From the NCBI RefSeq assembly GCF_037975245.1, contig NC_092567.1, positions 12,786,876 through 12,850,875 on the forward strand: a stretch of DNA of 64,000 nt, read 5' to 3'. The notes beneath the pieces were generated by a model. The model did not search any database. It was not told the origin of the DNA and saw nothing but the letters and a program-made list of their open reading frames with translations. Positions 1-64,000 of the stretch are shown here, piece after piece. Within the stretch, counting starts at the first letter, position 1; every line of letters starts with the position of its first letter. The stretch is from Apostichopus japonicus (lineage: Eukaryota; Echinodermata; Holothuroidea; Aspidochirotida; Stichopodidae). The position numbers were made by a program, and so were the translations under genes.

Positions 1-600
1 TAGTTAATGATCATGTGACTGTCTGATAATTATGTATGAAGTGATTAAAGTCTTGTGACTCTGTTTCGTTAGGCAATTCATTTACTGAGACTAAAGGTTA
101 GCTTCATAAACACAGAACTTGTCATTCATTGACTAACAAAAGTCAGTATAAATGAAACTTAAAGGTTAACACTTGACTTAAAATAGAATATCAGAAAATG
201 TGCAACTCACTGCAAAACAAATTTGCTAAACTATTTGTTCCTGTTCATGTGATAAGAAGCAGAACATGTGGCTATATAAAGGTTAAGTGAGAAAGTCACC
301 TTGTACCAACCAACACCCATGTCAAAATGGATAGCATGTCTGAGGTTTAATAGTAACTTGTAACATCTTTCAACATTAGATACTCTTAAACACTGGAAAC
401 ACAACTTTGATTGTGACATTAATGTCACAAGGGACGTTAACATACCGAGAGATTTACACTTTTCAAAACAAAAACAGCAATTAGTTTAACTACCACAGTT
501 GTGTAACAGATTATCTGGCATATTTAATCCAACAAATTCAGAAACATTCCCTATCTTCAAACAAGGAGCAAAGTAATAAATCATTAGTTTTAATGATTTC
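1..600. other. no recognisable feature
   Basis: AT-rich sequence without a convincing open frame, tandem repeat or transposon end. It may be intron of the gene to which the candidate exon at about 628-818 belongs, but nothing seen here proves that. Confidence 0.4.
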
Positions 601-627
601 CAACTCATTTTGCTGAAAGGCTTTTAG

Positions 628-818
628 GTAGGGATTTGAGTAATCAGAATAACTTGTCACTACAAGCTTCTTCCTTAAACAAGTCTTCAATGCTTCAGGA
701 ATTAAACAAACCTCAGGAGTCTGTGGTTGAGAAGATCTATGCTTTTCTTGAGAACATTGATGTTGTAATCAGCGGTATGCATATTAGCAGACCTGTCCAA
801 AGCATCGTTGAGAAACTT
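628..818 (+). CDS. possible isolated internal coding exon, unknown protein
   Basis: An open segment of about 63 codons lies between an acceptor-like pyrimidine-plus-TTTTAG at 621-627 and a weaker CAG/GTTAAT donor at 818/819. The reading begins in mid-codon and has no ATG near its start, so it would be an internal exon. The translation is polar and helix-like (it includes KPQESVVEKIYAFLENID, then ISRPVQSIVEKLQ) and has the balanced composition of real protein rather than AT-rich noise. If the donor is not used, the frame stops two codons later at TAA. I do not recognise the family and found no partner exon on either side. Confidence 0.35.
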
Positions 819-830
819 CAGGTTAATTAA

Positions 831-3800
831 CTTCATCAGCTCCTGTAAGAATTAGATAATTCAATTAAGAAATGCAAAGAAACTGTATATATTGTATGCA
901 AATGACATGATCAAACGACAGCAGATATGTCAAAATATGTTGCCATAGTGACCCTCTTGGTAGTATTTATCAATGCCAACCTGGTACATCCCTTCATGAA
1001 AGCTTGCATGCATACCCTATTAACAACAAATGTAGAGTAAACTGTACAGTATGTCAGCAGGTTAAAATGATATTACTGTTCTCACAGTCTCATCATGATG
1101 TCAGCCTGATATGATATATATTGTTTTAATAATCAACAAATATTTCTTTTGAGAACCTACACCATGGATGTTTGGATTTGCCATTATTGCTATTATATTA
1201 TCAGATTATTAATGAGATCAGACTGGCCATATTATTCAGCCATCCATGTTGCTTGATTTCAGTCTTATATTTGGCTCAATGTAGCAGTTTTATCCTTGGA
1301 ACTTAATCTTTGGTCCAAATCCTGTTCAAAGTTTGTTTCATTCTTTTTCAGAATTTAGAAACTCTTCAATACTAATTGCTTGGATTCCCCATACTAAGAT
1401 CTATCACACTTTTCTATATATATAGTTATAGTTACATTGTAGATGGTATTTTAAAGTACACTTGACTTACCCTGTGGCTAATACCATCTTCTTTTCTGAC
1501 CAGATCTGATGGTATACATTCTGTGATGACTCTAGGATGGAACTAAACAGAAAATAGACACATACTACATCTTCTTCTTTTTTTAACGAAATTGCATACA
1601 TAGTTAAAAACTGCAAAACAGAAGAGGTCAAAACAAGCAGAGAAGAAATTTGAGTACATCTCACACAATACAAGTTAATGAGTAATATTGAGTATGTTGC
1701 TCCTTAATTTCATTTAAGTCACATACAGATCCATCAAATTTTTAACACCTGTGCAGAACAATCAACAACACTCAGTCACATGTGCCTGAACTCTAGCCTA
1801 CTGTACATAAGAATTACAATAATAATAACTTTTATTACCTGGGCCGTATGGCTAATTTACCAGCTACAGTAGTTGGACCTTCATTGTGCTACAAGATACT
1901 TATGATAACATTTGTAAGGAGCACTGCTCTAGTCACTTTATGTGATGAAACACAATCAATTGTTCTAAAGTAATTCCCTTACACATATCAAAGCTATCAG
2001 AGGGCAGTAGGTTAGCTCAGCTAAGTTCTAAACTAAAAGTGGTCTAAAGAAATTTAGTTTCAATCATCAATTGAAAAGTTCACTGATATGATTCAATGTA
2101 TGACAATATACCAATGTCTCATTCGTTAATTTAAAATAGCTGTTTTGGTTTCAGTTAATGTATGAGGATGTTTGTATCTTCATTGCAAGAATCAGCTTCA
2201 TTTAGCATTCTCAAATGGATAAGCTATGAACGAGTTATTCACTTATTCTTCGTTCAATATTTTCACAAGACTAGATTCTATCACATTAAGCTATTATTTC
2301 ATTCTATATTTTATTGATTTATTTTTATATTTAACACATTGTGAAACAGATAATATCGCACATAACCATAAAACCTGACTCACCCCAAGAGCTCTTGACA
2401 GACAACTGAGAACAAATGAAGATATGAAAGATGTTACAATTTACTTTCTTAAAGACAACTTTTAGACATTAATGTAGTAACCCTACCACACAACGGTAGA
2501 TTTCAAGTATTCTGGCATGGCACCTTTTCCCAATGTCCCACCTTTCTTTCCTCTCTCCCTGCATGCCCCCTGAACCCTTTAAATTGTAATGACATAAACT
2601 GTGGTAAGTAACCCATTTCCATTAGCCTTAGGCTGCCAACATTTATTTGTATGGAGTTGAGGGCCCATAGGCAACTGCATGTATGAATGGACATATTCTC
2701 CAATACCAAGCCTTTCTTCATACCCTGCTGTAATTCCTGTCATTTTTATGTATACCAACATGTACACATACATATAAGGGATCAGTCCACAACGGTAACA
2801 ACACATTCTCTATGTACTTTGCCTTGAATGAAGATGTCTCCAAGCTCAAACTAACAACACTTAGTGCTTTGCATTATGGGAGGTTTTGAAGAGGCCTGCC
2901 AATTTCATAAATATGTTTTGAAGCTAACATGTTAGACTGACCACTAGAGACTAGTACCAGCATTGTGTATATTTCAATTGTTGATCACTCATAACCATGG
3001 CATACATAATTAATACCAGCTTTATGCATTACGTCAGTGTTATTGCTGTCAGATGCTTGACGTACTCATTGATGCTCATCCATAGTTATCACAGGGATAA
3101 TGTGGTGTCACATGAGCCATGGCTTCCTTATACCCTAAGCACTCATTAATTCACACCGTCATGACAACACAAAGCTGCTTATTGTTCACAAACAATGAGC
3201 AAACTTGGCCAAGTCAGCGTATTTACTTTGGCGGTTTTGACAGTCAATAGGGCTGTAGTTTATGTTGCAAATTGCCTAATACAATAAAATAAGCCACTAA
3301 CAAATGTCCGAGATTCAATACTTAACACTTTATAGTTCTTGCAAATCTTCCAAGTTATCAAACCTCACAAATAAAATTTCTTGGTCATTTACCAACAATC
3401 GTGACAATCAGCTACTCAAAAGTCTGATAAAAACAGCACATAAGTATAGCCTTTATAGCCTGGTCCTGTACATAATTAGTCTTATTCAACAAGTGTAACG
3501 TAGCTATGATTGATAAAGTGAATCAGCCTTTGCATCAAAAATATGCCCCCCCAAGAACTTCGGAAAACCCATATTGAAAAACCAAATGTCGAGCAAAACA
3601 ATAATTAAGCTGTGCCACACATGTATGCTAACTACAAAGACCATCGACCGTAAAGTCGATCTTTGCATAACAGTAGAACATCCCTCTAAATGGTGGATAA
3701 ATTTAGTGCCAGCTAACTGCGACACAATTTCTCTGAATAAACAAACTGTGGGGCTTGATTTTCCCATTGACTTAGTGTGTTGCAAGGCTGCCATGTGGTT

Positions 3801-4430
3801 AGAAATGTAAGACAGTATTCGGTGAGAATTTTAGTGCGAGCAACAAGTTGAGCGACAAACACCCGTTAGATTAGACTGCTCCCATTATCTTTTTGTGTTG
3901 TTATGCGATCGGAAGAACTGTCGCATTTTATCTTCATAAGGCTGGACTTTAATAGGTGAGCATATCGTAGGACTCTAGGTTATTTTTTCTCGCCCACGTA
4001 GGTTACAAGCTGGCTAAAAAATAACAAACAGATCCGCCGGAGTGCAAAAATTGCTCTTCACTGTGTGGGAGTTCAGGTTCTGTTCTTCACACATAGGATT
4101 ATGCTAGGGCCTTACGTATCTTAGACTCTGGTTCACACTAAGGTGCATGTGTACAAGAAGTTAGATTGTGATTTCGTTTCAGTTTTGGATACCATTTGAC
4201 TCACTGTTCAACTCACTATTGTGTTCAAATCTGCATAGTAAAAGCTTGACCGCAGCTGTGAATGTAACTGTATAACGTGGAGGGTAGTTTGGAGACAGTG
4301 TGCCCTTAAGTGTGACTCATTATCTGCTTGTGGCCATGCTCATTATAACCGCAGATAAATCCACCGGTCCCCACTCGACAGTTAGATTTGCGAGGCTTCC
4401 CTTAGCAGAGAGTTTTAAGCTGTTTTTCTG
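831..4430. other. intergenic or intronic AT-rich DNA, no gene seen
   Basis: About 3.6 kb without a supportable exon. Open frames here are short, overlap on both strands around 3504-3810 and have no recognisable motif. A small hairpin-like segment lies at about 3640-3668, where ATCGAC and GTCGAT flank CGTAAA. No repeat array or transposon terminus was identified. Confidence 0.4.
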
Positions 4431-5010
4431 TCCTATTCACAAATTCCAGGGATATTCCTAAAATCAGGACAAACTAAAACGAATGACAGCAAATGACCGT
4501 ATGACAATTGACTTTGTACAGGGTTAATTATCCTTTGCGAATGACAGCGAATGACAACGAAGGACGGTGGTGAGAAGAGATAAAATGATTAACATTACAG
4601 AGTTGCTCCATAACTGGTGCAAATGTTCTCCTTTTCCAGTCCCTCTTGCACCCCCCCCCATTAAAAAAAAAAAATTTTTTTCTTCATAGAAATGTCCAAT
4701 ATAAGGACTCTTCCTGAAATTTTTAGCACGGTTTCAAGAGTATAGATTGGTTAGTTTCTAACAAACAATATCGGAAAAATGACTTTAAATTTACTTTTTA
4801 ATATCAGACTAACAATTTCGCTTTAAGGCGCGTTTGTATCTTGTCCGTACTTTACTAGATCTGTAAGCCACGCACTTCGCGTCCACTCAGTTTGCGTGGC
4901 TTTAATATACCCACAAAGTCTGAACTGTGCTATCCGGTTGAAGCAAATGTCTGTGCTGTCATTCACTGTCATTTGTTTTAGTCAACGCAATTTTTTAGTG
5001 TGTACAACAT

Positions 5011-5801
5011 CATGGGCGTCAGCAGGTTTCAGAAAGTGAGGGGGACACTATACTATCTAAGCGGAGCGCCACCATTGGTTGGCGCGTAGCGTACCAGAAA
5101 ATTTTGGGTACATAAGACCCCCTAGATCGCAGGAGACGGCCTTCCTGAGTCGTTTTTAGTTACATCAGAACCAGATCTGTGAGGAGAAATTTTGTCTCAC
5201 AAAACAAAATTCCGACAGAAAGTACTGGTAGAAAGATGCCGTTCTGACACCAAGGGAGACGAATTACACAGCGTCCATCTCAAACGAAATATTTTCGGTA
5301 GTTTGGTATCATATAATATCCTGCATACAGGCAGAATACTGTCTATAGGGCCTAAAATATATGATATTACCTTCCTGGTGGGGTCTTGGCCTTGTTTTCA
5401 AGTTGAAATGCGTCGTTGTTTTCTCTGATTCACAGTGTAGGGCAAGGGGAATTCCATTTTCTGGCGAGAAGGGTGCTTCCACAAAACACTCTAAAACATC
5501 ATTCAAACAACGCACAAACTTTTATCAGAGGTCTCGGACGAAGCGGGGAGGGTGAATATCGGAGGAAGGGGGATAAAGGGCCAAGCACCGTTCTAATTTC
5601 CAGTGCAATTTATTGATAATGATTCTTAAGTTAGATTCTACTTGAATCAGCTCAGCAATTGTGATAGAAAATCGCGCATATGCATGTGATTTTTTTTAAT
5701 AACTGCTCTGAAAAGTGGGTGGGACAAATGATATGATATCCCCTCCACTTTTGAAAGTGGGGGGACATGTCCCCCCCGTCCCCCACCTGTTGACGCCCAT
5801 G
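5011..5801. mobile_element. non-autonomous hAT-like element with 8-bp TSD
   Basis: The ends form 17-bp terminal inverted repeats, CATGGGCGTCAGCAGGT on the left and its complement with one mismatch on the right. Perfect direct repeats TACAACAT flank the element at 5003-5010 and 5802-5809. Eight-base duplications with a CA(G/T)GGGCG-type terminus fit the hAT superfamily. The 791-bp interior has no transposase frame, so it would be mobilised in trans. Near its left end (about 5047-5140) it carries, in reverse, a module of about 100 bp found in four other places in this window (around 11.6, 12.1, 20.5 and 23.3 kb). Repeated GTCATTCGTTTTAGT-like motifs on both sides (near 4480, 4970 and 5845) hint that it landed in an older repeat. 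Confidence 0.85.
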
Positions 5802-6520
5802 TACAACATATTGTCATTCGTTATGTGTAATGCAATTGTCTTTCGTTTTAGTAACACCCCTAAAATCCGTGGACATTATCAGGATACTTTTAATCGGGAG
5901 ACTGCAGATGAATTCCTGGAACTTTCCCTGGATATCGGACATCTGGTCACATAAGAATAGTATTAATAGAAGCCTGATAACCATCGCAGGCTGTACAGTT
6001 TACTTTGTAAAGCTTTCTGTGGTTTCTGAATCAATTTCATGACCCCTCTAAAATGCTTTGCAACCTGAACATTTGGTTTACAACCATTGGTTGCAGACCG
6101 GCATCTCAGTATGTTATTCAAAAAACAGAAGTCAAGAATAATATAGGTCCAAGTCATTTCTAGGCTAAATCTATGCATTTACAATTTGTGTGTACATGTT
6201 AGGTGACTTAGGCTATGTAAAGAATGTAGTAGTAATAGTAATACACCACACAATGCAAAGAGCATCTATTCTTTGCTACTCTCGCACAATTTCTAATCAT
6301 CAACACAATAGCCTAGCCAATGGAATATCAGAATGTGATATTGCAACATAGGTTCCTTTATAAGGAATCAATTCAAAGTTTATATTTCTCCTATGACATT
6401 ATGTTTGGGATACTAAGTGGATGTTTTCACTTGAATTTCTGAATCTATCATAATTATCTGTCTGAGGAATGAGTGGCCAGGCTAAACTAATTGAAGCTAG
6501 GCCTAGTTAAACAAATTTAA

Positions 6521-6800
6521 CAAAGTGGCTATTCTTACGACTGTTCGTAAAAATAATTTCCGATTACGCATGCGCAGTTGCTATTTTTATGACAGGAGTA
6601 CTAGTTTTTACGACCAGGAGTAACAATAATTTCCGGTTAGGGTTAGTGTTAGGGTTAGGATTGGTGTTTAGGGTTAAAGTTAGGGTTACCCCTACTACAT
6701 GCGCAGTTGCTTTATTTACTTTACTGCGCTTGAATTCGCCTTTGTCGTAAGAATAGTTTATAAATAATTGTTATGACTAGTCGTAAGAACAGCCACGGCC
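6521..6800. mobile_element. MITE carrying degenerate telomere-like repeats
   Basis: Inverted ends share GGCTNTTCTTACGAC (left from about 6526, right about 6780-6796). Direct repeats CAAATTTAA flank the element at 6512-6520 and 6801-6809, a target duplication of 8 or 9 bp. This suits hAT or Mutator, and I cannot choose between them. The interior contains two copies of an ATGCGCAGTTGCT motif and, at about 6643-6690, several TTAGGG and near-TTAGGG units. No coding capacity is visible. Confidence 0.75.
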
Positions 6801-6809
6801 CAAATTTAA

Positions 6810-8631
6810 TGCTGTGTAGCCTATGCAAAGAGGTGTCACCTATCGATCAACTGTTATATTTTTTGTATATACCAGTTGTTTGGTTAATTTGTTGCTACGG
6901 TTATGAAGAACAATTTGTGCCAATATTAGATTAGGCCAGAACAATACTAATTACTATAGCCTAGGCCTAGTAGTAGTAGTAGTAGCATGGTGGGCTCATA
7001 ATTGACGCACTTAAGGATTTGATCAACGATGTCTATCAAGGAAAAAACCAAATCACTCAACTGTATGTGTTTTTCATATGTGTAGTTCCTCAGAAATGTT
7101 ATGATCTCAAAATATTTAAGGTTCTGTGCTTATGCACCGTACAATTGAGCAGAATTTGACCACAAAATGTCTGCCGTGTCAAGTTCTTTCATACCCCTAA
7201 ATTGACACATCCTTCGATAAGCTAACTGTACTGTAGGCCTTAGTATACATCCATTGACTTTAGATGCTTCTTGCTATGCTCTGAGCCTCTAAGCTCAGAC
7301 AGGTCAGGTCCCAGAGAGAGGTTTTATCATACTGAGGTATTGTTGGTTACTTTTAGGGTGTAAGATTTCCAAATGCAAAAAAAATGTGCAAAACTGGGGG
7401 GAAGGTGTTAAAAGCTTAAAAAATACCACAATTTGGTCAGCAAATAGCTGAAATGGATTCAAACTCATGAAATATGTAATTCTACTTGACTGCAAAAAGT
7501 TTAGGTGGCCTGCTGTATCGTTGCTAGTAATAATTGAAGATGCGTCAATTATGAAGCTTTTACTATACTAGCCTAACCATACAACACTGGCTAGCCCAGC
7601 AATTTCGCGAAACTACAACCAGTAATATTACATAGGCTAGGCTAGATTAACGTATACATTTCTACCCAATAGCAATATTTTCTGTATTCATGATTATCTA
7701 ACTTATACTCCTGTTAATAACTCTTCCTTTTCATTAGGTTAATAGGAATGAAAGATGCTGACGAAAATTCGTTTTTAGTACCTTAATTCCTGCCACTCAT
7801 AGTAAAATTTCTTGCTAGGAAATTTTAAGTGCATGTTGTCTCTGGTGATTGTTAATTGTCGTTGCTATGTAACTTAAATATAGTTCTTTTCTGATTGGTT
7901 CAACAGCACTTGCACAACCCCCTAACCAAAACAGTGGGATGTGCATGAATTCGGGGAACCCCCCTGCCAAATATGGCAATAGCGTACGTGCAAAACGTGA
8001 ACTGCTGTAATTTGATGCTTCATTTATCGTTTAGATAATGACAATCTTTGAACTTTCATAACCGAGGACAACGCCGTGAGATAACAACTACAAGAGTTTC
8101 ACAACCCTCTATTTACCGACACGTGGACGAAGTGCGCATGATGTCTTTTCAAATACGTACTGTCTGAGGGATCTAGTATCCTGAACCGTGGAACTGCGTG
8201 AAATGCATATTGTCACCGTGAAGTGTGCGGTGATTCTCCCAGAGGTAAGATGTGGTGTGTCCTATTTGCCAATTACTCAGTTGAAAACGAATTTGCGCGG
8301 TAACACTTGTAGGCAAGCTAGAGTATAGCGTAATGAGACAAAGCTTTATTAATAACTCGTGTGGCACACTATTAATGTCACAATTGTACGTAGGCTTAAA
8401 AATAATCAATATCAATTTTCCACACATTGGCCTCATTTAAAAAGGTAAGGCGGGATATGGGATTGGGTGGCTGAACAAGTGCTAAGCCTGTGAATGTTGG
8501 CATACCTTTCAATACCCAGCGGTATAGAGTCAATGTCAGTACCCTACACATGAAGTACACATCACCTGTAGTTCCTTTTATAGAGAGCAACAAAACTTGT
8601 TCTCTCTACTCGCAGTAACCATTTACAATAC
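6810..8631. other. no gene seen; TATA-like motif on minus strand
   Basis: No confident exon or repeat structure. On the minus strand a good TATA-box match, CTATAAAAG, lies at about 8577-8585, followed downstream by short open frames (about 8593-8396 and 8436-8173). I cannot link these into a gene, so the promoter reading is only a possibility. Confidence 0.25.
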
Positions 8632-8700
8632 CAGTGGCGGATCTAGGATTTCTCCGAAGAGGTACCCGGCCGGGAGACAAATATTGGTAGAAATTTAGGC
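8632..8700. mobile_element. solo hAT-like terminus
   Basis: The sequence CAGTGGCGGATCTAGG at 8632 matches the ends of the complete elements elsewhere in this window (compare 23247 and 56462). I found no matching inverted end or target duplication nearby, so this is either a truncated element or one whose other end has decayed. Confidence 0.45.
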
Positions 8701-9500
8701 CACCTACCGAAATTTCTTCAGCAACGTACGTAAAGGCCCAAACAGTGCATAAGAACATCGATACGTTGGTACTGAAGGTAAGACATGCCCGTGAAGCGTA
8801 TTAACAATTTTCACTATGTGGCCTTCAATTGTTTGGGCCAAATTCAGTATTTGCATCTAATATTTGGTAGCAAACAACAAACAGAAGAAGGATCCACCGA
8901 AGCCTCCCGTGAACCTTCCCTGGATCAGCCAAGTTGGTGTATTTATAACGTACAGTTCCTTGCAGGCCATAGCAATGTTTGCGTATTAAAATGCCATAGT
9001 AAGGAAAAGAAGCAAATTTGAGTAAAAGCGGTTGCGATGTGCAACGCTTTGCCAGACCTATAATTGTAATAGGATAGTACACTTCACGGACTCATTATTC
9101 AAAAGGTGCCAGCCATATTATTGCGGCAAGTTATAACGTTGTTCTTCCAGCAGACGTGTAGGCCTATTATAATAATTTGTGAAATAACTTCTGATATAGT
9201 AAGTCCCCTATATGCACAATATTTTCATATTTTGATATGTTTGTTGGCTTATTTATATCGGTAAAGTTTACGGGTAGGCTATATCCCACAACTTTGTTAC
9301 AATAACCTGTGGATTGTTTCCATTCTTGTATAAGTCAATATACTGATGAAAAAGTTATAATTTGGAGTCAATCTCTTCTCAAAGTCTTATAATATAGGCC
9401 TATTTGTTAGAAATATACGGATAAAAATATGACTCAAAATATAGAACGTTAGATCACATCGACCAATACTGTCACCATTTGCGAATAAAATCCGATTTCA

Positions 9501-9520
9501 ACGCCGATACGTATCGGCGT
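9501..9520. repeat. perfect 20-bp palindrome
   Basis: ACGCCGATACGTATCGGCGT reads identically on both strands with no spacer. It sits alone in AT-rich DNA and is not part of any transposon end recognised here. It could be a symmetric protein-binding site or a chance event; nothing around it decides. Confidence 0.6.
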
Positions 9521-10049
9521 AGAGTTTGCAGGAGCTACCCGCCTAATATCTGTACGAGCTATAAGTATCAGTCAGAACGGATAGTGGCATAAACTATCCT
9601 ATATCGGGTGTACAGCTATACCTGCCTGCATGGATGATCTTTTACTTATGATGTAGGTTATGCATGATTACTGTTAAAAGTTATTTCACGTTGCAGTGTG
9701 TGATTCCTCCAACAGACGTGCATCATATAATTATGTAATATTTAAACATTCACGATGTTGTGTCTATACCATCATTCCTGATGAAAATAACTCGTTAATG
9801 ATTTTCAAAACTTCATCGATGTAACACACTCGATTTTGACAAATGAATTCAGTGTGCTTTAGATAGCAAGGAATTAATGCTTAATTCATTTCTATGTACG
9901 ATTAACATTCATTGACTTGTCTGTGAACAATTTCTACATTGAAAAATTCGATTTTCTCATCGACCTCGTGTATACATAGACCTGAATGGTAAATCCAAAT
10001 TAATTAGTTGGCATTCTACTACTGTAACTCCAATGGTTCCAATCACAAC

Positions 10050-10272
10050 CAGAGGCGTCGGTAGCCAGGTCGAGCCCGGGACGATAATTGTTGTCATCCC
10101 CGGTTTTGTACGCTTCATGGTTCCTGAAGTAGACCTATATTATGAAAATGAGAAATATTATGTTTTATGTTATCCGATATTTTCCCAATCTCCTGAGACC
10201 CAAATTGGCCCCGGCTGTACTCCCTGTGAGCACCCCCCCCCCCTCCCCGACACACACCCTTCGTCAGGCCTG
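10050..10272. mobile_element. short hAT-like MITE
   Basis: The left end is CAGAGGCGTCGGTAGCC. The right end (complement CAGGCCTGACGAAGGG) is only loosely similar. Flanking octamers are ATCACAAC (10042-10049) and ATCACAAG (10273-10280), a duplication with one mismatch. The interior has a poly-C tract near 10231-10243, as in other members here. It is non-coding. Confidence 0.55.
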
Positions 10273-10497
10273 ATCACAAGACTTGGAGCATATTTTGGTT
10301 AAAATATTTGTATTCAGTGATCATGTAACGTATTCTGTATAGTATATATATATAGTATATATCTTTATTTATTTTATAAGCCTTTATGATATTCTCAGTC
10401 AAGTTGTAAAATTACTTACATGGTGAATGTAATCAGAAGTGGTTGAAGGTCAGGCGCGTATCCAGGGGGGCGTTGGGGGCGCAAGCCCCCCGGGTAA

Positions 10498-10660
10498 GAA
10501 AAAGAGGAGAGAAAAAAAAGAGAAGAAAAAAGGGAAAAAGAGGGGGGGAAGAGGAGGAAGGAGAGGAAGGAAGGAAAAAGAAAAAGAAGAAGGAGAGAAA
10601 AAGGAGAAAAGGAGGGAGTAAAAGAAAAACGCCTAGACACAGGGAAGATAAAGAGGAACA
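10498..10660 (+). repeat. polypurine (A/G) tract
   Basis: About 160 bases almost without pyrimidines on the plus strand. Low-complexity sequence of this kind gives spurious Lys/Glu/Arg-rich frames; I do not treat it as coding. Confidence 0.9.
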
Positions 10661-10801
10661 GTCATAATTACAGCTCTGATCCCTATTATATACACAGGGT
10701 AGCCAGTGACGGATCGAGGATTTCGGAAGGGGCGTGCGCCTCAGCTTACCCCTTACACCGACAACTCCATTTGTGACGATTCCAATTTTCCTATCTCACT
10801 A

Positions 10802-10803
<2 letters not shown>

Positions 10804-10869
<66 letters not shown>

Positions 10870-10902
10870 CTATATATATATATATATATAAATATATATA
10901 GG

Positions 10903-10941
<39 letters not shown>

Positions 10942-10945
10942 TATA
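10804..10945. repeat. (TA)n microsatellite
   Basis: Roughly 140 bp of alternating TA with a few interruptions (such as AGGCCTATA near 10900). Being self-complementary it could extrude as a cruciform. Confidence 0.95.
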
Positions 10946-12216
10946 TATAGTATATCATGACGCGTGTGTGTGTATGGACGCCTTAAAAAAATTGTAGAAA
11001 TTGTGCTATTTAACCAACTGTGGCTGGTCTTGAACTCGACCGAGTCGTCGAGGAACATGACTTCGGTATTAGCCCAGGATCTATATGCTCACTGCACTAG
11101 ACATATGTCTTTCGATGCAACACTGCCATGCAGAATTAAAATGTTATACAACGCGAACTGAATGCTAATTGTTACCCCACCCCTAGTACCGTAACTCATA
11201 CAATGAATCTAAAAATAAATTCCGCATGGGATTTGAGAATTGAGCACATTCCATGTGAATATCATGTAGTGGATCCAAAAGCGTATCATTTCCGGCGAGG
11301 GGGGGGGGGGATGAACGCACCCATCAATTTTTGAGATTGTTCCCATCTGCATGAAAACGCGCGCCCCACAACCTACGCCCACCCCTCTAATCGCTTCCCG
11401 ATGAGTTACAAAACCAGACCGATCGTTTACAAAAGTCTACTTGGATTATTTTTTTCCCTGATTTTTTTTCTGCAGGCGCCCATGCATTTCCCCAAACTAA
11501 ATTTCTAAGCCACGAGATCTAAAACTTAAGGAGGCATGGGAGCATCATTGAGTCTGGGAAATATTGTTTCCGGTGATCTGGGTGGAGTATTTGCCAAAAA
11601 CTTCTTGTACGCTACGCGCGAACCCATGGTCGCGCTGCGCTTAGATAGTATCAGAGAACAGACACGCACCCCACCATTATCCAAGACTGATCTGCGCCCT
11701 TGCACCAATATGTTAACTGTATCTGAATTTTCGAAATTTCCCGGACAAACATTTCTAAACGTGGAGGTTTTTCTGTATTGGCTGTCCATAGATGAAATTT
11801 TGTGCAACATTATGGGTATGATTACAAGTGAATTGATTACACGAGAAATGTGAATTTTCAAATTCTGAACGAATAATGGGCTTAAATCCTTGAAAAGTGG
11901 GCCGCGACGTAGAATCACCTACAAAAGCAATGATCCACAGGAGATGCGATAAGGTCGAACATGATGTGTGACTGGTGACAATCTTCAAAAAGGTAACGGA
12001 TGGAGAGAACAAAATATTGTGAAAATACTTGGCTACTTAGACAATAATGAACATCTAGTTGGTCATTTTCAAGCCCGAGAAGTGCCATTTCCGGTGATCG
12101 GGGGGGGGGGGGTGTCAAAACTAGAAATTATCTTGTACGCTGCGCGCCAACCGATGGTGGCGCTCCGCTTAGATAGTAATTCGCGCCCGGGTTAGAAAAT
12201 CCTGGATACGCGCCTG

Positions 12217-15016
12217 AAGGTTGATGTCTTGTTGGTTCTCCAGTATTTCACTATATGTGTTTGGATTGCTGTCGAGGTTCATTATATAATGTAGGCAGGC
12301 CTATTGCCGCCTTGGATTGGCATTCGAAACTATAACTATATAACTTCAACAGACAAGTAAAAAATATCTACATATTAACTTAAATACGGAAACACTTGCA
12401 TATTTTAAAATGTTTTTATAAACATCGTAAACTGTTCTATTTACGTACTTATAGTGTAACCTTATTGGAATGCACCACAAATGATATATGCTATGTACAG
12501 CTGTGGGGATATTGATATGTGCATTAATGTGCCTCATAATTGAGGAGGGACAGGAACGGGGGATCAGATACTATCTCGTTTCTGATCATGTATTCGAAAC
12601 TACCGGCGTATTGTCACCATTCAGGATTACTTTTCAAATTATATACGGATACTTTAGAAATGGGGCAATGTGACGATCACGGTACCACTCCCTGGACCAA
12701 TCAAGCAGGTCATAAACGTAGCCTCATACTGTTTATGATATACTGTAGCTTACATATAGTCCCTAGTATCCCACAGAGGCTTCATAAGAGAAGACGTGCA
12801 CTGCCTTTAATCATAATTATAGCTATATGGTTGTTATAGGCCTACATGATTTGTTGCGGCCTTGCAATTCTTTGCATGGAAGTTTGTTCCTTTCTTACTG
12901 CTGTGTGATGTGACTCTATTTAACACTACAATCTTCGGTGAACCTATAGTCTAGTACATTAAGTCATGAAGTATCAATTTCTGTGTAATTTCTTTTCTTT
13001 TCTTTCCTCTTTTGTATATGGTGTTTGTAGTTTTGGGAGAAAGTGGATCACCGAGATATGCAGCTTATTTTTGGCATCGAAGTTTGCTGCATGTTGCTAT
13101 AGATTTATTTAGTAAATTCGGATCTTTGTAAACGAAATCGAACTTAGGCTACTGCTAGAAGATGAGTCGTTTCCGTAAAGTTTCACGGAAACGTTTTAAC
13201 TTTATTGGGATATCATACGGGAGTCGGATGAGGGCTGGGGGGGGGTGGGGGAGGGTAGGATTGAACAGGCCAGTTAGGTGTATTTTAGATATGACATCGA
13301 TATTCAATCCTTTTTGCTAACATTGCTGTAAGAGCACTTGTGTGCCTAATATAGGTCATTGCAAAGTGTTGTAGGAACAGAAACAGCACATCGTGACCTT
13401 CAGTGTCATGAAGGTCACATGTTCGCCCGAATCCCTCCATCTTTGAAATCGATGCCTGCTATGTGATATGTCTCTACCATTCGGTACAGGCTGTAGCAAT
13501 AGAAAGGTTGCCATGAACACTTTTGGTAAATAATCGTGTTTTTATTTCTTTCTTTTTTCTCTCAACATAATTGAGCACTTTTCGTCCCTGATTTTTAAGT
13601 CTTTTGGTCGTATATGTCCTGAACTCTTCCATCCACATGTTGTCATCACCATATTTCATATACAGACCAATCGTTTACTTGTTGCTTGTGTGAAACAAAA
13701 TTGGAAATTGGACATTAAAAACTGTTTAGGTTTAGCAATACCGATCATGGTATGAATCAAAGTCAAGGCTTTGGTCACAATTACAATCTTTACCAGCCAC
13801 AAATATATTGGTATGAGTCTTCGTGGACAGAAAATTAAGTCATCTCCTCTGCCATGAATGTGTTCCTATAAGCCTATACCTATAGTGTTCTGTTGCTTAT
13901 TACAAATATATGTATACATTTTTCACGAGGATATACAATTCAGTGTATTAATTTTCACTTAAACGGTGGAGGGAAAATGTTACAATAAACCACGAAGGTC
14001 GAGTTAAGGTTAATTATGACTAGGTCAGGTTAGCTGTCTGTCATTGCTGGTAACTTGAAATATTTCATTGTGGATGATTATATTGTCTATATGATACTAC
14101 ACAGATAATTTATTCATATAAGTAATGTACTGTGTATATATGTTCATGATTTTGGGGAACGGATCCTTTGTCCAATGGTGGTTTGTCGTCTATATATAGT
14201 AGAGGAAGGTATCAGCTGATTGAAATATAACTTATATGCAACATCACATCCATTATGAGACTATCACATGCTTCCGATGTGAGAAGAACAAATTGACATT
14301 GTCTGAAAATCATCATTCATAATGACGCGGAATCTACACACGAGCACCTGTATCTGTCCATTGTGCATATAGTCTCTAGGTTACTATGCAGTGTCTACGT
14401 GCAGTACATGATGGGTGGGAGAAACAAAAACTAAAATAGGTGATTTATTAAAGTCTGACTGATTACAGTGAGCACAGTTCATATCTACAAACTGTGAACA
14501 AAGTTCAAGGGCATCTGTGTAAAACATATGAGTCTAATACAGCCAATGAGTTTCATTTCATGAAGACCCATACACATGCATGTGCACCACTGTGCGTCAT
14601 TATATAGGCGAACTTAGTACATCTGTACATTGAGAATAATGGCTGCATAATCAGTGTGATCAAACGATACTTTGATGATGAAACCTGGGTATGTCTGCAT
14701 TATACCTATAAGTAAAGACACAGTCACAATACTTTCTTTTTTATTTGCCGAGTGTTTTTGTTTTTTGGTGAATATTTCAAGTACTAGGCGTATGCTATGG
14801 TATGTCTGTAGTACGAATGATGTTTACAGAGGTCTGCTAAATACAAGGAATTTTTCATTTCTCATTTTTTTTCCCGAGGTATCTTGTTACACGTGATGAA
14901 GTGTTTTTTCTTTGTTTTGAGGTTGTTGTTTTTTCCTCTTTTTTTGTGGTCATTAGTTGGCCTATTTCCATTACTAATGTATTCTTTCCTGCCCGGCAAA
15001 GTAGCCTAATGGTTGG
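12217..15016. other. no gene seen
   Basis: About 2.8 kb with no confident exon. A G-rich run (GGGGGGGGGTGGGGGAGGG, about 13240-13258) could form a G-quadruplex. An open frame on the minus strand at 13474-13659 is Lys/Arg-rich but has no recognised motif and no clear splice context. Confidence 0.35.
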
Positions 15017-15616
15017 CAGGGGCGTAGCGAGCGGGGGGTGTGGGGGGTGTCACACCCCCCCCCCCCCAATAATTGGGTCGCTGTCGGCAAATTTTGGGTC
15101 TGTCGGCAAAAGGAGAAAAGGTGAAGAGAGCGGAAGGGGAAGAAAGAAGGAAAGCTGAATAGAAAAAGGAGAACGGGAGCTTCTTCCGTGCCAAATTTGA
15201 CTTAAAATATGCACCAGATTGCATCTAAGGACGTTCAAACTAATTTTTCCAAAGGGGGAGGGGAAGACCCCCTACCCTTAAACCCCTCCCCCATTTCAGT
15301 CACCACTTCCAGATCCGTCGGCAAATCAAATTTGACTTAAAATATACATCAGATTGCATCTAAGGACGTTTCAAAACTAAAAATGAGACCCCTCCCCCAT
15401 TTCAGTCACCACTTCCAGATCCGTCGGCAAATCAAATTTGACTTAAAATATACACCAGATTGCATCTAAGGACGTTTCAAAACTAAAAATTTTCCAAAGG
15501 GGAGGGAGACACCACCTCCCCTTAGACCCCTCCCCCATTTCAGTCACCACTTCCAGATCCGTCGGCAAATCAAATTCTTCACACCCCCCAACAAAAAACC
15601 CTTCGCTACGCCCCTG
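15017..15616. mobile_element. hAT-like MITE with internal tandem repeats
   Basis: The left end CAGGGGCGTAGCGAGCGGGG pairs with the complement of the right end, CCCTTCGCTACGCCCCTG. The flanking octamers are ATGGTTGG (15009-15016) and ATGGTTAG (15617-15624), an 8-bp duplication with one mismatch. The interior contains three to four copies of a unit of about 107 bp beginning GTCGGCAAATCAAATTTGAC. Two of these also carry the G-rich hairpin module (GGGGAGGG...CCCTCCCC) shared with elements at 45.2, 57.3 and 63.2 kb. No coding frame. Confidence 0.85.
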
Positions 15617-18263
15617 ATGGTTAGGTTACTCACCTTGTGTATAGGCCATCAGTGAGACGATCTCACTCAGTGCTAGTTTGCAACATATGCGGCGCTAAGT
15701 CCCTATTTATGATAGACTTGGGTTTGTCAGTATGTAATGCCCTATAACCAGGGTTGAAGAGAGATAGCAACATTATATACATAGCATGGTTTACGTCAGA
15801 GAGAGATTACGTCAGAGAGCCATGCTATAGTACTTGTAGACGACACTTGGATGCCATCGTAATTCTGTTGTGATTCCTACCAACACCGTCTTCACCGGTC
15901 TTATATGGTTCATTGTCTCTCAGTCAAGACTTGCATGTCTAATCATCATAGCTATGGAGCCAGTGGAATGGGGAACTTGGGGTGGCTTTTGGGGTAGTTC
16001 TTACCTTTCTTGTTTCACCGCTTATCTTGAAGTTCCAGTGTCGAGAATGTTACATGAGAGATGATATAGACGTACATATAATAAATGTATATATGTTATC
16101 AACTTAATATATAGGCAGCTGGTTCTTATAAACTCTGACTCCCAATCACTTTCCTCGCTCCAGCTGAATGAAAGATAACTTCATATGTATCTAAAAGATG
16201 ACCATGAGGAAAAGTTGACCTCTGTACATACTCCTGTATATCATGACCTATGACCAGCATTGCCTGCAGTTAGGTCATCATAAACGAAATTGAAAAAAAA
16301 ATATATAATCCTTTAATCTAATGTTTTCTTACAGTAAACATTGCGGCATAGAGGCGTCACGAACCGTTGAATCATTAGGTCGTGTTCGTAATACTGAACT
16401 CTGCTAGACAGGCATCTCATACAAAGCAAACATGGTGCTACATAAGGGCGGTGTGCAAACTATATAAGCGAGTAGATATTATATTATATTCCTGTTAATT
16501 AGTAACGAAAATGGTCCGTGATGTGAGATGTTGTTTCACAACCGAAGCTTTAGAAGTAATTAAAAAGAGCAGCCAGTAAGAATTACCTCACATTTGATTT
16601 GTGGAAATGGATTTGATCAAGGTGCATGGTGATATTTCATCAGGACACAGCCATGCTTGCAGCTGGTGTATAACCGACACATATTGTGCTATACTCAAAC
16701 ACTTTCTTTGTTTGAAGGTAAGATACAGTAGCCTATATATACTTGTCTATGTTCAGTCACAAATTAACGCTATTTCTAACGTTTCTTTGCTGTATAATTT
16801 TGCTGATTATTTATCTTTTATTTTTATATTTGCCTATCGTCAAGATTTATACTTGTCTTTTATTTCCACATATTAATTTACAATATTGCATACTACCAAC
16901 TATTGTGCCAGCACGTTCAGCCTGTGTCGGTCTAATATCCATTAACCACAAGGCTGCAATGTAAAAATAAATTGAATGTTTTACTTTGTTTAAATACGTT
17001 ATCTTGCCTTTATAAATTTGGGCATAAATTTGAGGTTAATTAAAGGTGAAATATAGGCCTTTATGTAACATTGTTACTTTAAGAACAACAATATTTATCC
17101 GAACGAACTTCTATGGGACATTTTGCGGGCAGTCTTTTATCGCCTATGAATTTCAAGGCAGCATAGAGAGCTGTAGAATAAAGTCACCGGTAGCAAGGAA
17201 CTTCATAACATGACTCAATGATTAATACCGAGTTTACGTCAGTCTAACCAAAACCGTGGCGTCATGATACAAATTCTAATCCCATTTACCGGTGTTTTCA
17301 GATCTACGCGCTGATCGAGTTTTTAGTTGTAGACAGATACAGTTTATCACTAAGAGAGTAAGGCTTTTACGTACAGTGCAGCATGAGATCATAAATCAAT
17401 GTGGATAAAGGCGTTCAGATCCCGGAGTTCCTCTGCCCACGTCACATTCTCCGTGTTTTTTTGACCTGTAGACTAAACAGACGAGTATATGTCAATACAC
17501 ATTGCATGTGTACTCATCCAACAGTACAGCATATCATTGATGCACGGCCATGTATGTATCAGACATAGTGGCCTTCACGTGCCTCTTTCAATTTTGAGTT
17601 ATATCACGAGACAGGTTTTACCAAATTCACTGCACTTTCTCCCTGAATTTCCTGTTATATCAGTTCCATTGTAGGACTATGGACAAGACTAAGTGTGGTA
17701 TATGGGTTTACTTCAGGCTTCTTTTTGTAGCATTATAAACGTGGATGAATGTATTGGTTGGCGCCCTCTTATCGTAATAGGGTGTATGTCTTGTTGGTAC
17801 ACGTCGGTGTTGTCATGTACAGAAAAACTGTTGTAAGAGTATAATGTACGGAACATTGGAACTATTTTTGCTCAAATGGTTGTTTTAATCTAAAAATGAA
17901 GATAATAGTCAGTGGCATGACGAACATTTGAAAGAAGTTCTTGTTTCGTCAACTGAGAACCCTGTCAACGCCGCAAGGTATTTGTATACTGAAGTAAAAC
18001 CCTTTAATTTTCATTAGAAGGCCATTTCACCAACCTACTGAGTACGTAGGCTGTATGAACATTACTATACTAGATTGAAATAAAGAAATTTAGTTTGCTG
18101 CTTCTGCATGTGGGTTTACACAATCACTGCATTAAAGAATCCCATACTGAGTTTCTTTGCAGGTTGTGATAACACAATACTTGTACAGTGTACGTCTGTG
18201 AGGACTGCTTGTCAGTGATCTAAGGAATCAAACATTGACTGTTGGTAGGACAAGTTAAGTTAG
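15617..18263. other. no gene established; possible core promoter and first exon near 16.46-16.72 kb
   Basis: Mostly featureless. One place deserves a note: a TATA-like CTATATAAG at about 16460 on the plus strand is followed at 16601 by ATG and a 39-codon frame rich in His and Cys. That frame ends at a strong AAG/GTAAGA donor near 16718. This looks like a first coding exon, but I found no second exon and no known motif, so it stays a candidate. Confidence 0.25.
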
Positions 18264-18650
18264 TTAATGCTTTACATGCCATACTCCAACATAAACATTT
18301 AACATTGAAATAAACGATATTGATAAAGTACAGTCAGACAAGCAATATTGATCATTTGTTGACAGATCCAATAGCAAGGCGAACCCTAAGACCGAGAATG
18401 TTCCAATCACCCCAGTTTTGGTGTGAACGGTGTTCCCTGGCTTCAATATAGTATCAACATTGTGCATAAGTTCCTGCCATACTTTAAGAACGTTATTTGG
18501 TTGGCTGCAGCTACACGGATTCAACGACCACTTCAACGCTGGAAGTCGATGGACAGTTTCGCAAACTTGACCGCGATGAAAAAGTGATAGCATTACTGCC
18601 TTTGTTTCTAGATGTCTGTGCGCTGGACTACACAACATTTCAGAGACCAT
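18264..18650 (-). CDS. hypothetical protein, 128 codons
   Basis: An ATG-initiated frame at 18650 runs to a stop at 18264. The first 90 residues are of ordinary globular composition with several Cys and His (a CSCSQP segment near residue 47). The C-terminal third has two hydrophobic stretches (around TGVIGTFSVLGFALLLDLS and ISFISMLNVYVGVW) that could be membrane helices. It is longer than most random frames in this AT-rich window, and both strands around it are otherwise quiet. I do not recognise the family. It could be a single-exon gene, the last exon of a spliced gene, or chance. Confidence 0.3.
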   Translation of the reverse strand: MVSEMLCSPAHRHLETKAVMLSLFHRGQVCETVHRLPALKWSLNPCSCSQPNNVLKVWQELMHNVDTILKPGNTVHTKTGVIGTFSVLGFALLLDLSTNDQYCLSDCTLSISFISMLNVYVGVWHVKH

Positions 18651-19317
18651 ACTGACTGAGAGAGACGCTTACAGCACACGACGTGTTAACCATGTTCCTT
18701 GAGAACAATGCTACATAGAATCGAGCAAAAGTACGGGAGGCTATGACAAGTACTATGAAGAGGAAGTGACTTCATGATTCGACAAATGCTGTTCTGTTGT
18801 ATTCAAAGGTTGATTACGTGGGTTGCTGTCCCGCGGCACAAGAGTGAAATTGATCCATCTCTTGTGCGTGCGACAGCGACTGATGTAGTCCCTGATCATC
18901 TTATGGATACAACTTAGACGGATCAAGCAGAAGTTAAGATCAATTATAGGTATGATAAACCATGCACTATTTATAAGGTATACCTACCAAAAGTACCCCA
19001 TGTTGTATGTTCTATTAAGTAGGTGATAATACAAATCAGGGGCTAGTATTTTAATGAAAATATGCTGCACGACATATTAAACTTTCTAAAATGACCAAAA
19101 AAGAGGTTTCGTGACATGCTTTAGGAACTTCATTTTTCTAAGTTTCAAGCTTTGCAATCGAGGAGTTTTCTATCTGACTTTTTGTCATAATTCTTTACTT
19201 CCAGCTTTTGAGATGAGTTTTAAAAAAAAGAAGGGATAAAAGGTATGGAACCAGAAGCGAAAGGTGCTATATGGCGTGTCATCTGTATCGGATCAAGGGA
19301 AACATCATAGACCCATT

Positions 19318-19445
19318 TAAACCGGTATATATCGAGTTAAATGGACTAACACCAGTTTAAATCGACGTATACCAGTTTAAAATCGGTATAAGTCCATTTA
19401 ATCCGACATACCAGTTTAAATCGACATATCGTCCATTTAAACCTC
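19318..19445. repeat. cluster of degenerate ~20-bp motifs
   Basis: Six or so spaced copies of a motif resembling CCAGTTTAAATCGACGTAT or its CCATTTAA variant occur within 130 bp, some inverted. Spacing is irregular, so this is not a simple minisatellite. It may be a decayed repeat or a cluster of binding sites. Confidence 0.5.
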
Positions 19446-19682
19446 ATTAACATATTCTACTTCGAGAGTGATTTACAGTTCTGCAGTTATCAATGTCTTA
19501 CCAAATTCCGGTGATCCATGCGCCTTCTACACGGGAACTTGAAATACCTGGAATACAGCAGAACTGTTAATCATTCCTGAAATCGTTGATATTAATACAT
19601 TAATAAGGGGAATAAATGATTGGTAGATCTATTAAAACTAAATTTTATGAAGTAAATTGTAATCTATACACGCACACACATA

Positions 19683-20194
19683 CAGGGGCGTAGCCAGGTT
19701 TTTGGTTTGAAGGTGGGGGGGGGCAGATTCAAATTTCTGTCCCCATTTTCAAGCATAAGCGGTGGATTGCCATCCTGGGTGAGGGGTATAAGAGGAGGGG
19801 TGTCCCCCTCCCCTTTTGAAAAATCTAAATTGCGTGCACTGACCGGTGTTGCATATATTACTAGTTATCTATTAACGCGATAAAAGCAAAACCCTTTGTT
19901 TCTTTTAGCGATCAAGCTAATTAACATGCTATTTTTGTTTTCCGAAAAGGGCCTAAATGCAAAATGGTCCTACCATTTCCACTACATTCATGTACGAATT
20001 TTTCCTCTTTTTTAATTCAAAAGTTTATAACTTTTTGGGGATTTTTTTTACAAATAATGAAAGCGCCTGCACGGTTGAAAACCATCCGGTTATATCACAC
20101 ATTGAAAAAAAAACAATATATACGCATAAATACCCCCCCCCCCTTACCCTGCCCGCAACATCGGCCATATCCCCCAGGTTCGAGTACGCCACTG
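19683..20194. mobile_element. probable hAT-like MITE without detectable TSD
   Basis: The left end CAGGGGCGTAGCCAGG resembles the ends of the confirmed elements. A possible right end, complement CAGTGGCGTACTCGAACC, lies at 20177-20194. The interior has the usual G-rich and C-rich tracts, and a module-B-like GGAGGGG...CCCCTCC stretch near 19793-19815. The flanking octamers do not match, so the right boundary is tentative. Confidence 0.5.
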
Positions 20195-20313
20195 CCAGTG
20201 GTAAGTTTTGCCTTAAGTAGACTTCATTACGACAATATCAACGTTTGCTTATCTTAGACAAATCGCCAATCTTAGACGAACAGAAATTGGTTTTCGGAGC
20301 TCACGTGTCACTA

Positions 20314-20605
20314 CAGGCGCGTAGCCAAGGGGGGGCGAAGGGGGAAGCCGCCCCCCCCCCTTGAGCATATTTTTTACAAATTTTTTTAAGGTTTTTATGA
20401 TATCGCTAGTATTTTCAAAAGAGAAAATGCTAAGATGCAACTAACAAGGCATGGGAAGTGCCATTTCCGGCGATCTGGGAGGCATTTACAGCCAAAATTT
20501 TCTTGTACGCTTCGCGCCAACCATGGTGGCGCTACGCTTAGATAGTTTGCAATGCAGAATCTACAGTTTCGCCCCTCCCTTGGCAAATTCCTGGCTACAA
20601 GCCTG
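20314..20605. mobile_element. hAT-like MITE with perfect 8-bp TSD
   Basis: Ends CAGGCGCGTAGCCAAGG (left) and complement CAGGCTTGTAGCCAGG (right), flanked by perfect TGTCACTA octamers at 20306-20313 and 20606-20613. Its 292 bp include one copy of the shared module (about 20449-20553), with the near-palindromic GCGCCAACCATGGTGGCGC core. Non-coding. Confidence 0.9.
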
Positions 20606-21227
20606 TGTCACTAGTTTTTTTAGATTATCTTAGGTCCAATATGTTGTTAAACTGATCTAAAGTATAGTTGTGGAACTTGTCCTCGTGACTAGACAGTTCT
20701 TTTACCAGAGTGTGATAGTCACCGAGCTCCTCCCGTCTTTCACTGGACATCTTTCACGTTTACTCCTCCATAATTGATAGAGGAGCATATCTTCGTCCAT
20801 TTCGTGGTCTGCCATGTTTCTCACTTAATAACTGAATTGCATTGAAGTTCAGACGTACGCGCGCATACAGGTTGCTACATACAATACGCACTCCTTTTAA
20901 ATATCGCTGTAGTGTGACCTGTTCCCCTAATCCGATTTATATGAGCGATTTTTATGTCGGATCAGTTTCCGATCCGATATCGCTGTAGTGTGACCCCGGG
21001 TAAAGAGACAAGTTAAAGACTCGAGTCTTATAAGGTACGCGACAGAGACAAGTATACTTTCAACCTATACTGTAGAGCTCTTGGGGACACAATCGCAGTA
21101 ATCAACTGTAAAGACTTATTGCAGTAAAGACAATAAAGACAATCGCAGTAAAGACAATCGCAGCAAAGACTTATTGAACTACGTATCGTTGCGTATGCTG
21201 CTACTTAACTGAGGGATCCATACTAAT

Positions 21228-21720
21228 TGATAATAAAAATAATAATAATACTACGACTTATAATGCGCACACACCACTCAAATAATGTTCATAGCGCAAT
21301 TGACAATTAGAAATTATACAAATAATACAAAATAATACAAAAACAATGACAGAAGAAAAACTTAATTGTTCAAGATTATATAAGAGCTTTCGTCATTAAG
21401 TGGGATTTGATGCTATTCTTAAAGTTAGAGAGAGTAGATGCTTGTCTAATTTTTAAGGGGAGTTGGTTCCATAAGCGAGGGGCAGAAACAATAAATGACC
21501 TACCCCCCAAGAATGTTTGGACTTAATTTCAGATAATCAAAAATAGAGAGCTGGATCTTAGATTACGAGAGGGGACATAAATATGTAATAAGCTAGAAAT
21601 ATACATTGGACCATGTCCATTAAGTGATTTATAAACAATAAGGAGAATTTTATACATATTACGATATTTTACAGGTAGCCAGTGCAGTTTTTTAAGACAG
21701 GGTGGATATGACAATGCTTA
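21228..21720 (-). pseudogene. 3' end of a CR1/L2-like non-LTR retrotransposon
   Basis: The minus strand encodes the C-terminal part of a LINE reverse transcriptase ORF. It includes the segment KKLHWLPVKYRNMYKILL, then a GPMYISSLL segment, a PSRNLRSSS segment and, after an interruption, SAPRLWNQLP and STLSNFKNSIKSHL, all typical of this region in CR1/L2-clade elements. Stops interrupt the frame near 21530, and an AT-rich simple repeat (about 21228-21250) forms the 3' tail. The element is 5'-truncated and dead. Confidence 0.8.
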
Positions 21721-21904
21721 TGAGAATGAGTTACAATCTCCCAGTTTCTATTACGATATCTATGGAATGAAGGAAATATCAGTAGAAGTAGTTTTTTTTC
21801 TTTCATTTTTTCCATTCACACCTAAAACAAGCTTTTTAGGTTTTGAAGAGCAGTAGGCCACCTAGCTGTTTCGTGGCTGTCACTTCCTGAATATGAACAC
21901 GTAC

Positions 21905-22335
21905 CCTAAATGACCATTAACCACCCCTCCGTGGTCCCTCAAATGACCTTTGACCTCCACCAAAATCAATTTTTTTTTTGTACTCAATGTTATACACCTT
22001 CATACCAAGTACATTTTCCCAAGCTACCAATATTGAGATATCATGTTTACAAGGTTTTCACAATTTAACCTCTGATGACCCCAAATGACCTTTGACCTTC
22101 ACCCAAACCTATAGACCTCTTGTACTCAATGTGGCTCATATACCTAATAAATATGAGATCTGTCCAAGCTTACCTTCAGATATCCTGTTACAAGGTTTTG
22201 ATAATGACCCTGGTGACCCCAAATGACATCCACAAAAACCAGTGTGATTCTTGTACTCAATGTGGTCCTTCTACACACCAAATATGAAAATGGTCTAACC
22301 CTCCCTTCTTCAGATATCATGATTTTCAAGCTGGA
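21905..22335. repeat. ~140-bp tandem repeat carrying DR1 half-sites
   Basis: Three diverged copies with starts near 21941, 22083 and 22221 share phrases such as TTGTACTCAATGTGG and AGATATC.TGTTACAAGG. Copies one and two contain TGACCTTTGACCT (21944-21956 and 22086-22098), on the minus strand AGGTCAAAGGTCA, a perfect DR1 nuclear-receptor element. The third copy has lost it. Confidence 0.75.
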
Positions 22336-22960
22336 CGTCAAAAACGCCCACAAGATTGCGATTATCATCGAAACCAAAAAGATTGTTGGATCTTGTATCC
22401 ATCTCTATGGTAGAACACCGATGTCCTTTTGTTACAATTCACTTATAATGTAAACTGACCACACTGAATAGGAATCTAGGACAAAATGTAGACATGTAGA
22501 AGGTGGAATGTGTGCCCCTCCGCTTTTGGACAATGTTAATCTGGTAGAGCACAGACATGACATAATCAAGAGCAGGCCTATAGATCAGCACAGGAGTAAC
22601 ACAACATTTATGTCATGGGAGGCACACACTGTGTAGATCAGTGAAAGCACAGTCACGTTTGTACATTGCGGCTGCGTATATAGTTGGATAGGCCTACCCT
22701 ACATTATAGTAGGATAGCCTGGATAGGCTTACCCTACATTAAAGTAGTTCTTGTTTTGGTCTCTGCAATTGTCTGTGCAAGGTATTTGCGTACGTCTCTG
22801 TTTTTAATGATTGATGTGTAATTAAAGTATAACAGGCAGGAAGGTAGATTTTTCAACATTTGTAAATCCGTTGAATATAATTTTTTGGGAAATCAAATCT
22901 GGGACATTTTCGGGACACTTGAAAATCGGGGGACAAAACATTTGATACGGGGACTGTTCC

Positions 22961-23979
22961 CATAGGCGTAGGAGCCTCATTTGATTTGGGGGGGCTGTAA
23001 CGACTTGCCCGAAAAATATAACCAAAATTTTTCGCGCGCTCCGCGCGCGTTTCGCATGTTAATGTGCTTATCATATAGGCATTCTTCGGTAATTACATCA
23101 CATGCCAATAACAAACAATCATTTTCCGTGTTTTTACCCTTCCATATTGGTTAGAATTATTGGGGAAGTCGTTACAACAATAATGATAATAATATAATTA
23201 ACCATTGAAAAACACATTGCAAATTCTTCTTCTTTTCAGTAGGTGCCAGTGGCGGAGCTATAGGGGTAGTGGTCAGGGGGGAGAGAATGGTCTGTAGGGG
23301 CGCTTTTTCGACACTATCTAAGCGGAGCGCCACCACAGGTTGGCGCGGAGCGTAAATTTTTTGAGTAAGGATATTCCCTAGATCGCCGGAAATGACCCTT
23401 TCCAGGCCTTGCTAATTTCAAGATAAACGAAGAATAAATAGGTGTCATCGCCATTTGTCAGAAAATTGCACCAACAAAATGTGACAAATGTCAAAGGTAT
23501 TTGAGAGCGCAATAAAAAAGTTAGTAATCGCGAATAAGTAAAGAGTGGTAAAAAGCTGAAAAGGGCACCAGCAGTCCATTTCGTCATTTCGTCAGAGGGG
23601 CATCCGCCCCCTCTGACTGTATGGACGCTCCGCCACTGGTAGGTGCCCGAAAAATTCTCAGCTTATTGCCCGAATTTTCACCAAAAAACTTGAAAAACAC
23701 ATTGCAAATTATTTTCTTTCAGTAGGTGCTGGAAAATTCTCAGCATATTGCCCGAATTTTCACCAAAAATTTGAAAAACACATTGCAAATTATTATTCTT
23801 TCAGAAGATGCCAGAAAAATTCTCAGCATATTGCCGAATTTTACCCCCCAAAAAATGAAAAACACACTGCAAATTATTATTCTTCCAGTAGGTGCCCGAA
23901 AAATTCTAAGCATATTGCCCGAATTTTCACCAAAAATTATGGTTGGGGGGCTGCAGCCCCCCCGCCTCCTACGCCTATG
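22961..23979. mobile_element. hAT-like MITE hosting a nested second element
   Basis: Inverted ends CATAGGCGTAGGAG (left) and complement (right), flanked by perfect ACTGTTCC octamers at 22953-22960 and 23980-23987. Inside are about four copies of a unit of roughly 83 bp (phrases TTGAAAAACACATTGCAAAT and CGAAAAATTCTCAGCATATT), one of which was hit by the element at 23247-23638. Without the insertion it would be about 620 bp. An open frame across three units at 23726-23980 is a by-product of the repeat. Confidence 0.9.
23247..23638. mobile_element. nested hAT-like MITE with perfect 8-bp TSD
   Basis: Ends CAGTGGCGGAGC and GCTCCGCCACTG are perfect 12-bp inverted repeats. The octamer GTAGGTGC is duplicated exactly at 23239-23246 and 23639-23646, splitting a repeat unit of the host element, so this insertion is the younger one. 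It carries the shared module in reverse orientation (about 23307-23403). Confidence 0.92.
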
Positions 23980-24342
23980 ACTGTTCCCGAAAATCGGGCA
24001 TGCAGACTTTCCAACATTGAGGAAAATTTTTGAGTGTGATCAGCGGCAGTGGGGAGGGGTCTAAGGGGAAAAATTTTCGTATTTTTGAATGCCTAGATGC
24101 AAAATGGTGCATTCTTTTTCAGTTTCTCTGAGTAATTTTATATTGAGAATTTCATCATCATATATATATTATTGAACTCAGTAATCACTTGCTAACATAA
24201 TTGAACATTTATATCGGAAATTGAAGCGCACTTCTCAATCTCTAGTACCAACACCTCTCCCACCCGGTGTTTTCCACCACCACCATGGCAAACGCACTAC
24301 TCTTGTAAGTGTAAGAACTCAAAGTTGCTTTGTGTTGTAGAG

Positions 24343-24690
24343 CTATGTAGCCTTCTTAGCATCTTTCAGGACTTGTTTGTTTTGAAGGCTCATAGTTGTG
24401 GCATGGTCCTGGAAGATTGATCTTCACCATGAGAAGGGAAGAGAGAGAGCCCTCGAGTTGCAGCATCCCACGGTCATCCTGCTTGATTTTGCGGATAACG
24501 GAGAAGACACTTTCTTCTCCAGCATTGGAATGTGGGATGGTGAGGACCACTTCTGCAACCTTGGCGAGCATTGTCGTCGTTCCAGGAATTGTCATCTCTC
24601 TTAGATGGCTCCAGAGGATGTCTATTCTCCAGGTCAGGCCAACTCCTTCTCATGCAGCATGTGAGCCAAAGCTAACTTGACCGGAGCAGC
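24343..24690 (-). pseudogene. hAT transposase C-terminal (dimerisation) domain fragment
   Basis: The minus-strand frame at 24595-24356 reads through the hallmark hAT C-terminal dimerisation region: IPHSNAGEESVFSVIRK, then LSSLLMVKI and a CHNYEPSK segment. Upstream, in-frame codons add RIDILWSHLREMTIPGT, and a further stretch (LLAAPVKLALAHMLHEKEL) is in another frame, so there is a frameshift near 24650. A second frameshift near 24367 precedes the likely original stop TAG at 24345-24343. N-terminal zinc finger and catalytic core are absent. It is a dead remnant, but from the superfamily whose non-autonomous members fill this window. Confidence 0.85.
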
Positions 24691-24699
24691 CAATAGGGA

Positions 24700-25990
24700 C
24701 GAAGATAAATCTCAGCAATACGTGAGCGCTGAGCGACGATGCATGGGTCATGGCTAGCATATGCTTAGGGGCACTTATCGGTTAAACAGTGGATGCTAGA
24801 TGAAACCAAAAATATTTTAATTATGTCGCTAACCTGATTTTAGACCTAGGTTTATATGGATTTCGCTCCATGGTTGCACACACGGTTTTCAGAGATTGTT
24901 TGTGGATTGCGTGTGATAAAGTGCACATACCGTGTGAACGTGTGAAGGGCTAGAAATGCGTGTGTCACACGCCAAATGCTTTGTTGGAATGTCTGGGCAT
25001 GTCTGGTCACCTTATTATAATGGTCTTGTTATCTTGAGGCCATCTTTCTTTGCACCTGACTTTAAACTTATTGCAACTTTTTCCTCTGGTGTCCCCTCTA
25101 TTACCACTCACTCTTCCTTCTGTTCCTCTCATTTGAGCAAAATCCTTTAAGTATTTTAATGTGTATTTGATAAACAAACTTACATGATGTGGACTGAAGA
25201 AACTGCAATAAAGTAGACTTATATACTCCACAGACTTGAAATGGTATTTAAAAGAGAAAGTTTTGCAGAGAATGTATATTACAACTGTTAAGTATTTTTC
25301 ACAATAACTCCAAAAGTAATTTGAGGTGCAAGAAGTTCATGTTTCTATTCTTTTCTGTTATGGTCTTTGCCTCTCTGACACTTTCAGCAATTGTATGACA
25401 TTCTATTGGAATTTTAGCATGTGAGAATCAGAAAATTATCCTGATCATTTCAAACAACAAAGATTAACATATACAAAATAAAGAAGGTACAAATACAAAG
25501 TTTGCTTTAGTGTATCTTTAATTCTTGACAAATATATGATTTCTTTATACAGTCCATTGCACACAGCACATCAGTCATTCTGCTAACAAATCAGTATCAC
25601 AGATCATCAAATCATCATAAAATATAAAAGATAAATTAATAGCGTCTTTTGAAAGTATAAAAGATAAATTAATAGCGTATTGAATTTTCAGTCTCTTGTT
25701 TCACACAGTTTTAAAGCCAGCTCTTTTTACAAGATAAGATAAGATGTAGAAGAGAAAATAAAACATCATACAAAAGTACTTAATAAAACCTTTCAGTTAT
25801 TATGGAATACACAAAAAAAATTAAAATCAGCTTAATCAATATTTTTCCTTCTGATTTCTCAATTGCTAATTCTTAATAATAGGCTTGGGATGGAACATGA
25901 GTAATGAGCAAATGACACATCTTTGTGTCATCGACTTAGTACACAAAATATCAGCTCAAAGAAAAATGACTGCTCATGCACTCTTAATTC
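24700..25990. other. no gene seen; downstream flank of the lamin-like gene
   Basis: AT-rich, low in repeats. A 30-bp segment with AAAGATAAATTAATAGCGT is duplicated at about 25625-25675. No exon is supported. Confidence 0.4.
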
Positions 25991-26003
25991 AATGACTATG
26001 CCG

Positions 26004-26009
26004 TTTATT
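26004..26009 (-). terminator. candidate polyadenylation signal of the lamin-like gene
   Basis: The first AATAAA on the minus strand downstream of the stop codon at 27405, which would give a 3' UTR of about 1.4 kb. An ATTAAA variant at about 26254-26259 is an alternative. Choice rests on sequence only. Confidence 0.25.
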
Positions 26010-27404
26010 CTCCAGAAAGCCTTGCCATTCTCCATAGGAACACGTTAAGATAAAGAATTGTTTTAAAGCTTTCTTCTTGTAAAAAAGGCAAATGTAGTTG
26101 AAAGAAATGTGTTATCTGAATTGTGAATAACAGGTCTTGCAGTAGTTCTTAGAAAAGAAATAAATTCTAACTATTTATACATGAAGACAAACATCTTGAA
26201 GTATTATTCTCTTCCCAATACTAGAAATATCTTGTTTTAAATGCAAAAGTGATTTTAATCATATTTCAACAACAAAAAGTAACCAACCCTAGACACAATC
26301 TACATCATAGATGTGAAAATAATAGATGTTGAGCAATGGCACACAATGAATGGTATGATGTGCTTAAAACAGATGCAAAACATTGAGCTGAGGGGGTTAA
26401 AAGTCTTATGATGTGACAATCCAAAGTCTTTCATTATGTGTTGAACCTATTGATCGTACACATACTTCATTTGCAAATAAAACTTCCTCCACCAATGTAA
26501 ATAATGTTTGGGAAAGAAAGATATGGATGTCCTTGGAATTTAGAGTCTGATCTACTTGATTCTTCTAAATGAACTATTAAATGGAACAACAGGACGTGCT
26601 CTTCATATGTTGGAGTTTGCAATGACTCTAGCACTGTTGACATTAGTATCAGATATAGACAAAGACACTTGTTGTTTGTGCATTTTCCACATCTGTGTAG
26701 AAGTGACAACAGATGTTTTCTGCTAATTTTCTCTGCAACCAATTATTTTAGGGTTGTTTAGTGCAGTTTTTGAGATTCAAGAAAAAGGACCTAAGTGATA
26801 CAGAAAATATGTCAAACAGGTTGATTTCACTTTGCTTAGCCGAACAGCTAGTTATTATTGAGGCTTGTCTGCATTGTTTTGAAGCCCCAGAATTGGTGCA
26901 CATGCAAAACAATAGAACAATTCTGGAGACAAGGAAATTTGTTTTCTGATGGATCATGTCACAAAATGTGTAACAATATTGTGTAATATCTGTTCAGTTT
27001 ACTATACATATTAGGCATGTTACATACTCTGCATATCTCACCAATGACAAATCTTAATTCATTTTACCAAAGTCTGAATCTTTGAAAACATGATTACTAC
27101 TGATATTGTCAAGGTTAATGGAGTGACTCAAGCTTTCAGGAAAGGTAAACAACTTGATAGATTGTAAGTTCAGTTTCCAGTAACTTTAAACCTGACCAGG
27201 ATCCTACATGTATTAGCTGCTATCATTCTAAACAATTAACAATTTGAAACTAATGACACCAACATGTAAATATAGTTCTCATGTCACTTCCTCAATCCTG
27301 GGTCTTTTACCTAAAGGTTGTAATAAACCTTTCACCTAAACCTTAGACCTTTACAGTTTTCGACATTGGGAATAATTATTCTGTGACAAGGAGAAACAAT
27401 GTCA

Positions 27405-27545
27405 TTACCATGATGAAATAGCATATGATGGATTGGGCATTGGAGGCTTAAAGGCGACGTGCTGCTGGCCGGCAATCAGGTTCATGTTAACATCATCTTG
27501 GTTGTGAGGTGGTAGAAACGGCCTTGCACTGAATCTAATAGATCC
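27405..27545 (-). CDS. lamin-like gene, exon 14 (C-terminus and stop)
   Basis: Residues 684-729 after a CTTCTTCAG acceptor, phase 0. The segment is Pro/Asn/Gln-rich and ends [14 protein letters not shown] then TAA. There is no cysteine near the end, so farnesylation through a CaaX box is excluded for this isoform. Confidence 0.85.
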   Translation of the reverse strand, partial: GSIRFSARPFLPPHNQDDVNMNLIAGQQHVAFKPPMPNPSYAISSW

Positions 27546-30500
27546 CTGAAGAAGATAAAATAATCAACTATTAACACTCATGAAATAGAAGGAGAAAATG
27601 AAACACGGATTGTCTGAATAGCAGGATGCTGAATTGTTTGTTTACCATTCACTTGGTAAGCTCTTCCTGGTCTCATTAAACTTCATTTCCAAATAATCAG
27701 TGTACGGAAGCAGCATTACCAACACTGGTTTACATACAACAATATAGCAGCACATTCCTGAATGATTGTACAAGCAAACCAGCAGAACAATGCAATCTAA
27801 ACTTGCCTTAAAAGACCAGTGCCATGTAGTCTAACTAATAATGGTTATGATAAACTGCTCCCCTTCTCTGGCAAAGATGCCCAACCAAACTGCAGCATTC
27901 AAAATAAAAATAGCTTCCCTCACTGGAACAGAGATTTACGGTCTACTGTTGATTGTGAGTCAGTTTAACCTACTACCCCGCTACAAAGTCTCATAAATGA
28001 ACCGGTGGATCACAGAAAATAAATCACACCGAAAGATCAAACAAGGGCCAATTATATGAGAGATTTTTAGGAAGAGTATTCCGTAAACAAGACACACATT
28101 CTACCTAACAATAGAATGTCATCGCAGTTTGTCACCTCTCCAATTGGTGTGCTTACATTAAGATCCTAAAACATAGGTTGGTACTTAAAAATAAGGTAAA
28201 TGATTTTGAAACAACAAGTGTGCACTTCTATGCGGATGTCTCTACATTAGCCTATTTTATACATGAGGGAGAGGGGCTGATATTTTAAGTAACGATAGCA
28301 ATAAAGTAGATTTAGATGCAGTAGGTCCAAGGTACTTTTTAAGAAAAGTCACCCAGGAAAGAACCTGGGCAAGAAAAACGAAGGTTATGCTGAAGTGAAG
28401 ACTTATGTTTTCATGTATAGGTATACAGTATACATGAAATAGCTATACCAACATAATCAAGTCCTTAAACAATAAATATTTTTATTCAAAAATTCAAGTT
28501 GGTGGTCTAAGAGTTGGTGGTCTAAGATTACATTGGCATATGAATTGGCCTTGATGCAAATATTCTGTTTTGAATTATTTGCCCAAATTTCCAACTGTCC
28601 TATTGATACAGATCATAGATTTGAAGTAGCAACATGTTCAGTGTATGGATACAATTGCCATTAATTGAGACTGATATGTACTGTGCATGAAGACACTCAG
28701 GTTGAATTATTCAGCTAATAATAAATGAACATGAATAACTCAACAACAAATATCTCAAGTTTCACTGTACATATCAACCCAGCATGCTTTTGTCTTGTTC
28801 TTGAGAATGAATGTAAACAGTCACAAATCAAATCATTATAATCAGCTGAAACATCATTTGATGATGTGGATTTATTGTTTACTGCATGCAGATAGTACAT
28901 AAAGCACCCAGCACACAGGAATGTGGATGGGCATTTATCTATTGCTGTATACATGTAGTACATAAAGCAACAGCATACAGGGAAGTGGTTTTATATATTA
29001 CTGTACACATGTAGTACATACAGCACCAGCACACAGGGATGTGGATTTATCTACACATGTAGTACATAAAGCACCAGCACACAGGGATGTGGATTTATCT
29101 ATTACTGTTCACATGTAGTACATAAAGCACCAGCACACAGGGATGTGGATTTATCTATAACTGTTCACATGTAGTACATAAAACACCAGCACACAGGGAT
29201 GTGGATTTATCTATTACTGTACACATGTAGTACATAAAGCACCAGCACACAGGGATGTGGATTTATCTATTACTGTTCACATGTAGTACATAAAGCAACA
29301 GCACACAGGGATGTGTATTTATCTATTACTGTACACATGTAGTACATAAAGCACCAGCACATAAGGATTTGGATTAATCTATAACTGTACACATGTAGTA
29401 CATAAAGCACCAGCACACAGGGATGTGTATTTGTCTATTACTGTACACATGTTGTACATAAAGCACCAGCACACAGGGATGTGTATTTGTCTATTACTGT
29501 ACACATTTAGTACATAAAGCACCAGCACACAGGGATGTGTATTTGTCTATTACTGTACACATGTAGTACATAAAGCAACAGCACACAGGGATGTGTATTT
29601 ATCTATTACTGTACACATGTAGTACATAAAGCACCAGCACATAAGGATTTGGATTAATCTATAACTGTACACATGTAGTACATAAAGCAACAGCACACAG
29701 GGATGTGTATTTGTCTATTACTGTACACATGTAGTACATAAAGCACCAGCACACAGGGATGTGGATTTATCTATAACTGTTCACATGTAGTACATAAAGC
29801 ACCAGCACACAGGGATGTGGATTTGTCTATAACTGTTCACATGTAGTACATAAAGCACCAGCACACAGGGATGTGGATTTATCTATTACTGTACACATGT
29901 AGTACATAAAGCACCAGCACACAGGGATGTGGATTTATCTACTACTGTACACATGTAGTAAATAAAGCACCAGCACACAGGGATGTGGATTTATCTATAA
30001 CTGTTCACATGTAGTACATAAAGCACCAGCACACAGGGATGTGGATTTATCTATAACTGTACACATTTAGTACATAAAGCACCAGCACATAGGGATGTGG
30101 ATTTATCTATAACTGTTCACATGTAGTACATAAAGCACCAGAACACAGGGATGTGGATTTATCTATAACTGTACACATGTAGTACATAAAGCACCAGCAT
30201 ACAGGGATGTGGATTTATCTATAACTGTACACATGTAGTACATAAAGCACCAGCACACAGGGATGTGGATTTATCTATAACTGTACACATGTAGTAAATA
30301 AAGCACCAGCACATAGGGATGTGGATTTATCTATAACTGTACACATGTAGTACATAAAGCACCAGCACATAGGGATGTGGATTTATCTATAACTGTACAC
30401 ATTTAGTACATAAAGCGCCAGAACACAGGGATGTGGATTTATCTATTACTGTACACATGTAGTAAATAATGCACCAGCACACAGGGATGTGAATTTATCT

Positions 30501-33500
30501 ATGACTGTACACATGTAGTACATAAAGCACCAGCACACAAGGATGTGGATTTATCTATAACTGTACACATTTAGTACATAAAGCACCAGCACATAGGGAT
30601 GTGGATTTATCTATAACTGTTCACATGTAGTACATAAAGCACCAGCACATAGGGATGTGGATTTATCTATAACTGTACACATTTAGTACATAAAGCGCCA
30701 GAACACAGGGATGTGGATTTATCTATTACTGTACACATGCAGTAAATAATGCACCAGCACACAGGGATGTGAATTTATCTATGACTGTACACATGTAGTA
30801 CATAAAGCACCAGCACACAGGGATGTGGATTTATCTATTACTGTACACATGTAGTAAATAATGCACCAGCACACAGGGATGTGAATTTATCTATGACTGT
30901 ACACATGCAGTACATAAAGCACCAGAACACAGGGATGTGGATTTATCTATAACTGTACACATGTAGTACATAAAGCGCCAGAACACAGGGATGTGGATTT
31001 ATCTATTACTGTACACATGTAGTAAATAATGCACCAGCACACAGGGATGTGAATTTATCTATGACTGTACACATGTAGTACATAAAGCACCAGCACATAG
31101 GGATGTGGATTTATCTATAACTGTACACATTTAGTACATAAAGCGCCAGAACACAGGGATGTGGATTTATCTATTACTGTTCACATGTAGTACATAAAGC
31201 ACCAGCACACAGGGATGTGGATTTATCTATAACTGTTCACATGTAGTACATAAAGCACCAGCACATAGGGATGTGGATTTATCTATAACTGTACACATTT
31301 AGTACATAAAGCGCCAGAACACAGGGATGTGGATTTATCTATTACTGTACACATGTAGTACATAAAGCACCAGCATACAGGGATGTGGATTTATCTATAA
31401 CTGTACACATTTAGTACATAAAGCACCAGCACATAGGGATGTGGATTTATCTATAACTGTTCACATGTAGTACATAAAGCGCCAGAACACAGGGATGTGG
31501 ATTTATCTATAACTGTACACATATAGTACATAAAGCACCAGCATACAGGGATGTGGATTTATCTATAACTGTTCACATGTAGTACATAAAGCACCAGCAC
31601 ACAGGGATGTGGATTTATCTATTACTGTACACATGTAGTACATAAAGCACCAGCACACAGGGATGTGGATTTATCTATAACTGTACACATTTAGTACATA
31701 AAGCACCAGCACACAGGGATGTGGATTTATCTATTACTGTACACATGTAGTACATAAAGCACCAGCACACAGGGATGTGGATTTATCTATAACTGTACAC
31801 ATGTAGTACATAAAGCACCAGCACACAGGGATGTGGATTTTTCTATAACTGTACACATTTAGTACATAAAGCACCAGCACACAGGGATGTGGATTTATCT
31901 ATAACTGTTCACATGTAGTACATAAAGCACCAGCACATAGGGATGTGGATTTATCTATAACTGTTCACATGTAGTACATAAAGCGCCAGAACACAGGGAT
32001 GTGGATTTATCTATTACTGTACACATGTAGTAAATAATGCACCAGCACACAGGGATGTGAATTTATCTATGACTGTACACATATAGTACATAAAACACCA
32101 GCACACAGGGATGTGGATTTATCTATTACTGTACACATGTAGTACATAAAGCGCCAGAACACAGGGATGTGGATTTATCTATTACTGTTCACATGTAGTA
32201 CATAAAGCGCCAGAACACAGGGATGTGGATTTATCTATTACTGTTCACATGTAGTACATAAAGCACCAGCACACAGGGATGTGGATTTATCTATTACTGT
32301 ACACATATAGTACATAAAGCACCAGCACACAGGGATGTGGATTTATCTATAACTGTTCACATGTAGTACATAAAGCACCAGCACACAGGGATGTGGATTT
32401 ATCTTTAACTGTTCACATGTAGTACATAAAGCACCAGCACACAGGGATGTGGATTTATCTATTACTGTTCACATGTAGTACATAAAGCACCAGCACACAG
32501 GGATGTGGACTTATCTATAACTGTTCACATGTAGTACATAAAGCACCAGCACATAGGGATGTGGATTTATCTATAACTGTTCACATGTAGTACATAAAGC
32601 ACCAGCACACAGGGATGTGGATTTATCTATTACTGTTCACATGTAGTACATAAAGCACCAGCACATAGGGATGTGGATTTATCTTTAACTGTTCACATGT
32701 AGTACATAAAGCACCAGCACACAGGGATGTGGATTTATCTATTACTGTTCACATGTAGTACATAAAGCGCCAGAACACAGGGATGTGGATTTATCTATAA
32801 CTGTACACATGTAGTAAATAATGCACCAGCACACAGGGATGTGGATTTATCTATTACTGTTCACATGTAGTACATAAAGCACCAGCACATAGGGATGTGG
32901 ATTTATCTGTAACTGTTCACATGTAGTACATAAAGCACCAGCACACAGGGATGTGGACTTATCTATAACTGTTCACATGTAGTACATAAAGCACCAGCAC
33001 ACTGCATAGGGATGTGGGAAATGAAAAAAAAAGGTACAAGAAAGATATTATAAGCTTACTTTGATTGTCAATGTAATGAAAGTTTTAAAGTGCACAAGTG
33101 ATAAATGGTAATCATATTCATACTGTCATTGAGTTCCCCACAATATAACAAAAGGGAATTGCTGCCTTATGCTCTGGCATACATTATATTAAATTTTGTT
33201 TACACAGAACACATGGTATATTGTTATACAGAGGATTTTAATGACATACTGACCTGTGATGTTGAACTTGATGGTCTAGAAGAAAGCCTCAGTGGTGCAC
33301 TTCCAGTGCGAGTAGCACTAATTCCATAACCAGCATACAGCTCACCTAATAGAGTCAATTAATTCATGAACAACTTGCAATTGTGAAATAATTAATGTTA
33401 CTTCATCATACTGAACTTAATGCAAAATATGACAGTTCTATTGAAGAGACGATCCCATTGTAAGTGTCTTGTCTTGATTAAGTCAGCTATTGGTATTACT

Positions 33501-36500
33501 TAAGTACATTCCAATTCCAAATAATTTGCTAGGAAATGGGTCTGTGTCAACTCAAACAGGTGAAGTTAGATGGCAATTTCCTGTAACACTTTAAGAAACT
33601 AACAACTTGATCCTTGATACGTATAGTACCTCTACTGTTAAAGTGCATTAGGTGTTAAGTAAGCAAACAAATTACATTCAAAACCTGCTATCAAATAGAT
33701 GCAACAACCTTTAAGAAACTAACAACTTGATCCTTGATACATATAGTACCTTTACTGTTAGAGTGTATAAGGTGTAAAGTAAGCAAACAAATTACATCCA
33801 AAACCTGCTATCAAATAGATGCAACAACCTAAAATGTTTTAGGACATTTGACCAGGGTAAAGTATTTATGCTGCAAATGTGATCATCATCTTTGGTACAT
33901 TTAAGACTCTTACCAGGAGCAGCATCAGGACGTGTAATTTGTGAACGGCTTTGCCTGACAAGACTGCTGCCATCATTACCGAGTGTCTTGACTCTGGTTT
34001 CTCCGGCCCCTGGGTGTGTATCATGTTGACTATACTGACCATGAGGATGCTTAGCAGGCGCAAGAGATGGAGGGTCTTGCTTGTCTCTGTCCAACAAAAG
34101 TAGAAATAAAGCAATGTAGTCTTCACAAAATCCTTATACTGCTATGTGAGCAACTTGATCTGACACTAATAATCTGTATTATCCATTGAACATGTATTGA
34201 TGTTACCACACATGACCCAGCGTGTACATAGTACATATGAATTAAATTCAATCCAAACAGGTTACATGTATCACATGATTTAGTATGGTTTCATTATCCA
34301 AAACTTTGAAGTTAATCAAATTACAGTATTGAAATAAATTTGCATACTATATTAACTCTATGTAAATATCAGTTGCTCCAGTCTCCAATGTTGTAAATGA
34401 ACAGTCATTTTGAAAATAGTTGGATATGATTAAATATTTAAGGAATGTGTTGTTGTAGATTGATGCAATCAGATTGGTCTATGACAACTGAAGGTTTGCC
34501 AGCAGGTATCAGCTTCAGTTCTTTGCAACTTTTATGTAGTGTATAGTTAATGACACAGAGAAACCCTTTACTCTTGTTCCATTGTTTTGTGTTAAGACAT
34601 AAATAAATTATTAGATTAACAGTTTACTACAAAGACATGTTATGCAGCTTGAAAGAGAAGAACAATAATTATAGAAATATCTTTTTGTAAAGAGAGAAAA
34701 TGTATCACAAAGGACTTGGTAGCATATGTTACCTCTTCAAAACAGTAACTGGTTTGCCATCTATTTCTACTTCAAATTCAGGATGAAGATTTGTGATTCC
34801 TTCTTCTGACTCCTCCCCCTTTTCCTCCTCAACAGATTTATCATCACTTTCATCATACTTTCTTGCTGTTTTAGAAAATCTGTGAGCAGCAGTGGTCCAT
34901 GCAATGGCCTGAAGAGAACAGAAAGAAACATCTCTCTTGAAGTTGTACCAATTTAACTAACATTAATTCTATTCCAGCAGCACATTCTACTCTATTTACA
35001 GCTGAAAACATTATCACATTATGGAGCAATAATGGCCACCAAGGCAGTTAATGAAGAGACAATACACAAAAAAGATAATTCAAATTCAGAGACTGGCAGG
35101 TGTACGATACAAGCCTTTGTTTGAAATGCAATCCAATCAATTACAAAGTCATCAAGTTTATGATGATAGTTGTCAGTGCAAGGAGGGGTATGCATGATAA
35201 AAAGTACGGTCAAAATACAGAATACTGAGTAATTCACAGATAGATTTAAGCAACCTTTAATATACTCATATAAATATTGAATACACATAAAACTGAAATT
35301 ATACTGAATTACTATCATGTGGACCCAGGATGTATAAAGTTTGCTTTTAACTTGTTCACATCTGTATTGCATTTACATAACATTTCTCAACTTTGTATCT
35401 TTGAAGAACTTGAAAATGAACTGTTTTGAAAGTGTCAACGTTTTGTAGATATCCGTCTTATTTGAGAACTCAATCTGTCTTTGGTAAGAATACTCTCCAT
35501 CTTGATAATGAAACATATGATGAGACTGTACAATGAAATGGTTTGCATCAAGGCAAACTTCATGTTGCCTTCATCTATAGAATTGATGTTTGAAGCTGCA
35601 TACAATCAACTCACATGACCATTGGGCTTGCACAGTATTGTGGTACATTCTGGACCAGTGCCCCACCTATGTTGCTCCTTCCAAAGAAAATCTGTTGGAG
35701 GTTGATGTTTGGCCAGACTTGATGCACTCCAAACCTACAGAGATTAAAACAATAGACATTTTTACCATCACTTCCTACTAATTGCATGATGGTGCATCCT
35801 CATTAGTCAAGGACACAAGATAGCAAAGTGATATAACCTTTATCACCCCTACACTTAGTGTACTGGGATTACATATTGTACCATATTTGGCAAAATTGTT
35901 AGTAAAATTGCTGCCCATCCTCACAACCCTCAGTCTGACATAATGGGGATACCTTAGGGTGGCACAGTCACATGGTGTGGACTTATCATTTATGAAGTTG
36001 AGGACAAACAAGAATGTGTGTGCATATTTGTGTGTATATGTAACCAAAAAGTGTGTCACAAACGCCTAAACTGTCAGGCCGATTGATTGCACACTTGGTG
36101 GGTGTATGCAAGGGTATGGGATGTAGTTCGTTTGTGAATCATGATGTCATAGTGTCAAAGGTCAGAGGTCAAATAGACAAAAAACAGCATTTTGGCCATT
36201 ATGCATGTACGGAAATGACAATATTGCCTTATGCTTCATACACAAGTAGGATATCACAGACTATATGTCTACAGTGTAGTTATTAATGCAAAAGTCTAAA
36301 GGTCATGTGATCAAAGGAGGTCAGAGGTCAAAATTTGTTATATTTGTTCTAAAAAGGGTTTGCAAGCTACTCTTCAGTCATAAAGCTTCAAACTTGGTTT
36401 GTATGTGCCTGGGCATGGGTTGTAGCAACTGCGTGTCTAATGACGTCATAGGACCAAAGGTCCGAGGTCAAAACAGCAAACGAGGTGTTTGCTGTTGGAT

Positions 36501-39500
36501 ACAGTTTTACGCCAACATGTGGACACTGTCGGTAATTTTGCCAGGGTTTGTTTTATGGACTTTAGCTCCGCCTTTAACACTCTTAGCAATTCGAACTTAC
36601 TTCGTACGTTAGATGCTCATGTAAACAACAACATCATTTCATTGCTGTATCACTTTTTATTCAACAGAACTCAATATGTATACTGTGATGGGATCAGCAG
36701 TGAAGATATTGTCACTAATACTGGTGTCCCACAAGGGTGTTGTTTATCACCATTGCTGTTTGGCGTTTATACTGATTCCTTGTCCACACTTTATGAAAAT
36801 GTTTACATTATAAAATATGCAGATGATACAGCTTTTGTTGGTTTGTGTAATGATAAATATCCACAGAGCATTGTCAATTACCACACAGCTATTGGGAGAT
36901 TGTAGCGTGGTGTGAAACCAATTACCTTTTTATAAACAGCTCCAAAACCAAGGAATTAATTGTTGATTTCCGTTCAGTTCAGATGCATGATCCAGTTATA
37001 ATTAATGATAGTGAGGTTGAGGTTGTGTCAGATTTTAAATATTTAGGACTCATTTTTAATCATACTCTCACTTGGGACTCTCATATAGGCTCAATACTTG
37101 CGAAAATAAAGCAGCGGCTATATTGTATTTATAGGTTGGGAGGATTTGGTCTAGAATATGAGAAACAGCTTTGGCTCTTTCGTTCCATGGTGCTTTCACT
37201 CATGGTCTATTGTGCTCCTGTGTGGCTCTCTTCCTGTTTCAAGACTCAACTCAATTTGATTAACAGACATTTCAGAAAGTATTATTCTGTAGATGATCAG
37301 TACATTGAAGATATTTTACTTCATTATGTAAGAGGGATTTTGACTGATCCTGACCATCCTCTTCATAAGTTTTACACCATTCCACGTAGGTTGTATACCC
37401 TACCTCGTATGCGTACTGAACGCTTTAGACATTCTTTTTTACCGAGGAGTATAAAGCTTTTGAATTGTCACATAACTAGATGATATTTTTATCATATTTT
37501 TGTATATATATTTTGCATAATTTTAAGCTGCGGATTCCATTTTATTATGTCTTCATTTTATGATTGATATCAATAAATTTTACTTTACTTTACTTTACTA
37601 AAAGTCAAATAACCCAAAAAACAGCATTCTGGCCATTACAGATATACCCAAAAAAATAATATGGCCGAAACCTTGACACAAGTATGATACCATAGACCAC
37701 ACATCTTCAATGCATTAATTAATGTCACATGATCAAAGGTGGAAAAGATTAAAACTTGTGCACGTACCAAAGTGACCTTAACTGTGTCGTTAACTTATTT
37801 CAAGTTTCATGTTAAGGTTTTCTGGTAGCTAAAGTTGATTGCTTAACAAAATTGCTAGAAATTTAAATTTAGTAAAAATATAGCTGAACGTGTTGTACCA
37901 TGAATAAAGTATGCGATCTGCAACTCCATGGATTGCCTACTTGTTTATGTAACAAAAGCAACCTTTACTCTAGTAAAAATTAAAAGATTAGACTTTCACT
38001 TTTGATCTCAAAGGTTGCAATAACACAAAGTCATGAAATGAAAGGTCAGGTTAAAGGAACAAATAGCCTGTTTGAGTTTGAAATGAGAGATGTTAAATGG
38101 CAGTAGCAATAATTTCAACAATATAAAGCTTTTCTGAGTTGAAATTTTGTAGCACAGCAAGCAAGACTATGTTGCTTCTATTCAGGATTTGGTGTTGACA
38201 GCCAGTACACAATCGTGTATACAGGATAAACCTTTGCTGGTTCATTACCCGCTTCTTAATACCTTTAAGGCAGTTGCTTGAACCAAACCTATGAATTCAA
38301 ATTGACAAAGATATTCCTAAGAACTCACAGTCATAACAGCACCAGCTCTAAATCTTGTTCTCGGCTCAAATCGATAGACAGCTACAGGATGGCCGCCAAT
38401 ATTCTGCTGAATCATGAAACCTCCAACATCCACATCTTTACCGGGTGAAGAGTTGAAGAGACGAACAAATTTCCCATCTTCATTAATTTCTAATATCTTA
38501 AGGTCTCCAGTGGTGCTGAAAGAAGGTGTTTAATTTTAGAGTGATTAAGAGTGACTTAAGTAAATTGTACAGTAGTCCTTCAAATTATAAGCAGCATGGA
38601 TGAATTTCAACTTTAATAATCACGTACCTGTAAGAAAACATCAACTCTATATAAGTTATTTCTTCTCACTTAATATCATGTCACTACTTTGAGTCACAAA
38701 GTTAAGTCCATAATACCCTAAGAGTCCCTTGGAAAACAACAAAGAAACTGCTAAGAATTCTCAGTAATCTCTCATGACACAGATACTGTGACAATATCTT
38801 AGTATGAAAGAATTATAAAATGTAAATCAAGATATTTGAGCTCAATACAAATTCAGTCACATTACAACAGCAATGCTTACCTTGATGTGGCTGTTGTGAA
38901 GTCATGTGACATTGGTGGAGTTCGCGTAGCTGGAGCAGAGTTTGATTTTGAATAAACCTTTGTTTTAATTGTACCAGACCTGTTCATATCTTGGAAGATA
39001 GAGTCAAAATAATCCCTCCCTTGTCCCATGGTGGCAGGAACAGATGCTGGTCTGGATCCTACAAGATAGACAGTAATAACAAACCCTTTCAAGTGGATTC
39101 TACAAGATAGACAGTAATAACAAACCCTTTCAAGTGGATCCTACAAGATAGACAGTAATAACAAACCCTTTCAAGTGGATCCTACAAGATAGACAGTAAT
39201 AACAAACCCTTTCAAGTGGATCCTACAAGATAGACAGTAATAACAAACCCTTTCAGGTGGATCCTACAAGATAGACAGTAATAACAAACCCTTTCAAGTG
39301 AATTCTACAAGATAGACAGTAATAACAAACCCTGTCAAGTGGATCCTACAAGATAGACAGTAATAACAAACCCTTTCAATTGAATTCTACAAGATAGACA
39401 GTAATAACAAACCCTTTCAAGTGGATCCTACAAGATAGACAGTAATAACAAACCCTTTCAATTGGATCCTACAAGATAGACAGTAATAACAAACCCTTTC

Positions 39501-42500
39501 AAGTGGATCCTACAAGATAGACAGTAATAACAAACCCTTTCAATTGAATTCTACAAGATAGACAGTCATAACAAACCCTTTCAATTGAATCCTACAAGAT
39601 AGACAGTAATAACAAACCCTTTCAAGTGGATCCTACAAGATAGACAGTAATAACAAACCCTTTCAATTGAATCCTACAAGATAGACAGTAATAACAAACC
39701 CTTTCAAGTGGATCCTACAAGAAAGACAGTAATAACAAACCCTTTCAAGTGGATCCTACAAGAAAGACAGTAATAACAAACCCTTTCAAGTGGATCCTAC
39801 AAGATAGACAGTAATAACAAACCCTTTCAAGTGGATCCTACAAGATAGACAGTAATAACAAACCCTTTCCAGTGAATTCTACAAGATAGACAGAAAATAA
39901 CAAACCCTTTCAATTGAATTCTACAAGATAGACAGTAATAACAAACCCTTTCAAGTGGATCCTACAAGATAGACAGTAATAACAAACCCTTTCAAGTGAA
40001 TTCTACAAGATAGACAGTAATAACAAACCCTTTCAAGTGAATTCTACAAGATAGACAGAAAATAACAAACCCTTTCAATTGAATTCTACAAGATAGACAG
40101 AAAATAACAAACCCTTTCAATTGAATCCTACAAGATAGACAGTAATAACAATCCCTTTCAAGTGGATCCTACAAGATAGACAGTCATAACAAACCCTTTC
40201 AAGTGGATTCTACAAGATAGACAGTAATAACAAACCCTTTCAAGTGGATCCTACAAGATAGACAGTAATAACAAACCCTTTCAATTGAATTCTACAAGAT
40301 AGACAGTAATAACAAACCCTTTCAAGTGGATCCTACAAGATAGACAGTAATAACAAACCCTTTCAAGTGAATTCTACAAGTGAGACAGTAATAACAAACC
40401 CTTTCAAGTGAATTCTACAAGATAGACAGTAATAACAAACCCTTTCAAGTGAATTCTACAAGATAGACAGTAATAACAAACCCTGTCAAGTGGATCCTAC
40501 AAGATAGACAGTAATAACAAACCCTTTCAATTGAATTCTACAAGATAGACAGTAATAACAAACCCTTTCAAGTGAATTCTACAAGATAGACAGTAATAAC
40601 AAACCCTGTCAAGTGGATCCTACAAGATAGACAGTAATAACAAACCCTTTCAATTGAATTCTACAAGATAGACAGTAATAACAAACCCTTTCAAGTGGAT
40701 CCTACAAGATAGACAGTAATAACAAACCCTTTCAATTGGATCCTACAAGATAGACAGTAATAACAAACCCTTTCAAGTGGATCCTACAAGATAGACAGTA
40801 ATAACAAACCCTTTCAATTGAATTCTACAAGATAGGCAGTAATAACAAACCCTTGCAATCGAATCCTACAAGATAGACAGTAATAACAAACCCTTTCAAG
40901 TGGATCCTACAAGATAGACAGTAATAACAAACCCTTTCAATTGAATTCTACAAGATAGACAGTAATAACAAACCCTTTCAATTGAATCCTACAAGATAGA
41001 CAGTAATAACAAACCCTTTCAAGTGGATCCTACAAGATAGACAGTAATAACAAACCCTTTCAATTGAATCCTACAAGATAGACAGTAATAACAAACCCTT
41101 TCAAGTGGATCCTACAAGAAAGACAGTAATAACAAACCCTTTCAAGTGGATCCTACAAGATAGACAGTAATAACAAACCCTTTCAATTGAATTCTACAAG
41201 ATAGACAGTAATAACAAACCCTTTCAATTGAATCCTACAAGATAGACAGTAATAACAAACCCTTTCAAGTGGATCCTACAAGATAGACAGTAATAACAAA
41301 CCCTTTCAATTGAATTCTACAAGATAGACAGTAATAACAAACCCTTTCAATTGAATCCTACAAGATAGACAGTAATAACAAACCCTTTCAAGTGGATCCT
41401 ACAAGATAGACAGTAATAACAAACCCTTTCAATTGAATCCTACAAGATAGACAGTAATAACAAACCCTTTCAAGTGGATCCTACAAGAAAGACAGTAATA
41501 ACAAACCCTTTCAAGTGGATCCTACAAGAAAGACAGTAATAACAAACCCTTTCAAGTGGATCCTACAAGATAGACAGTAATAACAAACCCTTTCAAGTGG
41601 ATCCTACAAGATAGTAATAACAAACCCTTTCAAGTGAATTCTACAAGATAGACAGAAAATAACAAACCCTTTCAATTGAATTCTACAAGATAGACAGTAA
41701 TAACAAACCCTTTCAAGTGGATCCTACAAGATAGACAGTAATAACAAACCCTTTCAAGTGAATTCTACAAGATAGACAGTAATAACAAACCCTTTCAAGT
41801 GAATTCTACAAGATAGACAGAAAATAACAAACCCTTTCAATTGAATTCTACAAGATAGACAGAAAATAACAAACCCTTTCAATTGAATTCTACAAGATAG
41901 ACAGTGATAACAATCCCTTTCAAGTGGATCCTACAAGATAGACAGTCATAACAAACCCTTTCAAGTGGATTCTACAAGATAGACAGTAATAACAAACCCT
42001 TTCAAGTGGATCCTACAAGATAGACAGTAATAACAAACCCGTTCAATTGAATTCTACAAGATAGACAGTAATAACAAACCCTTTCAAGTGGATCCTACAA
42101 GATAGACAGTAATAACAAACCCTTTCAAGTGAATTCTACAAGTGAGACAGTAATAACAAACCCTTTCAAGTGAATTCTACAAGATAGACAGTAATAACAA
42201 ACCTTTTCAAGTAGATTCTACAAGATGGACAGTAATAACAAACCCTTTCAATTGAATTCAACAACTAAACATCATATTTATGTTTTCTACTCAGAAATAA
42301 ATGTCACCTGATAGCATGTCCTTGGCTCGGTTTGTAGATGCAAAGCAAGTTTTTTTTTTTAACAATACTTGATGAGAATTGCACCATACTGTTATACTTC
42401 ATCAAACCTTCCTCTGCATGGTGTACAGTTGATAGCTTTAGTTTGGTAGAATCATTATGATAGAATTATAAATATCTTACTTGTCAGAGGATTTAATACA

Positions 42501-45500
42501 TCTCTGTCTCTACCAGCCCTTGAGTCCACTGTTCTCGGTCTGCCTTCAGATCCAGGGAATGAAGCCAGTGGATATTTAGTTGTCGCCATGTGTCTAAACC
42601 TTTCAAGTAAGCAAACAAAATACCCATTGAATCTAGACCAAACATGCACAATCAACTTAATGACCTAGTCAACAAATGCTTAAATATTTACCCATGAAGG
42701 TATTGTGGTGAAGTTGTTTCTTTTTTAGAATTGTTTTATTTTTCTTCTGTTTTTGATAAGCTTGATTGTTTGAAAACTTACTTTTTCTCTTCTTCATCCA
42801 GCATGTTTTTCAAGCTCTCTAGCTCTGCCCTGATTGGCTGCTTAGTGCCAGTTGCTTGAGATATTTCATGCATCTTTTGAATCAAGCTATCTTGTAATAG
42901 TCTTTGATTTTCTTCCAAGGCCCTAATATGAACTGTGTTCTTCTCCCTGTCATTTCTTAAAGTGTCCATCAGGTTTGCAGTCTGTTTTTCAGCTTGATCC
43001 AACTGGAACAAAAGCAATAGTTGTTATGGTCAATACGGTGAAATTTTATTTTCATTACATTTATAGAACAGACTCAATACAAATCACTTTCTTCCTTGGA
43101 GGATGCAACAGTAACAGTAGAATGCTATTCAGGCAATATATACCTGACCAAGAAGAAACAGGAATGTACTAACTGCAACAACAAATAAGAGTGAAAGGAT
43201 CAATAAACGCTGCAGGAATTTCGCCCTCTGTAAAATAACTAGTCAAAACTACCTTTCCCCAAATTTCCAGGAATTTTCTAATTATTTTTTCACACCTACT
43301 GTGTTGGCAGTCACGTTGTCACAAGGGCGCTTTCAAAAATGATGTCAGCGAGCAACATCGTAAGTTAAACAATTCCCTCTCTTGATATGAATTGTACTCA
43401 ACAAAAAGAGCGTACTGCAATACAGTATTCTCTTAGCAGAAAAGGCTAGGGTTTATTTCTCCTTTAAAAATCATGCTCAGATGTTGATGATACACGCAGT
43501 GTCTCTCTGGGAGAGTTTCTCCAAGTCTTTAGTTACTGACTGAACTAAACTACTGACCAGTATATTTACTTGAAAGTAATGAGCTTCAAGCAGAGCATTA
43601 AAAGCAATGACTGTTGACTCCTGTATGTACAATCACACTTGGAATGCTTTCTGTTGAGATACTATTAAATGTCTACTCACATGCCCACTGACATATAACA
43701 TGACACAAGAACAAAGAAAGCAGTGGGTCTCATTGAAAAATACCCCAATTGTGGTTAAGGCTTGGTGAGAATTCAGTTTGGGAAGAGCACAATTTGCATG
43801 AGAAATAGTTCCCTTTGGTATAAATATTTCTGTTTTCCTTTTCCCTATTATTTGATTTCACCTTTCAAAATTTAAGAGAGACAACTCTGGCATACACAAC
43901 AATAGGACAAAGAAGAACATCAATTACTTGTACAAAAAGAAACAGCTTCTAACGCAAGTATTTATTCTAAGGTCCAGGAAGGAACATGTCCAGAAACAAC
44001 CATCACTGGAGTAGGAAGCTATCAAAACATGGAGGAGGCGGGCAAGAAAACTGTTCTGGTTTTGTGTCTTCATTATTTCCATTTAAATTTTAGTTTTGAA
44101 GATGTAATGAAGGTCCAGATATAACCTTTGAAAATCCAACCATTATATCTTCAAATCTCAACTTTCTCTTTCATAGTTTTGACTAGAATTATGGTTTGAT
44201 TAATTCAATGAATGCCACTCCAGACAGGTTCATTGAATGTGTGTGAAGTGCACATCTGCATCAAAGCAGGTCAGATGTACTGTGTATGGTACATGACTTT
44301 AAATATTTGAGTGAAAGCAAAATAACACATACTTGTAAAGTTGTGATCCTCTGACTAAAAATGTTGCAACCAACCCCTGTGGCCCCTAATTAGATGAACT
44401 GCCAGAACTGCATATTGTCATAATCATAGCAGGTCCTGCATACTAGTGTAGCGGTGCTTACTACCGTTGTAGCGGTGCATACTACCGTTGAAGCGGTGCT
44501 TTCTACCGTTGTAGCAATGCGTACTACCGTTGTAGCGGTGCATACTACCGTTGTAACAATGCGAACTACCGTTGTTGCGGTGCATACTACTGTTGAAGCG
44601 GTGCTTTCTACCGTTGTAGCGGTATGTACTACTGTTGCAGCGGTATGTACTACCGTTGTAGTGGTGCGTACTAACGTTGTAGTGGTGCGTACTACCGTTG
44701 TAGCGATGCGTACCACCCATGTAGCGGTGCGTACTACCGTTGTTGCGGTGCATACTACCGTTGTAGAGGTGTGTACTACTGTTGTAGCGGTGCGTAATAC
44801 TGTTGGAGCAATGCGTACTACTGTTGTAGCAGTGCGTACTACTGTTGTAGCGGTGCTCACTACCGTTTTAGAGGTACGCACTACCGTTGTTGCGGTGCGT
44901 AATACCGTTGTAGCAATGGGTACTACCGTTGTTGAGGTGCGTACTACCATTGTAGCGGTGCGTACTACTGTTGTAGCGGTGCTCACTACCGTTGTAGTGG
45001 TGCGTACTACCGTTATTGCGGTGCGTACTACCATTGTAGCAGTGCGTACTACTGTTGTAACGGTGCTCACTTCCTTTGAAGCGGTGCGTACTACCGTTGT
45101 AGCAATGCGTTTTTAAAGAATTATTGTAACCTACAAAATTGAGAAATATAGCACCATTGTGCATCTAGGCCTTCCTTAACTTCAAAAAAATCTCAATGGG
45201 GAGGGGGAACCCCCTCCCTTTAGAGCCCTCCCCAGGACGGGGATCACTATGTAAGTAACATATCAATGAATAATGGGCCGGTCTAGGTGAAAATGCCCAG
45301 GCTGGTTTTAAGACCCAGTCGGTCCCTGAAAGGTGGTACATACTTTGAAAGGTTATATAAAAGGATATACAATTCAATCAATCGATCAATCAATCAATCA
45401 GAGAGAATAAGATGGAGGAAGTGTCAAGGAAAATTGGGAGTCTGTGTAAAGGCTGAATTTCACATCTTTCCCATTTATAAGCAAGTACAAGGTATTATGA

Positions 45501-48500
45501 TATGTGACATTACTATTGTAATCAAACATTGACCTACCCTGCTTTTAAGAGAATAGGTTAAATCTTCCTATTGGAAAGAATCTTTTGTGGACTCACCTTA
45601 CACTTAGTACTCGATAGCTCTTCAATCAATCTGTCAATTTCCCTCTCAAGACTTTTATTTTCATTCCCCAGCTTTTGAATATTCTCACTGTCTTTGCCCA
45701 TCTGGTGCTTTAATTCTTGAAGCTTTGGAAAAATTCAAACATATGAGAATGGACGCTTTCAACATTGATCTTCAAAGTAAGATATGTAGATTAACATGTA
45801 GTTTAACCATATCCGTAACTATATCTGTAACTAAGATTACCTGTACCTTAATCCTTTTAACTATCCATGGGAAAGAAAACGGTTATAAGAATAGTCCAGA
45901 GGTTGTCATGTCAATGGTAAATAACCTTCTTTCTTTCAACCGTTTAACTAAGATAATATGATTACCAACTCTCATACCGTCCAAGATATAATCTGTAAAA
46001 GGACAGCTATCGATTTCAATAATGGTCACAAACACAAGTGTATACTTTCTTCATACTGTCTGTAAAGTGAATGCAAATTTAAGCTAAATGTTTAGCAACA
46101 CTTTGTGCACAACAAACCTCTCATCTGTTATTCTTGCAGACTACATAGTGTTATCTATCTAATGAGACTCTGTATCTGCCAAGGAATGTTAAGTTATTGT
46201 GCTATATATTATCCTTTATTACTCTTACTTTTCTCTATACACCTAAGTTATCTCTTTCTGAGATTCATTTTACTATGCCCTTTCTTTGCAACAGTTCTTG
46301 GCCTCTCCTTAGCAACTGCATACAATTGAGTGGCAGTTTAATCCATATATTATTGCCATTTGATTACATATATTTACATTCTTATGGTAAGTGGATTCTG
46401 TCTCATCTTTAAAGTTTTGTAGGTCTCTTTCTGCTGCTTGTCTCATATTTTCCAGCGCCTCGTGAAGGGTGTTGTCTGGTCGGGCTAACTCCCTGACTTT
46501 AGTCTCTAACTGAAGAATCCTGTTAGCATCATCATCAAGGCGTAGCTGCTGCTCCTTGGATTCCTGCAAGAAATGTAAATATGAATATCTGGATGGTCAA
46601 ATCATGAAGGAGTGAAATAAATGCAACCACTGTATATTACAGAACCCCAACATCAATATTACATTGGATATACAACCAACAAAGATACAGTATACATCAT
46701 TAAGAATAAGATGCTAGAATGCTTCAACAACTTTCACTTAAGTTAATATTTAGCTTTAAAATAGAAAAGCTAAATTAATGAAAATGACAGTTTATGCAAT
46801 ACTTAGACATTTGAATTTAACTTGGTACAAAACCCATACAGTCAATAACGATGGTAAACTTTAAAAAAGCTGAAATACAATAATGAAAAAGAAGAAGAGA
46901 TCCCTTGTTTCTCAATCCACACTAGATACAGACAAGTATTAATACTCTGCTAATGAAATGAAATGCTGATACTCTGGGCTCATAACACTACAAAAGAGAT
47001 TGAAATAATATACATGTAGAGGAAGCAGAACCATACATGAGTGTCTTACCTTTCAAGATTCCTACATCCACCTCTTTATGATAATCAACATAATGTGACC
47101 AAGACTTAAAAAATTATGTAAGGTCAGATTTATTGTTTTGATAGACAGACAGAAATCATAGAGCAGTTTAACATGAACTTCAGCAGAAGCTTAAACAGCT
47201 ACTAAAATGTAGCTCCTTACATTAATAAATCTAGCAGAATTGCATAGAAAAATATGTCTTCATTTATCTAATTAAAGGGCAACATAGAGCATAAATAACA
47301 CTTTACCTCTTGCTGTAAGCGGCTGTCAAATTCCTGCTTTCTCTCCAAGGCTCTGTGCTTGTCCTCTGCCTGCTGCCTGCCAACTATTTCCCTGTCTAAC
47401 CTATAGGAAACAGAGAAAATAATTGAATTCATCACTAACAGGGAATCCTCAGTAGAGATCATTGTAAGCCAATGTTAGGTCCCAATGGAGTAAGATTACA
47501 GGGAATCCTCAGTAGAGATCATTGTATTCCAATGTTAGGTCCCAATGGAGGAAGATTACAGGGAATCCTCAGTAGAGATCATTGTATTCCAATGTTAGGT
47601 CCCAATGGAGGAAGATTACAGGGAATCCTCAGTAGAGATCATTGTAAGCCAATGTTAGGTCCCAATGGAGTAAGATAACAGGGAATCCTCAGTAGAGATC
47701 ATTGTATTCCAATGTTAGGTCCCAATGGAGTAAGATAACATCTTTCCTTATACACTAGTAGATTAATGTTTCAAACAAAGAGGTTGCAGGAAGATTTAAC
47801 TCATTGGTGTTAAATTAACATTCCAATAAACTACAATCATGAAAACCCTTATTTTCAGTAATTATACTGAACTGTGAACAACCATATTTCCAAGTGTTGA
47901 ATAGGTCAAAGACACAATCCTTTCAAACAAGTCTTTTCATTTTGATATGGAAGGCAGTTGTTTTACAGTACTAAACAGCCATATATACATGTGAGAAAAG
48001 ACACAAAGGCTGTTTAATACAATTCAGGACACATGGTTATCCAACCTTTGGGTTTGGCTATTTTAAATATTTTTGTTGTTGATTGATTGATATGAAGATA
48101 AAATGGTGAGTCTACTTTACTGATAACAGATCAGACAAATCACTTAACGAGTGAGTTCACATAGCCAATAAATAAAATCCAAGCTATACCACAGTGACAT
48201 ACACAAGATCAAAAGTGAAGCAGGTATTGGCTTAAGTGTGTGCAGGGTTTAGTGTAAACCAAATGTATCCTAGGCACTCCTAAGTTTCCAGAACTTCCAA
48301 ACATGGAGAAAGAAATAACCTCAGATATTCTTATTTTCTCCCCAAAAAGCAAGCAACTTGGTAATTTATCCCCAAAGATAATCATTTAGATATTCATATC
48401 CAAACTTGAGCTTGTACACAATGCACTTTTCAAATTTAACAGGAAAATGGCCACATAGTAGGCAGAGCTTGCCTTGGAGAACATGTTACTACTAAACAGC

Positions 48501-51500
48501 ATTCGATTTAGTGCCTTTTTTTGCTTAGCCAAAAATGCTATACATAATTGGTTTTGTATAGCAATTGACCAAATCTTGATGACACACGTACCCACATAGC
48601 TAGCTGTCCAGAGATCTGGTCCGAATAAAATGCAAATATGAATGAATCATATTGCAGCTTGCAGTTTGTGTTCACTAATTTGCAATTACTGAATACTGTG
48701 GTAAATATACTGCATCACATATTTACGATATACATTTTGCGATGCGATACCTGCTAAAATCAAACACTGCTACTAAATATCTTTGAGTTTGATATTATAA
48801 GATACTTTGATAAGAAAGAGAAGTAACCACATCTAAAAGTTACCAAACATGGATACACTCACCTAGTATAATTAGTTTAGTGTATGTTTCATGTTGAGAA
48901 TGTTTATCAGTCCGCTTATTGGAAATTAAGAAACATTGGTCTAATGAGGAAGTACCTTCATGTATTTGTTACTTCAAAATTGGATTGCTTGAATCTCTTT
49001 TATTTGGACTTTCTGAGTTCCAAATTCAGAAACTTCAAAAGATTAAAAACACTGCAGCACAAATAGTCACTGAAGAAGATGTCATATGTGAGGACACGCA
49101 GGTAATAAATAGGCAGGAGAGAGTGCTAATTTCTACCACCGCTTGTTCCAGTGGCTGAGGGGTATATTACTTCTTCTCCCACATAGCATGTTCGAGATTA
49201 TTTTAAATGACTACATAAACAACAAACAAAAAGGACGGTGCAGCACCTTCAGGTGGTTTCCTCAATTACATCTTAAAAACAGCATCTTCGGCAATAAACT
49301 CTACATTTGAAACAGAGCGTTAAAATGTCTCGTGTACGTATAAATTTTAATGTATCAAGGTACAGCAACGAACACCAAAAGGGACAAATGAACAACCAAC
49401 ACATGGCTACCTGTGCGATGCACTACACATATCACAAAAGATCTTTGCTGGCTCCCTATTGACTTTCGAGTAAAGTTTTAAATACTCCTACTTGCATTTC
49501 ATGCTCATGATTTACAACAGCCTGTGTATTGCCCTAACCTTCTATCATCTTACCTTCCTGTATGCACATTACCTTGGACAAGCAAATCATACCTCTGTGT
49601 ACCTAAACCTCGTGTAGAGGCTTATGGATTCAGAGGTTTGACTTACTCTGCCGCAAGTCTTTGGAATCAGTTACCAGACAATCTTCCAACTTGTTCTCAT
49701 GTATCTACTTTTAAGAGTTACTGAAGACTCATTATTTCTGTTGTGCATTTCAGTGTTGATGCTTTTCACTTTGTGAAGTGCCAAGGGCAGTTACTCGTTT
49801 CCTAGATGGGCACTGTATAAATCTACATTATTATTATTATTATAATAACATTTTTAATATCTTAAAGTATTTGCACTGACTTTCTCTGCATGTCCTCATT
49901 TTGCCGAGTGAGTGCACTAACGTCATCCTCTAGATCGTGTGCTCTCTTCATAAGTTCCCCACACTTTGATTTCAGTTGCTGACAGTCCATGTCCTTCTGA
50001 GCAGATAGTTTGTGTGCATCATCAACCTCCGATTGTAAAGCTCTGTTTCGCTGGGTCTCTACTGCTAATCTAAACCAAGAAAGGTGATATCAATTTGATT
50101 CTTTCAGGTGAGAAATTAAATCAAATTCTGCAATGACAAAACTGAGCCAACTACAACTTCTTAACCTAAAACGAAAACATTTAGTGGTTCCGATGCCCAA
50201 ACATATTCATACTGTGGTAAGCCATACATGTTAATATTCATGAACTTTTGCACACCAATATGAAGACAATTATCTGTTCACTAATGGAGCAATTTTAAAA
50301 CAGAAAGGTATCAGGAATCAGTTATCATGTTGACAAAGTCTATTTAGTGATATCGCATAAAAAAAAAGACATGATTGAATATTAATGAGGTCAAATTTTA
50401 TGATCTCATAAGCATGTATCTATATACTTACAACGTATTATCCAAGTTCATGTATACATTTAAATACACATACTATTTCTGAGGTATCTTATTAAGAATT
50501 TTATGTTCACTGTTCAATATTCATGACATGTACAAAAAAAAACATGATTGATAGTATGAATGTAGTGTGACAAACCTAATAAGCCAATAATGAAAACCTT
50601 GGAACATTTGGTTCTTGTCTTGTATTTGAAAGCCAATTTTTGCAATTAGATGAATATTGTTGACATAAAGTTGGAGACGTTATGAAATGTGCTTCTTATG
50701 TACCAACATCACTATACCAGTATGAACCAAATTGTACGTTAATCCCCGCCAATTTATTAATATTAATGGCATTAACCAAAAGAATCTCCATCCCTTGTCC
50801 ACTAATCTCCTTACATCTATCTCTTTGTGTTCACCATGCTCATTAACTTGTATGTATTTTGTGCGTGTTTTGTCCCTCCTGTTACTGTTACTTGTCATTT
50901 ATCCTCTGAAGAAGATCCTGCTAGGATCGAAACGTTAGGCCAACTTACTTTTACACAAGAAATAAACTAAATCAGATATACAGTTGCAGAGATATTGACA
51001 TTTTAAAACTTTTATGGTTAGTCCTACCCACTCATCAATATTCATGAGATGGGAACCAAACAAAAGGGCACTTCTACTCATTGTAGGGCATCTGCCTATC
51101 AAGTATAACATGATTTAACTTGTGTTTGTTGGGACATGGTGTTTACAAGAAGTTTTTGATGATTTCCCATTAAGCCCTCCATGAATATTAATGACGTAAC
51201 ATTGTTGTTGCAAAGAACATTTAGGCCTACATGAACTAAATTGGACATACGGTTGAAAGAGATATTGACATTTTAGGATTTTTATGTAAAGCCTGACCCA
51301 TTAATTAATATTCATGACATGGGGACCAAACACAATAGGGCACATCTACACATCATGGGGCAACTTCCTATCAAGTATGATATTGATTCAACTTGTAGTT
51401 GTTGAGATATCGTGTTTACAAGCTAGCCATGACATATACACACATACACGCCAGCACGATTGCAAAGGTTACTGAGCCTTCCACATTGTAACCAAACTGA

Positions 51501-52890
51501 TAGTCCACTTTAAGACAATTTCCTTTGACTGATGAATGATCAAGCATATTCTAAGATTTGTAGTGAAATTTGCATTCAATTTCTAGGTGTCAGTTTTTAG
51601 ATAACATCATTTGACACTGACATGTTTTATACAAGGTGAGTTGTCATAGATACCAAATGACAAAGTTGTTTTGCTTTTCTTCAAAATTTACATTTTCTAG
51701 TTCAAAACTGGGATGTGTCTCATTATGAATGCACTAGTCAGTGGGATGAATATTGTTCACTTTAGCACTCAAGGTTAAACATCAAAGTGAAAAACAAAGC
51801 TAAACAAAAGTTTTGGTAGTGTTCAACAATGATATCAAACCTGTTTGCTTAAAAAGTACAAACTGCAAAGTCTATTTCTACTATCAACATTCAATATTCT
51901 GATGTATCTATCTCCCAACATCGCACTGTAATAGTTGCCAGAAAAAACTGTCTGCTTGGTCCAGTTTGCTACATGTATGTAATTTTGTTATTACATAATT
52001 TGCATAGATTGGCCATTCTCACCTGTCTTGAAAGTCATTTGCTAATTGGTTGTTTCTGTGTGCTTGAGTTTCAGCTTGAGTTCTTGCAGCACGCTCATCC
52101 TGAAGTTGTCCTCGTGTGTTTGTAAGCTCCTTTTCATAAATGGACTTTACTTTATTCCCTTCATCCTCCAGTAACCGAATGGAATTCAACAATGCAGAAG
52201 AGTCAACCTGTGGAGAAATGTAATTAGTTTATCAACAGAAGTCTGCAGTTAAATCTGGTTAACATTATAAGTGTCTTGTAAATATGTTTTGTTTCAGTAA
52301 TTAAATTGTATTATTGCACTCAATTACAAAACAAGTGGATGAAGCACAAAGTGCTTACCATACTATACGACCAGTAACGTTAACAATATTGTGTTAATAT
52401 ACTCAGTAGTTTCTCCTATTACTCTCCCTTCAAACATCAGTTCTTAAATTAGTCTTTTGCTTTGTCACATTTCACACTGTACAATGATAGTATTAATGTA
52501 ATAATATTAACATTTCTGAAAAGGTTAAGTTATTCCTCTCAAATTTGCTTCCAGAAGACAAGGATGGTCATATTATCTAGTAAGATTCTTCAGTGATAAT
52601 TAAGTTCAAGGTATGGTTTCAAGTACTTGTTTCTTTCAGCTAACATGCTTAACACCTACTTTTGTGTATCTCACGTAAGACATTAAGACAGTTAACATTT
52701 ATCAGTTGATAGCGATGCTTAAACATGAGTAATACTTTCCACCAATCAGTAATTACTGTACCTGATTGGAGTCTTCTCTAAGCTTTTTCACTTTTCCGAT
52801 GTAGTTCTGCATGCGATTTGTCAGGCTTTGCAAATCTGCCTTCTCTTGATCCCTGGAAGAAGGCACCGACATTGGATAATATCCACTCAT
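27405..52890 (-). CDS. divergent lamin-type intermediate filament protein with lamin tail domain (14 exons)
   Basis: Fourteen exons join in one frame: 52890-52762, 52207-52023, 50069-49881, 47400-47307, 46563-46378, 45722-45597, 43002-42782, 42593-42481, 39058-38881, 38515-38329, 34908-34733, 34086-33914, 33345-33254 and 27545-27405. They make 729 residues. The head is about 13 residues; the rod (about 14-377) has lamin length and begins with [20 protein letters not shown], the coil 1A start. The lamin tail domain spans about 472-600. Known lamins form the nuclear lamina. This protein lacks head Cdk sites, the conserved LDMEIAxYRKLLEGEE rod end, a basic NLS and a CaaX box (it ends SYAISSW). 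A non-lamina, perhaps cytoplasmic or LMNTD1-like role is therefore likelier than a standard lamin. An upstream in-frame TAA supports the start, though an acceptor-like TTTCAG just before it suggests a 5' noncoding exon. Confidence 0.88.
28860..33010. repeat. 56-bp minisatellite, ~73 copies, in intron 13
   Basis: The unit contains ACATGTAGTACATAAAGCAC followed by CAGCACACAGGGATGTGGAT and TTATCTATTACTGT. Successive ACATGTAGT starts are 56 bp apart (for example 29055, 29111). The first two or three units (28.86-29.0 kb) are diverged, as expected at an array edge. Single-base variants (GCGCCAGAACAC, AGTAAATAATGC, GTGAATTTATCTATGAC) recur in blocks 280 bp apart (30411, 30691, 30971), so expansion involved five-unit blocks. 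The array ends about 245 bp from exon 13. Confidence 0.97.
33254..33345 (-). CDS. lamin-like gene, exon 13
   Basis: Residues 654-683 (plus two bases of Gly653). Ser/Arg/Gly-rich low-complexity tail ([15 protein letters not shown], then [11 protein letters not shown]) between an ATTAG acceptor and a CAG/GTCAGT donor. No domain. Confidence 0.82.
33589..33829. repeat. 120-bp tandem duplication in intron 12
   Basis: Two copies exactly 120 bp apart (AACAACTTGATCCTTGATAC at 33601 and 33721), differing at about ten positions, followed by a partial third start. Intronic, non-coding. Confidence 0.9.
33914..34086 (-). CDS. lamin-like gene, exon 12
   Basis: Residues 596-652 after the shared Arg595. 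Hydrophilic, His/Gln/Pro-rich tail with no recognised fold. Acceptor TTGGACAG, donor CCTG/GTAAGAG; ends in phase 1. Confidence 0.83.
34733..34908 (-). CDS. lamin-like gene, exon 11 (end of lamin tail domain)
   Basis: Residues 537-594. It opens with [11 protein letters not shown], matching the strand that holds the conserved Trp (VTIWAA in typical lamins), and closes with [15 protein letters not shown], which fits the last strand. Between them an acidic stretch (about 556-574, [11 protein letters not shown]) replaces the usual DLVWKNQxxWGxG core, so the Ig fold is altered in its second half. Confidence 0.87.
36053..37745. repeat. ~300-bp tandem repeat with DR1 motifs, interrupted by a LINE
   Basis: Two copies about 300 bp apart (matching phrases CTTGGTGGGTGTATGCAAGG and CTTGGTTTGTATGTGCCTGG) and part of a third continue beyond the LINE at 36480-37600 (compare AAAAACAGCATTTTGGCCAT before it with AAAAACAGCATTCTGGCCAT after it). 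Copies contain AGGTCAGAGGTCA at 36159-36171 and 36318-36330, perfect DR1 sites, and a one-mismatch version at 36458-36470. Confidence 0.75.
36480..37600 (+). pseudogene. 5'-truncated CR1/L2-like LINE reverse transcriptase
   Basis: Antisense to the host gene in intron 10. RT motifs appear in order: [11 protein letters not shown] (about 36550), [15 protein letters not shown] (36720-36762) and [13 protein letters not shown] (36810-36848), the YADD catalytic box. After a frameshift near 36897 come [20 protein letters not shown], then [18 protein letters not shown] and the C-terminal segment to 37483. The 3' end is AATAAATTTTACTTTACTTTAC, a simple-repeat tail of TTTAC units ending near 37600. The N-terminal part and the endonuclease are missing. 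It is inactive, with limited other decay. Confidence 0.9.
38329..38515 (-). CDS. lamin-like gene, exon 10 (core of lamin tail domain)
   Basis: Residues 475-536. [20 protein letters not shown], then a [11 protein letters not shown] stretch and [17 protein letters not shown] match the first strands of the lamin tail Ig fold (pattern EI.E....G.FV.L.N, GG..I, Y.F.....L.AG..VT). This is the strongest family evidence. Acceptor CTTTCAG, donor ACT/GTGAGT, phase 0. Confidence 0.93.
38881..39058 (-). CDS. lamin-like gene, exon 9 (rod-tail linker)
   Basis: Residues 416-473 ([20 protein letters not shown], then a NRSGTIKTK stretch and SAPATRTPP), a Ser/Thr/Pro/Arg-rich linker. Its acceptor TATCTTGTAG/GATCC is itself the last repeat of the 41-bp minisatellite next to it, so the splice site and the first five exon bases are repeat sequence. 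Confidence 0.87.
39059..42259. repeat. 41-bp minisatellite, ~78 copies, containing the exon 9 splice acceptor
   Basis: Plus-strand unit: CTACAAGATAGACAGTAATA, then ACAAACCCTTTCAAGTGGAT and C. Two main junction types occur, GGATCC and GAATTC, with hybrids. Read in the direction of transcription each copy is GGATCCACTTGAAAGGG followed by TTATTACTGTCTATCTTGTAG, a plausible 3' splice site. A distinctive copy with CAAGTGAGACAG recurs at 40374 and 42136, 1762 bp apart, within a longer matching block, so a segment of about 43 units was duplicated. The array fills most of intron 8. Confidence 0.97.
42481..42593 (-). CDS. lamin-like gene, exon 8 (start of tail)
   Basis: Residues 378-414 ([20 protein letters not shown] onward), just after the rod. 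No basic NLS is present where lamins usually carry one. Acceptor GGTTTAG, donor ACAA/GTAAGA. Confidence 0.83.
42782..43002 (-). CDS. lamin-like gene, exon 7 (coil 2, rod end)
   Basis: Residues 304-376. Heptad-rich coiled coil ([16 protein letters not shown] onward). The rod end reads [15 protein letters not shown] where intermediate filaments usually have a highly conserved TYRKLLEGEE motif, so the filament-end contact is strongly diverged. Acceptor TGTTCCAG, donor AAAAA/GTAAGT. Confidence 0.88.
44442..45112. repeat. 21-bp minisatellite, ~32 copies, in intron 6
   Basis: Unit TAGCGGTGCGTACTACCGTTG with many point variants. Because 21 is a multiple of three, both strands stay open for over 200 codons with seven-residue periodic translations. 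This is the repeat effect and not a gene: no splice or domain support exists and both strands are equally open. Confidence 0.95.
45165..45245. repeat. fragment of the G-rich hairpin module
   Basis: TGGGGAGGGGGAACCCCCTC followed by a CCC tract matches the module inside the hAT-like elements at 15.5, 57.3 and 63.2 kb, here without recognisable ends. A fragment of such an element in intron 6. Confidence 0.6.
45597..45722 (-). CDS. lamin-like gene, exon 6 (coil 2)
   Basis: Residues 262-303, entirely coiled coil ([19 protein letters not shown], then a [15 protein letters not shown] stretch). Acceptor TTCCAAAG, donor TGTAAG/GTGAGT. Phase 0 at both ends. Confidence 0.88.
46378..46563 (-). CDS. lamin-like gene, exon 5 (coil 2)
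   Basis: Residues 200-261, phase 0 at both ends, coiled coil ([20 protein letters not shown] onward; the end [19 protein letters not shown] parallels the RLYKxELExTYxAKL segment of lamins). The donor AAT/GTAAAT is the weakest in the gene. Confidence 0.85.
47307..47400 (-). CDS. lamin-like gene, exon 4 (coil 1B/2 region)
   Basis: Residues 169-199 ([20 protein letters not shown], then [11 protein letters not shown]), aligning with the LxxDLExRxxxLxExLxFxxxxFExE block of lamins. Acceptor TTTCCTATAG, donor GAG/GTAAAG. Confidence 0.88.
47438..47740. repeat. 60-bp tandem repeat, five copies, beside exon 4
   Basis: Unit with AGGGAATCCTCAGTAGAGAT, then CATTGTAAGCCAATGTTAGG and TCCCAATGGAGTAAGATTAC, repeated exactly every 60 bp with three or four variable positions. 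It begins under 40 bp upstream of the exon 4 acceptor. The open frame across it is a repeat artefact. Confidence 0.95.
48884..49850 (+). pseudogene. broken CR1/L2-like LINE 3' fragment in intron 3
   Basis: Antisense to the host gene. Segments in two frames match the RT C-terminus ([20 protein letters not shown], then [19 protein letters not shown]). After an unrelated insert at about 49085-49425 they continue with [12 protein letters not shown], then [20 protein letters not shown] and [18 protein letters not shown] tail of ATT triplets lies at about 49828-49845. Frameshifts and stops make it dead. Its tail ends about 30-40 bp from the donor of exon 3. Confidence 0.85.
49881..50069 (-). CDS. 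lamin-like gene, exon 3 (coil 1B)
   Basis: Residues 106-167 with shared codons at both ends ([20 protein letters not shown] onward). Regular coiled coil. Acceptor CTTGGTTTAG, donor AGAAA/GTCAGT. Confidence 0.88.
50690..50970. repeat. retroelement-like 3' end with GATCCTGCTAGGATCGAAACG hairpin
   Basis: The segment CTGAAGAAGATCCTGCTAGG continues as ATCGAAACGTTAGGCCAAC (about 50905-50942). The six-base arms GATCCT and AGGATC flank GCT. Such CTGAAGAAG...CGAAACGTT endings are common next to retroelements in invertebrates. The short open frames on both strands here are not convincing. Confidence 0.5.
50960..51430. repeat. ~260-bp tandem duplication in intron 2
   Basis: Two diverged copies share GAGATATTGACATTTTA, then a TATTCATGA.ATGGG stretch, GGGCA..TCTAC and CCTATCAAGTAT.A.ATTGA. 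The second starts near 51240. Non-coding. Confidence 0.65.
52023..52207 (-). CDS. lamin-like gene, exon 2 (coil 1A/1B)
   Basis: Residues 44-104 plus two bases of Arg105 ([20 protein letters not shown], then [15 protein letters not shown]), where [10 protein letters not shown] parallels the LYExELxDxR block of lamins. Acceptor CTCCACAG, donor ACAG/GTGAGA. Confidence 0.9.
52762..52890 (-). CDS. lamin-like gene, exon 1 (start codon, short head, coil 1A)
   Basis: Residues 1-43. [20 protein letters not shown] starts at ATG 52890-52888. The head is about 13 residues instead of about 30 in typical lamins and has no SPTR-type Cdk site. Coil 1A follows ([17 protein letters not shown]). An in-frame TAA lies about 35 bases upstream. 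A TTTCAG 11 bases before the ATG may be the acceptor of a noncoding first exon. Donor CAG/GTACAG. Confidence 0.87.
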
Positions 52891-53942
52891 TGTGAAGACT
52901 GCTGAAATGTCTGTTATATATTAGAAAAACAATACATATTAGTTAGCTTGAAATGACATCTTGATATTGTCTGAAAATTGTCAGGTACATGACCTATTCA
53001 CTTTAAAGTAAATACACCCTTTAAGTCCTAGATGGGTGACACTATCTAAAAGGCCACATTAACATATTTGAAAGAAAAGTTCTTGCAATACTTACTCATT
53101 ATCCTTAGTTCAGTTTGTTGGTTAAATCTTTCTTTCATCATGCCTAGTATAATGTAAAACTATCTTCATCTAGGTGAAAATGTAAAAAGTTCCTGAAATT
53201 TTCCAGAAATTTGTAAATTGTATTTGCATACGTAGCAGTATTGTTACAAGGATTTTAAAAGTTGCATCAGCATGAGTCAATGTCTTTAAACTTGTGGTAC
53301 GTCTGCTCAGAAAAACTTGTGTCCCTCCAGTCCTCCATGAAGTCCCTTACATACAGTAGCATCTGTGAAAAGTGTTGTTTGTCAACACCCAATACCATTA
53401 TATTTATGCCCTAGGTACATGTACTGGCAGCTATTAACCAACAACTGTACACCTAGTTGGTTACAATCCGACTTAACATTGCAGAGCTATTACAACGTAA
53501 AGATTTTTGTTTGATCCCATAACCTCATTAATATTCAAAAAGTCCACACCAAAAACGATAGGGCACACTTTCTCACTTTAAAACATTTACATAGCAAGTG
53601 TGACAAATATCCTATCACTACGTTGTTGAGTCATCATAGGGCCTGTTTGCAAGTTTACTGGTATATCAGGAATGAGAATGTAACTTGTTGTTGATCATTA
53701 TGAATCCATTCATTCATTAGTAGATTAGTACATCATAATAGTGAATACTAGGTTCCTATACTCTAAAGGTACACACTTACATCAAACATAGCCAAATTCT
53801 GGAATAGGACCTAATATTATAAAAGGTTACAGTTGGCCAGTTTTGACCACATTTGGAGATGCTAACATCATTTGAAAATGGCAAAGTAGTGATTCAAGTG
53901 GTGTTATTCTTTGATGAAGACTGTGTAGTAGCATGGTCACTT

Positions 53943-54391
53943 CGAAGTTCGAACACCTAAGCCTTGAAACACCCCAAAACTAAATCTTCTGGTATAAATC
54001 ACATGAAAATATACTTGATATGGTGGGAGAAATTTGTTTTAGTACGATACATGGTCAAACTTTCTTTCTTGCAAACTGTTTTCACGTTGTATTCCAAGAA
54101 GATTCTTCATGATTGTGGAACTGGTATTTCTTTGCTAGAGTATTGCAAAGTTCGGACACCCAACCTACAGTGTGGCGCTGTTGATAAAATTGGTGGCGAA
54201 GTTGCTCTTTCATTAACTATAACAGACTTCATAGATCTCCGTCATTTTATTGACAAATATGTAAGTACTTTCTTGCACCCGGGTCATTTTGGAGAGAAAA
54301 TAACTGTAGCTTCGTACTTTTTGGTGAAATTTGGCTCTTCCTGTAGGTTTTCATGGTGAAATCGTGTATTTCTTAGGGTGTCCGAACTTCG
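53943..54391. mobile_element. possible MITE with inverted ends
   Basis: CGAAGTTCGAACACCTAA (53943-53960) pairs with TTAGGGTGTCCGAACTTCG (54373-54391), with one mismatch and one indel. A related internal motif AGTTCGGACACCC lies near 54152. Between them is a 131-codon plus-strand frame without known motifs. Because inverted ends bracket it, I read the whole as an element rather than a host gene. Confidence 0.45.
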
Positions 54392-54749
54392 CAGTGTTCC
54401 GAACTTCGCAATACTGACTATATATGTAAGCCTACTGTATGTATCTTATTGACATTGAAAACTTCGTGCGGCGTTTTATAACTATGCTACAGATTAAGCC
54501 TAAAGTTACAGCGTCTGTAGCTATAGGCCCTAACCGTACTGCTGCAACTTCCAAGTTAGGCTAGGCCTACGTTTCAAGGCTAGGGGCGCTAGGCACACCA
54601 ATTGAGCCATACAAAGCGTCGCAACTCGTATTGAACCGCCGATGGATGCATTTGTCTAGACCTAGGCCAGCATACCAAACGCCGTGATAAACGAGGGGAA
54701 ATGCATTAAAACGTGCATTATCGGTACAGCCGGAGCACATGTAGCTTAC

Positions 54750-55050
54750 AACTTACCCTGCCTTAGTTATTTTACTAAACTGCTTACTGCACTTACTTGT
54801 AATGACGAAGGAGATACTTCAGGACCCCAATATAACGTTACCTAGTTTAGAAGGCTTGGTGCCAGTGGTAAAAACTTGATCATCGTTTGTACGTATCCAT
54901 AGCAAACTGTCAAAGGTCATTCTATAATCCGATGCCGCAGTTGTATGGGCGGCCATATGTGTCACAATCCGCGCAACACAAAAGTTAAAAGAAGTTGGAA
55001 ATTAACTAAGCCATAAAGCACTGCGCAGGAACGTTTCCGGTGCCATCTTT
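54750..55050 (-). promoter_or_regulatory. candidate promoter / 5' noncoding exon of the lamin-like gene
   Basis: Upstream of the start codon, this CpG-richer stretch contains several minus-strand donor-like sites (G/GTAAGT near 54757, CAA/GTAAGT near 54798, TAG/GTAACG near 54840). A noncoding first exon could begin here and splice to the acceptor just before the ATG. No TATA box; a GGCCGCC motif sits near 54953. Placement is inferred from spacing only. Confidence 0.25.
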
Positions 55051-55554
55051 ATCTAGCCTTACTTGGTAACAACATAATTTATTGGCTTAAGTTCCCGGGA
55101 ACACTTCCTACAAAGCTTTAAGATCTGCAAATGATTGAAAACTTTGAGAAACTTGAGAAAACATGCGAATAGACCACCACTTCAAAATTATCAATGAGTG
55201 AAATCTTCAACACAGTTTTACCCATTAAAAAAACATTGACTATTGACCTCGTAGATCACAGAAATACACAGGGTAGGGAACTATCAGAATAAAAAAGTCC
55301 TTACCATTATAAGTTGACATTTTAGCGGAAAAGGTTCCTATAAATTACTTACTAAGTTGTGTCATCTCGACAATTCAACCGCTTTCTGAAAAGTGATTAT
55401 ATGACGACCTATCACATCTTGTCATTTCAACAAATTTCGGAACAATGGTAAATTGTTGACCTCTTTGCAAGAGTACAATTTGATTATGTTTTGAAAACTA
55501 GTTGAAATGACAACATATAAACGGCACATCTCGTCATTCGAACAATTTTCGGCG

Positions 55555-56461
55555 TAATGATTGACTTCTTCCTTACCCAGCAAGCAAGTCACCGGCAGAA
55601 GGGCGGATATCGACATTGGCGAGCCAACATCTTACCACCGTCAGCGGTTAAAAGATGGCACGTTGCCGTATAGCGGCTTGCTACCAATGGTTCGCCGGCG
55701 GTTAGTAGGCTTCATGCCACCGTCGGCATCAGGCTTACTGCTTGGCCTTTCCCGATAATAACGGAGGTTACACTCGTTAATACTCTCATTCATTAGAAAG
55801 GCAACTGATGACTTATATTGCAGACAATACACCCTTTCACTCTTCCACTGTTCCACCTTCATAAACGACCCCCCCCCCCCCTCTCTCACACCTTCGCAAC
55901 AGGATCACAGGCATTGGGCCAGATATTTTCTATCCACTTAGCAGACTGTAACAATATAGATTGCACACTCGTGAAATACCTTTGATATCATCACTTATTA
56001 TTGCACAACTGCTAGATAACAAAATCGAAACTTCAAAACGGAAGTTTTCATGAAGGAAGCCCGATAATATTAATAACAAGTTAATGATTTACTGATATAT
56101 TTTAAAACTTCCCTTGCCCCCCCCCCCCTCCACTGCTCTATCTCTATATGTTTTAATAAACTGTCACGCACGCTAAATTTGCGTCTTTGTCTGACAGTGT
56201 ATTTCCTCTAAGGTGGTGCTCAACATATTCTCGCAAAGTTCAGGTAAAAATCATTAAGGGCGGCAGATGAGGGATCAATCTGGGTGAATATAAATAAATA
56301 GGGGTTGCGTGTGGGACATGTGCCTTTGAATTAAAGACAAATACGAAGTTACCTCAAAATCTGGGGGGAAAATCCCCAAAGAATCCTCCCCCCCCCCCAA
56401 AAAAAAGGTTTAAAATTATGTGTAAATATATTTAATATAGTCGCTCATGATTGGTCGGAAT
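55555..56461. other. no gene seen; GC-rich patch and homopolymers
   Basis: A GC-richer stretch (55590-55760) contains CACCGTC(A/G)GC twice (near 55637 and 55719) and leaves frames open on both strands, but no motif is recognisable. Poly-C runs occur near 55868, 56118 and 56390. Confidence 0.35.
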
Positions 56462-57372
56462 CACTGGCGGATCCAAGGGGGGGCCAAGGGGGGCCATGGC
56501 CCCCCCCCAAAGGTGAGCCAAAAAGTGTTTCCGAACATCCGCTAAATCATATGATTGGAAATTAAAAAAATCGAGAGGAATAGCAGTGGTAGACTAGTCT
56601 AAACCTTTTCGTTTTCTGGTTTAAAATTAAATGCAGAGCTCCCAACTGTCCCGCAATTCGCGGGAATTAGACCCGCATTCTAACACCCAAACCCGCTGAC
56701 CCGCACAAGCGTCCGAAAAAGCCGCATTGTAATTGTCAAGTATACATAACAAAATTTGCATCAAATTTTGACTTAGCAACCATCATTTCTTTAGCATTTA
56801 GCATAATAGAGTATAAAACCTCCTTTACAGCATCATTTGAACCTCAAATTTGCCTATAATTCTTTTCATTGGGGCGAGCAGCGAACATTTTCATGCCACG
56901 GGAAAGAATGAATTATCACCTACTATTCAATTTATTGATGTTACACACAAAAAAATGCATATTTCTCAGAAAATTTTGGGTGACAAAATCCTTTCTAAGT
57001 GCCACCATTTTACATGTAGGCACCACCAGGATTCCAAAAAAATTCAATTCAATTACAGTTTAACACCATTTTGCAGTTACAGGCTGGTTGTAAGAAATTT
57101 ATAACCTATGAGAAATAAAATTTCTTGAGAAAGATGATCCCAACTTTGTTTTATAAATATTTTAGAAAATTACACCTGGGAAACATTTTTTTTTAGAAGT
57201 AAATTAACATCACCATTGTACACTTTTGTCGCACCAAATTGCATCTGAGGGCATTCAGCAATAGAAAATTTTCCAAAGGGGAGGGGGACACCCCCTCCCC
57301 TTAGACCCCTCCCCCATTTCACTATAATGCCACTTTGGCCCCTCCCAAACAAAGGCCCTGGATCCGCCAGTG
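56462..57372. mobile_element. hAT-like MITE with perfect 8-bp TSD
   Basis: Ends CACTGGCGGATCCA (left) and complement (right), flanked by perfect GTCGGAAT octamers at 56454-56461 and 57373-57380. Near the right end it carries the G-rich hairpin module: GGGGAGGGGG (57278-57287), ACA, CCCCCTCCCC (57291-57300), a perfect 10-bp stem. No transposase. Confidence 0.92.
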
Positions 57373-57706
57373 GTCGGAATAGTTAAAAGGATTGTCTGGT
57401 GGCCCAAAGAAGTTACCTTAAAAAATAGTAAATAATTTTCCAAACATGTTGTCAAAGTATGAGAACGCTAATGTTGCGTTTGACAGAGAAACGATTTTTT
57501 AATCGTTATGGATAGACATTTCAAATATGATTTGAACAGTACAATACGTGACGTCAGCTCTGCCATAGCAGATTGCGTCATAACCCACCCTCCGCACAGT
57601 ACCTATACGGTAATCACAACAAAAACAGCGTTTGTATACAGATAAATTTCTTCCTTAATTTCCGGTGAAATTTCTTAAAAATTAGATATGTTTTCAAAAA
57701 CTCCTT

Positions 57707-59639
57707 GGAGTAATTATAGAATACAGGGCCACTCGATGATACTATCTGAGCATCCGGATTCGCGGATGCTCAGTCTCACCCCAGTACGTATGTGAGTAAA
57801 AAATGTCAAAGTCCCAGTTCTTTCTTTTTGAGTGGATGCGCGGATGCGTGGATGCGGAGTCAAAAATTTCCTAAGTCTTTTGCTGGTACTTCTGTGGTGG
57901 AATTTTAGAGGGCGACATACGTGTACGGACATGTACAGACACACCGCGCATCCGCGCATCCGGATGCTGGGAAGAGTTAATGAATGGCCCTGTATTCTAT
58001 AATTTCCTAAGTCTTTTGCTGGTACTTCTGTGGTGGAATTTTAGAGGGCGTCACACATGTACGGATGCCTTTTAAGAACGACACACTATTAATGTGGAAT
58101 ATCTTCGTACATTCGGAACTTTCAGTATTGGAAATACGTGATGGTATATGTCGAAACTTTTTCGAAAATTATTTAAGTCCATTCCTAGTACTCCCGGGGT
58201 GGATGCGCGGATGCGCGGATGCGGAGTCAAAATGAAATACGTGATAAAATGTGTGAGTAAAAAATGTCAAAGTCCCAGTTCTTTCTTTTTGAGTGGATGC
58301 GCGGATGCGTGGATGCGGAGTCAAAAATTTCCTAAGTCTTTTGCTGGTACTTCTGTGGTGGAATTTTAGAGGGCGTCACACATGTACGGATGCCTTTTAA
58401 GAACGACACACTATTAATGTGGAATATCTTCGTACATTCGGAACTTTCAGTATTGGAAATACGTGATGGTATATGTCGAAACTTTTTCGAAAATTATTTA
58501 AGTCCATTCCTAGTACTCCCGGGGTGGATGCGCGGATGCGCGGATGCGGAGTCAAAATGAAATACGTGATAAAATGAAATACGTGATGGAAATTAGAGGG
58601 AGTCAAAATGAAATACGTGATGGTATATGGGGAAACTTTCGAAAATTATTTAAGTCCATTCCTAGTACTCCCGGGTGGATGCGCGGATGCGGAGTCAAAA
58701 TGAAATACGTGATGGCATTTTAGAGGGCGACATACGTGTACGGACATGTACAGACACACCGCGCATCCGCGCATCCGGATGCTGGGAAGAGTTAATGAAT
58801 GGCCCTGTATTCTATAATTTCCTAAGTCTTTTGCTGGTACTTCTGTGGTGGAATTTTAGAGGGCGTCACACATGTACGGATGCCTTTTAAGAACGACACA
58901 CTATTAATGTGGAATATCTTCGTACATTCGGAACTTTCAGTATTGGAAATACGTGATGGTATATGTCGAAACTTTTTCGAAAATTATTTAAGTCCATTCC
59001 TAGTACTCCCGGGGTGGATGCGCGGATGCGCGGATGCGGAGTCAAAATGAAATACGTGATAAAATGTGTGAGTAAAAAATGTCAAAGTCCCAGTTCTTTC
59101 TTTTTGAGTGGATGCGCGGATGCGTGGATGCGGAGTCAAAAATTTCCTAAGTCTTTTGCTGGTACTTCTGTGGTGGAATTTTAGAGGGCGTCACACATGT
59201 ACGGATGCCTTTTAAGAACGACACACTATTAATGTGGAATATCTTCGTACATTCGGAACTTTCAGTATTGGAAATACGTGATGGTATATGTCGAAACTTT
59301 TTCGAAAATTATTTAAGTCCATTCCTAGTACTCCCGGGGTGGATGCGCGGATGCGCGGATGCGGAGTCAAAATGAAATACGTGATAAAATGAAATACGTG
59401 ATGGAAATTAGAGGGAGTCAAAATGAAATACGTGATGGTATATGGGGAAACTTTCGAAAATTATTTAAGTCCATTCCTAGTACTCCCGGGTGGATGCGCG
59501 GATGCGGAGTCAAAATGAAATACGTGATGGCATTTTAGAGGGCGACATACGTGTACGGACATGTACAGACACACCGCGCATCCGCGCATCCGGATGCTGG
59601 GAAGAGTTAATGAATGGCCCTGTATTCTATAATTGTACC
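57707..59639. mobile_element. 1.9-kb DNA element with 25-bp TIRs and 8-bp TSD
   Basis: The inverted ends share AATTATAGAATACAGGGCCA preceded by GG and three variable bases. The octamer AACTCCTT is duplicated at 57699-57706 and 59640-59647. The neighbouring undisturbed copy of the target (about 59917) reads AAAAACTCCTTAAGCCGC, that is, an empty site. Superfamily uncertain (8-bp target and GG ends fit Merlin-like; CAGGGCC fits hAT). The interior is the 815-bp tandem duplication described separately. Confidence 0.8.
57969..59630. repeat. 815-bp tandem duplication, near-identical copies
   Basis: The block starting GGGAAGAGTTAATGAATGGC occurs at 57969, 58784 and 59599, each 815 bp apart, giving two full copies and a terminal stub. 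The two 74-codon frames inside (58148-58369 and 58963-59184) translate identically, so the copies are essentially unchanged and the event is recent. Within each copy, GGATGCGCGGATGCG-type octamer runs recur. Confidence 0.93.
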
Positions 59640-60599
59640 AACTCCTTAAGCCGCCATGTACTTGAGCGGTGGTTCCGTGGTCTTTGTGTAACACAAGGTA
59701 AATTTTAACAGCAGACTCTGAGTTGTTCAGGCCATACATCGCGCTATCCAGCTCCAACGCGAAAAAATGTTCGCATGTAGGCTGTACTCAAACGTTGACA
59801 ATCGGACAGTTCTGCGAAGCCTAAGCTTCTCAGTGCTATATTCTGCTCTGACAACGATTCGATCAATTTCTTCAATAATTTCCGGTGAAATTTCTTATAA
59901 ATTAGATATGATTTAAAAAACTCCTTAAGCCGCAATATATGTAGTAGATCGGTGGTTTCGTGGTCTTTGTGTAACACAAGATAAGTTTTAACAACAGGCT
60001 CTTCGTTGTTTATACATCGCGGTATCCAGCTCCAGCGCGAAGAATGTTCGCGTGTATAGGCTATCTAACGTTTACAATCGGACAGTTCTGCGATGACATC
60101 GATCCCGCCAAGTTTCATCTTTCGGTTTAACGAATACTTTATAAGTTTCCTTTTACTGTTAATTTGATCCGTGAATTTTATTTCAGCGATTTCGAAGAAC
60201 AGTTAATGAACTGTGGTTTGAGTGTGAGTGTACTATGTGAAACGTTATACAAGTACACCAACTGAGCATCGTAGTATATACGTTCGCGAGTATGTACGTT
60301 ATATATATGAGGCAATTCAACGTGCTTACACGTGAGTTAATTTGCTGCGGAATTGGGAGTGCTAACTTCAAGTCGCCTGTTTTGCCTATCTGCAAGCACT
60401 ACGTCAATCACCATATTGAAGCGTTCGAACAAACGGTACTTTTGGTGAGAAACTGGTGAATTTGAAAACCAGATTTCTACAAGAAGAAAACGTCGAATGG
60501 GGACAATTTTTACATGGTTAGAAAGAGAAAAATAATAACTATAAGGACAATGTATCAAAATCTTCCACCAGACAATTCCTTTAAGTCATCACCATAGAA

Positions 60600-61120
60600 A
60601 CCTTCACTTCTAGGTTACCAAAATGTCTGCATCCATTCATTGCAACGAAGATATACTCGCCCTACATGTGCGGTGTTTATTCGAAAGTTTCTTCTATATA
60701 TGATTTACCCAAATGGAGAAACATATTATTTAACAGAAAAGTTGTGCCCTGATCATTCGTGTACCATTTTTCAAATTGTAGACAAGAAATTAGTGTCCTA
60801 ACCTAGTCGCGCAATTCACACGTCTATAGCTGTCATGGTTTGCGTATATTCATTCAAGACTCGTGAACTCGCGTCGTGAAGTTGGTATTAATTTACCCAT
60901 TCCACGAATCGAATTCCGATTTCAATAGAACGGCTATACTAATATTGGATAACACAAACACGAACCCAATGGAATGTAGCGTATGTATCAAAAGTAAGGT
61001 TAACATATATGTGATCCAAGAATTAAAAGTAAAGCACAAAAACGCATCATGGTATGCAGATGACGATGTGTTGGTAGTGTCAGGTCAATGAATAACAAAC
61101 ATTAATCTGTTCTCCATTTT
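60600..61120. other. no gene established
   Basis: A plus-strand open stretch (60876-61091) has protein-like composition (PMECSVCIKSKVNIYVIQEL, then HKNASWYADDD) but starts with GTG, lacks clear splice sites and matches no family I know. Left uncalled. Confidence 0.25.
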
Positions 61121-61124
61121 TCAG

Positions 61125-61366
61125 TGACGTCAATGAACTCATTCATGTTTTGACATGTTTAAGACCTATGGACCTTATCACTCTTCTGATTCAGTGTTTG
61201 TATTCCAACTTCCAATTAGCGATGGTCATTATTGATGCTGACGTCACGAGCAATCTGATTGGCTGAAAACTCCGTAATTGCAAACCTGTTTGGGAAAAGC
61301 AATTCGCAGCCCGGCTAGCATAGTTACCAATTTACTATCTTCTTTCGACGGGTCAGAGTCTACTGT
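61125..61366 (+). promoter_or_regulatory. candidate promoter with two CRE sites and a first-exon donor
   Basis: Two perfect TGACGTCA sites (61125-61132 and 61239-61246) are followed by an inverted CCAAT box ATTGG (61258-61262) and, about 100 bp on, a strong donor ACT/GTAAGT at 61364/61365. The arrangement resembles a CRE/CCAAT promoter with a short noncoding first exon on the plus strand. No following coding exon was found in the window. Confidence 0.3.
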
Positions 61367-61688
61367 AAGTAATTAACAGAAATACATCAAGTTTAAAGAG
61401 ATTATCCAGGTTAGAAAATGTACGCTTTGATGATGTCACATTAAAATTGCAATAAAAGTTCGAAATTAAAACGGAACTGTGTACTTTATTCTAATAGAAG
61501 AGATCTGTGCACACAACTAACTCACTATAGTAGACTATATATCCAAACGTGCAAGTGATATGAGGCCTCGACGCCTCAACGTGAAATTAGTGTGAACTGT
61601 GCGTACGCATAAATTATTGAACACTGATCAAACTGAAGGTATGTGCGCGTAGCGCCCACCACAATGGCCTTGGTGGAAATCCTTTATC

Positions 61689-61712
61689 TAGTGGGTTCAG
61701 GGGCCCGCCTTT
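61689..61712. repeat. perfect hairpin in a GC-rich repeat
   Basis: CAGGGGCCC, GCCTTT, GGGCCCCTG: a 9-bp stem with a 6-base loop, within a GC-rich stretch (about 61630-61750) that contrasts with its surroundings. Possibly part of a dispersed repeat. Confidence 0.6.
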
Positions 61713-61759
61713 GGGCCCCTGCAGGGTGGGGTCCTTAGGCGAATGCCCAAAACGGAAAC

Positions 61760-63032
61760 ATTCTTAAACTTTGCATACAAGAATAAAATCATGTTGTTAC
61801 AGATACCTACAACATGCACATATATGGTATCATATAGTACATTTTAAAAGCACTATGTTTGGTACAGTCACTGGGCAAATTCACTTTATCGGAAATATAA
61901 AATAAAGATACTTCAGGGCCATTGCCTGGTGTAGAATCCCTTTGGTGGCAGTTGAGGAACAACGAGAAACATGTATCTTCCAAATATTACATAGGCTTTG
62001 ATGTGCGTATACATACCAGGGCCATTTTTAAGAACACGACTCATTTTGTCTTCTATCATAGCAGAGGGGTATCAAAATTAGTTTATCGGTCTATTTCTAA
62101 AGATATCTGAATAAAACAAACATACCAGGGTTAAGGTCATTTAGCGCTGAACCCAGATGAAGTGTTTAATGAGTGCCCCTGCAGCAGAAGACATACAAGC
62201 AGATGAATAAAAGAACTAGAAATGATTGGTTGGAACCCGTCTTAGGCACTCATGTAGATAAAGATAATAACATTATGAGTCACAGCCTAGGAAAGATATC
62301 CAGAGGTTTGTTTTGAGTCCCAGAATTCGGTTCATTCCTCAAAACCTGTTGAATTAACCATGGCTACTTTTCTAACAAAGATATTTGATTACCAACGAGA
62401 AGCTGCGTTCCTCTCAACTGACCTAGAGAATTGATGGTAGTGACATTTTGTCATTTACACCATTGGTGAGGAATTTCCAGCATGTTGTAGAAGAGACACT
62501 ATCACTGTAACTTATGAATATCAAATGGTATCACTTATCTTTCCCTGGATATTCTTCATAACCCATTTCCACTCTTTTTGTTTAGAATGTATCACAGCAG
62601 TACGTGAACAAGAAATAAGGAAATGAAAAAGTAGTAAATTAAACGGTATATGAGATCTTCATTTGGCTAGATATCTACGGTACTGAATTATACAATAGGT
62701 GTGCCAGGGGGAAAGAAGCTTGATTGATTTGTGCTAAGCATGGCTCCTGCAGCTTGAATCACATGTCTGAATACAAAATGTGTGAAAGTTTCATTTTATA
62801 CTGTTTGATATGGATATTACAGAGGATGGGACAGGGAGATACTCGTCCACATATCTACATTTGTACTTAAACAGAGGTTACTGCTACTAAGTAATGACCA
62901 CACTATGACATCATTGGCAATGACATCATATTGAAGTTTACTTTATTGGTAGAGATCTGGTATTTGGTGCACAGACAGGTGTAGGGTTTCTGTTGTAGTG
63001 ATTTACTGTGAATGACAAAGTATAAGTGATCT
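61760..63032. other. no gene seen
   Basis: Uniform AT-rich DNA. A good Kozak-context ATG at about 62359 opens only 24 codons (MATFLTKIFDYQREAAFLS onward) before a stop. No repeat or transposon end recognised. Confidence 0.4.
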
Positions 63033-63040
63033 ACTGGGAC

Positions 63041-63278
63041 CAAGGGCGTAGGAACCGGGGGCTGTGGGGCGTCAGCCCCCCCACCCACTGAAAAATATGG
63101 GGGGCGGAAGTATCATTACGCCCCCCTCCCACCAATTCGCAAGTCAGAAAACCCCTTTTTCATTTCCAAATGAGAAAAAATCTCACTTGGAGACTCCCTC
63201 CCCTTAGACCCCTCCCCCAGACCGGCCATCAGTTTTCAGCCCCCCCCCCCCACTCAAAAGTGTCTTCCTAAGCCACTG
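63041..63278. mobile_element. hAT-like MITE, 238 bp, perfect 8-bp TSD
   Basis: Ends CAAGGGCGTAGGAA and complement CAGTGGCTTAGGAA, flanked by perfect ACTGGGAC octamers at 63033-63040 and 63279-63286. It includes part of the G-rich/C-rich module (CTCCCTCCCCTTAGACCCCT, about 63195). Non-coding. Confidence 0.88.
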
Positions 63279-63589
63279 ACTGGGACCAATTAGAAGTTGG
63301 AAAAGTATAATCTTATGTTGATGGCTTGTAAATAGAAACTGTCAGTAATCTTTCAGCTGGGAGGTGTGATGTGGGGGCCTAAGAGGACTTCCTGTCTGTA
63401 TGCATTATAGATCCTATGCATGTATGTATTTTAGATCCTCCTGCAAGCAGGAACTCGCGAAGAAGCCTCATTGGCTTATCAAAGCCGCAAGCTGACAAAA
63501 GTCAGTCTATTGCATTCATATTTAACGTCCATGATTATGAATTGTTAATTGTCAACAACTCTATAACTGGACGACATACTTTAATCTTA

Positions 63590-63655
63590 GAGTGACTCGA
63601 ACCGGGGACCTTATGATTGGAAGGCACTAGTGTAAACCACTGAGCTTACACTCCA
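63590..63655 (-). ncRNA. tRNA-like relic or tRNA-derived SINE head
   Basis: The minus strand has a box A (TAAGCTCAGTGG, 63648-63637) and, 33 bases further on, a box B (GGTTCGAGTC, 63603-63594), as in Pol III tRNA promoters. The D-arm can pair GTGTAA with TTACAC and the anticodon stem CCTT with AAGG, but the loop has eight bases and the T-stem does not pair, so it is not a working tRNA. A tRNA-derived SINE head is the best reading. Confidence 0.6.
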
Positions 63656-63660
63656 CAACA

Positions 63661-64000
63661 CTTTGTGCTAGTAGCTAAGAGATTGTAAATATGAATCTAG
63701 GTTAAAGGGAAGATAATGGTAAAATGCTTTCTGTTGTAATATCCTCTCCCTCAAATAGTTTGGTCCCCAAATGCAAAAGAAAAAGCAAGAACGTAGCAAC
63801 ATCAGAATAGGCTAACACAATAGTATCACATCTGATAACATGGATGATTGTAGCAAGGTGGACAATTGACATCTTATACAAATTTAACAGTGGTGAGCAT
63901 CATTAAAAGAAACATTAATTAAGCAACAATGTCTTAATATCCTTGCAACACGTCTGATAAAAAACATGAACTTGTAATACATTGAACGATTAGACCAGAT
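63661..64000. other. no recognisable feature
   Basis: AT-rich DNA up to the window edge without exon, repeat array or transposon end that I can support. Confidence 0.4.

Follow-up and report, generated by a model that had tools for sequence, protein, structure and literature searches.

A 41-bp minisatellite of 78 units crossing the exon 9 acceptor of an intermediate filament gene in Apostichopus japonicus

Introduction

The closest described relatives of the array presented here are the mirages of amphioxus, minisatellite-like tandem duplications of an intron-exon boundary which are described for the genes Adh3 and TnC and for the globin genes BflGb6 and BflGb9 (PMC3087553). Similar repeats in PGBD5 and further mirage cases are given in a second account (PMC3902484), and regular splicing was suggested by RT-PCR for the amphioxus mirages (PMC3087553, PMC3902484). 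Human segmental duplications are reported to contain internal tandem repeats at exon-intron boundaries, with units of on average 30 bp repeated about 4 times, which can lead to new introns (PMC2812944). The VNTR in intron 18 of human ABCA7 is described as consisting of 25-bp units, each beginning with a splice donor, and its length as affecting splicing (PMC5954066).

The window, i.e. the whole stretch of 64,000 nucleotides which was analysed, contains an array that is apparently of the same kind as the amphioxus mirages and not new in kind, but occurs in an animal of apparently a different phylum and far exceeds the globin mirages in unit number. As reported for the BflGb6 mirage, the unit includes the 3' end of an intron together with the start of an exon, and, as described for the amphioxus mirages, splice signals are present in many units and the concerted turnover leaves out the edges of the cluster (PMC3087553). 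The unit is 41 bp long, compared with 150-160 bp in the BflGb6 and 10-72 bp in the Adh3 mirages, and its copy number is 78 and 40 in two copies of the locus, which are probably alleles, compared with 6 and 3 between the haplotypes of the BflGb6 mirage (PMC3087553), a comparison which covers the globin cases only. Unlike in the amphioxus mirages, only about six exonic bases are included per unit. The host is an echinoderm, whereas the cited accounts report mirages in cephalochordates only (PMC3087553, PMC3902484); it is treated here as incidental and not as defining. In agreement with an echinoderm host, the mitochondrial COX1 located at one end of contig C35 (16,099 bp) reads normally under genetic code table 9 (AAA = Asn, ATA = Ile), which echinoderms share with flatworms, and its protein appears close to that of echinoderms. 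With table 5 the frame is open but has Lys where animals have Asn, and with table 2 it is broken; amphioxus was rejected as host on the basis of this code.

The array resembles the repeats described from human segmental duplications in that tandem repeats across splice boundaries alter gene structure (PMC2812944), and the ABCA7 VNTR in that the intronic repeat units carry a splice site and in that a premature stop results there from retention of a unit (PMC5954066) and would result here from use of a decoy. In ABCA7, however, it is the donor side that is repeated and the splicing effect has been measured, whereas the present array is on the acceptor side and is known from sequence alone. An expressed gene in which a minisatellite multiplies a splice site, but on the donor side, was also reported by Turri et al. 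in 1995, with multiple splice donor sites in a human interferon-induced transcript (6-16/IFI6). No echinoderm minisatellite at a splice site was found among the literature matches listed in a limited search. With this array, minisatellites across a splice boundary would be known from echinoderms as well as lancelets, and with unit numbers in the dozens, and one diploid individual, apparently with two lengths of a natural acceptor series, would provide a clean test of 3' splice site choice among tens of near-identical sites.

The host gene and exon 9

The array is located in intron 8 of a gene on the minus strand of the window, with the following features:

27405..52890, minus strand: complete coding part of the gene, 771 amino acids in 15 coding exons, intermediate filament protein with a lamin tail domain (gene model, Pfam and PDB)
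42481..42599, minus strand: exon 8, 119 nt, donor gtaaga, followed by intron 8 in phase 1 (gene model)
39059..42480, minus strand: intron 8, 3422 nt
38881..39058, minus strand: exon 9, 178 nt, true acceptor at 39059/39058, donor gtaagc (gene model; same in the second copy)

The coding frame comprises 2316 nt including the stop codon, with GT and AG at 14/14 introns and consistent phases; that translation begins at this start codon, with no coding exon farther 5', is our own reading of the sequence. The spliced protein matched the rod (PF00038, E 7.2e-16) and lamin tail (LTD, PF00932, E 5.2e-15) families of Pfam, both above the curated cut-off, and the tail domain matched the lamin A/C tail in the PDB (E 1.3e-23). 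When parts were searched singly (one rod exon against the PDB and seven frames against Pfam), the LTD exon alone was above the cut-off. The protein was also examined as a possible nuclear lamin, and no C-terminal CaaX box was present in the model, which ends in ...PSYAISSW, the last exon being of our own modelling. In pyrimidine content the exon 9 acceptor does not stand out, with 12 of 16 positions from -20 to -5, compared with 8 to 15 in the gene's 13 other acceptors. For exon 8 a second possible acceptor lies six bases downstream of the first (42593-42599), and either leaves the frame unchanged.

The array and its repeat unit

Two further features define the array:

39059..42258, minus strand: 41-bp minisatellite, 78 units, all ending in AG, 3200 of the 3422 nt of intron 8 (TRF and unit split)
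39053..39058, minus strand: GATCCA, the first six bases of exon 9, identical to the start of the commonest unit

Chance is far from accounting for so large an array. It was delimited by TRF at 39053-42251 (period 41, 78.0 copies, 94 % match, score 5420), and splitting on the minus strand gave 71 units of 41 bp, six of 42 bp and one of 37 bp. The unit crosses the intron-exon junction, consisting of approximately 35 bases from the end of intron 8 together with the GATCCA of exon 9, and in the usual unit it ends, read in the sense of transcription, in TGTCTATCTTGTAG. The final unit ends at the exon 9 acceptor (39059/39058), and the sequence of exon 9 departs from the unit straight after GATCCA.

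An earlier reading, made from the letters of the window and without database searches (the sequence-only reading), had described an acceptor minisatellite of about 78 copies of 41 bp, each containing the real 3' splice site of exon 9 and its first exon bases, and both points were confirmed by the unit split and by the GATCCA common to exon 9 and the commonest unit. It had also placed some 78 near-identical acceptors before the true one. The likeness is real, as the last 22 bases are identical to the true acceptor in 57 of the 77 decoys, but the number needs correction: 77 acceptor-like ends lie upstream, and the total of 78 includes the true site. AG is present at the end of all 78 units. The bases GATCC, with which exon 9 itself begins (GATCCA), directly follow 36/77 decoys, and the other 41/77 are followed by AATTC, GATTC, AATCC or AATCT.

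A genome search with a 28-base core of the unit, allowing at most 2 mismatches, gave 111 matches, which were accounted for by two loci on the same contig, C7 (71 + 40). An origin of the unit from a dispersed element was ruled out by this confinement of the core. It was also considered whether the exon 8 acceptor, which has ACTTGAAAGG in common with the unit, had given rise to a part of it; the likeness was not significant, 33 of 300 shuffles being equally good.

A second copy of the locus

The second copy of the locus is found at about 9.61 Mb of C7. Its array has 40 units, with AG kept in 39/40. The coding sequence there is likewise intact, and 14/14 introns have GT and AG. The coding sequences of the two copies differ in 16 codons, 14 synonymously and 2 nonsynonymously (pS 0.028, pN 0.0011). 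With the arrays masked and only pieces of more than 400 bases compared, colinear counterparts to most of the window are present at the second copy, 92.4 to 99.5 % identical and interrupted by insertions and deletions; approximately 57-60.6 kb of the window is without such a partner. The stretch of the second copy stops at a 100-N gap at 9697276, past which partner sequence is found at 10.73 Mb of C7, 99 % identical over 4 kb. Upstream, the stretch at 9.52 Mb, which is itself tandem-repeat, has as its only match outside its own neighbourhood a sequence at 12.74 Mb, 86 % identical. Pieces of chromosome with near-identical partners at differing offsets have the look of unpurged haplotigs, and the arrays of 78 and 40 units are therefore read as probably being alleles of one animal, a real segmental duplication being the less likely alternative. 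C7 seems to hold both haplotypes piecewise, and gene counts from the assembly may be inflated.

Turnover of the units

Each array contains 22 unit types, of which only four are common to both. The unit type adjoining exon 9 is present in both arrays, once in each. At the far end, the copies differ by two bases in the first unit and by one base in the second. These patterns show internal turnover with fixed array ends. One part of the window array resembles another:

39059..40496, minus strand: units 44-78, resembling units 1-35 (42258-40825) at a lag of 43 units

At this lag 19/35 unit pairs are identical, compared with 2/8 at the next best lag. The likeness is probably the trace of a block duplication which enlarged the window array, and such a duplication can explain most of the difference between 78 and 40 units.

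Premature stops after decoy use

When the decoys of the window were entered in the frame of exon 8, a stop was met at codon 4 in 75/77 and at codon 14 in 2/77, and none of the 77 was open. The sequence-only reading had placed TGA at the fourth codon for three variants of the unit and had expected a prematurely stopped transcript from use of an upstream copy; the premature stop is confirmed for all 77, at codon 4 in these 75 and later in the two units with codon 14. In the second copy the stop was at codon 4 in 38/39 decoys and at codon 14 in 1/39, one unit without AG being included. Random 41-mers, generated with the plus strand composition of 580 flanking bases, gave a stop within four codons in approximately 21 % of cases, and 99 % gave one within ten copies. 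A design of the unit as a source of poison stops is weakened by this result, since an early stop is to be expected in roughly one of five random units. The in-frame TGA is a single inherited property of the unit.

Constraint on the decoy acceptors

Over all 78 + 40 units, the 20 non-acceptor columns of the unit had 20 distinct variant events and the 21 acceptor columns likewise had 20 (Mann-Whitney p = 0.87), a test of constraint to which 40 events give little power. By copy, the events in non-acceptor and acceptor columns were 12 and 13 in the window and 15 and 7 in the second copy, and the latter alone leans towards constraint on the acceptor half. Variable columns were 12/20 in the non-acceptor half versus 10/21 in the acceptor half, and 11/20 versus 7/21, in the two arrays. 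The acceptor half thus shows neither extra constraint nor loss. A hint of constraint on the decoy acceptors, obtained when only the 41-bp units were counted (70 and 39, with the first unit of each array omitted), vanished with all units; the restricted count was dropped because the omitted units carry acceptor-half changes. By these counts and by the random-unit stops an effect on the RNA is neither proved nor excluded.

Interpretation of the array

The array is most readily understood, with a probability of roughly 0.7, as a tolerated and fast-evolving array of the mirage type, which would cause some unproductive splicing at a small cost. Tolerance is argued because the reading frames are intact in both copies. 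The array would have begun when a 41-bp segment, made up of approximately 35 bases at the end of intron 8 and approximately six at the start of exon 9, was duplicated in tandem, and it would then have grown and shrunk by unequal exchange and block duplication, the outermost copies staying fixed to the gene. The copy adjoining exon 9 is presumably still the working acceptor. The first units would be exposed early in transcription, and U2AF may bind many of them, but the last unit would be favoured by exon definition, which should work best at the normal exon 9 length of 178 nt. The true site is predicted to be the first AG after the branch point in the last unit, which is probably a second reason for its winning.

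The nearest upstream copies would be used at a low rate, adding 41 nt or a multiple of this and bringing in the stop at codon 4, from which it would be approximately 200 nt or more to the following junction (the first codons subtracted from 178 + 41 nt). A stop codon so far before a junction usually marks a transcript for nonsense-mediated decay. Most of the decoy-spliced transcripts would probably be removed in this way, and the array would be close to neutral. It stands against tolerance that near-identical decoys at 41-nt spacing beside the true site are expected to compete with it, and that the human ABCA7 VNTR, which also carries splice sites, does alter splicing according to its length (PMC5954066).

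It is conceivable, though unlikely, that strong signals in the exon or downstream of it pick the last acceptor so reliably that the decoys are virtually unused and the RNA is not affected at all. The exon-side sequence after GATCCA is unlike that behind the decoys, as such signals would have it, and the amphioxus globin and Adh3 mirages are reported without interference in regular splicing (PMC3087553). This explanation differs, however, from that of a tolerated array in the rate of leakage alone.

Still less probable is a regulatory role, in which decoy splicing would divert a share of transcripts, dependent on array length, to a product stopped at codon 4, to be degraded or to yield a rod without a tail, and would in this way set the level of the full-length form. 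The 77 decoys, 57 of them equal to the true acceptor over 22 bases and all leading to an in-frame stop, would suit such a role, and in human ABCA7 the length of the VNTR is reported to affect splicing, with retention of a single unit resulting in a premature stop (PMC5954066). The decoy acceptors, however, bear no sign of selection (20 versus 20 variant events, at low power), an early stop is found in 21 % of random units and some stop in 99 % within ten copies, and the genes are intact behind arrays of both 78 and 40 units. For these reasons the proposal of the sequence-only reading that the array tunes mRNA output found no support; what stood of its overall interpretation was the overlap with the junction, the place of exon 9 in an intact frame and the premature stops. 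An extended form is similarly doubtful: each added acceptor would raise the share of transcripts stopped after the rod, the array length of an individual would set the proportion of full-length to tailless or degraded mRNA, and the genes of the animal may carry many acceptor arrays. Inflation or collapse of the array by misassembly is very improbable: assembly of such arrays is difficult, pieces of both haplotypes seem to lie on C7 and the resemblance at lag 43 might stem from a false expansion, but the array is found at two separate copies of the locus, most unit types being private to one of them, and the blocks at lag 43 are identical only in part (19/35), unlike simple assembly stutter.

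Minisatellites and other differences around the array

In 228 kb around the second copy (C7:9500000-9727999), 31 arrays with a period of at least 10 and at least 5 copies accounted for 22.9 % of the sequence. Were the genome equally rich in minisatellites elsewhere, some arrays would overlap splice junctions without design. A 22-bp array of about 667 copies lies within the same 228 kb.

The copy number differs between the copies of the locus in three of four such arrays of the window. A 21-bp array in intron 6 has 31.6 copies in both. Two others, besides the 41-bp array, are the following:

28925-33002: 56-bp array in intron 14, away from the junctions of the model, 73 copies versus 30 in the second copy
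47438-47740: 60-bp array, its end 37 bp upstream of the exon 4 acceptor, 5.1 copies versus one at the other locus

The 60-bp array before exon 4 is perhaps a minisatellite caught early.

The copies also differ in intron 10, of which approximately 1.1 kb (36474-37599) is missing from the second copy. No Pfam match above the cut-off was obtained for the frame at 36857-37483, and the plus strand frame at 36444-36905 contains what we take to be a YADD-like motif. The segment 36474-37599 is probably a fragment of a non-LTR retrotransposon by which the two copies differ.
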